In this document: positions 1 through 64,000 of the stretch, piece after piece | How positions within the stretch are numbered: position 1 is the first letter of the stretch | Layout of the letters: each line of letters starts with the position of its first letter | NCBI GenBank assembly: GCA_040753875.1 | Contig: JBFMDV010000005.1 | Span: forward strand, 369,142 to 433,141 | From: Candidatus Zixiibacteriota bacterium | GTDB taxonomy: Bacteria > Zixibacteria > MSB-5A5 > GN15 > FEB-12 | Length of the DNA: 64,000 nt | Direction: 5' to 3' | The notes under the pieces: generated by a model | What the model saw: the letters and a program-made list of their open reading frames with translations, nothing else | Databases searched by the model: none | Told to the model about the DNA's origin: nothing | Position numbers and translations under genes: made by a program

Positions 1-33
1 GATCACTATCATGTCGTAGGATTTGTCGGTCAC
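1..33 (-). CDS. N-terminus of a possible FAD/NAD(P)-binding protein (partial)
   Basis: Only the first 11 codons are in the window. A GTG at 33-31 is preceded by a purine-rich GGGAG about 8 nt upstream, and the translation M-TDKSYDMIVI is the hydrophobic first beta strand that normally precedes a GxGxxG dinucleotide-binding loop. Such N-termini are common in dihydrolipoyl dehydrogenases and related flavoproteins. The window ends before the glycine loop, so the family is a guess. It follows the HExxH gene on the same strand by 48 nt. Confidence 0.35.
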   Translation of the reverse strand, partial: MTDKSYDMIVI

Positions 34-81
34 CCGATCTCTCCCTCGCGCCGTGCGCTTCCGCGTTTCAGCAACTGCATT

Positions 82-1662
82 CTAAAGAGGCAGCAGCTTG
101 AAGTCACCGGACTTCGGCTTCACGGAGCCCAACAGACTTTTCTTGAACCGAATGCGTAGTGTATGATCGGTGGCGTTGAAATACTGGTCCGATGGAGTGA
201 TTCCCCAGATATATTTGGCCACAAGTTCGTTGGTGCCATAGTCGTACAGGCCGGCTTCGTTGCCGTCGAATCGCACGCCGAATCGGAATCCGTCAAACGC
301 CTGTTCTGTCCCGTACTGCTCGGCGAACAGGTACGACTGCTTGTCCATGAGTCCCTTGTCGCGTCCGAAAAGCATGTTCCCGCGCGGTGGTCCGGCTGAA
401 TCACTGGCAAACTCGAACTGGATCCACTCGCTGTTCTGACGGACTGAGCAGAGGCCGTCCCTGAACACTTCTTTGGTGCGTTCAACTGCGCCGGGAGCAG
501 CCATCGCCCACCGGGCAAGGCCATCAGACAGGTATCGGTCGAACTCAGTCTGGAAGGCCGACCAGTCACCAGCGCCGACCGCCCGGGCCAGCGCCTGATG
601 CACCTGTATGTGGTTTATCGTATCGACATCGGTGACATCACCCGATAACGAACGGTACAATTCCAGGAACTTGACCAGACCGATCCGGTCGACCAGGTAG
701 GTACAGAGCACTCCTGCGACCGGATAGGCGATATCGGCGGTCGAACCGGCCTCAAACCCCTTGGCGGTCAGGATCGAATCGACCTCCACGATCTTCTCCC
801 GGATCATGAAACTCCCCAGATCGACCAGCGCGGAAGGGCGCTTCCCCCACCGACCGCCGAAACGGACGGCCAACCCCTCCCGCAGGAGCGGCAACGTAGA
901 GATCGGCACCTCTTTGAGCCTTAGATTCACCATGAAATGCACGAGTTCATGGAAATGTGGGAAATCGGCCGAAATGATGTCATTGGAAGCGAGATCGAAA
1001 ACGCCCTTGGTGACCTGGCCGGTGATCGCTTTGACGGCATCGTCGCTGTCGCAATAAAAGTACTCGATCTTTTTGGCGGCGATCTCGGCAACGGTCTTCT
1101 TGTCGATTTGTAGAGTATCGGCCAGGCGCTCGACAAACCGGTCGGCCTCCGCAAGCAAGACCGGGTTCAAGAATTTCTGCCGCTCGGGGTGGACGTGGAT
1201 GCGGAAGTATTTCGAGGTTTCAACCGGCCAATCCTTGCCGTAAAAATCCTGCGGATAACAGAGCCAGAAATAGCCGCCGACCTTGTGAGCATAGTAGAAC
1301 CACTGGATCTGCTGGCTGCGAACGACAGTCGAGAACTCCAGCCTCACAAATACAGAATCGAGCATCTGAGCCTGCTTGACCGGGGGCTGGAGATGGCCGC
1401 GCAGGTCGTCGATCTGACGGACGACCGGCGAAGTTGCATCAACGCGAAGAGGAACACCCGTGTAGGCGATCCCGAAACGATTGGCCCGTTCCTGGGCGCT
1501 CTCGGTCCACATGAAACCGGCCGATTCCAGATTACCTGAGGCGACCAGATCGAAATATTCAGCCAGAGTCTGAATACCGTTCACATCGGCGGGTGATGCC
1601 GCCGGAATCTTCGCAGCCAGGAGGGAAAAAGTGAACAGGATTATGGCCCGGTGCAGCCGCAT
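82..1662 (-). CDS. secreted HExxH metallopeptidase-like protein
   Basis: A 526-residue protein with an N-terminal signal peptide (basic MRLHR, then a hydrophobic stretch to about residue 25). Near residue 237 there is a HELVH zinc-binding motif, and about 25 residues later an E in REGLA, the HExxH...E layout of gluzincin peptidases. The C-terminal third has no motif I recognise. The ATG at 1662 is chosen because GAGGAG lies about 7 nt upstream and a signal peptide follows directly; the longer reading frame upstream crosses a promoter and terminator. It has its own promoter at 1708-1736 and so is probably transcribed apart from the PorV gene before it. Substrate and exact peptidase family are unknown. 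Confidence 0.75.
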   Translation of the reverse strand: MRLHRAIILFTFSLLAAKIPAASPADVNGIQTLAEYFDLVASGNLESAGFMWTESAQERANRFGIAYTGVPLRVDATSPVVRQIDDLRGHLQPPVKQAQMLDSVFVRLEFSTVVRSQQIQWFYYAHKVGGYFWLCYPQDFYGKDWPVETSKYFRIHVHPERQKFLNPVLLAEADRFVERLADTLQIDKKTVAEIAAKKIEYFYCDSDDAVKAITGQVTKGVFDLASNDIISADFPHFHELVHFMVNLRLKEVPISTLPLLREGLAVRFGGRWGKRPSALVDLGSFMIREKIVEVDSILTAKGFEAGSTADIAYPVAGVLCTYLVDRIGLVKFLELYRSLSGDVTDVDTINHIQVHQALARAVGAGDWSAFQTEFDRYLSDGLARWAMAAPGAVERTKEVFRDGLCSVRQNSEWIQFEFASDSAGPPRGNMLFGRDKGLMDKQSYLFAEQYGTEQAFDGFRFGVRFDGNEAGLYDYGTNELVAKYIWGITPSDQYFNATDHTLRIRFKKSLLGSVKPKSGDFKLLPL

Positions 1663-1707
1663 ACCGTATCTCCTCGTCACGTCTTGCATACTCAAATGAA
1701 GCTGTCT

Positions 1708-1736
1708 AATATATCCTCTTGTACAACCTCTGTCCA
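1708..1736 (-). promoter_or_regulatory. sigma-70-type promoter for the HExxH gene
   Basis: On the minus strand, TGGACA (1736-1731) is followed after 17 nt by TATATT (1713-1708), close to consensus in both boxes and spacing. It lies directly after the terminator at 1749-1776 and about 46 nt before the ATG at 1662, so it would restart transcription for that gene. Confidence 0.55.
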
Positions 1737-1748
1737 GCAGCGAATATG

Positions 1749-1776
1749 AAAAAAGCCCCGCCAGCGGGGCTTTTTC
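1749..1776 (-). terminator. intrinsic terminator after the PorV-like gene
   Basis: GCCCCG-4 nt-CGGGGC stem flanked by A and T runs. Read on the minus strand the stem is followed by six T residues. It sits 18 nt after the stop of the PorV-like gene at 1794 and ends the 8244-1794 transcription unit. Confidence 0.85.
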
Positions 1777-1793
1777 ATAGGTACCGAAGCTGG

Positions 1794-2792
1794 TCAAAAG
1801 ACGAACCCTACTGAAAAGCGCTGTGCCGTCTGCAGCCTCCCGAAATCCTGCCAAGCATAGTCGATCGTCAGCTTGGTACCCTTCGTGATGTTGGTCTGCA
1901 GCCCCCCTCCGAACGCTATGGTCTGCTCGTCATTGTTGAATTTGTAGCCGGTTCGCAGAAAGAACTGCTGGTTATAACCGAACTCCGCTCCGACCGCCTC
2001 CTGGCGGACGTTGTCGTTGGGGTGCTTCAACTCCCCGGATAAGGTCAGCATAGATTTGGGAGCGAGGTTGAAATCGTAGGCCAGACCGAAGCGGAACATG
2101 AGCGGCAGATCGTACGGGGTCGATTTGAGTTTGGCGCCGATCGCACTGTTGGCTCCCTGCCCTTGCTGCGGGTCAAACGTAACATCCAGATCCGGTCCCT
2201 CGAAACGCATATCGCGACCCAGGTTGGTCATGCTCATGCCCATGCGAAGGGAACGGAAACCGGTGTACAGCATGGTCCCGAAATCAAAACCGAGACCTTC
2301 CGATCTCTCCTGGTGGATCCGCTCGCCTATATACTTGATGCTGGCGCCGAAAGCGAACTTGGCCGTCATCTGGCGGGCAAAAGATACCCCGATGGCATAG
2401 GAAGATGCCGAGTATTGGTTGCCGGTACCATCCTGTTGGTCAAATGTGGTGATCTCCTGCTTGTCCATCGACAGGATCGACGCGGCTACGCCGAACACGC
2501 CGATATCCTGAAAGTTCTTGGCATAGGCGACGTAGTTCAGGTCGATGTCCAGAACCCAGTTCACGTTGGTGAACCCGATGGCCGAATTGTTGATCTCCAC
2601 CAGTCCGGCCGGATTCCAGTACATGGAGTAAACATCGTTGGCGATGGCGACCGATGCTTCTCCCATTCCCTGGTAGCGCGAGCCGACCCCGATCTTGAGG
2701 AACTGGGCGCCGGCCGAGCCGACCTTGGAGAAATCCGCGGAGACGCCGCCGGCCAGCGCACAAACGAACGCGATCTGTATGAGCCGTTTCAT
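1794..2792 (-). CDS. PorV/PorQ-like outer membrane protein (module A)
   Basis: A 332-residue predicted outer-membrane beta barrel with a signal peptide (MKRLIQ... cleaved near ADFSKVG). The N-terminal region has the family pattern: GAQFLKIG, then GMGEASVAIANDVYSMYWNPAGL, recalled here as the GARxxGMGxA...YxNPAGL signature of PorV/PorQ proteins. The C-terminus ends in alternating hydrophobic residues and a terminal F, as expected for a BAM substrate. In type IX secretion PorV shuttles cargo to the attachment complex, but in distant FCB lineages the role is not established. A strong GGAGG precedes the start. It follows the 906-residue surface protein by 13 nt and is the last gene of this unit. 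Confidence 0.85.
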   Translation of the reverse strand: MKRLIQIAFVCALAGGVSADFSKVGSAGAQFLKIGVGSRYQGMGEASVAIANDVYSMYWNPAGLVEINNSAIGFTNVNWVLDIDLNYVAYAKNFQDIGVFGVAASILSMDKQEITTFDQQDGTGNQYSASSYAIGVSFARQMTAKFAFGASIKYIGERIHQERSEGLGFDFGTMLYTGFRSLRMGMSMTNLGRDMRFEGPDLDVTFDPQQGQGANSAIGAKLKSTPYDLPLMFRFGLAYDFNLAPKSMLTLSGELKHPNDNVRQEAVGAEFGYNQQFFLRTGYKFNNDEQTIAFGGGLQTNITKGTKLTIDYAWQDFGRLQTAQRFSVGFVF

Positions 2793-2805
2793 TTCTCCGC
2801 CTCCT

Positions 2806-5526
2806 TCACTTTATGACCGAGAATCGGCCGATATGTTCGCCATACGGCGAATCGACGTGGTAGATATAGATGCCGGACGACACCTGCTGACTGTTGCTCG
2901 ACAGCAGATCCCATCGAGCCGCGCCGGTACCATCGTTATGTTCTATCGTCTGCACCAGGTCACCCCCCAGCGTATAAATGCGGATCGTGCAGCGGTCGGG
3001 CACTTTCTGGAACTCCAGGACGGACTGCCCCTCGCTCGTCTCCACCATCGAGGAATACTGCACGAAGTACGGGTCCGGCACCACGCGAATCTTCTTGAGG
3101 TCATTCGCTGCGGCGGCCGCATTGATACCGTCAACTTTGAAGGCAAAGTGGTCATCCGGACCGTTCAAGTGGGCGCCGTCGATGCGGAGTACCTCGCCTA
3201 TCTGCGGATTGTATATGAACGTGTCCAGCTTGAAGATCCAGCTGAAATAGTACGGGAAGGCACTATCGAACAGGTTGACCGCCGGATTGTACGGGTAGTT
3301 CACGATCATGACGGTGTTGTAGTGGTCCCAGATACCGTCAAGCGTGCCGTCATACACCGCCAGCGAAATGCGCTGGTTGGTGGTCGTGTTCCATACTTCA
3401 AACGGGAACGTATAGAGCACATAGCCCGGGTCGGCCGCGTTCGGCGCCAGAGTCGAATCCCCGGTGTACCGCAGTTCGTATGTCGAGCGATAACTGGCAT
3501 CGCCGAAAAATTCGCCCGTAAATATCTCGGCTGAGTTGCCAAAGAACGTCATGATGCCCAGTGTCGTATCGACACCGGCAAACGACGTCTGCTCCCATCC
3601 GCTTGGTGTCCGGTCGGCGTTGTTCACCACCAACTGGATCCCCTCGGCAACATCGAACAGACCGGGGTCGAGATTCTCCTTGTCCTGTCGGGCAAGGACC
3701 GTATCACCGGTGGTCGTGTTGATCAGATACCAGTAGGTACGCTCGGGGGTGTCCTCGAATGAAACCTCATACTCGGCACCCTGTAGCGCGTTCCGGTCGA
3801 ATACGATCGGCATCACCGTTCCTTCGGAAGGAACGTCGAGACCTGTGTACGTGTGTTCCACTGTGCCGGCGGCATCGTAAAATCCCGCCGGATTATTGTG
3901 GGGCGTTATCGCCGTGACGTTCCTGGCGGATCCGGCCACTCCGAAACCTGACTGCAGCGGGTCGACACCGGTAACGGTGTCCCCCATGTCAAAGGCCGAC
4001 AGGCAGTACCAGTATTCGACGCCGTTTGAGAGCCCGGTGTCAATGAAGCTGTGTGGAATTGGCTCACCGGGTGTCGAAACCGTGTAAAGAGCCAGCGGAG
4101 TATAGTCCACGGTCAGGCAGCTGTTGCCGGTCTGGTAGTTCACTTTCCCCCAGGTCTTGCCATGGTTGTCGCTTCTGTACAGCTTATAGCCCACAAAATC
4201 CTGCTGTCCGGTCAATGGATCCAGACCAACCTCGGCAGTGTCGTTCCAGTGCAGGTACACTTTGCGGTCAGCGGGGCGAGCCGAGAGGGTCGGCGTGACC
4301 GGCGGCTCCGGACCGACAAAGTAGTTGTCATACAGTTCCTGGGCGAGAGCGGCGTTGGCCCGGAACTCCGTCTCATCGGCTCCGGCCACGAGCGCATACA
4401 CTACTCGGACCGTGCTTCCTGCCGTCAGGTTGATACCGCGCGTGCACTGTATGTAGTACTGGTCGGTCGGCGGCAATGAGGTATCCCAATTGGTGCTGTT
4501 GATCAGCGCGAAGCGACCGGCATCATCGATATTGGACACGGCGTCCCAGTCGCCGGTCCGGAATGAGGTCATGCCGATTCCCTGTGGTGTTTCGAGATAC
4601 TTTGTGCCCATAATACCTGTGGTCACCGTTGGTCCCCACCCCGGGTCAAAGCCGTCGGCGTCGTATGTCCAGGCCAGATTCTCCGAGGAGTCAAACGCCA
4701 CCAGGTCCCCCAGACGACCGTTCTCACCCGTACCGTCCGGCCCGCCGACATCGTAATCGCAATAAATGCCGAAGGCGAAGTTGGGATAGTCGACTGCGGA
4801 AGTGTTCTTTATCTCAAGGATCACAAAGATGAAATCTTCATTGTAGCAGTAGTTCCACTGGAGCATGGTATGGGTCAGCTCAAGCCCCATGAGCGGTGAA
4901 CCCGACGCGGCATCGTTGAATCTGAAGTGGGACTCCTGAAGCGAGATCGGACCGCCGGAGAAAAACGTCGAGTCCAGCGGATTGTAGTTTCTGGTGTAGA
5001 CCCAGCCCGTCGAGTCCAGACTATATTCGCGCCAACCGTTCGCTGCGTTGCCGTTACCGAGACCGACAGTGTCGGTCGGGTCGTAGTCAAAATACCGGGC
5101 CGTATCCGTCGACAGAAGAATCTTGTACTCGTTCTGCCCTGAGACCAGCGACGGCACACCCTGGAAATCGTCCTCGGTATTGGCCACCATCGTATCGTTG
5201 GCCGTGCCGATGTCCCCCATCCAGTACTTGATCTCCGCCAGATAATCGTGGCCCGAGTTGCGTGGCCATTCGCCCGACGGGAGATTGTAGTAACTGTAGC
5301 CACCGACGTAACCGTAGTTGTCGACGGTCGTGACGATGTTCCCCATGTCGTGCGTGATCTGATCGACGGTAATCGGGGCCGGGATTCTGACCCCGCCATT
5401 CCCCTCTTCGCCGTCGAGATTGGGCCGAGTCACCGGCGGCCGTGCGCCCCAGAGTGGCGATGCCGCCAAGGTGGCTAGGATGAGGGCAGCACCTACGCTT
5501 ACACTAATGTATTTGCTCATCTTCAT
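2806..5526 (-). CDS. large secreted FN3-type surface protein with C-terminal sorting-like domain
   Basis: A 906-residue protein with signal peptide (MKMSKYISVSVGAALIL...). The first 400 residues are rich in Asp, Asn, Tyr and Thr with beta-strand character. Around residues 405-540 there is a fibronectin type III-like domain (KVYLHWNDTAE...GYKLYRS...WYCLSAFD). The last 90 residues form a FlgD-like/type IX sorting-like domain ending SSGIYIYHVDS...GRFSVIK. The ATG at 5526 is chosen over an in-frame GTG at 5535 because GGAG lies 8 nt upstream. It sits between a TonB receptor (15 nt upstream) and a PorV-like gene (13 nt downstream), so it is a likely surface partner of that receptor. Its ligand is unknown. 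Confidence 0.75.
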   Translation of the reverse strand: MKMSKYISVSVGAALILATLAASPLWGARPPVTRPNLDGEEGNGGVRIPAPITVDQITHDMGNIVTTVDNYGYVGGYSYYNLPSGEWPRNSGHDYLAEIKYWMGDIGTANDTMVANTEDDFQGVPSLVSGQNEYKILLSTDTARYFDYDPTDTVGLGNGNAANGWREYSLDSTGWVYTRNYNPLDSTFFSGGPISLQESHFRFNDAASGSPLMGLELTHTMLQWNYCYNEDFIFVILEIKNTSAVDYPNFAFGIYCDYDVGGPDGTGENGRLGDLVAFDSSENLAWTYDADGFDPGWGPTVTTGIMGTKYLETPQGIGMTSFRTGDWDAVSNIDDAGRFALINSTNWDTSLPPTDQYYIQCTRGINLTAGSTVRVVYALVAGADETEFRANAALAQELYDNYFVGPEPPVTPTLSARPADRKVYLHWNDTAEVGLDPLTGQQDFVGYKLYRSDNHGKTWGKVNYQTGNSCLTVDYTPLALYTVSTPGEPIPHSFIDTGLSNGVEYWYCLSAFDMGDTVTGVDPLQSGFGVAGSARNVTAITPHNNPAGFYDAAGTVEHTYTGLDVPSEGTVMPIVFDRNALQGAEYEVSFEDTPERTYWYLINTTTGDTVLARQDKENLDPGLFDVAEGIQLVVNNADRTPSGWEQTSFAGVDTTLGIMTFFGNSAEIFTGEFFGDASYRSTYELRYTGDSTLAPNAADPGYVLYTFPFEVWNTTTNQRISLAVYDGTLDGIWDHYNTVMIVNYPYNPAVNLFDSAFPYYFSWIFKLDTFIYNPQIGEVLRIDGAHLNGPDDHFAFKVDGINAAAAANDLKKIRVVPDPYFVQYSSMVETSEGQSVLEFQKVPDRCTIRIYTLGGDLVQTIEHNDGTGAARWDLLSSNSQQVSSGIYIYHVDSPYGEHIGRFSVIK

Positions 5527-5541
5527 CGTGCACACTCCGGA

Positions 5542-8244
5542 TCAAAAGCTCAGCTCAAACCCGGTCCGGATCGTCCGAGGCGCAGAGTAATTCTGCGGAT
5601 CGTGGTCGTACAGGCGATCCAGGCGGTTGAGCTCGTTTTCGTTCAGGGCCAAACCGGAGCCGACTCGCTGGCGGTCGTCATCCGGCAGTCCGGTGCGGGT
5701 ATAGACATTCAGCACGTTCTTCTTGTTGAACAGGTTGTCCACTTCCACGAAGAAGGTGAGAAGGTTTCTGCTTGGGCCGAATCTGAAATCCTTGTTGAAA
5801 CGCATATCGACCGAATAGTTCGCGGGAAGCCGTCCTTCGTTCCGTTCGCCTCGGCGGTTCCCCAGCGAGTCGGTCTTGGTGTACGGCAAGCCGGAGCCGA
5901 GGTAACCGACCATATTGATACCCCACGAAGAGGGCATCGAGACGCCGAACAGCGAGCCATGCCAGTCGGCGCCGACCCGATAGTCAAACATGGCGGTCAG
6001 CGTATGCCGTTGGTCGAAGTCGAGCGCGTATTCCTTCACTGGAGGCAGCGTATCGGTCTGGGATGTCAGGAAGGTGTAATAGGGCTCCAGAGCATAGGAG
6101 CCGTTGCCGGTGGCCCGCATATAGGTATACGCCACCGAAGCGCTGAAATTGCCGCCCAGCGCCAGCTTGTCGACCGCAACATCGAACCCCTTTACAGACC
6201 CATAATCACCGTTGTCATAATTGGTGACGGCATTGCCAAGGAACTTCACCGACGACCTGGTGGTCACCAGATCGGAAATGTCTTTGGCATACGCGGTGAC
6301 GTCGAGGCGCAGGTTCTGGGATATCAGGTGATCGACACCAATTTCATATGAGCTGGTCTGTTCCGGATTCAGGTCAGGATTTCCCAGGAGTGGCAGCCCG
6401 GTAGTGACATCTCCCTGGAGGTTCGTGTACATATAAGGGTAGCGGGGCTCCTGGTAATAGATGCCGTAATTGAAATGCATGACCGACTTCTCGCTGATCG
6501 GGAACGATACGCCCAACCGCGGCGACCAGCGCGACTTGGTGCTGGCTTTCTGGTAGCGAGCGATCGTGTCGGTCGGCGTCACATTATAGGACACATCAGC
6601 GTTCCGGTAATCGAAGCGCACACCTACGTTGATGACAAAGTCGGCGTACTCCATTTTGTCCTGGGCGAAGAACGACGCATAGACGGGTCGGCTGGAGTAC
6701 AGCTCGCCGTATGGCCGGTCATTATAGAACTGTTTCTTATCCCAGTCGACCGAGTAACTACGATAGTCGAAACCGGTCTTCAGCTGGTTGGTGTTCGTCA
6801 CCTGCTTGAGCAGGCTGGCCGCCACGGCGTTGTAGGCGGTCTTTCGGAAGGCGTAGGTGGGATTGTAGTCATCCCCCTGCGTGAACCCGACGGCCTCGTA
6901 CGGGTTCGTGTAGTCCCGGTCGTTCAGGTAGTTGTTATCATCTATCTTCAGCGAATCGGGGTCATCGGAATAGCCGGGCCAGTCTCTCCAGTACAGGTCC
7001 AGAAAACCTTCCGGCGCCTGCCGGTAACGAGTCCAGAATCGGTTGAACGAGGCGCTGAGAACCGTCCGTTCATTGAAGGTGAAGTTGGACGACAAGCCGC
7101 CGAGGTAAGCATGTTGCTTGAACTCGGGCAGGCCGTCCAGATTGAAATCATAGGAACGACCGTTCACGTCGCGATGCGTGTACAGTTCACCGCGAGAATC
7201 AAAGTACGAGAAATTACCCACCATCTTGATTCTATCGGTAGGCTGAACGGCGATTTTACTGGTTCCCGTGTACGAGCGATTCTGATTGTGCGGCAGGTAC
7301 CCATTGTCGAACAGGTATTCGCCGGCGGTAAAAAAGGTGAACCGCTCGGCATTGGCGCCGGGAATCGGGCCGGAAAGATTGAAGCTGACCGCCCGGTTGC
7401 CGGTGCGGTGCAGATTCCCCCAGTCACCGGTGTTGACGTCATACGGCTGCGTGGCGCCTTCGTAGAAGCGGACTCGCGCGTGATACTGAGCTCCTCCCTC
7501 CGGCGTCACGGCATTTACGACGCCCGACAACGCTTCACCGTACTCGGCGGTGAACCCACCGGACGTCAGCGACAGCTCTTCTAAGGCGCTTGGGATGATC
7601 CGAATACCGGCGGTCGAGACAAACGGATCCTGGACGGAGAAACCATCATAATAATAGGAGACCTGGCCGGACCGTCCGCCGCGCACGTGCATCTCGTTCT
7701 TCTGATCGAAGACCACGCCGGGGTAGCCCCTCAGTACGGTCTGCACAGTGGTGATGTTCGGCAGGTTCTTCAGCCGGTCAGCCGTGTAGATCACCTTCGA
7801 CGCCGTCAGGTCTTTCTGGACAGGCGGCGTGGAGGCATACACGACCATGTTCTGCTTGAGCTCGATGGCCATTTCCTGGAGCTCAAAATCCAACGGGGTG
7901 GTCAGGTCGATCAGGACGCGTACGTCCTTTTTCATCAGCGACTGAAAACCGACGGAAGTCACCGCTATATCGTACTTTCCGCTCGGCACGCTGATAATAA
8001 AGTACTCGCCATCCTCATCAGTGAGAGTCGCCAGGTCGGTTCCTACGACCCTGACGGTGGCTCCGACGATCGGCTGGCCGGCCTGATTGTCGGTCACCGC
8101 CCCAGAAATCTTCCCCGTCACACCGGCAAAGGCGGATGTCGCCAGGCACAACAGTAGAAGGAGGGCGGCATGGAATGTTCGCAGTCGTTTACCCACGGCA
8201 GTCCCTCCGAGGCAAATATTGATTCTCAATGTTTTCATCGTCAT
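5542..8244 (-). CDS. TonB-dependent receptor with carboxypeptidase-like regulatory domain (module A)
   Basis: A 900-residue outer-membrane receptor. After a signal peptide (about residues 20-40) comes a carboxypeptidase-regulatory-like domain (about 42-125: GKISGAVTDNQAGQPIVGATVRV...). A plug domain follows (about 140-250) with the VRGGRSGQVSYYYDGFSVQDP segment, and then a beta barrel ending in aromatic FELSF. It probably imports or signals a large substrate using TonB energy. It is the first gene of the unit with the FN3 surface protein and PorV-like protein, and is divergent from the signalling operon at 8477. The start has no clear Shine-Dalgarno; ATG codons at 8244 and 8238 are both possible. 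Confidence 0.88.
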   Translation of the reverse strand: MTMKTLRINICLGGTAVGKRLRTFHAALLLLLCLATSAFAGVTGKISGAVTDNQAGQPIVGATVRVVGTDLATLTDEDGEYFIISVPSGKYDIAVTSVGFQSLMKKDVRVLIDLTTPLDFELQEMAIELKQNMVVYASTPPVQKDLTASKVIYTADRLKNLPNITTVQTVLRGYPGVVFDQKNEMHVRGGRSGQVSYYYDGFSVQDPFVSTAGIRIIPSALEELSLTSGGFTAEYGEALSGVVNAVTPEGGAQYHARVRFYEGATQPYDVNTGDWGNLHRTGNRAVSFNLSGPIPGANAERFTFFTAGEYLFDNGYLPHNQNRSYTGTSKIAVQPTDRIKMVGNFSYFDSRGELYTHRDVNGRSYDFNLDGLPEFKQHAYLGGLSSNFTFNERTVLSASFNRFWTRYRQAPEGFLDLYWRDWPGYSDDPDSLKIDDNNYLNDRDYTNPYEAVGFTQGDDYNPTYAFRKTAYNAVAASLLKQVTNTNQLKTGFDYRSYSVDWDKKQFYNDRPYGELYSSRPVYASFFAQDKMEYADFVINVGVRFDYRNADVSYNVTPTDTIARYQKASTKSRWSPRLGVSFPISEKSVMHFNYGIYYQEPRYPYMYTNLQGDVTTGLPLLGNPDLNPEQTSSYEIGVDHLISQNLRLDVTAYAKDISDLVTTRSSVKFLGNAVTNYDNGDYGSVKGFDVAVDKLALGGNFSASVAYTYMRATGNGSYALEPYYTFLTSQTDTLPPVKEYALDFDQRHTLTAMFDYRVGADWHGSLFGVSMPSSWGINMVGYLGSGLPYTKTDSLGNRRGERNEGRLPANYSVDMRFNKDFRFGPSRNLLTFFVEVDNLFNKKNVLNVYTRTGLPDDDRQRVGSGLALNENELNRLDRLYDHDPQNYSAPRTIRTGFELSF

Positions 8245-8476
8245 TGCAAAATTGCGTTGGCCGTGATGGCCTGATCTTATTGGCAGTATCGACAGGGGCC
8301 GTGAAAAGATTAGGGGCCAAAATATCTTCTATGAGGAAAGATGGGTTGGAAAATCAAGTTTCCGGAACGATTCCCGATATTAGCTCAAAAAGCCGTCTAT
8401 AGGCCTGACTGCAGTCCGGGGGGTCGGACAAGCCGTTGGGCTGCATATTCGTCGGGAAAGGCAAAACAACCGCCTC
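8245..8476. other. divergent intergenic region between TonB receptor and signalling operon
   Basis: This 232-nt gap must hold the promoters of both the minus-strand receptor unit and the plus-strand signalling operon. I see AT-rich patches and a short inverted repeat GGAAA...TTTCC near 8348-8363, but no convincing -35/-10 pair on either strand. Neither flanking gene has a clear Shine-Dalgarno sequence. Confidence 0.5.
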
Positions 8477-9430
8477 ATGAAGAGCTGTCGCTGGAACGTT
8501 GTTGCACCGGTCCTTGCCGCGATCGTGCTCCTTTCCACACCGCGAGCCGCCTGGAGTCAGCGAATTGCGGTGCTTACTACCGATAGTCTCACGTCCACGC
8601 AACGCAGCGTGACCGGTGAAAAATCGGTCATCCGCGCGCAGAACCCCCAGGCCGAGTTTCGCGAGTTCTTCCTCAAGCCGGGCGTGACCACCGAGCCGAA
8701 AATCCTCGACTCCATAAAAGCGTTCAATCCGGGTCTCTTTCTGACGGTCGGGAGCGCTGCCACCCAGTTCGCGCAGACCAACTTCAAGAGCACGCCGGTC
8801 GTCTTCTGCGCCGTCATGTATCCGGTGATCTCCGGTTTCGTCGAGTCGTTTGCCCATCCGGGAGGGAATATCACGGGCTCTTCGCTTTCGATCCCGGCGG
8901 ATATCCAATTCCGATACTTCAAACAGATCGTTCCCAAACTGGGCCGGCTGGGTGTCCTCTATACCGACAATACCGCTTCTCTCATCCCGCCCACCAAAGC
9001 CATCGCCCAACAAATGGGCCTCAAGCTGGTCGCGATCAAGATCGATAACGAGCGCCAACTGGCGCCGGCGCTGGACTCGCTGGCCGGCAACGTCGACGGT
9101 ATCTGGTCGGTGGCCGACCCGAACCTGTTCAACCCGCAGTCGACCAAGTTCATTCTGATTAACGCGCTTCGCCGCGGCCTCCCCCTCATGGGCTTTTCGA
9201 GGAACGTGGTCGAATCGGGCGCGCTGTTCGCTCTCGATTTCGATTACAAGGCGATCGGACGACAAGCCGGTGAACTGGCCAACCAGATCCTCATAGGAGC
9301 TTCCGCAGGATCGCTTTCGGTCACGACGCCCGACATCATCTGGTTCCACTACAACGAGAAGACGGCTCAGCACATGAGCATTACCATTCCGCAGGAACTG
9401 GTTGCTATCGCCAAGGAGGTTTATCGATGA
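8477..9430 (+). CDS. ABC-type substrate-binding protein (ABC_sub_bind family), probably a sensor subunit
   Basis: A 317-residue periplasmic protein with a signal peptide (residues 1-27, cleaved after AAWS). The body matches the ABC_sub_bind (PF04392, TrpX-like) pattern: FNPGLFLTVGSAATQF, then PVVFCAVMYPV, an HPGGNITGSS loop, LGVLYTDN, and a second lobe ending FDYKAIGRQAGELANQIL. No permease or ATPase gene is nearby. Instead its stop codon overlaps the start of a histidine kinase (ATGA). This suggests it binds a small molecule and reports to that kinase rather than feeding a transporter. The ligand is unknown; amino acids are common in the family. Confidence 0.85.
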   Translation: MKSCRWNVVAPVLAAIVLLSTPRAAWSQRIAVLTTDSLTSTQRSVTGEKSVIRAQNPQAEFREFFLKPGVTTEPKILDSIKAFNPGLFLTVGSAATQFAQTNFKSTPVVFCAVMYPVISGFVESFAHPGGNITGSSLSIPADIQFRYFKQIVPKLGRLGVLYTDNTASLIPPTKAIAQQMGLKLVAIKIDNERQLAPALDSLAGNVDGIWSVADPNLFNPQSTKFILINALRRGLPLMGFSRNVVESGALFALDFDYKAIGRQAGELANQILIGASAGSLSVTTPDIIWFHYNEKTAQHMSITIPQELVAIAKEVYR

Positions 9431-11094
9431 ACCTGTTTGGCGGTCCTCGTCGCGTGAGCCTGCGCACCAAGTTCGTAGTGCCGATCTCCCTGATTCTGGT
9501 CGGGAGCATGCTGGTAATAAGCGGCTTCCTCATCAAGAAGCAGTCGGAGAGTTTCCGTCGCGAGTTGGCCACGAGCGGCAAGACGATGCTTCGGATCCTG
9601 GCTATCAACGCCGAAAGCGGTGTGTTGTTCGAGTCGAAGTACGAGCTGGACGAACTGCTCAAGGCGCCCAGCCGTTTTGAAGCGGTCCGGTACGCCATTA
9701 TCACCAACCACGACGGCCGCGTACTGTCCCAGTTCGGCACGCGCGACACCAGCGCCGTCTTCAAAGACGGCACCGCTCAAGTGCCGCTCGAAGACAGCGT
9801 CTCCGTGTGGTACAGCACTCGAACCGACAGAGAGCTGATGATCCTGTCCATGCCGGTAGTCACCCACAAGAAGGTGCTGGATCGCGAACATCTCGGTATC
9901 ACCGGCGGTCTCGACAACTCCTTTGCCTATACCGACGTGACTGAAGTGATCGGGTTCATCGAATTGGGCATGAGTCTCGAAAAGGTAAACCAGTCGATCC
10001 GGGAGGCACAGACGGCGGCCATCCTGTTCTCGGCTGCCATCGTCATTCTCACAATCCTGTTGATAGCGCTCATTGTGGGCGCGGTTACCAAACCGATCAC
10101 GGCGCTGGTCGAGGCGACGGATCAGATCAGCCGAGGCGACCTGAGCCGACGCGTCGAGGTTAAGCGGAACGACGAGATCGGCCACCTGGCGGAGACGTTT
10201 AACAAGATGATCGGATCGCTCAAACAGTCCCGCGATGAGATCGAGGCATATAACAGAAACCTCGAACAGAAGATCATCGAGCGGACACGCCAACTCGAGG
10301 AGACCCAGGCGCAACTTGTGCAGTCCGAAAAGATGAGCGCCATCGGTCAGCTGGCGGCCGGCGTTGCGCACGAGTTGAACAATCCGCTGGGCGGCATCTT
10401 GGGCTACGCGCAGTTCACGCTTGAGAAGCTGCAGAAAAACGTCCCGGAAAAAACGACGGCCAAGGAGATACAGAGCTACGTTCGCTACCTGACCGACATC
10501 GAGACCCAATCGCGCCGGTGCAAAACAATCGTCCAAAACCTGCTCCGCTTCTCGCGCTCGTCGCGGACGGTCGACTTTGAGGAAGTGGATGTCAACCGGG
10601 CCATCGAGGATACGGTGACGTTTGTCGAGCATCAGTTACACTTGAACCAGATCGAACTGGAGGTGACGCTGGCGCCCGATCTGCCGCTCATCCAGGGAAA
10701 CACCGGGCAGTTGCAGCAGGTATTCACCAACCTGATCATCAATGCCATGCATGCGTCGCCGCCGAACTCAGTGATTTCTGTCATCTCTCGGTACAGTCGG
10801 GCGATCGGAGAATTCGGAGGCGCGGTCGAGGTTCTTGTCGGTGACCACGGCTGCGGTATCAAGGAAGAACACTTGAAACGTATATTCGAACCGTTCTTCA
10901 CCACCAAGGATGTCGGCAAGGGGACCGGCCTGGGGCTGTCCGTAAGCTACGGCATCGTCAAGGACCACGGTGGTGAGATCGCCGTTACCTCCAAACCGGG
11001 CGAAGGGTCCACCTTCACGGTCGTCCTGCCGGTACAGAAAACCGAGTCCGCCACCGATACCAAGGGAGTACGCCAGCCGAGCAAGGTGCTGTAA
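9427..11094 (+). CDS. membrane sensor histidine kinase
   Basis: A 555-residue protein. TM1 is about residues 17-36, an extracytoplasmic sensor region spans 40-195 and TM2 is 198-218. A HAMP domain follows at 219-270 and a coiled coil at 270-300. The HisKA domain has phospho-acceptor H315 in AGVAHELNNPLGG. The HATPase has N box NAMHAS, G1 DHGCGI and G2 GTGLGLSVSYGIV. It should autophosphorylate H315 in response to the extracytoplasmic domain and perhaps the upstream substrate-binding protein. The start overlaps the preceding stop. Two stand-alone receivers follow 15 nt after its stop codon. Confidence 0.93.
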   Translation: MNLFGGPRRVSLRTKFVVPISLILVGSMLVISGFLIKKQSESFRRELATSGKTMLRILAINAESGVLFESKYELDELLKAPSRFEAVRYAIITNHDGRVLSQFGTRDTSAVFKDGTAQVPLEDSVSVWYSTRTDRELMILSMPVVTHKKVLDREHLGITGGLDNSFAYTDVTEVIGFIELGMSLEKVNQSIREAQTAAILFSAAIVILTILLIALIVGAVTKPITALVEATDQISRGDLSRRVEVKRNDEIGHLAETFNKMIGSLKQSRDEIEAYNRNLEQKIIERTRQLEETQAQLVQSEKMSAIGQLAAGVAHELNNPLGGILGYAQFTLEKLQKNVPEKTTAKEIQSYVRYLTDIETQSRRCKTIVQNLLRFSRSSRTVDFEEVDVNRAIEDTVTFVEHQLHLNQIELEVTLAPDLPLIQGNTGQLQQVFTNLIINAMHASPPNSVISVISRYSRAIGEFGGAVEVLVGDHGCGIKEEHLKRIFEPFFTTKDVGKGTGLGLSVSYGIVKDHGGEIAVTSKPGEGSTFTVVLPVQKTESATDTKGVRQPSKVL

Positions 11095-11109
11095 CCGAGA
11101 CGAGACATC

Positions 11110-11481
11110 ATGTCACTGGAAACCAAACGTTCTATCCTGGTCGTTGATGACGAAGAGGTCATTCGGGACTTTCTGTCCGAGGTTCTCGAGGACTATGCTG
11201 TCAGCCTGGCTTGCGATGGTGACGAAGCGATCGAGAAGATCCGCCAGCAGCGCTATGACCTGGTGATCACCGATCTTCGCATGCCCCGTGTGCCGGGCGA
11301 AGAGGTGGTTCGGGTGGCGCGACTGACGCATAACGATACCAAGGTCATCGTGATCTCGGGATATTCAAGTCTGGCCACGGTGAGCCAGTCGGTGCACAAC
11401 GGCGCCTGTGCGTTCCTGTCAAAGCCGTTCAGTATCAAGGAACTGCTACAGACGGTTGAGACCGCCCTGGTGGGAGGTTAA
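11110..11481 (+). CDS. single-domain response regulator 1
   Basis: A 123-residue receiver domain with no output domain. Acidic pocket D13-D14, phospho-acceptor D55 in VITDLRMPR, the Ser/Thr switch in VISGYSS and K105 in SKPF are all present. It is likely a phospho-relay or diffusible regulator acting between the kinase at 9427 and the hybrid kinase at 11848. The next receiver gene starts 1 nt after its stop codon. Confidence 0.92.
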   Translation: MSLETKRSILVVDDEEVIRDFLSEVLEDYAVSLACDGDEAIEKIRQQRYDLVITDLRMPRVPGEEVVRVARLTHNDTKVIVISGYSSLATVSQSVHNGACAFLSKPFSIKELLQTVETALVGG

Positions 11482-11482
11482 C

Positions 11483-11851
11483 ATGGCAAAAATACTCGTT
11501 ATCGATGATTCCAAGATCATCCGTGACCTGCTCATCGACTTCCTGACCGAGGAAGGACATGAGGTTGACGCCATCGGCGACAGCGCCGAAGGGATCCAAC
11601 AGGCGCTGAAATCACGCTACGACGTCTGTTTCTGCGATCTGCACATCCCAAAGAAGAATGGCTATCAGGTGTTCTGCGAGGTCTCCGCAGTGAAACCCGA
11701 GCTGCAGTTCATTTTCACGGATTCGCTTCCCGACAAGCTGTTTCAACAGGCCCAGGAATCAGGAGTCTCGTACTGTCTGCGGAAACCGTTTGACCTGGAG
11801 CAGCTTCGCGATGTGCTGCACAAGGTTCTTCGACCGGTGAAGACGAAATGA
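11483..11851 (+). CDS. single-domain response regulator 2
   Basis: A 122-residue receiver domain with no output. Phospho-acceptor D52 in CFCDLHIPKKNG and K101 in LRKPFD are conserved. The usual Ser/Thr switch position reads FTDSLPD, which differs from the first receiver, so its output surface may differ. The ATG at 11483 follows GGAGG closely and gives the standard receiver N-terminus MAKILVIDDS. Its last codons overlap the start of the hybrid kinase (ATGA), so the two are translationally coupled. Confidence 0.9.
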   Translation: MAKILVIDDSKIIRDLLIDFLTEEGHEVDAIGDSAEGIQQALKSRYDVCFCDLHIPKKNGYQVFCEVSAVKPELQFIFTDSLPDKLFQQAQESGVSYCLRKPFDLEQLRDVLHKVLRPVKTK

Positions 11852-13521
11852 CCGACCTGGGCGTCCAGCAATACCACATACTAGTAGTCGACGACGAAGC
11901 CATTGTGCTGTCGCTGGTTCGTGATGCCCTTGAGGACGAAAACTATTCGATCGAGACGGCCTCCAGTGCCCAGGATGCGCTGGCGCTCCTTGACCGCGGC
12001 AGTTTCGACCTGCTCATAACCGATATCAGAATGCCGCACATGGACGGCATCGAAATGGTCAGGCAGGTGCGAGAGCGCCATCCGGATATTGCCGTCATTT
12101 TCATGACCGGTTACGCCAATCTGTCGTCCGCAAAGAACGCCATCAAACAGGGCGCCTTTGATTACATCATGAAACCATTCGAGTTGGTGGAGATCCGCCA
12201 GGCGGTCAGAAACGCTCTCAAACTTCGTTCGGAGACGGTCGACAAGAGCGCCACCCAGCAACTGGCACATTTGTCGGACCTCAATCAGATGTTGTTCACG
12301 GCCAACGACCGTACCTCGCTCATCACCTCATCGCTCCGATTCGCCATGATGCACATGCGCACGGCCAATGGAGCGCTGCTCTATTGGGATCAACGGAGAC
12401 AGTACTGCCTCATTATCAGCGTTTCAGCCGCCGGAACCACGGAGATGAGTCTTCCGGAAGGGCCGCTGGCGGCTATTCGGAAACTCAATGCCGACAAAAC
12501 CCTCGAGCCACTCCTGGCCTCCTATGGCGGCCAGCATGAGTATTTCGGTATCGAAATCACTCCCGACCTCCTGCCATATGTCTGCCCGTCCTGGTTTCAA
12601 CCGGGCCGACAGATGATCGTGGTGCCGGTGCGCCGGTCCGACACGATCTACGGCTGGTTTATGCTGGGCTTTGGCGAGGAGAACGGAAAGATCCGCGAGG
12701 CCGACTCCAAGTTCTTATCGATCACCGCCAGCCAGTTGGCCATTACGATCGAAAATCTCGCGCTCCTCGACGACTCCCAGGAAGCGTACGCACGCCTGAA
12801 AGAGCTGCAGGATCAGACGATCGAGCTTGAGAAGATGGCCACGCGAGGCCAGATGTCGGCGGAGATCGGCCACGAGTTGAACAACTTCCTCGGCGTCGTG
12901 GCCGGCAATCTAAGCCTGCTCGACGTGCAGCTTAAGCGGGGCAAATATGAGGACCTGGGACGATACGTAACGGCCATGACCGAGACGATCGAGAAGATCA
13001 AACGGTTCACCGGTAGTCTCATGGACCTGAAACAGATATCGTCGCGCATCGAGACCCTTCACTTCGATAAGGTGCTCCAGGAGGTTATCGACTACCTCAG
13101 ACCGCAGCGTCGCTTTAACGGCGTCACCCTGAAAGTAAACGCGCTTCCCGACGATATCTCCTTCCGGGGAGATACCGTTCAGATACAGCAACTGCTGTAC
13201 AACCTGTTCAACAACGCTGCCGACGCTGTGGTGGATCGCCCCCAGAAACAGATTGCCGTGACACTGACAGTCGACGCCGAGGCACAGCAGTTCACGCTGT
13301 CCATTACCGACACCGGTGTGGGGTTCCCCGCCGATCTGTTAGCCAAGGCGTTCCAGGAAAAATTCACTACCAAAAAGACCGGTCACGGTTTCGGCCTGGT
13401 GGTGTGCAAGCGGATCATCGACAATCACGGCGGGAAACTGAGAGTCGATTCGCGTCCGAACGACGGTACCACCATCAGCATCGATTTTCCTATCGCCGTC
13501 GAAGAAGCGGTCTGCGTCTGA
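11848..13521 (+). CDS. receiver-GAF-histidine kinase hybrid
   Basis: A 557-residue soluble hybrid. The N-terminal receiver (residues 10-125) has D59 in LLITDIRMPH and K109 in MKPF. A GAF-like region (about 150-305) with IVVPVRRSDTIYGWFMLGF is followed by a coiled coil. The HisKA-like domain has H342 in EIGHELNNFLG. The HATPase has NLFNNAADAV, DTGVGFP and GHGFGLVVCKRI. The receiver is N-terminal to the kinase, so the kinase may be controlled by phosphorylation passed from the upstream kinase. There is no DNA-binding output in the operon. It is the last gene; the convergent pyrE ends 26 nt away. Confidence 0.9.
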   Translation: MTDLGVQQYHILVVDDEAIVLSLVRDALEDENYSIETASSAQDALALLDRGSFDLLITDIRMPHMDGIEMVRQVRERHPDIAVIFMTGYANLSSAKNAIKQGAFDYIMKPFELVEIRQAVRNALKLRSETVDKSATQQLAHLSDLNQMLFTANDRTSLITSSLRFAMMHMRTANGALLYWDQRRQYCLIISVSAAGTTEMSLPEGPLAAIRKLNADKTLEPLLASYGGQHEYFGIEITPDLLPYVCPSWFQPGRQMIVVPVRRSDTIYGWFMLGFGEENGKIREADSKFLSITASQLAITIENLALLDDSQEAYARLKELQDQTIELEKMATRGQMSAEIGHELNNFLGVVAGNLSLLDVQLKRGKYEDLGRYVTAMTETIEKIKRFTGSLMDLKQISSRIETLHFDKVLQEVIDYLRPQRRFNGVTLKVNALPDDISFRGDTVQIQQLLYNLFNNAADAVVDRPQKQIAVTLTVDAEAQQFTLSITDTGVGFPADLLAKAFQEKFTTKKTGHGFGLVVCKRIIDNHGGKLRVDSRPNDGTTISIDFPIAVEEAVCV

Positions 13522-13547
13522 CGGCGCCTTGTCCTCCCATATGCCGC

Positions 13548-14120
13548 TCAGAATTTCCGACTGCCGCGCTGCGTAAACGGTTCCCCCTTCTTGCAGAGAG
13601 GACAGACCGATGGCTCCCAGCTCTCGGCGTTCACGGTGGCCAGCGCATGGAACGGATAGGCGAATTTGATTGCACCGCCCGACCGATCCAGGAGTAATCC
13701 CAGCCCAACTATCTGTGCGTCGTACGAATTGACCAAGTCAATAACTTCGTTGACCGAAGTCCCGGTGGTGAGGACATCATCGACGATGACGACTTTCTGC
13801 CCCGGTTCCAGCGAGAAGCCTCGTTTGAAAACCCGTCCCTTCTCCCCCTGCTCGGCGTAGAGCGCCTCGATGCCCAGATAGCGGGCAACGTCATAAGCAA
13901 TGATGATACCGCCGGTTGTGGGACCAACCACTGTCTGTGCCCCGCTGTCGCGGAATTTGTCCGCCATGGCACGACAGATTTGCGTGCAGATCCCCGGATT
14001 CTTGAGCAGCGTGAATTTTTCGTAGTAGACATCGGAATGACGGCCGGAGGTCAGCAGGAAATGCCCGGTGAGAAGGGCGCCGGATCGTTTGAACAATTCA
14101 AGGAGATCAGACATTATCAT
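13548..14120 (-). CDS. pyrE: orotate phosphoribosyltransferase
   Basis: A 190-residue type I phosphoribosyltransferase that joins orotate to PRPP to make OMP in pyrimidine synthesis. The substrate loop region FLLTSGRHSDVYYEKF and the PRPP motif VVIVDDVLTTGTS (about residues 110-122) are intact. The C-terminus carries a CPLC pair and a short tail, as in some longer PyrE proteins. Its ATG at 14120 overlaps the acpS stop (ATGA). An in-frame ATG at 14114 has AAGGA at 9 nt, a better spacing, and may be the true start. No other pyrimidine gene is nearby. Confidence 0.93.
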   Translation of the reverse strand: MIMSDLLELFKRSGALLTGHFLLTSGRHSDVYYEKFTLLKNPGICTQICRAMADKFRDSGAQTVVGPTTGGIIIAYDVARYLGIEALYAEQGEKGRVFKRGFSLEPGQKVVIVDDVLTTGTSVNEVIDLVNSYDAQIVGLGLLLDRSGGAIKFAYPFHALATVNAESWEPSVCPLCKKGEPFTQRGSRKF

Positions 14121-14491
14121 TCGTCCTTCGAGAGCAGAGCCATGGCCACGGCATGCGAGCGCTCATGGCTTATGGAAATAAGCGTTCGTATATTCGCAAG
14201 TTCAGGTTGGAGTTCTGGTGACGGCTGCAGCACCGGTTGTCCGCCGGAGTCGGGCAGGATCTCAAGCGCAGCATACGATGGGCGAACAGTGCGGAATCGC
14301 CCCAGGGCTTTAATGACTGCCTCTTTGGCAGCGAACCGCCCGGCCAGGAACAGGTGCTTGTCGTGTCGGGCTGTGAATAATCGGAGCTCGCGCGGGCCGA
14401 GGATACGCTCGGCAAATCGCTCGCCGAATCTTTCCAACGCGCGTTTCACTCTCGCCGTATCAAGAATGTCGATACCAACTGATTCGATCAT
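14117..14491 (-). CDS. acpS: holo-[acyl-carrier-protein] synthase
   Basis: A 124-residue phosphopantetheinyl transferase that moves 4'-phosphopantetheine from CoA to apo-ACP. It has the family's metal-binding D in VGIDILDTARV near the N-terminus and E in RFAAKEAVIKAL, and ends with SISHERSHAVAMAL. The ATG at 14491 gives the family's normal length and N-terminus; the open frame continues upstream without family similarity. Shine-Dalgarno is weak. It is translationally coupled to pyrE. Confidence 0.92.
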   Translation of the reverse strand: MIESVGIDILDTARVKRALERFGERFAERILGPRELRLFTARHDKHLFLAGRFAAKEAVIKALGRFRTVRPSYAALEILPDSGGQPVLQPSPELQPELANIRTLISISHERSHAVAMALLSKDE

Positions 14492-14862
14492 ATCTACTGC
14501 ACCCGGGCATACCCGAGCGGGTATAAAGTACAGGTCTCCGCTCACCTTGGCAACAGCCGAAAGAAAGTACTTGCGTCGGGCGTTGAACATCGGTACTGTG
14601 AAAACAGATGATACGGAGAGAGAGATGGACATTTGAAAATCTCTAACACTCCAATAATGAAGGTTGTCTCTTCTCCGCTGCGCGTACGCCGTGACCCCGC
14701 CTTCGGCGGATAGCGAAAGCAAAACGCGGGAAGTGGCTGTAAGACCTTTATCGTACAAGTCTCAGGAGTTTTTTCAAATTTCGAATCTCTCTCCAAATAG
14801 TAAGAGCCTGACTCGAATGAGCCAGGCTCTTTTCTTCTGAAGTCTATGTGTCGGGCTGCGCG
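14492..14862. other. non-coding stretch upstream of acpS
   Basis: 371 nt without a supported gene. On the minus strand a possible promoter for acpS-pyrE (TTGCCA-17 nt-TACTTT) lies at about 14529-14557. The left end also holds a small GC stem CCGCC-GAA-GGCGG near 14700. The right end holds the hairpin at 14802-14831. The reading frame open across the stretch looks unlike a protein and is not called. Confidence 0.4.
14802..14831 (-). terminator. terminator-like hairpin after the 214-residue hypothetical gene
   Basis: AAGAGCCTG pairs with CAGGCTCTT, and the stem is extended inward by CTC/GAG with one mismatch. It begins 31 nt after the stop codon at 14863. The U-rich tract is better on the plus strand (CTTTTCTTCT) than on the minus strand, so it may work in both directions. 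Confidence 0.55.
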
Positions 14863-15507
14863 CTACACGGCTTCGTTGAGCGCCGTTCTGATCATCTGTT
14901 CATAGTGCGTGGTAACGTCAACGCGCCGCACCAGGACGAAATAACACTCCGTTCCGGCCGATGCAAAATACAGACGGTCCCTCTCCACTTCGTACACGCC
15001 TCTTTGACGGCTCGTGCCGACACCCGGTATCCGCCCAAACAGCTCCATTATATCCCGAAGCCCCCTGAACACCGCTGAGAACTGCTGTTTGAATTCCTCC
15101 GACAAGCTGCTGTCGGCAAACGTACCGTCGTTTTCGAGTCGGATAACGCGCTGGACACCGGCGATCGCGGCCAGCCGCGCTTCGGCGGTCATGGGCGGCA
15201 GTCCCGGCCTTGATGACGTAATCTCGCCGCCGGTGGATGGCAGCGTGTAGGTGTCCCCCTGGAGAATAGCGAGCACTTCGGCATGCTGCCGTTTGATTGT
15301 TCCCTCGACATGAAGTTGCTCCTCGATCGTCACCACCGGCCGTTCCAGTGTACGCTCGATCTTGTGGAGAATCTGTCCGCTATTCAGTATGCAGGTGGTA
15401 ATACGCGGATTGGGGCGTGAGGCATATTCGGTTTGCACTTGCAGTGAAACCGCGCCCTTCTTGACCAGCGAGGTGCGTCCAACCGGAATGTTATCGCTCG
15501 TTGCCAT
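14863..15507 (-). CDS. conserved hypothetical protein, 214 residues
   Basis: No signal peptide or membrane segment. The N-terminal half has a compact domain with PRITTCILNSGQILHKIERTL and a helix EEQLHVEGTIKRQHAEVLAIL. A linker rich in Pro/Ser (about residues 90-105) leads to a C-terminal alpha/beta domain that ends in VERDRLYFASAGTECYFVLVRRVD. The C-terminal half has some look of a roadblock/LC7-type regulatory fold, but that is only an impression. It lies 52 nt downstream of nrdJ and could be co-transcribed with it. Function unknown. Confidence 0.65.
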   Translation of the reverse strand: MATSDNIPVGRTSLVKKGAVSLQVQTEYASRPNPRITTCILNSGQILHKIERTLERPVVTIEEQLHVEGTIKRQHAEVLAILQGDTYTLPSTGGEITSSRPGLPPMTAEARLAAIAGVQRVIRLENDGTFADSSLSEEFKQQFSAVFRGLRDIMELFGRIPGVGTSRQRGVYEVERDRLYFASAGTECYFVLVRRVDVTTHYEQMIRTALNEAV

Positions 15508-15559
15508 GATGCCGGCTATAGTTCGGCCTATTCTCCTTGTTCTTTATGTATCGGAAGAA

Positions 15560-17806
15560 TCAGCAGTTGGAATAACCGCAGGAGGCGCAGGCATAGCAAC
15601 CGGAATCGAAAGCCATTGCAGAACCGCAATCCGGACATACCTCGGGAGGCTGGGGAGTTTCGGAGATATCCAGGCCGGATGAACCAAAGTGCCTGTGCAA
15701 AACTTGCGCAATCGCATCTGGGATCGAGAAGATTCGGGCTCCATCTGCATACACCTGGTTAGAGCCGCCAATTCCTCGGAGTTGCTTGACGACCTGCCCA
15801 ACCGGGATCCTGGATCGGAGCGCCAGCGAAATCAACCGACAGATCGCTTCGGTGTCCGCCATGGTGGTATAACCGGATTTCCCGATATGAGCGAACACCT
15901 CGAATGGCTGACCGTCCTTGATATTCACCGTCACGTACAGATTGCCGTAGCCGGTCCGGATCTTTTCGGTAATGCCCGAGAGAATGGTAGGACGCTTTTC
16001 GACCTTCTGAACTCCCGGAACAACACCGCCAGCGGGGGCTTTGGTGGACAGCACTTGATTGGGGCGTGAATTGTCGCGATATATCGTGACACCTTTACAG
16101 TCCATGCTATAGGCAAGCAGGTACGCCGCGCGGACATCATCGCGCGTGGCCGACTCTGGAAAGTTGATCGTCTTGGATACCGAGGAATCACAGTGCTTCT
16201 GGAACGCGGCCTGCATGCGAATATGGTCTGACGGCGCAATATCGGCAGCGCTCAGAAAGATGGCCCGAACGTGCTCCGGGATCTCGGCGAGGGACTGGAT
16301 TGACCGCAGATGAGCGATCTTCAGCACCAGATCGTCACTGAAAAACCCTTCGTGATATGCGAGCTGCGAGAAATGGGGATTGAGTTCTGTCAGCCGAGTA
16401 CCATCGAGAACATTCCGCTCATACGCAATGGCGTAATATGGTTCAATGCCGGAAGAACATCCGGCAATGATCGACAGCGTCCCGGTAGGTGCAACCGTCG
16501 TGACAGTGGCGTTCCGCATTGCCACCCCTTCGTTCTTGTAGACCGACCCTTCCCAATTGGGAAAGCGCCCCCGGCTTTTTGCCAGTTCCGACGACTGATT
16601 GCGGGCTTCATTCTCGACAAAAGCCATGACCCTCTCGCCAAGAGCGATCGCCTCCGCGTGGTTGTAGGGAAGACGCAGTTTGACCAGCATGTCCGCCCAG
16701 CCCATGACACCCAGCCCGATCCGACGGTTTTTCCTCGTCTGTCTTTCGATCTGTTCAATTGGGTACTTGTTCAGGTCAATGACATTATCGAGGAAATGGA
16801 CAGCCGTGTGGACGACCTCCGCCAGCCGATCCCAGTCGACGCCAGCCGACGGTTCGGTGAGCGTGTAATCGGGCGGCAGCGGCTCCAGAACAAACTGACC
16901 AAGATTTATCGAACCAAGGTTGCACGAGTCGTACGGCGGCAGCGGCTGCTCGCCGCAAGGATTGGTGGCTTCGATGGTCTCCGATGGTGCCGTAGGATTG
17001 AGGCGGTTCATCCGGTCGATAAAGACGATCCCCGGTTCGCCGGTTTGCCAGGCTTGGTCGACGATCTGGTCAAAAACATCTCTCGCCTCTAACCAGGCTT
17101 CCTTGCCATCGACAACATGAGTCCGACCAGTATGCGGGTCAACCAACGGGTAGGATGTCCCCTTATCGACCGCCTCCATGAACGCGTCGGTGACAGCAAC
17201 CGAAATGTTGAAATTCGTTACTTCCGATGTGTCCTGTTTGCAGCGTATGAATTCGAGAATATCTGGATGGTCGACCCGCAAAATCCCCATGTTGGCGCCG
17301 CGACGGGTTCCCCCCTGTTTTACCGCCTCGGTCGAAGCGTTGTAGACTTTCATGAACGAAACCGGACCCGAGGCGACCCCGGATGTAGAGGCAACCGGCG
17401 AATTCCGAGGGCGCAATCGCGAAAAAGCAAAGCCGGTACCACCCCCGGACTTGTGGATAATGGCGGCGTGTTTGTTCGTCTCGAAGATCTCTTCCATGGA
17501 GTCTCCTACCGGGAGAACGAAGCAGGCGGACAATTGCCCCAGTGGCCTGCCGGCATTCATGAGCGTGGGAGAATTGGGAAGGAAATCGAGACTGGCCACG
17601 GCGGAATAGAATCGCTGGGCGGTGGCATCCACACACACTTCATCGGCGCCGTAAAGCCGGTCCGCCTGGGCGATGAACTTCGCGACCCGCAGAAACAATT
17701 CGCGGGGAGTCTCGATCACCCGTCCCTGGGCGTCCTTCATCAGGTACCGCCGTTTGAGTACGGTGAGTGCATTGTCGGAGAGTTGGATGTCCTTTTCCTG
17801 CCACAT
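15560..17806 (-). CDS. nrdJ: adenosylcobalamin-dependent ribonucleotide reductase (class II)
   Basis: A 748-residue enzyme that reduces ribonucleotides to deoxyribonucleotides using a thiyl radical made from coenzyme B12, so it needs no oxygen. C95 in LSACFVLP matches the redox cysteine. N282, C284 and E286 in TNPCGEQPL are the catalytic Asn, radical Cys and Glu. HKSGGGTGFAFSRLRP is typical of the class II group. The tail has a Cys-rich, zinc-ribbon-like end (CPDC...CYAC-ASCGYSNC) that may relay electrons. The start at 17806 is the first ATG; there is no clear Shine-Dalgarno. The leader is about 55 nt, too short for a cobalamin riboswitch. Confidence 0.95.
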   Translation of the reverse strand: MWQEKDIQLSDNALTVLKRRYLMKDAQGRVIETPRELFLRVAKFIAQADRLYGADEVCVDATAQRFYSAVASLDFLPNSPTLMNAGRPLGQLSACFVLPVGDSMEEIFETNKHAAIIHKSGGGTGFAFSRLRPRNSPVASTSGVASGPVSFMKVYNASTEAVKQGGTRRGANMGILRVDHPDILEFIRCKQDTSEVTNFNISVAVTDAFMEAVDKGTSYPLVDPHTGRTHVVDGKEAWLEARDVFDQIVDQAWQTGEPGIVFIDRMNRLNPTAPSETIEATNPCGEQPLPPYDSCNLGSINLGQFVLEPLPPDYTLTEPSAGVDWDRLAEVVHTAVHFLDNVIDLNKYPIEQIERQTRKNRRIGLGVMGWADMLVKLRLPYNHAEAIALGERVMAFVENEARNQSSELAKSRGRFPNWEGSVYKNEGVAMRNATVTTVAPTGTLSIIAGCSSGIEPYYAIAYERNVLDGTRLTELNPHFSQLAYHEGFFSDDLVLKIAHLRSIQSLAEIPEHVRAIFLSAADIAPSDHIRMQAAFQKHCDSSVSKTINFPESATRDDVRAAYLLAYSMDCKGVTIYRDNSRPNQVLSTKAPAGGVVPGVQKVEKRPTILSGITEKIRTGYGNLYVTVNIKDGQPFEVFAHIGKSGYTTMADTEAICRLISLALRSRIPVGQVVKQLRGIGGSNQVYADGARIFSIPDAIAQVLHRHFGSSGLDISETPQPPEVCPDCGSAMAFDSGCYACASCGYSNC

Positions 17807-17819
17807 ACCAAAGCACGGG

Positions 17820-17848
17820 TTGACAGACCCGCCCTTTCCTCATAATGT
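17820..17848 (+). promoter_or_regulatory. candidate promoter for the small membrane protein
   Basis: TTGACA at 17820-17825 and TAATGT at 17843-17848 with a 17-nt spacer on the plus strand. Transcription would start near 17855, about 70 nt before the GTG at 17927. It lies inside the presumed nrdJ leader on the opposite strand, so the two promoters would interfere. Confidence 0.45.
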
Positions 17849-17868
17849 CGGCTATGCCTGTCCTCTCT

Positions 17869-17874
17869 ATTATA
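17869..17874 (-). promoter_or_regulatory. -10 element of the nrdJ promoter
   Basis: A perfect TATAAT on the minus strand, 62 nt upstream of the nrdJ ATG. The -35 position 17 nt further upstream reads TCCACT, a poor match, so the promoter may be activator-dependent. Confidence 0.45.
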
Positions 17875-17926
17875 ACGCTGGGAATCCTCCAGTGGACATC
17901 ACTTTCCCAAAAACGATGGACTCGCT

Positions 17927-18343
17927 GTGCAGCTTAGAGAACCGGCCGTTCCCCGCAGTACGCTCACCAAAACCGCGGCGGTCCTTTGGGGCTTGGTCGG
18001 GATTGGTCTTTCGGCTCGTGCCATTGGCTGGCTGGAAGATACCGGACCTGCTGCGATCTGGATAGTCCCAATAGCACTTGCCATCGGCGTACTCAAGGGT
18101 CTGCTGGTGTTTCGGAAACTGGCCGAAAGGAACATCCGGCGCATCCATCAATTATCTCCACACAAAGAGAAGATCTGCATCTTTGCCTTTCAGGCCATGC
18201 AGTCATACTTGCTGGTAATCCTGATGGTGCTCCTGGGGATATTGCTCCGCCTATCCCCTATTCCTCGCGAGTATCTGGCTCTGATCTACCTGGCTATCGG
18301 CTCCGGACTGTTTATCGGGAGCTTCAGGTATTGGTCATCGTAA
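17927..18343 (+). CDS. small integral membrane protein, unknown function
   Basis: A 138-residue protein with about four membrane segments (approximate residues 17-35, 41-62, 84-105 and 114-133) and a basic loop ERNIRRIHQLSPHKEK between the second and third. The third segment starts in FAFQAMQSYLLVILMVLLGILLRL. The only usable start is GTG at 17927, without a clear Shine-Dalgarno. It is a lone plus-strand gene between nrdJ and the isocitrate dehydrogenase. No family recognised. Confidence 0.65.
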   Translation: MQLREPAVPRSTLTKTAAVLWGLVGIGLSARAIGWLEDTGPAAIWIVPIALAIGVLKGLLVFRKLAERNIRRIHQLSPHKEKICIFAFQAMQSYLLVILMVLLGILLRLSPIPREYLALIYLAIGSGLFIGSFRYWSS

Positions 18344-18411
18344 CATATTCTTCTACTTATATTTAACCGGACAATCTGAACGATTACTTAAGGACGACAG
18401 TCGCGCATAAG

Positions 18412-18434
18412 AACAGGGGCCGGTGGCCCCTGTT
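18412..18434. terminator. bidirectional terminator-like hairpin
   Basis: AACAGGGGCC and GGCCCCTGTT form a perfect 10-bp stem with a 3-nt loop. It lies between the convergent ends of the membrane protein (18343) and the isocitrate dehydrogenase (18475). Neither strand has a long U tract. Confidence 0.6.
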
Positions 18435-18474
18435 GTCAGCATATATGGATTCCACCGTTCGCTGAAACGACAAC

Positions 18475-19593
18475 TTACAGCTTCGCCGCCACGGCCTTGG
18501 CTACGTCCAAAGAACTGTTAGTGCCTCCCATATCGTAGGTACGAACTTTCCCTTCTCGCACCACGGCCGCCACAGCATTTTCTACCGCCAGACCGGTCTT
18601 GCTTTCGCCGAGCCAGTCGAACATCAGTTTCAACGTGAGGATCATCGCCAGCGGATTGACCTTATACTGCCCGGCGTACTTAGGCGCGGAACCGTGTGTC
18701 GGTTCAAAGACGGCGTACTTGTCACCGATATTCCCCGACGACGCAAATCCGAGCCCCCCCACAAGCTGCGCGCAGAGATCGGAGATGATATCGCCGAACA
18801 TGTTCGACGTGACGATCACCGAATAGTCGAACGGGTTCTTAAGCAGCCACATGCACATGGCATCGATGTTTGCTTCTTTCAGTTCGATACCGGGGTAGTT
18901 CTTTGCCACTTCGCGCGCGGTGCGGACCATCAGGCCCGAGGTCTCGCGGATGACGTTCGGCTTTTCGACTATTGTCACGTGCGGACGCTTCTCTTTCTTC
19001 GCGAATTCGAAGGCGTCGGTGATGATATCCCGACACCCCTTCTTGGTGTTGATGCGAAGCGACACGGCGATCTCGTTGCCAGGCGTCTTGTCGAACCGAC
19101 CCATCTTCTTGTTGTGCTTTTTCACGGCCTCGCGGACTTCATCGGGCAGCGGAAAGAACTCCACACCCGAATACAGGTCCTCGGTATTCTCCCGGAACAC
19201 CACGATGTCAATCCCCTCTTTGTAGTTGAGCGGATTACCGGGATACGCCTTGCACGGACGGAGGTTGGTGCGCAGATTGAACTCCTGGCGCATCCGGACT
19301 ATTGGCGACGCGTACGTCAGCCCTTTCCCTTGCAGCGACGGAATGAGCGCTTTTTCGGCCTCTTCTTTGGGCAATGAGGTGATAGCACCGAACAGCGCGC
19401 AGTCGGTGTTCTTCAGGAGTTCAATGGTGCGTTCGGGCAGCGGGTTCGCCTCTTTGCTCCAGAATTCCCAGCCGATATCCCCATGAATGTACTCGGCATC
19501 GAAACGCAGTTTATCCAGCACAATCCTGGCGGCATCCATTACATCCTTGCCAACCCCGTCGCCGGGCAGCCAGGCAATCTTATACTTGGGCAT
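18475..19593 (-). CDS. icd: isocitrate dehydrogenase (isocitrate/isopropylmalate dehydrogenase family)
   Basis: A 372-residue beta-decarboxylating dehydrogenase. The N-terminus has WLPGDGVGKDV, the substrate arginines lie in RMRQEFNLRTNLRP, and the metal site is in SVIVTSNMFGDIISD. VFRENTEDLYSGVEF favours isocitrate (or homoisocitrate) over isopropylmalate. HGSAPKYAGQYKVNP has the K-Y pair that in E. coli Icd (K344, Y345) contacts the 2'-phosphate, so NADP use is likely. It is the last gene of a unit of surface proteins, 17 nt after a PorV-like gene, with GGAT before the start. Confidence 0.85.
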   Translation of the reverse strand: MPKYKIAWLPGDGVGKDVMDAARIVLDKLRFDAEYIHGDIGWEFWSKEANPLPERTIELLKNTDCALFGAITSLPKEEAEKALIPSLQGKGLTYASPIVRMRQEFNLRTNLRPCKAYPGNPLNYKEGIDIVVFRENTEDLYSGVEFFPLPDEVREAVKKHNKKMGRFDKTPGNEIAVSLRINTKKGCRDIITDAFEFAKKEKRPHVTIVEKPNVIRETSGLMVRTAREVAKNYPGIELKEANIDAMCMWLLKNPFDYSVIVTSNMFGDIISDLCAQLVGGLGFASSGNIGDKYAVFEPTHGSAPKYAGQYKVNPLAMILTLKLMFDWLGESKTGLAVENAVAAVVREGKVRTYDMGGTNSSLDVAKAVAAKL

Positions 19594-19610
19594 GTCAGGT
19601 GATCCTTTGG

Positions 19611-20513
19611 TTATATCTCGAAGACAAAACTGAATATGTGCGATGTTCCCAGGCTGTGCGTGTACGGCACAAACGCGTAATCGACGCGCAGGCTGGAGCG
19701 CGTAAATGAAGCTCCCGCGGTGAAGTTCTTGCTGTCGTATCCGGACATGAAGCCGGCGCGAAGTTGAAACAGTTCGTGAAGTCTGGACTCGGCCCCCAGG
19801 TGCAGGTGAGCCTTGTCATCCAATACCACGATATCAGCCGCTCCGAGGTACTTGCGGTAGGTGTACGACCCGCCAAATCGATAGGCGGTCGGCAGCGAAA
19901 TATCACGCGACGAAACGGCACCCGACTTGGTGAGATTGAAATCGGAGCCGAGATCGGTGACCGCCGCACCGAGCCGGACATCCGGGCGAGGTACAGCCTG
20001 TATGCCGAAATCGACATTGAAGGCAGAGCCTCGCCATGATTCGATCTTCTCAATGAACCACCCAGCACCAATTCCAGCCGAGACTTTCTCGGAAAAACGA
20101 TAGGCCAGCCCGGCCTTGAACGAAACGTCGTTGGCTTCAAACAACGCATCGGGAATATCGACCGGGGACTGTCGCATTTCCAGATTGTCGATAGTCGCAT
20201 AGCGGATCCCGCCATGAATGAACAGACGCCCCTTCAAAGGGGAAGTGAAGAATCCGTTCTCGAGGCGAATATTCTCCCAATAGGTGCTGTGCGAAAACGC
20301 TGCTGAGAACTTGCTGCCGCCGGTCGCCCCGGCAGGATTGTAGGCCGAGACATTCGGGTCACCTGTCAGCGAAACAAAGGCTGACCCCATGCCGGAAGGC
20401 CGAGCACCGGGCTCCACTTTCATAAGGGCAAGACCGTCCTGCGCATAGGCGCCCGAACCGAAAACCAGAATTGCCAGCGACATGACATACGACGTGGAAA
20501 GTTGTCTGGTCAT
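19611..20513 (-). CDS. PorV/PorQ-like outer membrane protein (module C, second copy)
   Basis: A 300-residue protein with a signal peptide (cleaved near AYAQDG). It has the family start LMKVEPGARPSGMGSAFVSLTGDPNVSAYNPAG and a predicted barrel ending IFSFVFEI. It is shorter than the PorV-like protein upstream, with which it shares the N-terminal signature and membrane topology, so the pair may come from an old duplication. The gap to the upstream gene is 9 nt. A role in surface export is inferred only from the family. Confidence 0.82.
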   Translation of the reverse strand: MTRQLSTSYVMSLAILVFGSGAYAQDGLALMKVEPGARPSGMGSAFVSLTGDPNVSAYNPAGATGGSKFSAAFSHSTYWENIRLENGFFTSPLKGRLFIHGGIRYATIDNLEMRQSPVDIPDALFEANDVSFKAGLAYRFSEKVSAGIGAGWFIEKIESWRGSAFNVDFGIQAVPRPDVRLGAAVTDLGSDFNLTKSGAVSSRDISLPTAYRFGGSYTYRKYLGAADIVVLDDKAHLHLGAESRLHELFQLRAGFMSGYDSKNFTAGASFTRSSLRVDYAFVPYTHSLGTSHIFSFVFEI

Positions 20514-20522
20514 ATCACGCCT

Positions 20523-21515
20523 TTAGAACAGGACCTCGAGTGAAAAGATATGCTCGGAGCCTTCGTCAACGCGGTCAGAGTTGAACGCATAGTCGATCAT
20601 CGCCGCCTGTTTCCCCAGTTTGAACGCGTACCCGGTACCCGCCGAAAATCGACTCGCGGCGTAACCTCCCCTGATGGCAAACTCCGGCGTGACAAAATAT
20701 TCGGCGCCGCCACGGAACACCGGGTCCTGCTTGGTATTCTTCACCAGGTCGGTTGCCAGTAAGAGTTTTCGATTCAGGAACCGCGCCGAGCCGCCTAGGC
20801 CAACTTCAATCGGCACCTGGTCATCCTGATCGTACCCAAGCTCACCGTACCCGGATCTGGAACGATTGAATTTCTCACTGTTCCACATGTATTTGGCGGC
20901 GAAATTCTTCAGCGTGAGGGCAAGCTGAATATCGCGGATCGGCATTGTCTCACGCTTCTCGCGATTGATGAACTGATCGACATACAGCATACCGCCGAAA
21001 TCAAACCCGACCGAAAACGCCTTTACGTCCGGCATGAGCGAATGGAAATAATTGAGCTTGGTGCCAATCGCCAGATATCGCTCGAACCGTTTGGCAAACA
21101 CGATGCTGAACACGTGGCTGTTCAGGCTGAAATCCTCGCCGGTCGGGACGCCGTTGTAGTCCCGCATGGCAACCGATCCGGAACCAGCATACAGCCAATG
21201 GACCCCCAGAGCCGATTGACCACGAGCCGGGAAAATGGCAGTCGCATAACCCAGGACGCGATCGAGCTGCATGGCGCGGTACGATGTTGCGAACAGCTTG
21301 TGGTCAAGACCGGCCAGACCAGCGGGATTAAAGAGCGGCGCGGCACCATCGTTGGAAACCGCCAGATACGCTCCCATCCCCGCAGGACGAGCACCGATCG
21401 GCACCTGGAGAAACGACGCAGCGTAACCGCCATCGCCATCAGCTGCCCCAGCGACAGACCCGAGCGAAAGCAGCAGGCCAAGCGATAGAACGACTGCAAT
21501 TCCCGGTCGTCTCAT
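20523..21515 (-). CDS. PorV/PorQ-like outer membrane protein (module C, first copy)
   Basis: A 330-residue protein with a signal peptide (cleaved near VAGAADGDG). It has the signature FLQVPIGARPAGMGAYLAVSNDGAAPLFNPAGLAG, then repeating amphipathic strands and a C-terminal IFSLEVLF. The ATG at 21515 overlaps the stop codon of the propeller gene (ATGA), so the two are translationally coupled; the longer open frame runs into that gene and is rejected. The pairing suggests that this protein handles or anchors the propeller protein. Confidence 0.85.
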   Translation of the reverse strand: MRRPGIAVVLSLGLLLSLGSVAGAADGDGGYAASFLQVPIGARPAGMGAYLAVSNDGAAPLFNPAGLAGLDHKLFATSYRAMQLDRVLGYATAIFPARGQSALGVHWLYAGSGSVAMRDYNGVPTGEDFSLNSHVFSIVFAKRFERYLAIGTKLNYFHSLMPDVKAFSVGFDFGGMLYVDQFINREKRETMPIRDIQLALTLKNFAAKYMWNSEKFNRSRSGYGELGYDQDDQVPIEVGLGGSARFLNRKLLLATDLVKNTKQDPVFRGGAEYFVTPEFAIRGGYAASRFSAGTGYAFKLGKQAAMIDYAFNSDRVDEGSEHIFSLEVLF

Positions 21516-24103
21516 GGTATCACCGCCAGCTTTCCCCAGCGTGTTTCGCCGGACGAATAGAGTACTTTGAAGTAATAGACACCCACCGCGACAGCTTGGT
21601 CCCTGCCGTTGCGGCCATCCCACTCCGGAACGCCCGAATAGAACCCCTGGTAAGTGCCCTGCGGATAAAACCTGTTTTCGAAAACCCGCTTTACCAGATT
21701 CATCGCGAAATCATATATCTCGATCGTGACGTCGGCACCGGTGGGAGAGTTCACCACAAAGTGAAAGCCGGCACGTTGCCCCTGTTTGATACTGATCGGT
21801 ACTGGATATGCATACGTCTCGTCGGAAGAATCAACCACGCCGTAGACCCGTTGATTGGTGAAATCATTGACAGCAATTGCCACCGTTCCGTTATCAGTAC
21901 CTACCCAGATCGTGTTATCGACCACTCTGACGGCATACACCGCTTGGTCTGGGGAGACGAGCACACGTCCGGTACTGTCCACAAAAGGAATCGTGTCCCA
22001 GGCGATAGTTACGCCCGTGTCGTTATACATGAGCAGGCCCGAGTTGGTCGCGGCGAACGCCGTGTCGCCGTTGAATGCGAAGTTCCAGGCGAATTCCTGC
22101 TCGTTGACAGCATCCCACCGGAGTTTCATACCGATGCTGTCGCCCAGGGTGTCGCGGGCGACAACATAACGGGCCACCGACATACCGGTGATCTCGCCAG
22201 AACTGCCGGTTGGGCGTCCCGACGCCCACAGCCAACTGCTGCCGTCGTTCCGGTACTGCATCGCCAGAGCCGGCACGAAGTTGCCAGTAAGACCATAGGT
22301 GAAAAACCCGCCTGAATCGGGATTGATGGTGTTTATCTGCGTGTAGTTGACCACCACATCGGCTCCGAGTGAGTCAAGATTCCCCCTGAACACTTTGAAA
22401 TTCTGCGCGCGGGTTGGGCTGATCGCCAGGCCATGTTTGCTGGTGAAAATCACCGTGTCGCCAAAGACCATCATGGAAAGTACCGTGTCGAGATCAAAAC
22501 GCACTGCCGTGGTACTGTCGGTCACCTGAAGGGTTAGCGTGGGATTCTGACCTGTCCGGGTGAATCGGATGCCGTCTTCGCCGACAACGAAAGCCGAATC
22601 ACCGATGAAACCGACATCGTACATTACGGCCGATGGCTGGAGATTGATCCAAGTGGCGCCATTGCGGGAACGACCGACCATTGACGTGCCTGATGCCTGT
22701 GGTCGATTGCAGGTCCAGACAGCCAATGAATCGTAGGTGCTGTCGGCGGGGTTGTACCCATACCTCTGTGTCCGGACCCTAATCACCCGCCCGCCACTCG
22801 ACAGATTCTCAGGAAACACATGAAACATCGATGAATCAATAGATCCGGTTGGGCTCAGGTACAACGTCACGAGTCCCGAGTCACCGCCTGCCCGCAGCGT
22901 GTCAGCCAGCACGTCGAGCGCCCGCACCACGTTGCGGCGATCGGCAGGAGTTGTATCGGCAGAGTCGACGAAAATATGCTGCCAGGTCTTGCCTGTATCA
23001 AGGGAGACGAACAGCCCCGCCTCCTCGGCGGCCATATACAGACGGTCACGCATGACGGCAAAGTCGAGAATCTGGCGACCTGTTCCCACTACCGCCGAAA
23101 GCGTGTCAGCGATAAATGAATCGCCGAGGTCATCGGAGTAGGCCAAACCAGTGGATGCACCGGCGGCGCTGTCAGCCGTGCCCGCGAACAGCCTGCCACC
23201 GAATTGATAGACCGCCGTCGTGTAAGAGCCCGGGAGGCCGTCGGATTCGAATCGTGTAATGAACGGCCCACCAGTGATCTTTCCTTTGGTGACACCACGG
23301 TCACCCGCGAGAAACATGGTGGTACTGCCCGCGCTACAACCTGAGCAGAGAGCAGCGTTGTTAATCCTGTCGCTATAGAGCTTCCGGGCCGGCACAGCGA
23401 ATATTCGTTGATGCACACCAGCAGCCGAGCCACTCCAGACGAATACGGAATCGCCGTGTGAGGTGTCGGCCACACAGGAGAACTGTCGGTTGCTCCAGTA
23501 AAGCGTGTCTTGGCCGGCCCTTGTGCGTTCGAAATTCAGAGAATCCCGGGGAGCCGCAAAGATACGTCGCCAACTTATCCCTCCGTCTTGCGATACGAGG
23601 AAACCGCCGGCAAAGGCGGTGAAGAAGACCCAATCTCTGCCTTGGCGATCGCGCATGCCGGTCATGTCATAGATCGTTCTGTCGGCTCCCCAGACCCAAG
23701 GAATGTCTAATCCAGATGAACCGAAGTCGATCCGGTTCCATGTATTGCCGCCATCGTCGGTATACGAACATCCATCGGAGAACGTATAATAACCGCCTCC
23801 GCCCGGAAGCGGTTCCTCGTGATTGGTCGCCACCCAGAACCGGCCGTTAAGGGAGAGCATGGCTGAGACATCATCGCTGATCAATCCATTTTTCGAATCA
23901 TACAGCAGCCAATTCAGGCCCTCGTCGTAACTGAAATTGACTCCGTTGCCAGTGGCAAACCAGACGCCGCCGTTGTGTTCGATAATATCGATCACCACGT
24001 TGCTGGCATACGCCGTGTCCGGAACGTCGAAATAGGAAGCCGGTCCCGCCACGACACCAAGAGGCAGCAGCACCGCAATGAAGACCAGAATCAGTTTACG
24101 CAT
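21512..24103 (-). CDS. secreted beta-propeller protein with FlgD-like C-terminal domain
   Basis: An 863-residue protein with a signal peptide (cleaved near VVAGPASYF). It has many beta-propeller or BNR-type repeats with GGVWFATGNGVNFSYDEGLNW, YTDDGGNTWNR, SQDGGISWRR and SLDTGKTWQH, the SxDxGxTW Asp-box pattern. The last 90 residues resemble a FlgD Ig-like/type IX tail (VTIEIYDFAMNLVKRV...EWDGRNGRDQAVAVGVYYFKV). It is probably a surface or secreted binding protein. GGGGGA precedes the ATG by 8 nt. It is the first gene of the unit 24103-18475. Confidence 0.75.
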   Translation of the reverse strand: MRKLILVFIAVLLPLGVVAGPASYFDVPDTAYASNVVIDIIEHNGGVWFATGNGVNFSYDEGLNWLLYDSKNGLISDDVSAMLSLNGRFWVATNHEEPLPGGGGYYTFSDGCSYTDDGGNTWNRIDFGSSGLDIPWVWGADRTIYDMTGMRDRQGRDWVFFTAFAGGFLVSQDGGISWRRIFAAPRDSLNFERTRAGQDTLYWSNRQFSCVADTSHGDSVFVWSGSAAGVHQRIFAVPARKLYSDRINNAALCSGCSAGSTTMFLAGDRGVTKGKITGGPFITRFESDGLPGSYTTAVYQFGGRLFAGTADSAAGASTGLAYSDDLGDSFIADTLSAVVGTGRQILDFAVMRDRLYMAAEEAGLFVSLDTGKTWQHIFVDSADTTPADRRNVVRALDVLADTLRAGGDSGLVTLYLSPTGSIDSSMFHVFPENLSSGGRVIRVRTQRYGYNPADSTYDSLAVWTCNRPQASGTSMVGRSRNGATWINLQPSAVMYDVGFIGDSAFVVGEDGIRFTRTGQNPTLTLQVTDSTTAVRFDLDTVLSMMVFGDTVIFTSKHGLAISPTRAQNFKVFRGNLDSLGADVVVNYTQINTINPDSGGFFTYGLTGNFVPALAMQYRNDGSSWLWASGRPTGSSGEITGMSVARYVVARDTLGDSIGMKLRWDAVNEQEFAWNFAFNGDTAFAATNSGLLMYNDTGVTIAWDTIPFVDSTGRVLVSPDQAVYAVRVVDNTIWVGTDNGTVAIAVNDFTNQRVYGVVDSSDETYAYPVPISIKQGQRAGFHFVVNSPTGADVTIEIYDFAMNLVKRVFENRFYPQGTYQGFYSGVPEWDGRNGRDQAVAVGVYYFKVLYSSGETRWGKLAVIP

Positions 24104-24201
24104 GGATTATTCCCCCAGGATCGTAGCCGCAGACACTGTCCGACCGATGCTGACGCAGCGGTTTGTTCAGAAACCACCAAAGGCTCCTCCTCACCACGTT
24201 T

Positions 24202-24238
24202 CGACCGGAGCATATGACACCATCCGGTCGCGTTTTTT
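24202..24238 (+). repeat. inverted repeat followed by T tract (orphan terminator or operator)
   Basis: CGACCGGA at 24202-24209 pairs with TCCGGTCG at 24223-24230 across a 13-nt loop, followed by CG and six T residues on the plus strand. This looks like an intrinsic terminator, but there is no plus-strand gene upstream of it. It could end a small antisense RNA from the propeller gene start, or be a regulator binding site. Confidence 0.45.
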
Positions 24239-24409
24239 CAAGCTGAAAGAATAGCCAATTAGCAGTGGCGAGGCAAGTGCTTTCCCGGTTAGTCGGTGGT
24301 TTCCTCCGGTTATACCATGAATCTCAAAAGAGGTTCCGCGTTATGCGTTCTTTTGGCTCGTTCGTCTGACAGCAACATCACGGGACGGAATTCGCGATCC
24401 AAATATCCG

Positions 24410-24438
24410 TTGACACGCCCAGGCCCGCTCGCTATATA
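24410..24438 (+). promoter_or_regulatory. strong sigma-70-type promoter for the cytochrome gene
   Basis: TTGACA (24410-24415), 17-nt spacer, TATATA (24433-24438). The transcript would start near 24445, about 28 nt before the ATG. Confidence 0.65.
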
Positions 24439-24472
24439 GCCTGCACCTGAAGAGACGAGCAGAATTATCTCC

Positions 24473-25561
24473 ATGTCTGTGAAAAGATACGCGCCGGCCA
24501 TTCTCCTCGTTCTGGGAGTTCACCTTGCCTTTCTCCCCGCCTGCGACAAACTGGTCACCGAAGTCAATAACAACACCTACTACGACTCCACGCTCGCCGC
24601 GGCCTGCTTGACCTGCCACGACGGCGGCGCCAAGGAAGACGAGATCATCAAGGTTCCGACCGGACAATGGGCAGCTTCGGCGCACGCCTCGACGCGATTG
24701 CTGGAATATCACGACCCGCTTAACGATTCCGTCACCAGCACCTGTGGCCCGATCTGTCACGCCAGTCAGGGATTCATCAAATACGATTCCATACGCGTGC
24801 GATCCACAGTCACGGCAATATCAAACCCGGCTGTGATTGGCTGTAATACCTGCCACATGGCGCATAGCGGCAAGTATGGCCAGTGGCGCATGGACACGCT
24901 TCGCGGCGACGCCCAGACGGTGCTGCTCGTAAATCAATCGGGATACGAATTGGGGCAGTCCAACATGTGTGCGGTCTGCCATCAGGCGATTCGGTATCCG
25001 CTGTCGGTGGCCGATACGGCGCACATGACTCTCACCCGAACCTTCGGACCCCATTTCAGCGCCCAGGCTGATGTTGTCGCCAGCAAGGGCGGATATCCGC
25101 TGGGTGGGCCGGTCGCAGCCGATACCAGCCACGCGCTTGACTCGCGCGACGGTTGTCTTATGTGTCATTTCGGCACCGGTCAGGGATATGAGTTCGGCGA
25201 ACACTCGTTTCGATTGGAAAACAAGACAACAGGTGAGCAGTACATTGCGAACTGTAACGTCACAGGCTGTCATACTGGTCCTTCAGTCATCGCCGCCCAG
25301 GGGTTTTACAGCCGTCCAGGACTTGACTCGCTCACTAATCTGGCGGAGGGGCTTCGGTTTGTGCTCGAATTATCCGGCATGCTCGGACCGGACACAGTGC
25401 CCGTCAACGGAGCGTTCGTCTCTGCCGACTCGGCGCGGGTACTCTATAACTATCTGCTGTTTGCTCAGGACGGTTCTCGCGGGATCCACAATCCCAAGTA
25501 CATGTATCGCCTGTTGAAACAGTCGTTGGACAATTTCCTGGGCATACCCCCTTCTCGTTAA
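24473..25561 (+). CDS. multiheme c-type cytochrome lipoprotein (six candidate heme sites)
   Basis: A 362-residue lipoprotein: signal peptide with lipobox LPAC at residues 21-24. Four canonical CxxCH sites are C45-H49, C124-H128, C166-H170 and C228-H232. Two spaced sites are CGPICH (C91-H96, CX3CH) and CNVTGCH (C261-H267, CX4CH). Several other His residues could be distal ligands. It is likely an electron carrier anchored to a membrane outside the cytoplasm. It has its own promoter and stands alone, next to the convergent etfA. There is no clear Shine-Dalgarno at the ATG. Redox partner unknown. Confidence 0.85.
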   Translation: MSVKRYAPAILLVLGVHLAFLPACDKLVTEVNNNTYYDSTLAAACLTCHDGGAKEDEIIKVPTGQWAASAHASTRLLEYHDPLNDSVTSTCGPICHASQGFIKYDSIRVRSTVTAISNPAVIGCNTCHMAHSGKYGQWRMDTLRGDAQTVLLVNQSGYELGQSNMCAVCHQAIRYPLSVADTAHMTLTRTFGPHFSAQADVVASKGGYPLGGPVAADTSHALDSRDGCLMCHFGTGQGYEFGEHSFRLENKTTGEQYIANCNVTGCHTGPSVIAAQGFYSRPGLDSLTNLAEGLRFVLELSGMLGPDTVPVNGAFVSADSARVLYNYLLFAQDGSRGIHNPKYMYRLLKQSLDNFLGIPPSR

Positions 25562-25570
25562 TTCATCGCC

Positions 25571-25598
25571 AAAAAGTAAGCCCGCCGGGAAGCGGGCT
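25571..25598 (-). terminator. intrinsic terminator after etfA
   Basis: AGCCCGC-6 nt-GCGGGCT stem followed on the minus strand by TTAC and TTTTT. It lies 28 nt beyond the etfA stop, between convergent genes. Confidence 0.8.
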
Positions 25599-25625
25599 CA
25601 CAAATCAATTTCTGCAATCGTTAGT

Positions 25626-26588
25626 TCAGCGCGCCAATTCGGCCTTGAATTTCTTTGTCAATACCGGCACCACTTCGAACAAGTCACCCACTATGCCATA
25701 GGATGCGATGTTAAAGATCGGTGCGTCTTTGTCCCGATTGACCGCCACTATCGTCTGCGAGGTCTGCATGCCTACCAAATGCTGGATGGCTCCGGAGATA
25801 CCCACCGCCACATAGAGCTTGGGGTTGACCGTCCTGCCTGTCTGCCCCACCTGATACGCATACGGCACCCAGCCGGCATCGACAATCGCGCGTGAGGCGC
25901 CAAAGGCAGCCCCAAGGGCATCGGCCAGTTCTTTGACCAGGGGTACATTTTCCGGACCTTTGATCCCGCGCCCGGCCGACACGATGATATCCGCCTCAGC
26001 CAGGTTCTGTTTGCCGCCGGATTCTGATTTGGACTCACGAACGGTAGTCTTGGCCGCAAAGCACGAAGAATCAACTGATTCGGCAATCACTTCACCTGTG
26101 CCACTCTTTGATTCGGCGAAAATCTTCGGTCTGATCGTGACAAAAAACGTCGCCGAACCGTTTCCTGCAATTCGCGAAATCACCGAGCCACCGTAGCTGG
26201 GACGGACTGCCAGAACCTCCCCTCCCTCGACCGCCAGCCCGGTAACATCGGACGCCATCGAACCGCCATTCATACCGGCCAAACGAGCAAACAACGCTTT
26301 ACCATAAAAGGTCGCAGGACCGATCACCACATTCGGTGAATGTTTGGCTATGAGCGCCGAAATGACCTTGGCATAAACCTCATCGTTGAAATACTTCAGA
26401 CTCGGGTGTGAGATGGCCAGTAGTTTCCCACCGCCTCGGGCCGCCAACTCCTCGGCCGGTGTTTCCGCGGACTCCGCCAACACGGCAGTTAAGAGTTCGC
26501 CCCCAAGGGACTTGGCTGCCTCAATGGTCTCAAACGACGCCGAGAGTAGTTTACCGTCTTTTAGCAGTGCAATAGCAAGAATCTTCAT
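25626..26588 (-). CDS. etfA: electron transfer flavoprotein alpha subunit
   Basis: A 320-residue FAD-binding subunit. The C-terminal FAD domain is intact: [12 protein letters not shown] near the middle, the [32 protein letters not shown] block, then [10 protein letters not shown]-like [21 protein letters not shown]. With EtfB it accepts electrons from dehydrogenases such as acyl-CoA dehydrogenases. etfB is usually the neighbour but is absent on both sides here. The ATG at 26588 gives the family N-terminus MKILAIA and has GGGTGAT upstream. Confidence 0.93.
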
Positions 26589-26623
26589 ACGATCACCCAA
26601 TCAAAGCAGAATTCATTGGCGCG

Positions 26624-26652
26624 AATATATAGGGGGATCGAATCGAGAGCAA
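26624..26652 (-). promoter_or_regulatory. candidate promoter for etfA
   Basis: TTGCTC (26652-26647) and TATATT (26629-26624) with a 17-nt spacer on the minus strand, giving a leader of about 29 nt. It lies just before the end of the upstream dus gene (stop at 26663). Confidence 0.5.
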
Positions 26653-26662
26653 CAGAAAACGG

Positions 26663-27703
26663 CTACGTAAGCGGCGATGATGGCGCGCTCCATGGTTCGC
26701 CCGAGATCACTGGTGTCGCTGAAGGTTCCACGTTCAAGGTCCGGCGCACGTAGTCGGCGAACACCGTTTCAATGTCGCTGATGGTATGTACTGCAAACAG
26801 AGCTGGGCGCAGTTCGGTAGCGCCCGGAAAACCTTTGACATACCAGCCGAGGTACCGCCGCATCATGATCGCTCCGCGCTGATCGCCGAACTGCTCCGCC
26901 ATGAGTTGGGCATGCAGCCGCGCCATCTCGATCTTTTCGAGCATGCTCGGTTCCTCGGCCGGCTGACCGGTCTCGAAATACCGCCGGATCTGTCCGAAAA
27001 TAAACGGGTTCCCCAGTGCCGCTCGGCCGATCATGATACCATCACATCTGGTCTCTTCGAGCATCCGCCGGGCATCCTCGGGTGTCTGCACATCACCATT
27101 TCCGATCACGGCGATATCAACGGCCTCCTTGAGTTCCTTTATGGCGGACCAGTCCGCTTTCCCGGTGAATCCCTGGGCGCGACTGCGTGCATGCAGCGTG
27201 ATAGCCTTGGCGCCGGACCGCTGGGCAATCTGGCCGACCTCGCGATAGACTGGCAACGTATCGACCCAGCCGCACCTGATCTTGACCATCGTAGGTGTCT
27301 CCCCCGCCCCTTCGACCACACCGCGAATGATCTCTTCCGTCAGGCCCAGATCGCGAAGTACCGCCGAGCCGCCGTTCTTGTTGACCACTTTCTTGACCGG
27401 ACAGCCGAAATTGATATCGACGACATCGGGGCGAAACTTCTCCACCGTGATCCGGGCAGCCTGCTTCATCACCTCGGGGTCGGCGCCAAACAGTTGAATC
27501 CCCAGCGGTTGCTCGTCGGGTTTGAACGCCATCATGGACAGGGTCTTGTCCTGGTGGCGGATAATCCCTTCCGATGAGACCATCTCCGTAAAGGTCATCG
27601 TGGCACCCGCTCGGGCCGCGAGAACCCGAAACGGCCGGTTTGAAACCCCCGCCAGCGGAGCCAGGAGCACCTGTCCGGACAAGTTTAAGTTTCCTATCTG
27701 CAT
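26663..27703 (-). CDS. dusB: tRNA-dihydrouridine synthase
   Basis: A 346-residue FMN enzyme of the DusB type that reduces uridine to dihydrouridine in tRNA. It has LAPLAGVSNRPFR near the start, the catalytic C in INFGCPVKKV, KIRCGW, ITLHARSR and VIGNGDVQTPEDA, in the order of the TIM-barrel family. The ATG at 27703 is chosen because family similarity begins there. The promoter at 27710-27738 would start transcription at or next to this ATG. Confidence 0.9.
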   Translation of the reverse strand: MQIGNLNLSGQVLLAPLAGVSNRPFRVLAARAGATMTFTEMVSSEGIIRHQDKTLSMMAFKPDEQPLGIQLFGADPEVMKQAARITVEKFRPDVVDINFGCPVKKVVNKNGGSAVLRDLGLTEEIIRGVVEGAGETPTMVKIRCGWVDTLPVYREVGQIAQRSGAKAITLHARSRAQGFTGKADWSAIKELKEAVDIAVIGNGDVQTPEDARRMLEETRCDGIMIGRAALGNPFIFGQIRRYFETGQPAEEPSMLEKIEMARLHAQLMAEQFGDQRGAIMMRRYLGWYVKGFPGATELRPALFAVHTISDIETVFADYVRRTLNVEPSATPVISGEPWSAPSSPLT

Positions 27704-27709
27704 GCCGAC

Positions 27710-27738
27710 AATATATGTACGTTGACCGAAAGCGGCAA
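27710..27738 (-). promoter_or_regulatory. promoter giving a leaderless dus transcript
   Basis: TTGCCG (27738-27733), 17-nt spacer, TATATT (27715-27710) on the minus strand. Six nucleotides separate the -10 box from the ATG at 27703, so the A of the start codon is at the expected +1. There is no Shine-Dalgarno sequence. Confidence 0.5.
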
Positions 27739-27826
27739 GTCGCCGCCGGGAGTCAAAGTTCGGCGCTTGTATCGCCGACAAGAGCGAGAACATACTGTCC
27801 GATACACAAGGCGAAAGGGATATCCC

Positions 27827-28525
27827 ATGCCGGAAATAGTCATCAAGTACGAAGACAAGATCATCGAGCGCATTGTCACCGAGAAGAAACGCGTGACGAT
27901 CGGACGCACCAACGACAACGACATCGTGCTCGAAAACCGAGGGGTCTCGCGCAAACACGCGATGATCGAATTCAACAACAACGCCGCCGTCATTATCGAC
28001 AATGAGTCACTGAACGGCACGTTTGTGAACAATCGCAAGATCACCGAGGAAGTGCTGCGGGACAAAGACGTCATCACCATCGGCAAGTACTCGCTCATCT
28101 ACAACCGGGAAACCACCCACGAAGGTCCCGAGACGGCCGGCATGGACGGCACCATGGTGCTGAACACCAAACGTCAGAAGGAGCTTCTGGAGAACGACAA
28201 GGTGGAGCGGGAGATCGTGGCCAAGTACGGCGGCTCGGTCCTGTTGGGTGAGGAAAATACCGAATTCTCCGAATTCAAGCTGGACCGCGAAGTGACGACA
28301 ATCGGCTCCGCCAAGTTCGTCCATATCAAGGCCAAGGGGTTCCTGCTTTCGGGCATCCAGGCGAAGGTTGTCCAGGAAGACCACAACTACATTCTCATCA
28401 ACCTCGGCCGGTCCGGTAAGACCAAACTGAACGGCGAGGAGATTTCACGTGCAGTCCTCAAGAACGGTGACATCATGAGTGTCGGCAAGAGCGTGTTCAA
28501 GTTCGTTGAGGGCAGCCAACGATGA
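27827..28525 (+). CDS. double FHA-domain protein
   Basis: A 232-residue cytoplasmic protein. The N-terminal FHA domain (about residues 20-85) has the phosphothreonine-binding residues in VTIGRTNDNDIVLEN, VSRKHAMI and NGTFVN. A second, weaker FHA-like fold (about 145-225) has VTTIGSAKFVHIK and GKTKLNGEEI but lacks the SxxH motif, so it probably does not bind phosphopeptide. The ATG at 27827 has AAGGGA 6 nt upstream. Its end overlaps the metallophosphoesterase start (ATGA). It is likely a target reader for the kinase two genes downstream. Confidence 0.88.
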   Translation: MPEIVIKYEDKIIERIVTEKKRVTIGRTNDNDIVLENRGVSRKHAMIEFNNNAAVIIDNESLNGTFVNNRKITEEVLRDKDVITIGKYSLIYNRETTHEGPETAGMDGTMVLNTKRQKELLENDKVEREIVAKYGGSVLLGEENTEFSEFKLDREVTTIGSAKFVHIKAKGFLLSGIQAKVVQEDHNYILINLGRSGKTKLNGEEISRAVLKNGDIMSVGKSVFKFVEGSQR

Positions 28526-29250
28526 GGCTTGCCGTGATATCGGACATCCACGCAAACCTTGAGGCTCTGGAAGCGGTCCTGCGAGACTGCGAAACGCACA
28601 AGGTTGATACGATCTACTGTCTGGGGGATGTGGTGGGGTACGGGGGCGACCCGAGCCCCTGCCTGAAACTGGTTGACCAGCACTGTCCGGTCAAGCTGAT
28701 GGGGAACCACGAATACGCCGCATTGGGCCTCCTGTCCGGACAAATCATGAACAGCGTGGCCAAGGAGTCGATGGACTGGACGCAGTCGCAATTGACCGAC
28801 CATGATTTTTCCATCCTCGCCGACCTGGAGATGGATGCTCGATACGAGAACCTGTACTTCGTGCACGCATCACCTCACGAACCCGATAAATGGCATTACG
28901 TGCTCACCGGCATCGAAGCCGATACGGCATTCCGTAGTTTCGACGATCAGATCTGCTTTATCGGCCATTCACACTTGCCCATGATATTCGCCAAAGCGCC
29001 GGACGGCAGCTCCCGGCAGCAGACCGGCCACGACTTCGCACCGGATGACGAAAACCGCTATATCGTGAATGTCGGTTCGGTGGGCCAACCGCGCGACAAC
29101 GATCCGCGCGGGTGTTATGTGACCTATGACAGCGTAGAACGCGAAATAGAGTACCATCGCGTCTCGTACGACATTGACCTGACTCAGCGCAAAATGGCCA
29201 GGGCCAGGCTCCCGCAACTTTTGATTGACCGTCTGCTGGTCGGGCGATGA
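28522..29250 (+). CDS. calcineurin-like metallophosphoesterase
   Basis: A 242-residue phosphoesterase with all metal-binding motifs in order: D-x-H in ISDIHANLEAL, GDVVGYGGDP, GNHEYA, VHASPHEP, and GHSHLP. This set is found in the YfcE/diadenosine tetraphosphatase-like and protein phosphatase-like group. A phosphoprotein phosphatase opposing the downstream kinase is plausible from context but not shown by the sequence. It overlaps the FHA gene by 4 nt and is 9 nt from the kinase gene. Confidence 0.88.
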   Translation: MRLAVISDIHANLEALEAVLRDCETHKVDTIYCLGDVVGYGGDPSPCLKLVDQHCPVKLMGNHEYAALGLLSGQIMNSVAKESMDWTQSQLTDHDFSILADLEMDARYENLYFVHASPHEPDKWHYVLTGIEADTAFRSFDDQICFIGHSHLPMIFAKAPDGSSRQQTGHDFAPDDENRYIVNVGSVGQPRDNDPRGCYVTYDSVEREIEYHRVSYDIDLTQRKMARARLPQLLIDRLLVGR

Positions 29251-29259
29251 GGTGGCGAC

Positions 29260-31749
29260 ATGAGTAAGTACTCGACCTACATACTGTACCTCCTGATAAC
29301 GATCCTGGTCGTTATTCTGTACGTCAACGATTTCACACCGCTGGCCGGTATGCAGCGCTCGGTGAATGACCTGCTGTGCCGGGTGACAGCGTCAAGCACG
29401 CCGCCGCCCAACATTCAGCTGGTGATGATTGACGCACGCGCGCAGACTGAGTTCGGGCAGTGGCCTTGGAATCACGACCGGATTGCCGATCTGCTCGCTG
29501 CCGCAGCCAGCGGCGAGCCCAAGGCGGTCGTATTGGACGTCGAGCTGAGCGAGGAAGCGCGCCAGGATTCGGCCGGATATACGCAGATACTGGCCGATCA
29601 ACTGAGCTGGGTGCCGAATACCATCCTGCCGTATGACATCGCGCTGTCCAATTTCCGAGGGAACAAGACATCGAACCCGAAGTATCTGTTCAAGAACTCC
29701 GTCAATGTCGACAACAAAGTGGGTCTGCTCAGTGAAGAAGCGAGTCTGAATGCCCGAAAGGTGTTCCTCCCGGCGGAGAAACTGCTTTCGCATGACCCGT
29801 ATCTTGGTTTCAACTACACGGCGCCGGATAACGACCGCATCCTGCGCCACCAGCCGATGATCATGAATTATGAGGGATTCTACTACCCGTCGCTGCCCCT
29901 CATGGCCGCGGCGGTCTACCTGGGCATGACCCCGGACAAGATAAAAGTCGGTGATGATGGTCAGATCCACCTTGGCACCCAGCGCACGATCCCGGTGAGC
30001 GACCAGGGCGAGTTCTTCATCAGTTTCACGAAAGACAACCCGTTTGTGCGGCACTCGGCTGCCGATGTCCTTGGTGAGAAGTTCAACTACTCGCAGTTCA
30101 AGAACAAACTAATCGTGATCGGGGTCAGCACGCCGGATCAGAATGAGACGTTTGTAACGCCGGTGGGCAACGACGCCACAGAGCTGGCGGTCAAGGCCAG
30201 CGTCATGGACAACATCATCAACAACCGCATCCTGATGGTCCAGAACAGGCGACCTGGGATCGATCTTTTGGTGCTCTTCCTGTTGGGCGGCGTGTGCGCG
30301 TTCATTCTGCCGCGCGTCGCGCTGATGTACCGCATGGTCATCCTCGGAGCCGGGCTGGTCATCCTGGCCAATGTCAATTACTTCATGCTGGCCAGTTTCA
30401 ACACTATGCCGCAGACCATGTACGTGATGCTGCAACTGGTCTTATTCGCCTTTGCTTCACCGTTGCTCGAATCCACCCTGCTGGCCGGTGAATCTGCTGC
30501 CACCTACACGGACCGCAAGAAGGTGCCCAAAGTACATACGGAAAAGGCCCGGGGACAGGCAGCAGGCAGCGCCGATGAAGTGAAAGTTCGCGAACTCAAG
30601 GTATCGCCTGCAGATCCGGACAACCTGGTCACCACGGCCGTCGATATGGGGGACAGCGGCCGTCATGCCCAACGGACTACGGCGCTCGCCGATGGGCTCA
30701 CCGATTCGTCCAAGACGGCTTCGCCATCCGAACCGCTCGAAGTCGGCGATATGAGTGACATCAGTGGCGGTCACGGTCAGTCACAGTCCGGTGCGACGGC
30801 GAGTTCCTCCGAGGGGCTGGGGTTCTCGGACAGCAGCTCCGATGGCTGGAAGGATTCGAGCGGCGCCGGTATCAAACGCGACAGCGGCGAGTTGTCGCTT
30901 CCCGGCGACCAGAGCGACCTCAAGAATCTCGGCCGTTACCAGATTATGGGGACGCTTGGACGAGGCGCTATGGGGATGGTGTACCGGGGTATCGATCCGG
31001 CCATCAACCGCCCGGTAGCGTTGAAAACGATACGTTTGGATTTCGTAAACGACCCGGACGAATTCGCCGAGCTCAAGGAGCGCCTGTATCGCGAGGCTCA
31101 AGCGGCCGGCAAGCTCTCCCATCCGAATATCGTGACCATCTACGACGTCGGTTCCGAAGGGCCCCTGCAGTACATTGCCATGGAGTACCTTGAAGGGGTC
31201 ACACTCGAACATCTCATCAAGAAAAAAACTCGGTTCAACTACAAGATCATTGCGCAAATAATCACCCAGATCTGCGCGGCTCTTGAGTATGCACACGAGC
31301 GGGGTATCGTTCACCGCGACATCAAACCGGCCAACGTCATGGTGCTCAGCGATTATCGCGTCAAAGTGATGGATTTCGGAATTGCACGAATCGACTCCAA
31401 TTCCATGACCAAGACCGGTATCGCCATGGGTACCCCGAACTACATCTCGCCCGAACAGCTTCGCGGGCTGCCCATCGACCGACGCGCCGACCTCTTCTCG
31501 CTGGGTGTGCTGATGTACGAAATGCTACTCGGGCGCAGGCCGTTCAAAGGAGAAAATATCACGTCGCTGATCTACGCCATCATGCATCACGAGCCGGATA
31601 AACCGTCCAATCTCAATCCGCAGATCCCGCTGTTGTTCGACCACGTGATCGCCAAGGCGCTGAAGAAAAACCCGCAGGAACGGTATCAGAAAGCCTCCGA
31701 AATCACAACCGACCTTCACGATTTCGTTGAGTCGTTCGCCAAGAGCTGA
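29260..31749 (+). CDS. CHASE2-domain Ser/Thr protein kinase
   Basis: An 829-residue membrane kinase. TM1 is about residues 5-23; a CHASE2 extracytoplasmic sensor spans about 30-325 (VMIDARAQTEFGQWPWNHDRIADLL). Further membrane segments lie at about 330-410. A long Ser/Thr/Gly-rich linker (about 420-555) leads to a Hanks-type kinase domain. The kinase has the glycine loop LGRGAMGMVYRG, K589 in VALKT, HRDIKPAN near 685, DFG with D705, and SPEQ. It is the last gene of the FHA-phosphoesterase-kinase operon and is followed by a strong terminator. Confidence 0.92.
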   Translation: MSKYSTYILYLLITILVVILYVNDFTPLAGMQRSVNDLLCRVTASSTPPPNIQLVMIDARAQTEFGQWPWNHDRIADLLAAAASGEPKAVVLDVELSEEARQDSAGYTQILADQLSWVPNTILPYDIALSNFRGNKTSNPKYLFKNSVNVDNKVGLLSEEASLNARKVFLPAEKLLSHDPYLGFNYTAPDNDRILRHQPMIMNYEGFYYPSLPLMAAAVYLGMTPDKIKVGDDGQIHLGTQRTIPVSDQGEFFISFTKDNPFVRHSAADVLGEKFNYSQFKNKLIVIGVSTPDQNETFVTPVGNDATELAVKASVMDNIINNRILMVQNRRPGIDLLVLFLLGGVCAFILPRVALMYRMVILGAGLVILANVNYFMLASFNTMPQTMYVMLQLVLFAFASPLLESTLLAGESAATYTDRKKVPKVHTEKARGQAAGSADEVKVRELKVSPADPDNLVTTAVDMGDSGRHAQRTTALADGLTDSSKTASPSEPLEVGDMSDISGGHGQSQSGATASSSEGLGFSDSSSDGWKDSSGAGIKRDSGELSLPGDQSDLKNLGRYQIMGTLGRGAMGMVYRGIDPAINRPVALKTIRLDFVNDPDEFAELKERLYREAQAAGKLSHPNIVTIYDVGSEGPLQYIAMEYLEGVTLEHLIKKKTRFNYKIIAQIITQICAALEYAHERGIVHRDIKPANVMVLSDYRVKVMDFGIARIDSNSMTKTGIAMGTPNYISPEQLRGLPIDRRADLFSLGVLMYEMLLGRRPFKGENITSLIYAIMHHEPDKPSNLNPQIPLLFDHVIAKALKKNPQERYQKASEITTDLHDFVESFAKS

Positions 31750-31776
31750 GTCGAGAACAACGTACCACGAACGATC

Positions 31777-31812
31777 AAGGCCGCCACGGTGCACCGTGCC
31801 GGCCTTTGCATT
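31777..31812 (+). terminator. intrinsic terminator after the CHASE2 kinase
   Basis: Near-perfect 30-nt palindrome (31777-31806, one mismatch) running from AAGGCCG to CGGCCTT, then TTGCATTTGG. It lies 27 nt after the kinase stop codon and before the convergent gene at 31834, so it may serve both strands. Confidence 0.75.
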
Positions 31813-31833
31813 TGGTCTCTGAAAAACTCAGCG

Positions 31834-32286
31834 CTATTTTTCAGGCGGGTTCTTGTCGAGAATCTCCTCAACCAAAGACAACGCTACACCCGACAGCATA
31901 ACCTCCACGCCGAGTTGTGTGAAGTCCGATGAAATAAGCTCGCGATTGATCGACGCGTACAGCGAACAGGAGGCGCCCCGCTCCACTACCAAACCGGACA
32001 GATGGTTGGCGGTCTCCGCCACAAAGGTCACCTCGCCCAGTTCTTCCGAGGTCACATACCCCGTACAGTTATGCACCTGCAGATGCGAGTTACCGGTATA
32101 CACGACCACCAGCATGCCCCGGCTTTTGCCAAGGGTGACTTCGGGGTACACCTCCAGCACGAGGATGCGTCGCTCCTCGGTGTTAGTGACTTTGAAGCGG
32201 AAATGATCCTTTTCCCAGGAGACTTTTTCGGCTCCGAGCAAGGCGCCAATTTTGTCGGCATCGGTCTGACTAAAACTGGTGGCCAT
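31834..32286 (-). CDS. hypothetical protein, 150 residues
   Basis: A soluble alpha/beta protein without signal peptide. The N-terminus is an amphipathic helix (SQTDADKIGALLG), followed by strands FRFKVTN, RRILVLEVYP, GMLVVVYTG and SHLQVHNC, and a C-terminal helix VEVMLSGVALSLVEEIL. No family recognised; the fold pattern recalls small regulatory or chaperone-like domains. It is the last gene of the long minus-strand run, 30 nt after tatA. Confidence 0.6.
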   Translation of the reverse strand: MATSFSQTDADKIGALLGAEKVSWEKDHFRFKVTNTEERRILVLEVYPEVTLGKSRGMLVVVYTGNSHLQVHNCTGYVTSEELGEVTFVAETANHLSGLVVERGASCSLYASINRELISSDFTQLGVEVMLSGVALSLVEEILDKNPPEK

Positions 32287-32316
32287 CAGGTTTGCTCCGT
32301 TCGCTCATGTCTATCG

Positions 32317-32562
32317 TCAGCGAGCAGGACCGGCCTCATCTTTCTTGGGGGGCGTTTCGTCACGACGAGGCGGCGCCGGTTGATCATGCCTGATCTCGGT
32401 CACCGACCCCTTGACTTCATCGGAGGTGTCTTTCATCGCCCGCTTGAATTCGCGGATCCCTTTGCCGAGCCCCTGCGCAATCTCCGGCAACCGCCTCGCC
32501 CCGAACAGAAGCAGGATCGCCAGGAAGATCAGCAGCATTTCCCATGGGCCCATTCCGAACAT
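32317..32562 (-). CDS. tatA: twin-arginine translocase subunit TatA
   Basis: An 81-residue protein with one N-terminal membrane helix (GPWEMLLIFLAILLLFG), the FG hinge, the amphipathic helix ARRLPEIAQGLGKGIREFKRA and a polar, proline-rich tail. This is the TatA/TatB/TatE family layout; the short tail fits TatA. It forms the pore for export of folded, often cofactor-containing proteins. No tatC in the window. Confidence 0.92.
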   Translation of the reverse strand: MFGMGPWEMLLIFLAILLLFGARRLPEIAQGLGKGIREFKRAMKDTSDEVKGSVTEIRHDQPAPPRRDETPPKKDEAGPAR

Positions 32563-32592
32563 AGTAACGTCCTTCCTGAGGTACGCGTACCT

Positions 32593-32859
32593 CTATAAGT
32601 ACCACCACCGAAAATACACGATAACAAGTAGAACAAACAAGAGTGACATAAAGTTGATCTTGAACATCAGCCCCACCGTGAACGAAATGGCGTAGAACTC
32701 CACTTTGGTGGCATCGAACCCGATGACGACGGATTTGGTGAATAACGTCTTGGCTGCCCCTTCCGGAAGGTATGTGCCGATAACATCCCCCAAAAGCCCG
32801 CCCAGTACGGCGCCAAGAATCAGCGCCGTGATGATAAACGTCAGTTCTCTTCGCTTCAC
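32593..32859 (-). CDS. DUF4321-type small membrane protein
   Basis: An 88-residue protein with two hydrophobic segments (about residues 8-30 and 58-87). The glycine-rich first segment [13 protein letters not shown] and the end [18 protein letters not shown] fit the DUF4321 family as I remember it. Its start overlaps the purQ stop by 4 nt. Function unknown. Confidence 0.7.
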
Positions 32860-33569
32860 GCACTCTCCACCGGTCGGCGGGATGCCAAATGCCCCCGCAC
32901 CGACTCGAATATCTTCAGACCGTCTATTGACCCCAGAATCGTCTCCACCGCCCGTTCCGGATGTGGCATCATGCCAAGTACGTTCCCTGCCTCATTGATG
33001 ATCCCGGCAATATTATGGGCGGATCCGTTCGGGTTGGCCAACGGTGATTCTTTGCCCTGAACGTCGACATACCGAAACAGTACCAGTCCCTTGTCCTCGA
33101 GTTTCCTGATATCCCCCTCGAAATTGTAGTAGTTCCCTTCGCCGTGGGCGATAGGGACCCGGAGGATATCACCAACCCTGCAATCGGCAGTGAATGGCGT
33201 CCGGTTGTTCTCTACTCTCAGGTACACTTGTTTGCAGGAGAACCGAAGGTGGCTGTTTCTGATGAGCGCACCCGGGAGGAGTCCCGCCTCGGTGGCCACC
33301 TGGAAACCGTTGCAGATCCCCATCACCAGGCCGCCGGAGTTGGCAAACCGAATGACCTGCTTCATGATTGGTGAGAAGCGCGCGATAGCGCCGGCTCGCA
33401 AATAGTCACCGTGGGCAAATCCGCCCGGCAGAATGATCAGGTCACTGCCACACAGGTCTTCGGACTTATGCCAAAGAAACCCGACCGGCACGCCCAGCAC
33501 AAAACGGAACGCGGCGAACGCATCATAGTCGCAATTGGAACCGGGAAACGTCACCACGCCGACTTTCAT
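32856..33569 (-). CDS. purQ: phosphoribosylformylglycinamidine synthase, glutaminase subunit
   Basis: A 237-residue class I glutamine amidotransferase that supplies ammonia to PurL in step 4 of purine synthesis. The oxyanion-forming [14 protein letters not shown], catalytic Cys in MGICNGFQ and the H-P-E of MMPHPERA are intact. The ATG at 33569 shares one base with the purS stop (TGATG), showing tight coupling. purL is not in the window. Confidence 0.95.
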
Positions 33570-33817
33570 CAGGTCTTCTCCACCGAGTACTTCTCGATCA
33601 CCGGATTGGCCAGGAGCTTTCGGCACACCTCATCGATCCGGCGGTCAATGTCGCCGTTTTGCGCGTCAAACTCCAACTCAAAAAACTTGCCGGACCGGAC
33701 CGACATGAACTCGCCGTACCCCATCTGGGCGAGCGCTTTCTGGATCGTCACCCCCTGCGGGTCGAGCACCCCATCTTTGAGGCGAACATAAACGACCACT
33801 TTCTTCTTATTCGTCAT
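33569..33817 (-). CDS. purS: phosphoribosylformylglycinamidine synthase subunit PurS
   Basis: An 82-residue small subunit that bridges PurQ and PurL. It has the family pattern [16 protein letters not shown] and, near the C-terminus, [16 protein letters not shown]. An ATG at 33817 and a GTG at 33820 are adjacent; the ATG is taken. Its start overlaps the pssA end by 11 nt. Confidence 0.94.
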
Positions 33818-34571
33818 CACTCTCGTCTTTCCGAAATCGCCGCTTTAAGTACGGCCGCCCGGTTACCTTGCCGACGCCAACATAGAATAAGCGATAAAAC
33901 TCGCGGGCCATGCCATACAATATATAGACCGCCATAAGCGGAAACAACATCAGTCTCGGCTTGACAATGATTAGCGAAAGCCCCGCCAGAAGCAGCGCGC
34001 CGAGCTTGATCCGGTCCTGGCGGCGGTCAAAACGCTCCGGAATGGCATCGTATTCCACCTGCGAGACCATCAACACAGAGAACAACACGATCATGGTGAC
34101 CAGCCACTCGGAGTACTCCAAACCATTCCAAATTCGGTAGCAAAATATGATGAACGAGACCATCGTGACAGCTGCTGCCGGAACCGGAAGCCCCACGAAT
34201 TCCTTCTTCTCTTCGCTTTCGGCCATGACGTTGTAGCGCGCCAGCCGATAGGCTGCGGACATGATATAGACAATCGAGATTATCCAACCCCACTTGCCGA
34301 GATCGTTCAGTTTGATCGCATAGACTATCATCGCCGGTGCCACGCCGAACGACAGGAAATCCGCCAGGGAATCCAGTTCAATACCAAACTGAGAAGTTGA
34401 ACCGCTCAAACGAGCCACCTTGCCGTCGAGCGCATCCATAAGCGCCGCCGCCAGCACAAACCAGCAGGCCGACGTGATCCGCCCATCCACGGCCTCCAGG
34501 AGAGCGATAAACCCGAACACCACGTTTCCCATGGTGAACATGCCGGGGAAGATGCCTCTATAATTTCCCAC
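33807..34571 (-). CDS. pssA: CDP-diacylglycerol-serine O-phosphatidyltransferase
   Basis: A 254-residue membrane enzyme that makes phosphatidylserine from CDP-diacylglycerol and serine. The CDP-alcohol phosphotransferase motif is complete: D-A-L-D-G-K-V-A-R, then G and D-S-L-A-D. About six to eight membrane segments. Its start overlaps the psd end by 14 nt; the product of this enzyme is the substrate of Psd, so the two form the phosphatidylethanolamine branch. Confidence 0.93.
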   Translation of the reverse strand: MGNYRGIFPGMFTMGNVVFGFIALLEAVDGRITSACWFVLAAALMDALDGKVARLSGSTSQFGIELDSLADFLSFGVAPAMIVYAIKLNDLGKWGWIISIVYIMSAAYRLARYNVMAESEEKKEFVGLPVPAAAVTMVSFIIFCYRIWNGLEYSEWLVTMIVLFSVLMVSQVEYDAIPERFDRRQDRIKLGALLLAGLSLIIVKPRLMLFPLMAVYILYGMAREFYRLFYVGVGKVTGRPYLKRRFRKDESDDE

Positions 34572-35262
34572 GCGCCTCCTGACTGGCTCGATCGGAAGCG
34601 CTTAATATCGAACTTGTGTTGAGGTAGCCAATGACGGTCCGCCCGCCGGCCACGTGCTCTCCGATCCTGATCCGAATATCGCTGTCGGCCGGCACAAACA
34701 GCTCGGTACGTGAGCCGAAACGGATAAGCCCGAAGCGATCCCCGGCTTTGCATTCATCCCCTGCCTTGACCCGGCATACGATCCGTCGGGCGATCAGGCC
34801 GGCAATCTGCTTGATAAGAACTTTCTGCCCAGTGATCGCGGTCATCCCGATCTCGGTCCGCTCGTTTAATTCCGAAGCCTTGTCCTCAAAGGCCGCGAAG
34901 AACTTGCCCGGATGGTATTCCACGTACTCGACCTTCCCGGTGATCGGAATCCGATTGACATGAACATCAAACACCGACAAGAAGATTGAGATTTTCGTTA
35001 CGGCGCCATCGAAGAAGGTGTGTGAGGCAAGCGTGTCAATGCCGATCACCTTGCCGTCCGCGGGGGACACCAGGATGCCGGGAGTCGCGGCGACAGCACG
35101 CTCCGGGTCACGGAAGAAATAGGTGACAAACAAGGTCAGCAATGCGAACATCACTCCCATAACGAACAGCCATCGGCTGTCGATACGAGTGGCAAGCCAG
35201 ACGGTCGATACTGTGAGGAGTAATCCCCCGAGGATGAATGGTAACCCCTCGCGCGCAATCAT
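34558..35262 (-). CDS. psd: phosphatidylserine decarboxylase (short form)
   Basis: A 234-residue enzyme that makes phosphatidylethanolamine from phosphatidylserine. It has two N-terminal membrane helices, SPADGKV, the FLSVFDVHVNRIPITG block, and RFGSRTEL near the C-terminus. The G-S bond there is the self-cleavage site that forms the pyruvoyl group. The length fits the short, archaeal/Bacteroidetes-like form. The ATG at 35262 overlaps the purB stop. Confidence 0.93.
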   Translation of the reverse strand: MIAREGLPFILGGLLLTVSTVWLATRIDSRWLFVMGVMFALLTLFVTYFFRDPERAVAATPGILVSPADGKVIGIDTLASHTFFDGAVTKISIFLSVFDVHVNRIPITGKVEYVEYHPGKFFAAFEDKASELNERTEIGMTAITGQKVLIKQIAGLIARRIVCRVKAGDECKAGDRFGLIRFGSRTELFVPADSDIRIRIGEHVAGGRTVIGYLNTSSILSASDRASQEARGKL

Positions 35263-36554
35263 CGCCCGAACACCCGTTTGAATATCTTTCCGACATTGCG
35301 CGTATAATAGGCGACATCGAAACACTCATCAATCTCAGCCTCCTTGAGATATTGCGTGACCTCTTCATCCCGCTTCACCAGTTCCCGGAACAACCCCTTC
35401 CCTTCCGAGGCGGCAAGGGCATTTCGCTGAACCATACGGTACGCTCTCTCACGCGAACCGGCGGGTCCGGCCAGCTTGAGCAGGAGCCGCTGGGAGAAGA
35501 CCAGGCCGCCGCCATAGTAGATATTTTCAAGCATCCGCTTTTCGTTGACCACCAGACCGCTCAGGAGTCCAATGAACTTCTCGAGTCCATAATCGGTAAC
35601 AATAGTCGCATCGGGAATGATCACACGCTCAACCGATGAATGCGCGATATCCCGCTCATGCCAGAGCGGGACGTTTTCCATGGCCGCGACCGCGTAGCCG
35701 CGAAGCATCCGGGCGATACCGGTGATCCGCTCGGCAGTGATCGGGTTCCGTTTGTGTGGCATGGCCGACGATCCCTTCTGCCCCTTGGCAAATCCCTCCA
35801 TCATCTCACCGATCTCAGTCCGCTGCAGATTGCGGATTTCAGTCGCGAACTTCTCCAATGAGGAGCAAAGCAGCGCCAGTGCCAGGATATACTCGGCGTG
35901 GCGATCGCGCTGAATTACCTGGGTGCTCACCTCGGCCGGTTTTAGTCCCAGACGTTTGCACACCGCTTCTTCAACTTTCGGATCGAGATTGGCGAAATTG
36001 CCCACCGCGCCGGAGATCTTACCTACGGAGATGTTTTCCGTGGCAGCGGCAAACCGCACCCGAGCGCGAGTCAGCTCGGTGTACCACATAGCGAACTTGA
36101 GACCGGCAGTGGTCGGTTCGGCCAGGACACCATGAGTTCGCCCGATGCAAGGTGTATTCTTGTGCTTCTTTGCCAGACCCTTGATCAACGCCAGGGCCTT
36201 CACGATCTTGGCATCGATGATCCCGGCTGCCCGTTTCATTTGAAGTGACAACGCCGTATCCAGGACATCGGATGAGGTCATGCCGAAATGCAGGTACCTG
36301 GCATCTTTCCCCACGTATTCGCCGACACAGGTCAGGAAGGCAATGACATCATGGTTGACTTCTTTTTCAATCGCATTGATCCTGGCGACATCAAAGCGCG
36401 CTTTATTTTCTATGGCCCTGGCAACCGATGCCGGAATTAGCCGCAGTTGTGCCATGGCGCGGGCTGCTTCGATCTCCACCTCCAGCCATGTTTGGAATTT
36501 GGCTTCTTCGGACCAGAGCGCCCCCATCTCAGGAAGCGTGTACCGAGCGATCAT
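35259..36554 (-). CDS. purB: adenylosuccinate lyase
   Basis: A 431-residue fumarase-superfamily enzyme acting twice in purine synthesis (SAICAR to AICAR, adenylosuccinate to AMP). It has the superfamily signature [11 protein letters not shown], the [12 protein letters not shown] helix and the [12 protein letters not shown] loop. Its start overlaps the aldolase gene upstream by 4 nt and its stop overlaps psd. Confidence 0.95.
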
Positions 36555-37201
36555 TTGTCTTTGCCGGCTTTCTTGAAGTCCGAGATGAACTTCTCGAGCC
36601 CGATATCGGTCAGCGGATGTTGTATCAGGCGGGCGATCACCGAGTACGGCATGGTGACCACGTCGGCGCCGATCAGCGCCGCTTCCACCACGTGCATCGG
36701 ATGCCGTACCGACGCCACCAGAACCTCGGTCTCGTAGTCATAGTTTTCGTAGATCTGAACGATCTCCTCGATGAGTTTCATACCATCGGTCGAGACATCA
36801 TCGAGCCTTCCGATGAACGGGGATACGAACGTCGCGCCAGCTTTCGCCACCAGGAGCGCCTGCATGGGGCTGAACACCAGCGTCGCGTTGGTCATCGTCC
36901 CCTGGCCATGGAGCGCCTTGATAGCCTTGAGTCCCTCGAGGATTGTCGGGATCTTAATGACGATATTGTCGGCGATCTTACAGAGCTCTTCCGCTTCTTT
37001 GAGCATTCCTTTCGCGTCGGTAGACAGCACCTCGGCCGATACCGGTCCCGGAACTACTCTGCATATCTCTTTGAGAATTTCCCGATACGGCGCGGACTCT
37101 TTTGCGGCCAGCGACGGATTAGTGGTAACACCATCAAGCACACCCATTGCCACGGCGTTTTTGATCTCATCCAGATTGGCCGTGTCTATGAAGAACTTCA
37201 T
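36551..37201 (-). CDS. fsa: transaldolase-like fructose-6-phosphate aldolase
   Basis: A 216-residue small transaldolase-family enzyme. [11 protein letters not shown] at the N-terminus, GVTTNPSL, and the Schiff-base Lys in NIVIKIPTI are conserved; [10 protein letters not shown] and VVTMPYSVI follow. Short members act either as true transaldolases in the pentose phosphate pathway or as fructose-6-phosphate aldolases, and the sequence does not decide. It overlaps both neighbours (truA and purB). Confidence 0.9.
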
Positions 37202-37974
37202 GTCTGGCTCTCCCTGTCATTGTATCCCACGGCGACCAGGTACAGGCCCTGCGCCGGGGCGGTAAATACTACTCGTTCATCGATTTGCCCGAGAATGATA
37301 TTCCGGAATCGCTCTAATGTCAAGTTCTGCACATTGTTGTCCTGTGGCTTGCCGGCCAGATTGACCATCGCACCGACAAGCGACCGCACCATACTATGCA
37401 GGAACCGGTTGCCGCAGATCTCATACACCATGAGTGGCCCCAATCGGTACCACCGCGAGAAAGCGATCACACATGTATTGTCAGGCTTTTGGGAAGCGGT
37501 CACGCAGAACGGACCAAAGTCATGTTCACCGACAACTGTCCGGGCGGCCGCCTGCAACACCTCGTAATCAATCTCTACGGGGTTTTCCCAGCGCAGGTCG
37601 CGGTAGATCGCCGACCTCTGCTGAGACATGACATACCGATACCGGCGCCACCGTGCGCTGAACCGGGAATTGAAGTCGGCGCTCACCTCCACTGAGGAAT
37701 GGATGCGGATATCATCGGGGAGATGAAAATTGAGCGCGTCTTTGTATCGCTCGGACGCCAGGGGATGGTCGATGTGGAAGTTGGCCACTTGTCCCAGCGC
37801 GTGCACACCGGCATCGGTTCGCCCCGCCCCAATCACATCCACGTCACAGGCCGTGACTTTTCGAATAGCCGCGGTTATCTCCCCTTGTATCGTCCTTTGA
37901 CCGGGCTGCACCTGCCAGCCGGAAAAGGTGGTCCCTTTGTACTCGACCAGAAGTTTGATATTCCGAGTCGGCAT
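37198..37974 (-). CDS. truA: tRNA pseudouridine synthase A
   Basis: A 258-residue enzyme converting uridines 38-40 of tRNA anticodon arms to pseudouridine. The catalytic Asp lies in [30 protein letters not shown] at the start and the [18 protein letters not shown] block near the end are characteristic. It starts 2 nt after ecfT and overlaps the aldolase gene. Confidence 0.95.
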
Positions 37975-37976
37975 GA

Positions 37977-38780
37977 TTACCGGGTGAGGGAAAAGAGCGC
38001 CAGAATCGTCGCTGTTCCGGCCAGCATGAAACTGTACTCCGCCTTACCAAACCGGGCGTGCGTGTAGGCCGTTCGTGGTGCATGGCCATGATAGCCGCGC
38101 GCCTCGATCGCCAGCGCGAGGTCATCGGCGCGATTCATGGCCGAGGCAAACACCGGAATAAGAAGCACGGTGGTCCTCCGTATGCGGCGAACGTACGACC
38201 CGCCGAAATTCACGCCACGCATCATCTGGGCGTTTCGGATAGAAACAAATTCATCGTACAGGATCGGAATGAATCTCATGGCGATGAATACGATCAAACC
38301 CAGATCATTAACCGGGACACCGAGACGTCCCAGCGGCTTCATAAGGAACGTGACCGTTTCGGCCAGCTCGGAGGGGGAATTGGTGAGTGTGATTAGGAAC
38401 GCCATGCCGATAAAGAGCACCAGCCGCAGCGAAAAGAACACGGCATTGGCCATCGCGCGGGAAGTAACGGGATAGGTATCGATCGTAAACAGCACCGGCC
38501 CCTCCTTGCCGGAGAAAAGAATATGATAGAGAAACGTGATCAGGACCAACAGGAGGACCGGCCGGAAATTCCGCCACAGATTCCCCGGACCCACTTTCGA
38601 CAGAAGCAGCCCAGTGATCAGAGCACCCAGTACGATGCCATAAAAGAGCACTGATGTGGTCAGTAACGCCAACACTAACACCGCCAGAACCGGCAGAAGT
38701 TTAGCTCTGGCATCCAACCGATGCAGAAACGACTCAAGGGGGCGATACTGCCCCAGGAATATGGGAGTTGTCCGTATCAT
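37977..38780 (-). CDS. ecfT: energy-coupling factor transporter transmembrane protein
   Basis: A 267-residue CbiQ/EcfT family protein with about six membrane segments. The N-terminal LHRLDARAKLL and the C-terminal cytoplasmic helices with the AxG motif in AIEARGY are the coupling elements that contact the ECF ATPases. It would link EcfA ATPases to vitamin- or metal-binding S components. No EcfA or S-component gene is visible in the window. It lies 51 nt downstream of the Feo gene group. Confidence 0.88.
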   Translation of the reverse strand: MIRTTPIFLGQYRPLESFLHRLDARAKLLPVLAVLVLALLTTSVLFYGIVLGALITGLLLSKVGPGNLWRNFRPVLLLVLITFLYHILFSGKEGPVLFTIDTYPVTSRAMANAVFFSLRLVLFIGMAFLITLTNSPSELAETVTFLMKPLGRLGVPVNDLGLIVFIAMRFIPILYDEFVSIRNAQMMRGVNFGGSYVRRIRRTTVLLIPVFASAMNRADDLALAIEARGYHGHAPRTAYTHARFGKAEYSFMLAGTATILALFSLTR

Positions 38781-38831
38781 CAGCGCTCAGAATATAGACG
38801 GGAGGGTCAAAAAAGCAATGATTGGGAGCGA

Positions 38832-38987
38832 TTAGCGCGGAGACTGTTTCGGCGCTGTCGCCGCCTTGTGCAGGGCGCAGCTGGTGCAGGCTGGTTTATG
38901 CCGGCGACGGCGATACCGGACCGCAAGATACAGCACCGAAGCGCCCACTATGGCAGCTACGACCATTTGTTGCAACGCGGGACTCAT
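38832..38987 (-). CDS. FeoB-associated Cys-rich membrane protein
   Basis: A 51-residue protein: one membrane helix (MVVAAIVGASVLYLAV), a basic stretch YRRRRHK and a short CTSC motif. This matches the FeoB-associated Cys-rich small proteins (PF12669 type) that follow feoB. The ATG at 38987 overlaps the feoB stop (ATGA), so it is translationally coupled to it. The longer open frame upstream lies inside feoB and is rejected. Confidence 0.82.
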   Translation of the reverse strand: MSPALQQMVVAAIVGASVLYLAVRYRRRRHKPACTSCALHKAATAPKQSPR

Positions 38988-41269
38988 ACGCCCCCAAAGC
39001 GAGTAAATATTTGATACACCGCCATAGCGCCAAAGTATGCCAGCACCGTCATATAAACAAACGTCCCGGCAGCATATTTCCAGCTTCGGGTCTCCTGCCT
39101 GATCGTCACCAACGTTGCGCCACACTGACAACAGAGCGCGAAGAACACAACTATGGAAAGTGCGACCGCCGGCGAAAACAGCGGCTTGCCAATCTGCGGG
39201 CCATGATCCCACGTCGCCAAGCGCATCTTGTCAACGAGCGAACCGGAACTCTCACCAGCCTCGGAACCGAGATTGAAAATCGTCCCCAGTGTCGCTATGA
39301 TCACTTCACGTGCCGGGAACGAAGCCAGCGTAGCCATCGTAATGCGCCAGTCCCAACCAAGTGGCCGGAACAGAGGCTCGACCGTCCTGCCAAGTTGTCC
39401 CAGATACGACTCGCGGAGTTGCGCCCCAGCCCGCTCGCGCTCAGCCTCCGCGAGTTTTGCCGATCGAACGGCATCATGGATCGACTGGTCGGATGAGATC
39501 ACGCTCACCTGGCGAGCATAGTCCCTTTGGATCGCCTCCGAGCGCGGGTAGTAGCTGAGTGCCCAGACAATGATTGTGATAGCCAAAATTACCGTTCCGG
39601 CACGCACTACAAAGGAACGGGCTCGGTGGTACACGCGGATCAACACCGAACTGAGTGTCGGTACCTTGTACGACGGGAACTCCATCATAAACGTCCCCCG
39701 CTGTGTTTTGAGCAAAGTATGCTTCAAGATCAGCGATACCAGGACAGCCACCACCAGTCCGAGCAGATACAGCCCTCCGAGCACCAGACCATGTGAATTG
39801 AGAAATCCGAGATAGACCTTATGCGGTATGAAGGCAGCAATCATGATGGCATAGACCGGTAGCCTCGCCGAACAGGTCATCAGCGGCGCCACCAGAATGG
39901 TCATGAAACGCAGTTTCTTGTCCTCTATCGTCCGCGTGGCCATAATGCCGGGGACCGCACAGGCATAGGAAGACAACATCGGTATGAATGACTTGCCGGA
40001 TAGCCCGCACCAACTGAACGCCCGGTCCACCAGAAAGGCAATTCGCGGCATGTAACCGGAATCCTCAAGCAGGCCGATGAACAGAAACAGTATGACGATC
40101 TGCGGCAAAAACGCCAGCACCGACCCGACACCGCCAATGACGCCGTCGGTCAGGAGCGACCGGAGCGGCCCGTCGGACAACAACGACCCGACATACGTAC
40201 TCACACCACCGAACACGTCGTCGATCAAGTTCATGACCGGCTCGGCCCAGGCGAAGATAGACTGGAACATGAACCCCATGATCAATATCAGGAGCATCGG
40301 CCCAAGAACCGGGTGCAGGAGCAGACGATCGATCTTCGCCGAAGTCGTCTTTCGCCGCTCCGCCGAAGTTGTCACTACGTTTCGCGAGATCGCCGCCGCT
40401 TTCGAGGTGAGCGACCCGGTCTCGGCAATGGACAGCGATCCGAGCCGGCTGGCGATCTCGTGGCGGGCCTTCTCCAGCATGGAGCGCATGCCATCCTCTG
40501 AGTCCAGCAAAAAGGCTCGCTCCGCCGGGCCGCTGACATCGAACAGCACCCGAAGGTACTCAGCTCGCGACCGGTGACGGCACCCGTCGCCGCCATGTCT
40601 GCCGTGTCGATGCCGGTGCCGGTGGCCATGTTGAGGCGCATTGCGTTCCGGTTCCATAAGAGAGGTCAGGATCATTTCGGTGGCCGGATCGTAGTAGCCC
40701 GGACCGACCATAGGGGCGCTGTCGGCTTGACTCCCTATCTTGTCAATGAGCTCGGATATCCCTTTCCCACGTGATGCCACCACCGGCGCCACCGGGATAC
40801 CGTGCAATTCCTGCGAAAGACGACTATGGTCGATCCTGACACCGTGCTTGTGGGCAATATCCACCATGTTCAACGCCACCACGACCGGCCGGCCAATTTG
40901 CATCACTTGGAAAAGCAGATACAGGCTCCGCTCCAGATTGGTGGCGTCAACCACGCAGACAATGATATCGGGGGCCCGCTCACCGTCGATCCCGCCGAAC
41001 AGCGCCTGTGCCGCTATGTATTCATCGGGAGAGAACGCCGCCAGCGAATAGGTACCGGGGATATCGATAAGGGTAAATTCGCGATCCGGACTGGACGGCA
41101 CTCGAAACGTGCCGCTCGTTTTTTCGACCGTAACACCGGGATAGTTGGCCACGCGCTGGCGAAGGCCGGTAATGGCGTTGAATATGGTGGTCTTACCGCA
41201 ATTGGGATTGCCGCAGACGGCGACGGTGACAGTGGCCGACTCCTGACGCAGCGCTGATGTCACACCCAT
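38984..41269 (-). CDS. feoB: ferrous iron transporter FeoB
   Basis: A 761-residue Fe(II) transporter. The N-terminal G domain has G1 GNPNCGKTT (20-28), G3 IPG and G4 NMVD; the C-terminal part has two Gate domains with about 10 membrane helices (MPRIAFLVDR..., SSYACAVPGIMATR, CSARLPVYAIMIAAF). A His-rich segment with seven His and one Cys (about residues 214-232) sits between the G domain and the first Gate. The ATG at 41269 is chosen for GGGAG 6 nt upstream and the family N-terminus. It is followed by the Cys-rich partner and preceded by feoA. Confidence 0.95.
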   Translation of the reverse strand: MGVTSALRQESATVTVAVCGNPNCGKTTIFNAITGLRQRVANYPGVTVEKTSGTFRVPSSPDREFTLIDIPGTYSLAAFSPDEYIAAQALFGGIDGERAPDIIVCVVDATNLERSLYLLFQVMQIGRPVVVALNMVDIAHKHGVRIDHSRLSQELHGIPVAPVVASRGKGISELIDKIGSQADSAPMVGPGYYDPATEMILTSLMEPERNAPQHGHRHRHRHGRHGGDGCRHRSRAEYLRVLFDVSGPAERAFLLDSEDGMRSMLEKARHEIASRLGSLSIAETGSLTSKAAAISRNVVTTSAERRKTTSAKIDRLLLHPVLGPMLLILIMGFMFQSIFAWAEPVMNLIDDVFGGVSTYVGSLLSDGPLRSLLTDGVIGGVGSVLAFLPQIVILFLFIGLLEDSGYMPRIAFLVDRAFSWCGLSGKSFIPMLSSYACAVPGIMATRTIEDKKLRFMTILVAPLMTCSARLPVYAIMIAAFIPHKVYLGFLNSHGLVLGGLYLLGLVVAVLVSLILKHTLLKTQRGTFMMEFPSYKVPTLSSVLIRVYHRARSFVVRAGTVILAITIIVWALSYYPRSEAIQRDYARQVSVISSDQSIHDAVRSAKLAEAERERAGAQLRESYLGQLGRTVEPLFRPLGWDWRITMATLASFPAREVIIATLGTIFNLGSEAGESSGSLVDKMRLATWDHGPQIGKPLFSPAVALSIVVFFALCCQCGATLVTIRQETRSWKYAAGTFVYMTVLAYFGAMAVYQIFTRFGGV

Positions 41270-41309
41270 GACTGACTCCCGAACGTGGTTCGGACGAAGG
41301 ACACCCACA

Positions 41310-41540
41310 CTATTCTTCGAGCTCGACAGCCACCATTGAGGCCTCGGCACGACGGAGCGACAAACAGCACGGTCCCACTTGTACCTCGAGCGGATCGTTC
41401 AGGGGCGCGTTGCGCACATACTCGATCGTTCGCCCGGGTACAAGCCCCAGTTCGGTCAGACGGCGCGCGATGCGATTGTCGTCGGTGTATCCGATCACCC
41501 GTCCCTTTTGGCCCGGCGCCATTTTGCTGAGATACGTCAT
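41310..41540 (-). CDS. feoA: ferrous iron transport protein FeoA
   Basis: A 76-residue SH3-like protein that associates with FeoB. GQKGRVIGY, RRLTELGLVPG and the C-terminal SLRRAEASMVAVEL strand are typical. It is separated from feoB by 40 nt and from the cytochrome gene by 12 nt. It should be part of the Fur-controlled unit starting at 42252. Confidence 0.92.
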   Translation of the reverse strand: MTYLSKMAPGQKGRVIGYTDDNRIARRLTELGLVPGRTIEYVRNAPLNDPLEVQVGPCCLSLRRAEASMVAVELEE

Positions 41541-41552
41541 TGCTGGTATTCC

Positions 41553-41804
41553 TCAAAAATCCTGATCGTTTGCCCGGGTGAGATATGCTTTCAAGAGCCG
41601 TAGCTCGTCCTGCCTCAGCTGGAGTTTCGGTCCATATCGTTCCACCGCCAGTGACCACGCGTCATCTGTCAGGTTCTTCGGTGGTATCAGCTTGTGACAC
41701 TTATCGCACAGGCTTTCGTACATCCGTTTTCCCTGCATCTGGTCGGCGGTCAAACGCGAACCCTGTTCGCAGGAGATCATCATTGTAGTCATCGCTGCCG
41801 ACAT
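41553..41804 (-). CDS. small monoheme c-type cytochrome in the Feo operon
   Basis: An 83-residue protein with one CDKCH heme motif (C33, C36, H37). The short N-terminus MSAAMTTMMISC may be a lipoprotein signal with Cys12 as the anchor, though it lacks the usual basic residues. There is no Met after H37, so the common axial Met is missing. The ATG at 41804 has GAGG 8 nt upstream; the longer frame overlaps fur and is rejected. It lies between fur (10 nt) and feoA (12 nt), which suggests a role tied to iron uptake, for example electron transfer to keep iron ferrous. Confidence 0.75.
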   Translation of the reverse strand: MSAAMTTMMISCEQGSRLTADQMQGKRMYESLCDKCHKLIPPKNLTDDAWSLAVERYGPKLQLRQDELRLLKAYLTRANDQDF

Positions 41805-41814
41805 GACTATCGCC

Positions 41815-42252
41815 TCAATGCACTTTGCTCTTGCCGACCACATGGCGTGCCTTTTGGCATTCCTGACAGTACCCCTGGATCTCTATCTTGAATCCCTCCG
41901 GCTGGAAATGGAACGAGTCCGTCGTCTTGATCAATTCGCCCATCAGGTTGCCGGTATCGAATTCGACCAGCGTGCGACATTGCAGGCAGTACAAATGCCC
42001 ATGCGGCTCGCGAGTGACCCGATCGTACCGCGTGACACCATCGCCAAGATTCACCTCCTCGGCCAGCCCGACCTTGCAGATCAGCTTGAGATTGCGCCAG
42101 ACCGTGGCGTACCCAACGGAACGGTCCTGCTGCTTCACTCGCTCGTACAGCTCGTCGACCGAGACATGTTTGCCAAGCTCGAAAAACGAACGGAATATCA
42201 GCTCCCGCTGTGGAGTCATCTTGAACCCTTTGGTGCGCAGAAACTCTTTCAT
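41815..42252 (-). CDS. fur: Fur-family metalloregulator
   Basis: A 145-residue ferric-uptake-type repressor. The N-terminal winged helix has RTKGFKMTPQRELIF and SVGYATVWRNLKLI. The dimer domain has HGHLYCLQC and, near the C-terminus, YCQEC, the two CxxC pairs for a structural zinc. It could sense Fe(II) (Fur) or be a close paralogue (Zur, PerR). Placement before feoAB and a Fur box at 42287-42301 favour iron. The ATG at 42252 has AAGGA 9 nt upstream; upstream codons in the same frame overlap the Fur box region. Confidence 0.92.
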   Translation of the reverse strand: MKEFLRTKGFKMTPQRELIFRSFFELGKHVSVDELYERVKQQDRSVGYATVWRNLKLICKVGLAEEVNLGDGVTRYDRVTREPHGHLYCLQCRTLVEFDTGNLMGELIKTTDSFHFQPEGFKIEIQGYCQECQKARHVVGKSKVH

Positions 42253-42286
42253 TGCATCCGTTCCTTTGACCTTAATATCGGTCAAA

Positions 42287-42301
42287 TGAAAACGATTTTC
42301 A
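42287..42301 (-). promoter_or_regulatory. Fur box in the fur promoter region
   Basis: TGAAAACGATTTTCA is a 7-1-7 near-palindrome matching the Fur consensus TGATAATnATTATCA at 11 of 14 positions. It lies 34 nt upstream of the fur ATG and just downstream of the -35/-10 region at 42311-42336, so Fur bound here would repress its own gene and the downstream cytochrome-feoAB genes. Confidence 0.72.
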
Positions 42302-42310
42302 ATTTCAAAA

Positions 42311-42336
42311 TTTATATAAAATTCGGGACCTGTCAA
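42311..42336 (-). promoter_or_regulatory. candidate promoter of the fur-feo unit
   Basis: Perfect TTGACA at 42336-42331 on the minus strand, followed by an AT-rich stretch with TATAAA (14-nt spacing) or overlapping TATATA. The spacer is short for the best -10 candidate. The Fur box begins about 10 nt downstream. Confidence 0.45.
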
Positions 42337-42392
42337 GGGGTATTGTGATTTTTCTCACATTTTCTTTCTTGGGCGTATCCCTTTGTACCGCA

Positions 42393-42423
42393 AATAGAAA
42401 GGCCGTCCCAAGGCGGGACGGCC
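42393..42423 (-). terminator. intrinsic terminator after the M6 protease gene
   Basis: GGCCGTCCC-5 nt-GGGACGGCC stem, 26 nt after the stop codon at 42449. On the minus strand it is followed by TTTCTATTT. It separates the protease gene from the fur promoter. Confidence 0.8.
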
Positions 42424-42448
42424 GTAGACCAATTTGGTCCGTGAAAGC

Positions 42449-45238
42449 TCATTTCAACAGGAGCATCTTCCTGGAAACAGATTCCTCCCCTCGAGTCAAC
42501 CGGTAGAAATAGACACCGGATGCCACTTTCCAGCCCGCCTGATTGGCGCCATCCCAACTCACACTATATGTTCCCGCCGGCTGTACCGCATCAACTAACG
42601 TTACCACTTTCTGGCCGAGCAGGTTGTAGATGGCGAGATTTACAGACGGTAGCTTCCCGCTCGCACCCCTGACCGGATTCAGAGTATACGATATTTCTGT
42701 GGATGGGTTGAACGGATTGGGGTAGTTCTGATGCAGGACGATGCTGCTTGGCAAACTCGGCCCATCCGGGTCGTTGACATCAGTGACAATGCTTTCACCG
42801 AAGAACTTGAGTATTTGATCGACAAACGTCTGCTTGGTGGCCCAACTGATTCCTCCCCAATTATCACTTATGAATTCAGGTCCCCAACTCATCACGAAGG
42901 ATTTATACGCACCAGAGTACGTTACAGCGCAACTGCCATAATTTTGTGTCTTCGTTGCGTTTGTAATGATCAGAGAAGTCTGGCCACCGTTGAGCGGGTT
43001 CAGAAGTCCACCGACAGCGTGTGTCGTCCCGCGATACGCGAAAGTATCCCCAACCGGATTGCCGGTGACCCCTTTGGTAATGGGTAGTAGAATTGTTCCG
43101 GGATCCCAACGGGCACGCAGATAGTCTTTCATAAACATAGAATCAGACTCCCAAAGCAGCCTGCTTCCCTTCAGACTCGCGAACGCCAGATTCCCCCCGC
43201 CGTCCAGAAACGTCTTCAGCGACGCGATATCCTGTGCATTCAGCGCCCCACCGTTCAGTGTGTCGCCTGTGAGCCAGAGGATTGTTGTATACTTGCTCAT
43301 CTCTGCCGCCGGTGGGGAACCAATCGAGTCGATTTTGCTCCAGACTCGGTGCGGCACCCGGAGGTTGCGGAGGGCATTGGTGTACAGCGTGTCGAACGAA
43401 AATCCTTCATCGTCGTCAAGTACGAGTATTCTTGGCGCCCCAAGCTCAGCATCAAAATAGAACGTGTCAACAAACCGCTTGTCCCCGTGTGTAGCAACAA
43501 GCGAATCGGCTTCTATTATCAGCCTGAATGTGACGATCTTCGTCTTCGCCGTCGGCGCGAGCGACAGCCTGATCGGAATTTCTGTCACCACACCTGCGGT
43601 CAGCACCGGGTTCAGGTAATTGGTCTCGGTGACGTTGTTGGTGATGATCTGTACGTCGGGATCGTTGCACGACAAATTGAGGTACCAGTAATATGCGCTT
43701 CGCATGAAGTTGCGAACACGGAAATAAACATCCGCCGTCTCCCCCGCTTCGACCATACCGTCTCCGTCGGCCAGACCGACCGTATCCATGAACTTGACCG
43801 AATCGTAACTCCAGAGCGCCAGATGAGGACGTGAATATTCCACATCCAGATCGGCGTACATGATGGAATCTGAGTTGGTGATCCGCCAGACACCCACTTC
43901 GGTCGGGGAGTCGGTCGCGTTGTCGTGCGCGTTTGGATTGCTCATGTCGTGGAAATTGCGGTTGACGGTGTTACCAGGCCATGGGTCACCGGCATCGGCG
44001 CCATATGCGGTAAGTGCCAGATCATTGAAGCCATCCGCCTGCTCTAGCGCCACTTTGTAACGAAGGTAATTGTCGTTATTCGGGACAGCGCCATCGACAT
44101 GATAGATCAGCAGACCTGAAGCAGGAAGTCCCAGGTCGAAGCCGACTCGCTGTCTGTTCTCCACCAGCCAGTATTCGGAGCCGCCCGGCTCTCCCAGTAT
44201 TCTGTACACCATAGCGTTGTACTCGACAGCCGGGATAGGTGCCTGGTACAGGTTGGACGTGACATCAAGGAGCCCGGTATCCGGGACGAGAAACCCGAGG
44301 TTGATCTTGCACCACGGATCGAAGTGAGCCGGAAGTTTGGAACTACCATTGTAATTTCCCGACGCCATCAGCGACCAACTGCCCAGTCCATCTGATGTCG
44401 AAGGGGTGTAGTCTGTGTCGTACAGGTCGGGGAGCCCGAGGATATGTCCATACTCATGACAGAACACGCCGATGGGCACCATGGCGCCGAGAAACTTCTC
44501 GGGGTTCATGGTGTATGCGTATATAGATTTGCCGTCTAACGTGAGTGACGTGGACAGATTGCTTCGATGTGACCAGATGGCAGTTGAGTCTCCCCCTTCC
44601 TCTGCCCCCTTGCCGGCATGAACTACGATTATACCATCCACGATGTTATTGCCGTCATTGTCGTACTTGGCGAAATTGACGAACGAGTCGGCCGCAAGGG
44701 CAGCATCGCGCGCGAGCAGTCGTCCGCCAGGACCCAGTCCCATGTCGGTCCCTACATAGGAGGCATACGAGTTCGACATTCTGAGCCAGTGCGTCACGTC
44801 CCCCCTGATAAACAGCTTACCATAGGAATTCTCGAAATAATAGTCCGTCATGGAGCCGGTCGCATTCGAATCCGGGTCCCCTTTGACAGAGAACAGCATC
44901 GAATCGAACTTGGCGCTGTCACCGACCGTGGCCCAATTGTCGTAGAAATCCACGAGTATTACGATAACGTTGATCGTGTCGACCGCATTGGGATCAAACG
45001 CCGCCTTGGCGGCCATACGCTCACGTGAGAACGGCAGATTCGCTGACGGAGCATCGCCGCCGGCATCACGGAACGCTTTCAGGATGGCGAGATTCTTTTC
45101 GAGTGTCCCTTCGGCTTTCCATTTTTCGAGCGTGCCGGGCATCGGCGCAACCGCAAATGCACTGTTCGCGATAATGAGAACTATAAGAAGCGCGAGCAAT
45201 CCCCCGGTGAATCGACAGACGCATGTGTTCCTGGACAT
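42449..45238 (-). CDS. secreted M6-family metalloprotease with type IX-like C-terminal tail
   Basis: A 929-residue protein: signal peptide (about residues 1-30), M6 (immune inhibitor A-like) peptidase domain with HEYGHILGLPDLYD at about residue 261 (zinc site HExxHxxG/D), GSWSLMASGNY after it, and beta-rich middle domains. The last 90 residues hold NYPNPFNPSTEISYTL...VSWDGANQAGWKVASGVYFYRL...KMLLLK, the FCB-type sorting tail. It should cut proteins outside the cell. The ATG at 45238 is used rather than an in-frame TTG upstream. It lies 84 nt downstream of the S8 protease. Confidence 0.87.
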   Translation of the reverse strand: MSRNTCVCRFTGGLLALLIVLIIANSAFAVAPMPGTLEKWKAEGTLEKNLAILKAFRDAGGDAPSANLPFSRERMAAKAAFDPNAVDTINVIVILVDFYDNWATVGDSAKFDSMLFSVKGDPDSNATGSMTDYYFENSYGKLFIRGDVTHWLRMSNSYASYVGTDMGLGPGGRLLARDAALAADSFVNFAKYDNDGNNIVDGIIVVHAGKGAEEGGDSTAIWSHRSNLSTSLTLDGKSIYAYTMNPEKFLGAMVPIGVFCHEYGHILGLPDLYDTDYTPSTSDGLGSWSLMASGNYNGSSKLPAHFDPWCKINLGFLVPDTGLLDVTSNLYQAPIPAVEYNAMVYRILGEPGGSEYWLVENRQRVGFDLGLPASGLLIYHVDGAVPNNDNYLRYKVALEQADGFNDLALTAYGADAGDPWPGNTVNRNFHDMSNPNAHDNATDSPTEVGVWRITNSDSIMYADLDVEYSRPHLALWSYDSVKFMDTVGLADGDGMVEAGETADVYFRVRNFMRSAYYWYLNLSCNDPDVQIITNNVTETNYLNPVLTAGVVTEIPIRLSLAPTAKTKIVTFRLIIEADSLVATHGDKRFVDTFYFDAELGAPRILVLDDDEGFSFDTLYTNALRNLRVPHRVWSKIDSIGSPPAAEMSKYTTILWLTGDTLNGGALNAQDIASLKTFLDGGGNLAFASLKGSRLLWESDSMFMKDYLRARWDPGTILLPITKGVTGNPVGDTFAYRGTTHAVGGLLNPLNGGQTSLIITNATKTQNYGSCAVTYSGAYKSFVMSWGPEFISDNWGGISWATKQTFVDQILKFFGESIVTDVNDPDGPSLPSSIVLHQNYPNPFNPSTEISYTLNPVRGASGKLPSVNLAIYNLLGQKVVTLVDAVQPAGTYSVSWDGANQAGWKVASGVYFYRLTRGEESVSRKMLLLK

Positions 45239-45322
45239 ACTTCCAACCCACGATAGTATCAAGTTGTGACTTTCAATTGCGGCCTCCGCGGGCCGGTGGG
45301 TGGAAGATACGAATGGAAAGGG

Positions 45323-48241
45323 TTATTTCACCAGCATCATTTTGCGGGTCTGTTCGCCCAGCGCGCCGGTCAGTCGATAGAAGTAGACGCCGCTGGCGAC
45401 CGACTGGCCGCCATCATTCTCGCCCATCCAGACGATATGGTGCTCGCCTGCGGCGAGACTGCCAGAGACCAGCGTGCGGACTCGCTCGCCCAAGAGGTTG
45501 AACACCTCGAGCCGTATGTCGCTCGCTTTCGGCAGAGCAAATGAGATGGTTGTAGAAGGATTGAAGGGATTGGGATAATTCTGATGTAGACTAAAGCTCT
45601 CCGGAACATTTGCGTCATCATCCACCGCGGTCGGGATTCCCATTCGCTGTTCGGCTCGAACCGCGGCGGTCACCAACTCGTTCACAGCCATGCCACCAAC
45701 CAGCGCAATGGCGATCTCTACCGAATCTCCAACCGGGATGGTGTACGGACCAAAACTGACAGCGATCATGCGATCCCCAATAACGGAAGCATCTACCGAA
45801 TTGACAGCCGAAGCGATCAGGTCGTATTTCTCCTGGCTTTTCAACCCAACCTTGCCCGCACTGTTCGACAATGCCGTGAACGTGGCCCCCTCACTCAAAG
45901 CCACGATACCGACCATCGGTCCGATGTCGCTGTACTGATAGATCATACCGAGCGACGAATTCAACTGCACCTGGTCAGACTGCCCGCTGATGTCAAAATC
46001 GGCCAGAAAGCCAAAATGCATTTCCGTCATAGTCTGCAACGTGCGGTTGACCAGATGGTATTTGAGAATGACATAGCCGGACTCGTCCGCTGTGCCGTAG
46101 TGCATCGATTCCTGGCTTACAGTAATCGGAATGGCGATCTTGGCTCTGCTGTCGGCGAATTGGCAGCTCGTGTGCACGCCCCCGTCGACCGGGTCGATAT
46201 ATTGAGTCAGCGATTCGACGGGCGCGAATGCCGAGGGACCGTAGCAGCCAAGCGAATCCCGTACCGAACCGGCCAGTTGCAGGCTGTTCCGTCCAACGAT
46301 GATCCCGGCCTCGTACAAAAGGTTGGCGCTCCCGTTGACCCGGAACCCCTGCCCTTCCAGGTTGTAGATGGAGCCGGGGGCCAGACCGTACTGGGCAAAG
46401 TCCGAAACCGAAAAGTCGACAGTACCGGTGGTGAGCGGCGCCACATGTCCCGGCGCAGGGAAACCGGCGGTCAGGTCAAACGTCAAACTGTCGAGCAATA
46501 CGCCGTTGGAATCGGCGAACGTTACAATCATGGGAATCGAAGCGCCGTTCACGAGCGATGAATCAAGGGTCAACCGAAATGGGTCGGTGTTGAGCGCAGT
46601 GCTGCCGCCGCTTCCAAAAAGAAACTGCGCCGTCCCTTTGGTGATGGTGATTTGTCCGGTCGATTGCACGCCAAGAGTGCCGTTCACTTTAGATACGTTG
46701 CCTGCGGTCTCGGCCACCATGAGTTGCAGCTCGATCGCCTCCCCGGGAGAGGCAACGCCGTCGCCCGAGATCAATCTTCCCAGAAGCGTGAACCGGGTCT
46801 GGCCTGGCTGCGGCAGCAGCGCCAGAAGACGGGTAGCATCGACCAGCCCATGCCCATAGGCGTTGTCATCCCCCGCCGGACCCAGATCGTCGGCGGCCTG
46901 CAGAAGGGCATACTTGATCTGATCCACTGTGGCATCAGGGTTGTATTCCCGACAGAGGAGTACGAGGCCCGCAATGAACGGTGCCGCCATGGAAGTACCG
47001 CTCATGTAGGCATAGGTGCCGCCGCGTGTCGACGACCTTATGGCCACACCGGGGGCGACCAGTTCCGGCTTCAACTGCGTGCTGTCACATGATGACGGTC
47101 CGCGACTTGAAAACGTTGCGACCACTTTGCTTATGTCAATGGCACCAACGGAGAATGAATTCACCGGCGAACTGGACCGATCGGCAGGGCTGCGTACGGT
47201 CTTGGGATTGGGCCCCTCGTTGCCACAGGCGAAGATTGTGACGATCCCGGCCGCCTCGACATTGTCTATCACCTGTGCGAAAGTCTCATCGCAGGGTTCA
47301 AACAGGCCGGTCGGGATCCCCCAACTGTTCAGTATGACATCCGGAACATCATCGGTGGTGGCGGTGTCGCCATCGGGATTCAGCGCCCACTGGAACGCCT
47401 CGATAATGTCGCCGATCGTGACATTGAGGGGTCTCCCCTGGTCAATGACACCGGCCGTGATCCACTCGGCCCCGGGCGCCACACCGAACGAGTCAGAGGC
47501 GGTCGAGCCGACCATGATCCCCATCGTGTGCGTGCCGTGTCCCGCCTTATCGTACGGGATCGTGTCCGGAGCAACTTTGGAGAACCAGCTAGCGCGCAAG
47601 TCGGCGTGAGTGCCGCGCCACTTGGAAGCAAGGGCCGGGTGGGTGCTCTCTACGCCGGTGTCAAAAGAGCAGACCAGACGTCCGTTGCCGCGAATGCCAA
47701 GACGCCAGAGCTCCGGCACTTTCAGAAGCGTCAGTTCACTCGAGACCGAGGTGCTGATAGCCGGTGCAGCCTTTATATCGACAGGAGCATCGAAGTCGAG
47801 GGTGACATTCGGTATCACCAGACGGATTCCCGGCAAAGCTGCCAGGTCAGCGAGTTTCGCAACGGGCAGAGAAGTTTCTATGGCAGGCGCGATCCAGAAT
47901 CGCCGGGTCTGACCGACGGCATTGATATCCAGAAAATGCATCACACGGCTATCGCTCGAAGATGGGGATGCCGAAGACAACGAGCTAATGACCGTCTTGA
48001 TCCTCGTCGCTCTGGTCTGATTCGGACTCGCGGCAATTGCGCTCAACGCGTTCGAGCGCGATTCGGATTCGAGGAAGATGACAACGGTGACAATGCTGTC
48101 CGGCGAGGTGGGGTTGTCGATTACGACGTTCAGCGCAGGAGCGAGTTTGGGAGACCCGGCGGCTAAACTATGAGTCAGACCTACTGTGATAGCAAGTATC
48201 GAGGAGGCGACGATAGCAAGGCGTGAGGTTCCTGTCTTCAT
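45323..48241 (-). CDS. secreted subtilisin-like S8 serine protease with type IX-like C-terminal tail
   Basis: A 972-residue protein. It has a signal peptide (cleaved near HSLAAGS), a propeptide, and the S8 catalytic domain. The Asp lies in VCSFDTGVES (about 193), His in GHGTHTMGIM (about 235) and Ser in MSGTSMAAPFIAG (about 415). Beta-sandwich domains of unknown type fill about 480-880. A tail NYPNPFNPSTTISFAL...SGVYFYRLTG...RKMMLVK ends the protein. AGGAG precedes the ATG by 6 nt. It is upstream of, and probably co-transcribed with, the M6 protease. Confidence 0.9.
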   Translation of the reverse strand: MKTGTSRLAIVASSILAITVGLTHSLAAGSPKLAPALNVVIDNPTSPDSIVTVVIFLESESRSNALSAIAASPNQTRATRIKTVISSLSSASPSSSDSRVMHFLDINAVGQTRRFWIAPAIETSLPVAKLADLAALPGIRLVIPNVTLDFDAPVDIKAAPAISTSVSSELTLLKVPELWRLGIRGNGRLVCSFDTGVESTHPALASKWRGTHADLRASWFSKVAPDTIPYDKAGHGTHTMGIMVGSTASDSFGVAPGAEWITAGVIDQGRPLNVTIGDIIEAFQWALNPDGDTATTDDVPDVILNSWGIPTGLFEPCDETFAQVIDNVEAAGIVTIFACGNEGPNPKTVRSPADRSSSPVNSFSVGAIDISKVVATFSSRGPSSCDSTQLKPELVAPGVAIRSSTRGGTYAYMSGTSMAAPFIAGLVLLCREYNPDATVDQIKYALLQAADDLGPAGDDNAYGHGLVDATRLLALLPQPGQTRFTLLGRLISGDGVASPGEAIELQLMVAETAGNVSKVNGTLGVQSTGQITITKGTAQFLFGSGGSTALNTDPFRLTLDSSLVNGASIPMIVTFADSNGVLLDSLTFDLTAGFPAPGHVAPLTTGTVDFSVSDFAQYGLAPGSIYNLEGQGFRVNGSANLLYEAGIIVGRNSLQLAGSVRDSLGCYGPSAFAPVESLTQYIDPVDGGVHTSCQFADSRAKIAIPITVSQESMHYGTADESGYVILKYHLVNRTLQTMTEMHFGFLADFDISGQSDQVQLNSSLGMIYQYSDIGPMVGIVALSEGATFTALSNSAGKVGLKSQEKYDLIASAVNSVDASVIGDRMIAVSFGPYTIPVGDSVEIAIALVGGMAVNELVTAAVRAEQRMGIPTAVDDDANVPESFSLHQNYPNPFNPSTTISFALPKASDIRLEVFNLLGERVRTLVSGSLAAGEHHIVWMGENDGGQSVASGVYFYRLTGALGEQTRKMMLVK

Positions 48242-48526
48242 TACCGCTCCTGAGCTTCAGTTCCTCTGTCTTTCGAGCAAAGGTCATGCCGCTGCCCGTT
48301 TGAGGTACAGGTATGCAATATGATGCACGACGCTTGGAAGCTCCGGGGATAAGATACTCGTGTCCAACCGGTTAGCCAACAAGTATTTTTTCGTAAGGAT
48401 TTGGTGGTGTGCAGGAATTATCCCATAGGTGCGCAAACAGGACGCACTCCCTCCTGCATCCAAGCTCCTTATGCTGCAAGTTTTTACAGGTAGCGGGTCG
48501 GGCCGGCGGCTGACTATATTCGTGAC
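48242..48526. other. divergent intergenic region, S8 protease / glycosyltransferase
   Basis: 285 nt carrying the 5' ends of both flanking genes. I see the AGGAG of the protease near 48250 and no convincing promoter, repeat or conserved RNA structure. Confidence 0.4.
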
Positions 48527-50704
48527 ATGCTACAGATCGTCCGGGAAGCTGTCTCTCGAAATCGTACTGTCATCATCGTTCTCGCGATCGCGGCCCTCTT
48601 GCGACTCCTTTATCTTTGGCAGTATTCCTCATTACCGGACTGGGAACATCTCACTGTCGATAACAACTATCATCTCCACTGGGCGCAATCGATAGCAGAC
48701 GGCAATCTGGCTGGCGACACCACGTATTTTCGCGCCCCCTTCTATGTCTATTGCCTGGCGCTGGTGATCTGGTTATGCGGTGCATCGTTGTGGACCATGC
48801 GAATATTTGGCATCGGTGTCGGAATCGCCTCGGTGCTGGTCACCTATCTGATCGGAAAACGGCTATTCGACCGTCGAGCCGGTTTAGTAGCGGCGGGGCT
48901 TCAGGCGTTTTACCCGATGCTCATATATCACGAAGGGGAGTTGCTGCTTGATTCGCTCTTCACACTTCTATTCCAGATCGCTCTGTTCCGGTTCCTTATT
49001 TGGCTGGATACGGTCCGACCCCGCGACTTGCTGCTGGTTGGCCTTGCGATCGGCCTTGGCGCCATCACCCGACCCACCATATTCGCGATCCTGCCGGTGA
49101 TCGTGACAGCAATACTCGTGTCCGGAAAACAATGGCGGCGTGTGATGTGGAACGCGCTCCTCTTCGGAGTCGGGATCCTGGCGTTCGTCGGCCCGATCTT
49201 CATAAGGAATCTCATCGTGGCCGAAGACCCGGTCTTGATCTCTTCACAAGGGGGGATCAACTTGTTTATCGGCAATAATGAGATTGCCGACGGTGTCTCG
49301 GCGGTCCTTCCGGAGCCGTACGGCTTCAACTGGAGAATAGCTGACATCACGCACGTCGCAGAATCGGCTCGGGGACGGGAATTGAAACCCAGCGAAGTCT
49401 CCGCCTATTGGACAAATCGGGCAATTGACTGGATACGCTCGCACCCAACGGCTTTCGTCGAATTGTACCTGCGAAAACTGTATTTCTTTTTCGGACCGCG
49501 CGAACTCTCCAACAATCGGGACACCGAGGGATTCTCCCTCCAAATACCGATACTGCGGTATAACCCGCTGACATTTTCTCTTGTTCTGTCGGTCGCACTC
49601 ATTGGACTGTTTGGACTCGTCCGATGGCATCGGTCGATACGCTGGCTGGTGGCGACAGTTGTGACAGTGGCATTCCTGTCCTCACTGTTTTTTGTCAACA
49701 GCCGTTTTCGCCTGCCGGTAGTTCCCCTCATACTGTGCCTCGCGGGCGGCACGCTTGTCGCCCTGACCGAACTGATGTGGAATGAGCCCAAGAAAGGTCT
49801 TCGCTGGCTCGGTGGGATGATCCTGGCAGCCGCGCTGCTGAACCATCAGTGGCTCGAACTTCGACCCGGACTCAACATTCAGCCGGCGGTTTCCGAGGGG
49901 CTCTTCCTCTACAATACGCAGAACTACCGAGGCGCCTTGAGGATCAATCAACGAGCACTGGCGGTTGATTCTACATTTACGGACCTGAATTTGAATGTTG
50001 GAGCCTGTTATCTCCGGTTGGGGCAGACAGATTCGGCCCGCTACTACTTCCAACGCGAGATACGTTTTCACCCGGATCGCTCCAAGGCGTACGTCAATAT
50101 GGCGTCACTTTCTCTCGTGGGCGGACAAGCTGCCGAGGGTTCGAGAGAAATCACCAGAGCGCTGGAGCTGAGACCATACGACCTCACAGCCAACCTGATA
50201 CTGGTGCGCTTTTCGGCGGCCGATTCGAACCTCTCAAGTGACAGCTTGTTGCGAGTTGCGGAACTCGCAGCGCACCGTACCAGGCAGCCGACCCAGGTAT
50301 TCAATGAGGCGGCCGGCGAAATGCTCAGCCGTCGAAGCTTCGCCCTGGCGGAGATGCTGGCCACGAAGGCACTCAACGGCTCACCGCCGCCGATCGAAAC
50401 CGACGATGCCGCTTTTGACCAGGTGTTTATCAATAGCGCGGATAATGTGAAACGCGAGAAAGCACGCAGCTACTTCATGCTCGGATCGCTGGCCGGCGCG
50501 AAGAGACTGTTCGCCCAGGCTATCAGGTACAACCGTTTGGCGCTGGAGGGAGACAGCGGACTGGCGCAGGCCTATTACAATCTGGCGCTGGCCTACAACG
50601 CCGCCGGCGACACGCTCCGTGCTGATTCGGTACGCCTGGTTGCTCGGAAGCGGTTCCTCAATCCACTAAAGGACTTCCCCAAAGCTCCGGCAATCAGCGA
50701 ATAA
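48527..50704 (+). CDS. GT39-like membrane glycosyltransferase fused to TPR domain
   Basis: A 725-residue protein. The first 450 residues have about 11-12 membrane helices. The first periplasmic loop carries the GT-C acidic motif region VDNNYHLHWAQSIADGN followed by YFRAPFYVYCLALVIW, as in the dolichyl/undecaprenyl-sugar transferases of the ArnT/PMT type. Residues 455-720 are soluble TPR-like helices (ALRINQRALAVDSTFTDLNLNVGACYLRLG; AYYNLALAYNAAGD). It probably adds sugar to a protein or lipid outside the cytoplasm, with the TPRs selecting the acceptor. No Shine-Dalgarno is visible at the ATG. Confidence 0.83.
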   Translation: MLQIVREAVSRNRTVIIVLAIAALLRLLYLWQYSSLPDWEHLTVDNNYHLHWAQSIADGNLAGDTTYFRAPFYVYCLALVIWLCGASLWTMRIFGIGVGIASVLVTYLIGKRLFDRRAGLVAAGLQAFYPMLIYHEGELLLDSLFTLLFQIALFRFLIWLDTVRPRDLLLVGLAIGLGAITRPTIFAILPVIVTAILVSGKQWRRVMWNALLFGVGILAFVGPIFIRNLIVAEDPVLISSQGGINLFIGNNEIADGVSAVLPEPYGFNWRIADITHVAESARGRELKPSEVSAYWTNRAIDWIRSHPTAFVELYLRKLYFFFGPRELSNNRDTEGFSLQIPILRYNPLTFSLVLSVALIGLFGLVRWHRSIRWLVATVVTVAFLSSLFFVNSRFRLPVVPLILCLAGGTLVALTELMWNEPKKGLRWLGGMILAAALLNHQWLELRPGLNIQPAVSEGLFLYNTQNYRGALRINQRALAVDSTFTDLNLNVGACYLRLGQTDSARYYFQREIRFHPDRSKAYVNMASLSLVGGQAAEGSREITRALELRPYDLTANLILVRFSAADSNLSSDSLLRVAELAAHRTRQPTQVFNEAAGEMLSRRSFALAEMLATKALNGSPPPIETDDAAFDQVFINSADNVKREKARSYFMLGSLAGAKRLFAQAIRYNRLALEGDSGLAQAYYNLALAYNAAGDTLRADSVRLVARKRFLNPLKDFPKAPAISE

Positions 50705-50734
50705 GAAAACGGGATCGACTTGCGTCGACCCCGT
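50701..50734 (-). terminator. intrinsic terminator after the lipoprotein gene
   Basis: ACGGGATCGAC and GTCGACCCCGT form a stem with one mismatch and a TTGC loop. On the minus strand it is followed by TTTTCTTAT. It lies 43 nt after the stop codon at 50777 and ends the second surface module. Confidence 0.75.
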
Positions 50735-50776
50735 CCCAAATCACCGATCACCTGTGCGCGTCGCGCGCTGCCGAGA

Positions 50777-52975
50777 TCAGAAATCGCTCGGGTGTTGGTG
50801 GCGCCAGGCTGCCTGCTCGCGCATCTGCTGCTGGCGCGCCTCGAAATTGCGACGGACATCATCGACTGACATCTGTATCGCCGCGCCCGGATATCTGGTG
50901 GCAGTCGGCGGTGCCTGCAGATATTCGTCAAATAACCAGTTGAGAACCGAGTCGATGACGACTTGCATCGCGATTGTGTCCATGGCCAGCGGCGTGAAGT
51001 TGAAATGCACCGTTCGGAAAAGCCCGGCATCAAGTCGGTGCGCCACCGGTGTACCGTCGAACGTGAACAGGTCGCCGAGGAAGTGCCCGCGCGAACCGAA
51101 ACGGGACTTGTACAGGAACATCGGCTCCGTTCCGAAGGACCGTGATGTCCAGTCAACCTCAGGGAGTGAGGCTATGGTGTCACGCCACGCCAGCGCACCA
51201 CCGATCACGGGTGTCCAATATATCCGTCGATGGAGCAACGTGGTGTCGATGGACAGGTCGGGCCACTTGTTAGTCTGCAGACTGTATGCTCCCACAAAGT
51301 CCTCGATGCGTGTCTGAGGGGGCGTCGGATAGAACAGATTCTGGATGGCCATAGGAAGCCACCCGGAGTATATCATAGTCTGCACTCCGAAATATCGTTG
51401 GTACTGGGCGTCAACAGGCGGATTTTGCGGCAGGGCCGCAGCCATATAGTCCGGCTTGGAATCAATCGGCGTTCTCATGGTCAGCCACGCGTTGACTCCT
51501 GCGTCAATCGCCGTGTAGATGACTTCGCCCATCTCCGAGGCTGAAACACCGGTGGAGATCCCTGACTTGGTAACGTTGTCGTTGTAGAGAATCAGCAACT
51601 TGTACCTGAGCACCTGCTGCAAGTCGATCCGGTCGCTCTGACCGTTCGGATACAGGTAGTCCTTGGCCTTGGAATAGTCGATACTCGGGTTCCATTTGCG
51701 AATAACATTTGCCCAGTAGTTACGAGCAGTATCAACGGTAGTGTCACGGGAGTTGAGTATGCCTCTGACCGGAGCATTATAGCGAGCTCCTATGGAGAGT
51801 TTGGTGAAGTCGATGACCAGTACATCGCGCTCGAACTTTGGATCCAGCACGTACAATATCTGATACGAAGGCGCCAGATCCTCCACTGAAGCATCGTCCC
51901 GACAAGTCACCCAGAATACAAAGGTTTCCTCACGAGTTTCGGCGCTTGGGGCATCTTTGAAGACATTGAAAAACGAGTCCCGGGTAGTAGTCAACCAGCC
52001 CGGTGAGCTGTCCACCACTTTGTAGAAGGGCGAACTCGTGAATGCAGGGTCGTCGACCGTGAGAATGCTGTCCAGCCGGCCATACGGGCTTTCCTTGGTA
52101 ACGGTGTCGACTAAGAGAGTGTCGCACGTGATAACGACGTTCGGGGGCACAAATGTCGTATCACAGCGGAAGATCGTGTCGTTGTTACCGACGAAATATA
52201 CCTGGGCGTCGGTAGAGACGAATATCTTCTTCACGAACTGAGCCCGGAGTTGATCCAGCTCATCGCTGCTTGACGCCGTATCATACGCATACGGGCCAAA
52301 GAATTTCCAGCGGAACTCAAAGGGCGGCGCATCCGACGGATAATCGATCAAGTCCTCACCGCGCCAACCGATTCTGACGCCGGTTATGGCCCCTCCGGGA
52401 AACACCGAGTTGATAAACGGGTCGTTGATAGTAGTTCCCTGCAACACGCTCACAAATGCTTGCGGTGGGTTGTCATTGCGGAACATCATCTTCCACACAA
52501 ATGCCGAGCCGGCCCCCAGATCGTCGATCGCCTGCAGAAAGATGTACTGCTGCACGTATTGACGAACCGGGTCGCTCAGATCGGCGGACATCTTCACGGT
52601 ATTGGCGGTCTTGGGTTCCTCAACGGTGACAGTCAAATAAACGAACTTCGAACTGTCATATCCGGGAAGAGAGTCGCGGGCGAATTCCTCGGGCGTTCGG
52701 CCGTTCAATTCCGTAACCGTCCTGACGATATACCGAAACACCTTCACTTGCCCATCGGCATCCGTGCCGAACCAATATACGACCGGATTTCGGGACGTGC
52801 TGACACCATCCGGCGGCACATTGACAAACTGTACGACCGGCGGCTGATTTTGGAACCGGGTTCCGGATACCCGGTCGGAGCAACTGGTCGCGACCAACGC
52901 GTACACGGCGACCGTCGCCAGAATGAACCCGACAAGTATGAGGCGGGCCGTCGAAGAACTCATTGTATTTCTCAT
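50777..52975 (-). CDS. large surface lipoprotein, unknown function (module B)
   Basis: A 732-residue protein with a lipoprotein signal (lipobox ATSC; Cys at residue 32). An Ig/FN3-like region follows (NQPPVVQFVNVPPDGVSTSRNPVVYWFGTDADGQVK), then long stretches rich in aromatic and acidic residues without a recognised domain. A second part (about residues 370-560) has alternating strands and helices (DVLVIDFTKLSIGARYNAPVRG; LRYKLLILYNDN), perhaps a Rossmann-like domain. It is the third gene after the TonB receptor and PorV-like gene, 20 nt from the latter, so it is a likely surface partner of that receptor. Confidence 0.7.
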   Translation of the reverse strand: MRNTMSSSTARLILVGFILATVAVYALVATSCSDRVSGTRFQNQPPVVQFVNVPPDGVSTSRNPVVYWFGTDADGQVKVFRYIVRTVTELNGRTPEEFARDSLPGYDSSKFVYLTVTVEEPKTANTVKMSADLSDPVRQYVQQYIFLQAIDDLGAGSAFVWKMMFRNDNPPQAFVSVLQGTTINDPFINSVFPGGAITGVRIGWRGEDLIDYPSDAPPFEFRWKFFGPYAYDTASSSDELDQLRAQFVKKIFVSTDAQVYFVGNNDTIFRCDTTFVPPNVVITCDTLLVDTVTKESPYGRLDSILTVDDPAFTSSPFYKVVDSSPGWLTTTRDSFFNVFKDAPSAETREETFVFWVTCRDDASVEDLAPSYQILYVLDPKFERDVLVIDFTKLSIGARYNAPVRGILNSRDTTVDTARNYWANVIRKWNPSIDYSKAKDYLYPNGQSDRIDLQQVLRYKLLILYNDNVTKSGISTGVSASEMGEVIYTAIDAGVNAWLTMRTPIDSKPDYMAAALPQNPPVDAQYQRYFGVQTMIYSGWLPMAIQNLFYPTPPQTRIEDFVGAYSLQTNKWPDLSIDTTLLHRRIYWTPVIGGALAWRDTIASLPEVDWTSRSFGTEPMFLYKSRFGSRGHFLGDLFTFDGTPVAHRLDAGLFRTVHFNFTPLAMDTIAMQVVIDSVLNWLFDEYLQAPPTATRYPGAAIQMSVDDVRRNFEARQQQMREQAAWRHQHPSDF

Positions 52976-52995
52976 GCTCTATTTCTCCCCTCCAC

Positions 52996-53979
52996 TCAAA
53001 AACTCAAGGCCATGCTGAACCGGTGTACCTCTGTCAGAATGCCGAAATCCTGATAGGCGTAGTCAAACCGGAGTTCGCTCTCTTTGCCGTACGGAACCCG
53101 TACACCGCCGCCGAACGTAAAACCGTCGACATCATAGTTGAACCGGCTGCCGCCGCGGAGGACGAAACGGTCCTTGAAGGTATATTCGATTCCGGCGTTG
53201 TATTTCTCGAGGTTGTCCGATGGGTGAGCCCCCTCGGCGGCGAAGGTCACCAGATGATTGAGATTCTCAACCACATTGATGGACGCGCCGAATTTGAAAT
53301 TGATCGGGAGCGGATATGCTTTTTCTATGAGTTTCAGGTCCGGTCCGAAGTTAGTGATCACCATGGCAATCTTGAACCCGCGGAAACCGGTGTCGTAGTT
53401 GGTGCCGACATCGGCAGACCAGCCGTGGTCGGTATACTCATAGAAGCGCTCGCTCACGTATTTGACGTTCACACCGATGGAGAAGCGGTCGGTGAGATAC
53501 CGTCCGTACCCCAGCGAGAGGGCGTAATCTTCGGCTGAGAATTGCTGCCCGGACGACTGCTGGTGTGAATATGTCGTTATGTTCATATAGCCGCTCGAGA
53601 GGTAGTGGAAGCCGACCCCGACAACTCCGCCCACGGCCTCGAGCGGGACAGCCGCGGCCGCGAAACCGTAGTTTATATCGGCAGGCAGTTTCACATAGGT
53701 GGCCATGGCCTCACGACCCAGAAGCTGGGTAAGGCCGGCCGGATTGTAGTATACAGCAGAAGCATCGTTCGCCACTGCCGTAAACGCCTCCGCCATTCCC
53801 ATGGCCCGTGCCGACACGCCCAATTCAAGGAACTGGGCGCCGGTAGTGCCCACTTTGGCCTGCGCCAGTATCGAACCCGGCGTCAGCGCAACCAGCCCGA
53901 TCAACAACAGCCCGATCGCCGCCAGCGACAGCTGCCCTTGTCGACCCAACCGGTTCCCTATCGGAGTCCTATTTCTCAT
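52996..53979 (-). CDS. PorV/PorQ-like outer membrane protein (module B)
   Basis: A 327-residue predicted barrel with a signal peptide (about residues 18-40, cleaved near LAQAKVG). It has the PorV signature GAQFLELGVSARAMGMAEAFTAVANDASAVYYNPAGL and ends in HRFSMALSF. It is closest in pattern to the PorV-like protein at 1794 (shared TGAQFL/SAGAQFL start, FGGG...LRFDYAYQDFG near the end). It lies between the TonB receptor (43 nt) and the lipoprotein. Confidence 0.87.
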   Translation of the reverse strand: MRNRTPIGNRLGRQGQLSLAAIGLLLIGLVALTPGSILAQAKVGTTGAQFLELGVSARAMGMAEAFTAVANDASAVYYNPAGLTQLLGREAMATYVKLPADINYGFAAAAVPLEAVGGVVGVGFHYLSSGYMNITTYSHQQSSGQQFSAEDYALSLGYGRYLTDRFSIGVNVKYVSERFYEYTDHGWSADVGTNYDTGFRGFKIAMVITNFGPDLKLIEKAYPLPINFKFGASINVVENLNHLVTFAAEGAHPSDNLEKYNAGIEYTFKDRFVLRGGSRFNYDVDGFTFGGGVRVPYGKESELRFDYAYQDFGILTEVHRFSMALSF

Positions 53980-54022
53980 CGCTTTCGCATCCTTATATCG
54001 CTAAAACAACACTACTCTTCGC

Positions 54023-57000
54023 TTACAGGTTGACATCGATACCAAGACGCACCTGGCGCCCGTAACCCCAGTTGTAAGGGTTCTGGTCATAGTCGGTGCC
54101 GCCGAACACGACTCGGTTGAAATTCTGCTGCGTATCGGCTCGACCGGTGCTCGTATACACCGACGCGACGTTTCGCGAATTGAACAGATTCTCAACCCAG
54201 ACGATGAACGAATAGTCCAACCCGACCAGCTTGAAGCCCTTTTGGAATCGGACGTCGAACACCGCCGTCGCCGGCAGACGCAGCGAATTGGTCTCGATAT
54301 CTTCACCCGTCTCGGTGGAAATGTTCGGGTACGCCGTGGTCGGCGTGAACGGCCTTCCGCTCTCAATGACTGACTCCACGGACAACGACCATCCGTTCGA
54401 GATCGGCAGACCAAACAGCCTTGGTTTGACCGTGTTGGGGATATAGATCTGAATGGCCGCCTTCAGCGAATGCCGTATATCGTTGTCCAACGCCGCTTCT
54501 GACAACGGCGTACGTGACAGCAGGAATTCGCTCAGATAGTTCTCATTGGTCTGCGATGCTTTGCCGAAAGCAAACGCATAGGTGTAGGAAAGCTGGCCAT
54601 TGACATACCCGCCGCCCCGCTTCTCTAAGGTCACCTCTACGCCGCGGCTACGCCCATAGTCGGAGTTGCGGTACTGCTGGCGGGTGAGACCGCCGACGCG
54701 CACCTGGGCCGAGTTGATCTTGTCGAACTCGTCCTTGAAATAACCCGAGAAGTCCACCGAGTAGTTCTCAGTCATGGCGTATTTCACGCCGAACGAGTAC
54801 TGAATGGTCTTCTGATAATCCAGATTGTAATTGCCCACGATGGAGTTCTGGTCAACCGAAGCGGTATTACGGGCATACATTCGGGAATACTCCGGCAACT
54901 GAAAGAAGTGGCCATAGTTGAAGTGAACCTTGGCCTTGTCTGAGATCGGGTACGAAAAACCGATTCGCGGAGACCATTTGTGACGGTCACCGAGGATGAT
55001 ACCCGAACCCAGGTCGTCATTCGTGGCCACGTCGATGAGCTGCTTGGTGTCCTGGAGGAAGAAATCGAAGCGAAGTCCTAGTGATGCGATCATCGACCCG
55101 TACTCGATCTTGTCGCGGAAATAGACCGTCCCGCTCCACGGATTGTAGCTGAAGAAATCGCGGAATGCCCCGCGGTCGGGATAGGCGGCGTTGTCCGGAC
55201 GTCCGGTGTAAGTGAGATACGGGCGCAGGATATCCTCATAGGTAAACGTCTCACGGTTCACGGCAGCGCCCACCTTCAACTCGTGCGGCCCCTGCAGCCG
55301 GAAGATCTTTATCTCCCCGCGCGTAGTGCTGGTGTGACTCCGTGTCCAGCGTGCCTCTTCGTCGTAACTGCCGGGATCAAGAAACGTCGACGTGCCACCG
55401 TAGTCGTATTTCCCGTTGCCGTTTATATCCGTGAATCTCTCACCAACGTCGTACTGGCTGTTCGGACGATCGTAGATGCCGTTGCCGTTACGGTCTTCGT
55501 ACGGAATGCCGGGCTCCCAATCGCTGTCGGGCCCATCGTGGACGCCGTTGTAGTTATAATCCTGGTTGACGGCCGGATTCGAACTCCTGGTGAAGATATC
55601 GATGCCTCGATCGTAGATGCCGTTCTGGTTGATATCAGTGAACGGCTCGCCAATGATGGAATCACCGTCGATATACGGCTCCGGATTCTTATTGTTGATC
55701 AGCGAGATCCGGTTCCCGTCCAGCACCCCATTGCCATTCTTGTCCTGAAGGAAATCCCCCTGGTCCCACACACCGTTGCCGTTAATATCGATAAACGGCT
55801 CCCCCTCGAGACTATCGAGATAACCGTTATTGTTGAAACGGAAGCGGGTTCCTTCACCGGTTCCACCCTGAATATTTTCTTCGGTCTGAAATTCTCCGAA
55901 GGTATATGCCGGACCGTTGAAATCGGTGCCATACACGGCCGAATCCGGGAAGAGATTGATCAGCGGCTCGGGCGCATCATACACACCATTGTTATTCCGG
56001 TCCGTGTAACTTTCCCACTCGTAATCGAACGTGAACTGATCGGGATCGAGCCCCACGCCCGGGTGGTTGGGGTCGGCCGGTTTGCGCGTGAACTTCTTGT
56101 CGTAGTATGAGACAACCATCTCATAGTTGGTGTTCTTATTGATGGACTGCGAGACCTCCGCGGAAAGAGAATACCACTTGTCCCAGAACAGCGGCGCTGT
56201 ATTGGGGGAGTAACGATACTCCCACTGGTCTACCGTGAAGTACTTACCCCGGTAATCGGAGTTCTTATACGAGAGAATGACATTCAAGCTCGGTTTCGGA
56301 CGGAACTTGACATTGGCCGTCCAATAGTACCGGTTGCGCAGCCGCTCGGGCACATCGATGCCGAGCAAACTGTAGTACCCTAGGTTGCGTTCGGTGATGG
56401 GCGTATCATACGACTCGTATTGATAGATACCGTCATCCTTGTCCATCTCAAAATACAAGTAATAGGTGAACTCCTTATCGGCGAGGAAATTCAGTCCGAG
56501 CGCGGGGAGGATCCTACTCTTGAGGATCGGGTCCGGACCGGAAACCGAAAACCGGGCGTAATCGTAATTCCGCGAATATTTGTTCAGGCTGGCATTCCCC
56601 AGATCATCGGTCAGATACTGCATGTTGACGCGAGTATTGTCCTTACTCCCGGTCTGCGTGGTAACTTTGACGATCCCCGAAAGCGCATTACCGTACTCCG
56701 GGTCGAAACCGTCCTTGATGATTTGAATCTCCTGAATCGATCCCGACACCAATGACAAGTTTGCGCCGATACCGCCCCCCCCCAGCGGGTCACCGATCGG
56801 GACACCGTCGACAATGTAGGACACTTCACCGGCGCGGCCACCGCGAATGTACACTTTGCCCGACGCATCCGTCTGCACACCCGCCACCTGCTTGAGCAGA
56901 TTGTCGACGGTCTGCACCGGTCGGGTCTTGATCTCCTGCTGAGTGATGGTCGCCTGGTTCGAGGTCACGAACTTGTCAATGATCTCCGTCTTGGCGGTCA

Positions 57001-57367
57001 CCGTAATGGTCTTATCCAACTCAGTGACTGCTTTTGGCACAGCGATCAGCTGCTGCGTGGTCAGGTCGGCCTGAACCTTGACATCGACGATCTCCATCTT
57101 CTGATACGACACACTGGAGACGACCAGCGTGTAGGTTCCCGGCTCGACCCGGGAGATGGTGAAATTGCCGTCCGGATCCGTCATCGCCCCCATCGTGGTC
57201 CCTTTGATGATGACCGAAGCACCCGGCAAGGCTTCCTTGGTATCCTTGTCTCGGACCGTCCCTTTTATCTGCCCGGTCCCGGCAGCGAACAGTGCCGGCG
57301 CGAGTAACGCCAGACACACTGTAACAAGTACGAGGGTCAATGCGCGTCCCGTTGCGATGCCACGCAT
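54023..57367 (-). CDS. TonB-dependent receptor with inserted calcium-loop repeats (module B)
   Basis: A 1114-residue receptor. After the signal peptide comes a carboxypeptidase-regulatory-like domain (about 32-115: GQIKGTVRDKDTKEALPGASVIIKG). The plug has VYIRGGRAGEVSYIVDGVPIGDPLGGGG (about 150-260) and a barrel follows. Within the barrel region, about residues 456-655, seven segments fit DxNxNGxxD, such as DRNNNGVYD, DINGNGVWD and DKNGNGVLD. They resemble EF-hand/thrombospondin type 3 calcium loops. The ATG at 57367 has GAGGAGG 9 nt upstream; the longer frame is rejected. It heads the unit with the PorV-like protein and the lipoprotein. Confidence 0.88.
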   Translation of the reverse strand: MRGIATGRALTLVLVTVCLALLAPALFAAGTGQIKGTVRDKDTKEALPGASVIIKGTTMGAMTDPDGNFTISRVEPGTYTLVVSSVSYQKMEIVDVKVQADLTTQQLIAVPKAVTELDKTITVTAKTEIIDKFVTSNQATITQQEIKTRPVQTVDNLLKQVAGVQTDASGKVYIRGGRAGEVSYIVDGVPIGDPLGGGGIGANLSLVSGSIQEIQIIKDGFDPEYGNALSGIVKVTTQTGSKDNTRVNMQYLTDDLGNASLNKYSRNYDYARFSVSGPDPILKSRILPALGLNFLADKEFTYYLYFEMDKDDGIYQYESYDTPITERNLGYYSLLGIDVPERLRNRYYWTANVKFRPKPSLNVILSYKNSDYRGKYFTVDQWEYRYSPNTAPLFWDKWYSLSAEVSQSINKNTNYEMVVSYYDKKFTRKPADPNHPGVGLDPDQFTFDYEWESYTDRNNNGVYDAPEPLINLFPDSAVYGTDFNGPAYTFGEFQTEENIQGGTGEGTRFRFNNNGYLDSLEGEPFIDINGNGVWDQGDFLQDKNGNGVLDGNRISLINNKNPEPYIDGDSIIGEPFTDINQNGIYDRGIDIFTRSSNPAVNQDYNYNGVHDGPDSDWEPGIPYEDRNGNGIYDRPNSQYDVGERFTDINGNGKYDYGGTSTFLDPGSYDEEARWTRSHTSTTRGEIKIFRLQGPHELKVGAAVNRETFTYEDILRPYLTYTGRPDNAAYPDRGAFRDFFSYNPWSGTVYFRDKIEYGSMIASLGLRFDFFLQDTKQLIDVATNDDLGSGIILGDRHKWSPRIGFSYPISDKAKVHFNYGHFFQLPEYSRMYARNTASVDQNSIVGNYNLDYQKTIQYSFGVKYAMTENYSVDFSGYFKDEFDKINSAQVRVGGLTRQQYRNSDYGRSRGVEVTLEKRGGGYVNGQLSYTYAFAFGKASQTNENYLSEFLLSRTPLSEAALDNDIRHSLKAAIQIYIPNTVKPRLFGLPISNGWSLSVESVIESGRPFTPTTAYPNISTETGEDIETNSLRLPATAVFDVRFQKGFKLVGLDYSFIVWVENLFNSRNVASVYTSTGRADTQQNFNRVVFGGTDYDQNPYNWGYGRQVRLGIDVNL
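55403..56002 (-). repeat. seven calcium-loop-like repeats inside the receptor gene
   Basis: In-frame repeats of the form D-x-N-x-N-G-x-x-D (DRNNNGVYD, DINGNGVWD, DKNGNGVLD, DINQNGIYD, DYNYNGVHD, DRNGNGIYD, DINGNGKYD), spaced by 12-60 residues. The linkers repeat GEPF-D or EPYxD phrases before the loops. The DNA is diverged between copies, so this is an old repeat rather than a recent expansion. Confidence 0.85.
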
Positions 57368-57676
57368 ATGCTCAAACCTCCTCAACGCTATCATCACAAA
57401 CTTACATTCCACACAACTGCAGACTCATGCCAAGTCTGCACGGCAGGCAGCTAGGAGGCAGGTGGCGAAGAACGCGAAACGCAGGGACAAAGAACAGTGA
57501 GGAGAACTTTGCCTGTGATCGACCGCCAAAGCCGACTAATCTACCCAACCCTCTCATTCACCAACACTTACCGGCCCTTGCCCTATTCGGCTGCGCCGGA
57601 TTGAACCGCAAGATAGACCGCCTGCGACGGCCAAGTCAAGCGATTTTTTCCCAGCGTCAGCCTCTAACCGTCTATG
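57368..57676. other. long leader/intergenic region upstream of the module B receptor
   Basis: 309 nt without a gene. It holds the strong Shine-Dalgarno of the receptor and a candidate promoter at 57610-57639, which would give a leader of about 235 nt. I looked for a B12-type riboswitch in this leader and saw no convincing box. No plus-strand gene starts here. Confidence 0.4.
57610..57639 (-). promoter_or_regulatory. candidate promoter of the module B receptor unit
   Basis: TTGACT (57639-57634), 18-nt spacer, TATCTT (57615-57610) on the minus strand. Both boxes are close to consensus. Confidence 0.4.
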
Positions 57677-58486
57677 CTATAGACTATTGAAGCCGGGATT
57701 CTGTTTAAGAGTTTCACGCTGTTCGAGGGGATTTTTTCGCAGATGACCAGCCATCTTCGCAACCTCGGCAAGGTCGGTGCCGGCGAGGGTACCGAGCCGC
57801 ATTTGAACACCGAAGCGCTCCGCAAACGAATGCGCGAAATGTTCGGCGTACACATCAAAGCCGCCGGAGTCAACTGGTTGTGGCACCGTGCCTTCGCACT
57901 GCTCGCTAAGCATCAGAGCGGGATGTCGCGCGACCCCACGAAGCTTGATCGATCCATGCTGTAACAGCTGTTCACCGGTGCGACGCTGTGCGGAAGCAAC
58001 GATCTTCTGTTCTCCCCTCATAAGCTCGTATCGGGCAGCCGAGGCAAAGCATGGTGCCTTGTGGAAGAACTCGGGCCGGCTGTTCTGCCGGTGTGAGGTG
58101 CGAACATAGTCTGCGGCCACTCCCTCCCATTCCAGGAAACTGCGTAACGCTTCGGCTATGATCGCCGAAGCCCTCGAGCCAGAGACTGCCGCGCCCGAGC
58201 CGCTGAGGTCCATAGCAATGGCATACGTCAGTTCCGACGGATCATGGTATAGCGCGCGGCCGCCGGTGATACGCCGAATGACCGGCGTTGTCCCGATCCT
58301 GGTGAAATCGAGTGCCGTATCCTGCCGTTGGTTGTACCCAAAGGTGATGGCTCCTTCGCGCCAGGTGTAAAGGCGAAGAAGAATTGTGAGCGGGGACCGT
58401 GCCGATCGGGTCATCAGCCACTCATCGAACGCCATGTTGAAATACGGATCAGCAGCGAAATGCTGAAAGAACAGGAGGCTCGTCAT
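57677..58486 (-). CDS. lipoate-protein ligase A family protein
   Basis: A 269-residue protein of the biotin/lipoate A/B ligase family. It has LRLYTWREGAITFGYNQ, the lipoyl-AMP motif RRITGGRALYHDPSELTYAI, and Lys in GEQKIVASAQRR. It should attach lipoate (or octanoate) to E2 or GcvH domains. The family also includes octanoyltransferases (LipM type), and the separate C-terminal LplA domain is not obvious, so LipM-like activity is possible. It lies 37 nt downstream of the sigma-54 activator gene on the same strand. Confidence 0.82.
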   Translation of the reverse strand: MTSLLFFQHFAADPYFNMAFDEWLMTRSARSPLTILLRLYTWREGAITFGYNQRQDTALDFTRIGTTPVIRRITGGRALYHDPSELTYAIAMDLSGSGAAVSGSRASAIIAEALRSFLEWEGVAADYVRTSHRQNSRPEFFHKAPCFASAARYELMRGEQKIVASAQRRTGEQLLQHGSIKLRGVARHPALMLSEQCEGTVPQPVDSGGFDVYAEHFAHSFAERFGVQMRLGTLAGTDLAEVAKMAGHLRKNPLEQRETLKQNPGFNSL

Positions 58487-58523
58487 GGAAGAAGGGGGTA
58501 TAGCGGGACGGCCATGGCGGCTG

Positions 58524-61460
58524 TCAATTGATGGAATCGAGGCGATTCAGATCGATCTCGTACTGCTTGATCTTGAGTCGAAGCGTCGACTCGGGAATGT
58601 TCAACTGGGCGGCAGCGTGCTTCTTGACCCCTCCCTGCTGTTTGAGCGCCTTGACAATGAACTTCCGCTCCCAGAACGCCAGGTAATCATACAGCGAATA
58701 TGATTCATTGAACCGGAGATCATCGCCGACGGGTGTTGGCGGCTCGTCTGCATCGATGTCAGGCACGTGACCTGAGGAAATCTTACTCGAAAGAACATCA
58801 ATGCCAATAACGTCCTGCTCCCCGGCCAGCAGCACCAGCTTCTTGATCTCGTTTTCAAGCTCCCGAATGTTCCCCGGCCAATCGTATGCCACGAGATAGC
58901 GGACGGTCTCCGGCGACACATGCTTGCCGCTCTCCGCCAGGAAATGTTCGATCAGCAGCGGGATATCTTCCTTGCGCTCGCGCAGCGGCGGAAGCCGGAA
59001 CGACAATGCCGAGAGACGGTAATACAGGTCCTGGCGAAACAACCCGGACGCCATCATCTGCTTCAGGTCTTTATTGGTCGCGGAAATCACTCGCACGTCC
59101 ACCTTGCGCGGGACCGTTTCGCCCAACCGCACCAGCTCTTTCTCTTCGAGAACGCGCAGCACCTTGGCCTGTATGCTGAGCGGCATATCGGCGATCTCGT
59201 CAAGGAAGAACGTGCCGCCGTCCGCCTCCTCGAACAGCCCCACCTTGTCGCGGTCGGCGCCAGTGAAGGCACCCCGCTTATACCCGAATAGCTCGGATTC
59301 AAGCAGGGTCTCCGGCAAGGCCGCACAATTGACGGAGATGAACCGTTTGCTGCGACGGGTGGAATTGTAGTGGATGGCGCGCGCCAGCAAGTCCTTGCCG
59401 CTGCCGGTCTCACCTTCGATCGACACCGAAATATTCGAATTCACCACCTGTCGCACCTGGGCCAGCATCTGGATCATCTGGGCGTTGTGCGTGATGATAT
59501 TCGGGAACGCTGCCTGCTCCTGCAACTGCTCTTTGAGACGACGGTTGTCTTCAAGCAGCCTCAACTTCTGCAACTCGGCTGCCTTGAGCGCGATGATATC
59601 GGAGAAGCCAACTGCGAAATTGAGCTCCGCCTGGCTGAACGGGTTCAGCGCATTGTCCGAAGACAGCTTGTCCAGATACAAATACTCGATACTACCGTCG
59701 GCCGTGCGGATCGGGATGACGATGATACTGGCCACCACCTCGGGGACATCCTGCAACAGACCGTTGATGTATGGATCGCGCCGGCAATCGAGACGCAGCG
59801 TGGGGCGCGTGGACGATATCTCCTCGTCCAGCAGACGTCCGAAATTCTCGGCGAATCGCTTAACCTGATGGGGCGTGAGGCTGAACGAAGCCGCCACCGG
59901 CTGGCTTTCGAAATCGGGCGCGAATATGATGGCCCGGTCGGCATTGGTGCGCTGAAGCAATACCTCCAGGATCTGATCAAAGCCGCTTGCTTTAAGGTCC
60001 TGAACCTCAGTCGGTGATATCATATTGCCGAACAGCTTGAATTCGTTGGCGTCGGATACCGACAGCGCCACCGCCTGATCGGTGAGCGAAACCAGAAACT
60101 GATTCACCGCGCGCACTTTAGCTTTATCATCAAAGCCCGCAAACGCACGTTCAGCACGGCTGAGCCGGCGGAACCCCCGCGCCAGGTCCCCCTGTTGGCA
60201 GGCATAGACGCCAGTGCGGTAATCGCTTTCGGCCATCCAATATTCCAACTTGAGTTTGCGGAAAAGCCGCCCCGCCTCATCGTAGCAACCCTTCACTTTG
60301 TCAGCGTACTCACTGCCGGCCTCAGCCTTGATCTCCGCCATGACCAGAAGCGCCCGTGCCAACTCATACGGGTCGCCAACCTCGCGAAGCTCTTCAACAG
60401 CCTGGCGAATATATTCCAGCGCATCAGTCATCTCGTTGCGCACGGCAAAAACACGCGCCACAACTCGGCAAGCTAAACCAACCTCGGCCTTCTCACCCAA
60501 CTTACGGGCGAGATCGAGGCTCTTCTGGGCATACTTCATGGCCTCGTCGTGATTGTCCAGCGCCAGATCAACCTCGGCCAGTCTCCGACTTGTCTGCGTG
60601 ACCAGGGCCGATTCCGGAGCCATCAGCCGTCCTTGCTGATAGGCCTCACTCAGGAGCGCTTTGGCACGATGCAGGTCTCCCCGCTCGTAGGCCAGTTCGC
60701 CGGCATATTCCAGATAGATGATTTTCTCCCGCTTCAGATCGAGCCGTTGAATCAATTGGTGGGCACGCTCCAATTCACGGGCGGCCAGCACGAATTCACG
60801 ACGGCGCAGATACAGATAGCTCAGCGACAACTGGTCGAGCGCCACCGAGACATCGACTCCTTGCGCCTCGTGGTATGCCAACGCCGTATTCAGGTCTTCC
60901 TCCGCCTGAACCCATTGTCCGGACAGAATGTGAATTCGTCCCCGGTTGCCGACCAGCATAGCGCTCTTGTGTGGATCATTCGAGACCATGGCGGTGGCAT
61001 CACCGATAAAACCGGCGGCGGTATCATAATCGCATCGGATGAAGGCAATGCGGGCGAGTTCGTTGAGGGCGTCGACCTGACCGGGCATGTCCGCGGCCCG
61101 GCGATACGAAGCCAGCGCATCGCGCGCCCGAATCTCTGCGTTCTTCAGATCGCCCAGAGATGAATAGGCCTTGGAAAGAACAAGCTGGACTCTTCCGAAT
61201 CGGACATTAAGCGGGAAATCGGCCAGGAGCTTGGCGCCCCGAAGACCGTTTTCGAGCGCTTTCCGGTAGTTACCTGCCGCCCAGTAGGCCTCCGCTCGCA
61301 GCGAAAACAGCAACCCACGCTCATGGTCGCTGTCCTGAAAATCAGACTCCGACACACTCTCCAGTTCCTGGCTGGCAGGCTGGAATTTTCGTTGCCGGAG
61401 CAGTTCCTCGACGGCAAGCAGGCGGTTATCAAAAGCGTACTTCTGTGAGGAAAGAGCCAT
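58524..61460 (-). CDS. TPR-GAF-AAA sigma-54 transcriptional activator
   Basis: A 978-residue regulator. The N-terminal 430 residues are TPR-like helical repeats. A GAF-like region (about 470-620) with ADRAIIFAPDFESQP and ASIIVIPIRTADGSIEYLYLD follows. The AAA+ domain (about 655-885) has Walker A GETGSGKD near 683, GAFTGA near 730 and Walker B GGTFFLDEIADM, so it can contact sigma-54. The Fis-type helix-turn-helix ends the protein (KHAAAQLNIPESTLRLKIKQY). There is no receiver domain, so the TPR/GAF part must supply the signal. Targets are not identified in the window. Confidence 0.93.
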   Translation of the reverse strand: MALSSQKYAFDNRLLAVEELLRQRKFQPASQELESVSESDFQDSDHERGLLFSLRAEAYWAAGNYRKALENGLRGAKLLADFPLNVRFGRVQLVLSKAYSSLGDLKNAEIRARDALASYRRAADMPGQVDALNELARIAFIRCDYDTAAGFIGDATAMVSNDPHKSAMLVGNRGRIHILSGQWVQAEEDLNTALAYHEAQGVDVSVALDQLSLSYLYLRRREFVLAARELERAHQLIQRLDLKREKIIYLEYAGELAYERGDLHRAKALLSEAYQQGRLMAPESALVTQTSRRLAEVDLALDNHDEAMKYAQKSLDLARKLGEKAEVGLACRVVARVFAVRNEMTDALEYIRQAVEELREVGDPYELARALLVMAEIKAEAGSEYADKVKGCYDEAGRLFRKLKLEYWMAESDYRTGVYACQQGDLARGFRRLSRAERAFAGFDDKAKVRAVNQFLVSLTDQAVALSVSDANEFKLFGNMISPTEVQDLKASGFDQILEVLLQRTNADRAIIFAPDFESQPVAASFSLTPHQVKRFAENFGRLLDEEISSTRPTLRLDCRRDPYINGLLQDVPEVVASIIVIPIRTADGSIEYLYLDKLSSDNALNPFSQAELNFAVGFSDIIALKAAELQKLRLLEDNRRLKEQLQEQAAFPNIITHNAQMIQMLAQVRQVVNSNISVSIEGETGSGKDLLARAIHYNSTRRSKRFISVNCAALPETLLESELFGYKRGAFTGADRDKVGLFEEADGGTFFLDEIADMPLSIQAKVLRVLEEKELVRLGETVPRKVDVRVISATNKDLKQMMASGLFRQDLYYRLSALSFRLPPLRERKEDIPLLIEHFLAESGKHVSPETVRYLVAYDWPGNIRELENEIKKLVLLAGEQDVIGIDVLSSKISSGHVPDIDADEPPTPVGDDLRFNESYSLYDYLAFWERKFIVKALKQQGGVKKHAAAQLNIPESTLRLKIKQYEIDLNRLDSIN

Positions 61461-61529
61461 TCGCTTCGTTATCTTCTGTGTTTGTGTTACATCATGCCTA
61501 ACAACGCCACCTGATCACTTCCACTACGT

Positions 61530-61865
61530 TCATCGTCCCACTGTACTGGTACGAACGGACACCTTCACCCGCTTGATGCTGGCGCCATCACTATACAGGT
61601 ACTTAACCGTATAGTAGGAAACCTGGAACACGAGACTGGTCCATGTGTCCACCGGCTGTGGCACCACGCCCGTCGATGTTCCATCCCTTTGGGCGACCTG
61701 GGCTGAATCGATCGGAGCTGTTCCATCAGATGGACCACCCGCCGAACCGGAGCCACCACCGTCTGAATCCCATGGATGCTCACCCGTGAAGGCTGTAGCG
61801 GAGATAAAGCAGGCGATAGCTAAAGCCAACAGCATTACCAAAGCCGTTATCTTTTTGCTTTTCAT
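61530..61865 (-). CDS. small exported protein, unknown function
   Basis: A 111-residue protein with a signal peptide (MKSKKITALVMLLALAIACF...; cleaved near SATAFTG; C19 lies inside the hydrophobic core and is not a good lipobox). A Gly/Ser-rich stretch follows and then strands TWTSLVFQVSYYTVKYLYSDG. It has a perfect AGGAGGT 7 nt before the ATG and a near-consensus promoter at 61973-62001, so it should be highly expressed. It lies between the sigma-54 activator and the CNNM gene. No family recognised. Confidence 0.7.
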   Translation of the reverse strand: MKSKKITALVMLLALAIACFISATAFTGEHPWDSDGGGSGSAGGPSDGTAPIDSAQVAQRDGTSTGVVPQPVDTWTSLVFQVSYYTVKYLYSDGASIKRVKVSVRTSTVGR

Positions 61866-61898
61866 ACGCGTTACCTCCTAAAGACCCTCTTGACTTTG

Positions 61899-61916
61899 GC
61901 CGCCGAGCCCGGCGGC
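61899..61916 (-). other. GC-rich hairpin in the leader of the small exported protein
   Basis: GCCGCCG-4 nt-CGGCGGC, a 7-bp stem between the promoter at 61973 and the ATG at 61865. There is no U tract, so it is not an intrinsic terminator; it may affect mRNA stability or translation. Confidence 0.35.
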
Positions 61917-61972
61917 TCTATTTGAAATGCGAATTGACAATCTGCGCTTGAGGCGCATATCCTGCTGTTCAA

Positions 61973-62001
61973 AAAGTAAACATTCCGTATTGGTTTGTCA
62001 A
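61973..62001 (-). promoter_or_regulatory. promoter of the small exported protein
   Basis: Perfect TTGACA (62001-61996), 17-nt spacer, TACTTT (61978-61973) on the minus strand. The leader would be about 100 nt. Confidence 0.5.
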
Positions 62002-62112
62002 GCAATATCTTATCTGTCGCACAATCTGCGTCTAACCCCCTGCCGAGCGGTCTCCTGATACCCCCACGGGTGCCGACTTACTAAGGTCTCTCGGGAAAGT
62101 CCTCGGCGCGAT

Positions 62113-63390
62113 CTACGGCGCGCTGGGAAGCCTGCGGGCCACCCGCACGCGCTTGATGCGCTGGCCTTCGATCGCCTCAACTGTGAATTCCAGGTCGTGC
62201 CAGGAGATTGCAGCTCCTTCTCTTGGTACCGAGCCGACAAGGTCATAAATCAGTCCGCCGACCGTGTCGTAGACTCCCTGCTCGTAATCCGTGCCAAGAT
62301 GATCCTGTAGGTCCTCCATGAGAAGTCCGGCATCAACCAGGTATTGCCCATTGCCGACGGCCTGAAAGTCCGCCTCCTCCAGATCATGTTCATCCTGTAT
62401 CTCCCCCACGATCTCTTCGAGTACGTCTTCGAGTGTCACCAGGCCGGAAACGCCTCCGTATTCATCAACCACAATAGCAATGTGCAGCTTTTTCATTTTG
62501 AATTCGCGAAGCAGTTCACCGATAACCTTGGATTCCGGCACGAAAAACGGCTTGCGCATATAGGCACTCATCACGAATTCCTCACCCGGCGCCGGAAGGT
62601 TCGTGAACAGGTCCTTGACATACAGGATGCCGGTAATATGGTCGATAGTCCCCTCGTAGACGGGGAACCGGGAATGGCCGTCGGCACGGATCAACTCCCT
62701 GATTTCGCGGAAGCTCATCGATCGTTCTATACCGGTGATGTCTATCCGCGGCACCATGATCTCCCGGACAACCGTCTGGTCCAGCAGGAAGATGCCGCCG
62801 ATCATCTTTTTTTCGTCCTCTTCGACCAGCGTTTCGCCAATGCCGGCGTCATCGGCGAGTGTTTCGATAGCTCGCTCGACTATCTCTTCCTTCTCATCCT
62901 CAGTCGGCTGGTCTTCCGCCTTCACGCGAGCCATTGCATATCGATACACGACCAGCACCGGCAGAAAGACCACGTACACGGTAGTCACCAGCCAGAAGTA
63001 GCGAGGAAACAGTCTGTTCATGGCCCGCCGAGAGGAACGCCGCGGCAGATACTCAAAGAAGAACAGGTGAATGAGCCATACAATGACAAGCCCAACCGGT
63101 ATCGGGTAGTACGGACTGATATCGACCCGCTGCGAAAGGGACCGCACGAAGAAGATGGTCATGGCAGAGTTCAGGATCAAAACGAACGACTTGAAGACCG
63201 TCGCGATCTGCGTGAGCGCGCGCGGATCGCCGGCCAGACGCATGACGTACTCGCGGCGTCGGCCGCTCATCCTGGGAATCATTGAGATAATCTCTTCCGG
63301 ATCAAGGTACACGGCCAGCGAGTACAAAGAGACGACGTATCCCGTAATCAACGCGCCGGTGGCAATGAGGAAATACAAGAGCGCGTCCAT
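62113..63390 (-). CDS. CNNM/CorC-type membrane protein (DUF21, two CBS, CorC_HlyC domain)
   Basis: A 425-residue protein. The N-terminal DUF21 domain (about residues 1-190) has four membrane segments. A CBS pair (about 210-335: [53 protein letters not shown]) and a CorC/HlyC transporter-associated domain (about 345-420) follow. Members export Mg2+ or Co2+, or are described as hemolysin homologues. It lies 6 nt after ybeY in the conserved pgpH-ybeY-corC order. Confidence 0.92.
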
Positions 63391-63396
63391 AGCCGG

Positions 63397-63828
63397 CTAC
63401 CTCCCGCAAACCTCGGCCAGATATAGCGCTTCGCGTGCTTTCATGCGGGCAGCTTCGGACGGCTTCTTGTGGTTGTAGCCGAACAGATGGAGCAGGCCGT
63501 GGCAGACGAGCCACAGGAACTCATCGACCAGCGGCCGCGCGGCTGACTCAGCCTGGCGACGAGCGGTCGGGACGGAGATATATATCTCGCCAAACACCGC
63601 ACTCTCGCGCGTTGGCTGGTCGAGATTGAACGACAACACGTCGGTCGGCTTATCCATCCGGCGGTAGGTGCGGTTCAATGCGCGGATCTTCTGGTCAGTC
63701 GTGAACACCAGGTTGATATCGGCTCGCCAGTCATGGGCTGCCTCGCCGGCCACGACCAGTTCAAACAGCTCGCGTATCTTCTTCCCCGGCAGCCGGGTCC
63801 TGGCCTCACGGTACATCCTCAATTGCAT
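63397..63828 (-). CDS. ybeY: rRNA maturation endoribonuclease YbeY
   Basis: A 143-residue metal-dependent RNase acting on 16S rRNA 3' end maturation and ribosome quality control. The three-His zinc motif H-G-x-x-H-L-x-G-Y-x-H is present (HGLLHLFGYNH), with DVLSFNLD upstream. The ATG at 63828 is 1 nt after the stop of the PgpH-type gene. Confidence 0.94.
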   Translation of the reverse strand: MQLRMYREARTRLPGKKIRELFELVVAGEAAHDWRADINLVFTTDQKIRALNRTYRRMDKPTDVLSFNLDQPTRESAVFGEIYISVPTARRQAESAARPLVDEFLWLVCHGLLHLFGYNHKKPSEAARMKAREALYLAEVCGR

Positions 63829-63829
63829 G

Positions 63830-64000
63830 TCACACCCTCCCCTTCTCCTTCTGTGGATAGGCCACGCGCTGGTGGAAGGCGCCGATCAGCATCTGCGCGA
63901 ACGCTTCGCGAATTCGCGCCAGATCACGTAACGTCAGCGGGCACTCGTCGAGTTCTCCCGACTGGAAGCGGTCGTTGATGATCCGCTGGATCAGACTTTG
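63830..64000 (-). CDS. C-terminal end of a 7TM-HD phosphohydrolase (PgpH type, partial)
   Basis: The last 56 codons are in the window. The residues II-NDRFQSGELDECPLTLRDLARIREAF and GAFHQRVAYP fit the conserved C-terminus of YqfF/PgpH cyclic-di-AMP phosphodiesterases as I remember it. Its position directly before ybeY is the usual one. The HD active site lies outside the window. Confidence 0.7.
   Translation of the reverse strand, partial: QSLIQRIINDRFQSGELDECPLTLRDLARIREAFAQMLIGAFHQRVAYPQKEKGRV

Follow-up and report, generated by a model that had tools for sequence, protein, structure and literature searches.

The locus described here raises the question of what a run of calcium-type loops is doing in the barrel region of a TonB-dependent receptor. 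The gene lies at 54023..57367 of the window, which is the whole 64-kb stretch of DNA that was analyzed, and is on the minus strand, as are all parts of the receptor given below. It encodes 1114 amino acids from an ATG start; a GTG upstream at 57412 is an alternative start that would add 15 residues. The Plug domain (residues 135-231; 56675..56965) matches PF07715 at 49.2 bits against a Pfam cut-off of 23.9, and the barrel matches TonB_dep_Rec_b-barrel at 74.9 bits against 27. An N-terminal CarboxypepD_reg-like domain, CarbopepD_reg_2, is also above its Pfam cut-off. Ahead of the plug is a TonB-box-like stretch, DKTITVTAK (residues 118-126; 56990..57016), in which V123 is at least 90% conserved, and from its sequence we infer that this stretch would function as the TonB box. 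The SusC/RagA profile TIGR04056 gave 80.5 bits, below its curated cut-off of 368.25. No Rfam match was found within the window. Foldseek searches with a model of the receptor returned known receptors, for example PqqU, FecA, and BtuB. Judged by these domains, the protein apart from its insert is a standard TonB-dependent receptor.

The sequence-only reading had placed seven D-x-N-x-N-G-x-x-D loops in residues 456-655. The count proved exact: the receptor has seven such motifs and all of them lie inside this range. They are DRNNNGVYD (loop 1, residue 456; 55976..56002), DINGNGVWD (loop 2, residue 527; 55763..55789), DKNGNGVLD (loop 3, residue 542; 55718..55744), DINQNGIYD (loop 4, residue 578; 55610..55636), DYNYNGVHD (loop 5, residue 603; 55535..55561), DRNGNGIYD (loop 6, residue 625; 55469..55495), and DINGNGKYD (loop 7, residue 647; 55403..55429). 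A chance origin is excluded by shuffling. Over 20,000 shuffles, the whole receptor gave a mean of 0.003 motifs and the insert's own composition a mean of 0.008, with a maximum of 1. The DNA form of the motif has 15 matches in the 3.29 Mb genome, 7 of them inside this gene, and a backwards-pattern control gave 0 matches. The second receptor of the window (5542-8244) was said to lack the insert, and this was borne out; it contains no DxNxNGxxD, and a single relaxed match, DFNLDGLPE, is seen at residue 366.

The position of the loops in the fold was derived from a full-length AlphaFold2 model built on an alignment of 44 relatives (mean pLDDT 65.7). The model has 22 barrel strands, as counted from its strand list. 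Strands 1-7 span residues 246-429 (56081..56632) and strands 8-22 span residues 675-1113 (54029..55345). Between them lies the insert with its seven calcium-type loops, residues 430-674 (55346..56080), which the alignments also delimit; it is flanked by strand 7 (413-429) and strand 8 (675-692). With the plug on the periplasmic side, odd-to-even connections face outward, so the insert would be extracellular loop 4. The even-to-odd connections are mostly short turns, as expected for the periplasmic side. At around 245 residues, this loop compares with 30-98 residues at the same place in loop-free relatives. The proposal of an extracellular insert emerging from one barrel hairpin is thus supported at the level of prediction, with all seven loops in loop 4.

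The shape of the domain is less well defined by the models. The plug and residues 471-524 have a pLDDT below 50 in the full-length model, which leaves the overall shape unsettled, and the insert could fold differently. When the insert was modeled alone, residues 562-652, which hold the last four loops, reached a pLDDT of about 90 and contained hardly any helix or strand. Foldseek found no match for the insert model in the PDB at E values up to 10. Few strands and helices may hamper Foldseek, and the absent match neither supports nor excludes a calcium-loop fold.

Do these loops bind calcium? In 49 diverse relatives, with identities as low as 33%, loop positions 1, 3, 5, and 9 have a mean conservation of 0.91, compared to 0.47 for the whole protein (p = 4e-12), and D456, D527, D567, and D647 are invariant. 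At the ligand positions, N and D usually replace each other, and both provide oxygen ligands. The glycine at position 6 is conserved at 0.59-0.98, depending on the loop. In loop 1, position 12 is Glu in 98% of the sequences; in loop 2 it is always Asp or Glu, and in the other loops an acidic residue is less regular there. Near-invariance of this residue is thus limited to loops 1 and 2, which counts against the calcium reading. The loops carry D or N at positions 1, 3, 5, and 9 and Gly at 6, as EF-hand-like loops do. Both the ligand pattern and the degree to which it is conserved fit calcium loops, and on this pattern we consider it very probable that the insert loops bind Ca2+.

The same conservation bears on whether the repeats are a mere calcium-hardened spacer, or a surface coat that resists proteases, and bind no particular partner or ligand. 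Stiffening is the main role of stacked calcium loops elsewhere, as in thrombospondin type 3 repeats, and relatives differ in loop number, from about 4 to 10, as a spacer might allow. However, conservation extends to single positions, both in the loops and in the stretches that separate them, beyond the needs of a spacer, and we regard this explanation as improbable. In an alignment of 44 close relatives, the conservation of the insert (0.64) equals that of the plug (0.62) and the barrel (0.67), which suits a structural or docking surface.

The loops had been described as foreign to receptor barrels, being normal in dockerins and thrombospondin type 3 repeats. The insert scores above the cut-off of no Pfam or NCBIfam family, and neither dockerin nor thrombospondin type 3 families are among the Pfam matches of 44 inserts at E values up to 1. 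GEVED appeared in 19 of these 44 (best E 0.0027) along with other scattered weak matches; all were rejected as low-complexity acidic sequence. A profile of the insert searched against PDB sequences gave weak matches to EF-hand proteins only (GCAP1, E 0.003; calbindin, 0.94), a likeness at the level of the motif and not homology. A literature search found no description of a receptor with such repeats. The description has to be amended in one respect: by sequence comparison, the insert is a regular component of a receptor family found across the phylum, not an oddity of one protein. Searching with the insert alone, a step that the sequence-only reading had proposed, recovered it in other receptors across the phylum and in lipoproteins; no description of the family was found, so the sequence-only reading is not refuted on this count.

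The distribution of the receptor is broad. The genome collection yielded 52 related loci, nearly all labeled Zixibacteria. In a search of the phylum, the receptor was present in 131 of 132 Zixibacteria genomes, including 78 of the 78 good ones; it is core to Zixibacteria. A profile built from just the insert matches 136 of 337 genomes, of which 127 are Zixibacteria and nine belong to other phyla. Several genomes outside Zixibacteria proved, on reading, to encode receptors with loops in the same position, and the receptors of four other-phylum loci (L099, L101-L103) have inserts of 383-460 residues. In a tree built on the barrel without the insert, all 19 Zixibacteria receptors sampled, each with at least five loops, group together (support 0.99), joined by one non-Zixibacteria receptor, L100, at a support of 0.80. 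The deeper branches are too poorly resolved to tell a single origin of the insert from several.

Part of the insert is also found outside receptors. Roughly positions 130-234 of the insert profile match separate proteins of around 330-380 residues in other Zixibacteria. The shared core module, seen in the profile matches and the insert model, corresponds to residues 557-660 (loops 4-7; 55388..55699), and no Pfam or NCBIfam family covers it. The N-termini of the module proteins read are lipoprotein-type signal sequences. Such lipoprotein-like proteins occur in L157-L160, L162, L163, and L166, with two in one locus at L157. Pfam scans of five of them gave a DUF3108-like domain in one and no family in four. 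The presence of the module in separate lipoproteins indicates that the insert's C-terminal part is a domain that can be used in more than one context. Weaker matches to the insert profile are hypothetical proteins on Candidatus Manganitrophus plasmids, one of which (L167:4839-5558; CP114562.1) is 37% identical to the second half of the insert. The gene for this plasmid protein lies just upstream of type II secretion or pilus genes.

These observations can be set against a reading in which the insert itself is a ligand-capture site or gate, with Ca2+ ordering loop 4 for the substrate and no partner involved. BtuB, one of the structural matches of the receptor model, is a precedent; it has two extracellular calcium sites, and its affinity for cobalamin falls around 1000-fold at low calcium (PMC7360065). 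The BtuB sites, however, form an aspartate cage and are not DxNxNG repeats. An insert conserved like the barrel across a phylum, with a module that also occurs in non-receptor lipoproteins, is less expected of a substrate-specific site. We consider this reading possible but rather unlikely.

The gene neighborhood offers candidates for partners. Downstream of the receptor is a gene for an outer-membrane barrel of the PorV/PorQ family (FadL-type; 52996..53979, minus strand), which scores 204.6 bits with NF033709. It passes the cut-off of this broader family, gives 65.9 bits with the PorV equivalog (cut-off 250), and also matches the FadL/Toluene_X profile. A PorV/PorQ-family gene lies downstream on the same strand in 51 of the 51 close loci that have downstream sequence; in two of the loci (L051 and L056) this gene's frame, taken from stop to stop, overlaps the receptor end. 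Next comes, wherever there is room and with the exception of L038, a gene for a putative lipoprotein (732 amino acids; 50777..52975, minus strand). Most of its homologs start with a hydrophobic stretch followed by a lipobox. It has no Pfam or NCBIfam match, and hence no SusD match.

Upstream of the receptor in most loci is a gene for an LplA/LipM-like enzyme of 269 amino acids (57677..58486, minus strand; PF21948, 78.7 bits). With this gene upstream in nearly all loci and a downstream barrel that matches FadL/Toluene_X, the cluster could be read as one for the uptake of lipoate or fatty acids. But the enzyme scores only 42 bits with the lipoate-protein ligase profile, whose cut-off is 280, and two LipA matches above the curated cut-off indicate that the genome makes its own lipoate. 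Such an uptake role is highly improbable, and the LplA/LipM-like gene is probably a neighbor and not part of a complex.

Many deeper Zixibacteria, and other phyla as well, encode a protein of around 900 residues between the receptor and the PorV-family gene. The C-terminal ends that were read resemble T9SS sorting tails. In L006 and L007 a T9SS-tail gene is found upstream of the LplA-like gene and not between receptor and PorV, from which it appears that this gene moves within the cluster. A SprA_N match in the genome makes a T9SS-type translocon plausible.

Two further receptor genes of this genome are followed by a PorV-family gene. One is in the window (1794-8244), where the receptor at 5542-8244 is followed by a 909-residue protein with a T9SS-type tail (2806-5535) and a PorV/PorQ-family barrel (1794-2792). 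The other is on G000:C31 (47160-54358). The second cluster of the window has the PorV-family barrel and no loops, so the loops are not required for the pairing. Elsewhere in the window, a subtilase (45323-48241) ends in a T9SS type A sorting tail, and the 937-residue protein beside it (42449-45262) has a similar C-terminal tail and resembles a secreted metalloprotease. Two PorV/PorQ-family matches lie back to back at 19617-21422 (G000:C5:388758-390563), reported as one long open frame, yet separate ORFs in the window list.

We give about an even chance to the proposal that calcium makes the insert a rigid platform at the mouth of the receptor, on which the partners encoded in the cluster dock. 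In this mechanism, extracellular loop 4 of the outer-membrane TonB-dependent receptor would be expanded into a domain of around 245 residues, and Ca2+ would fill the loops once the receptor reaches the cell surface. Each of the seven loops would probably hold one Ca2+ ion, stiffening a chain nearly devoid of helix and strand. The rigid domain would most likely stand beside or over the mouth of the receptor. There it could dock the PorV-family barrel, the 732-residue lipoprotein, or, in deeper lineages, the T9SS-tail surface protein. The standing surface complex would then capture a substrate and import it through the plug with TonB energy. TonB-driven import is what we infer from the type of receptor. 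For the docking of partner proteins by the insert, taken by itself, our confidence is a shade below even, and the gene neighborhood does not prove contact.

The receptor can be compared with known systems. With SusC-type receptors it shares the N-terminal extension, the TonB-box-like motif, the plug, the 22-strand barrel, and a lipoprotein gene in the cluster; it differs in the calcium-loop insert, in the score of 80 against 368 bits, and in a lipoprotein with no SusD match. What it has in common with BtuB (PMC7360065), also a TonB-dependent receptor, is the location of calcium sites in the extracellular loops, although here the sites are predicted, and BtuB holds its two ions with no DxNxNG repeats and no large insert. 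By analogy, the layout resembles SusCD and the presumed calcium use resembles BtuB, which does not make the receptor a member of either group. Dockerins and thrombospondin type 3 repeats likewise have D-x-[ND]-x-[ND]-G-x-x-D loops in series; they differ in that no Pfam profile of theirs matched the 44 inserts scanned, and here the model has almost no helix and the loops sit in a barrel loop. The canopy of the Bacteroidota BAM complex (BamG and surface lipoproteins) is also phylum-wide, with a FadL-family barrel and one lipoprotein with bound calcium (PMC12611786, PMC12578637). By analogy with that assembly a non-nutrient role is conceivable, although the main barrel here is a TonB-dependent receptor and the cluster has no BamA.

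Since the insert domain occurs almost throughout the phylum, beside the same partner genes, and has no family in the libraries searched, it probably belongs to an uncharacterized core surface machine. A bolder version, which we think unlikely as a whole, makes the receptor the center of a phylum-wide surface machine, not an ordinary nutrient importer. This machine would consist of the receptor, the FadL-family barrel, the lipoprotein, and sometimes the T9SS-tail protein, held by a calcium-loop module of an undescribed family, and would serve either the upkeep of the outer membrane or an uptake step that the cell cannot do without. Rapid change is the rule for the extracellular loops of TonB-dependent receptors. 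In this case an uncultured phylum has retained a large loop domain throughout, and its presumed metal ligands are among the most conserved residues of the protein. The finding defines a calcium-loop module that has no Pfam or NCBIfam family and occurs in two settings, a receptor loop and lipoproteins, and it suggests that this phylum, about whose cell surface very little has been published, has a core complex there.
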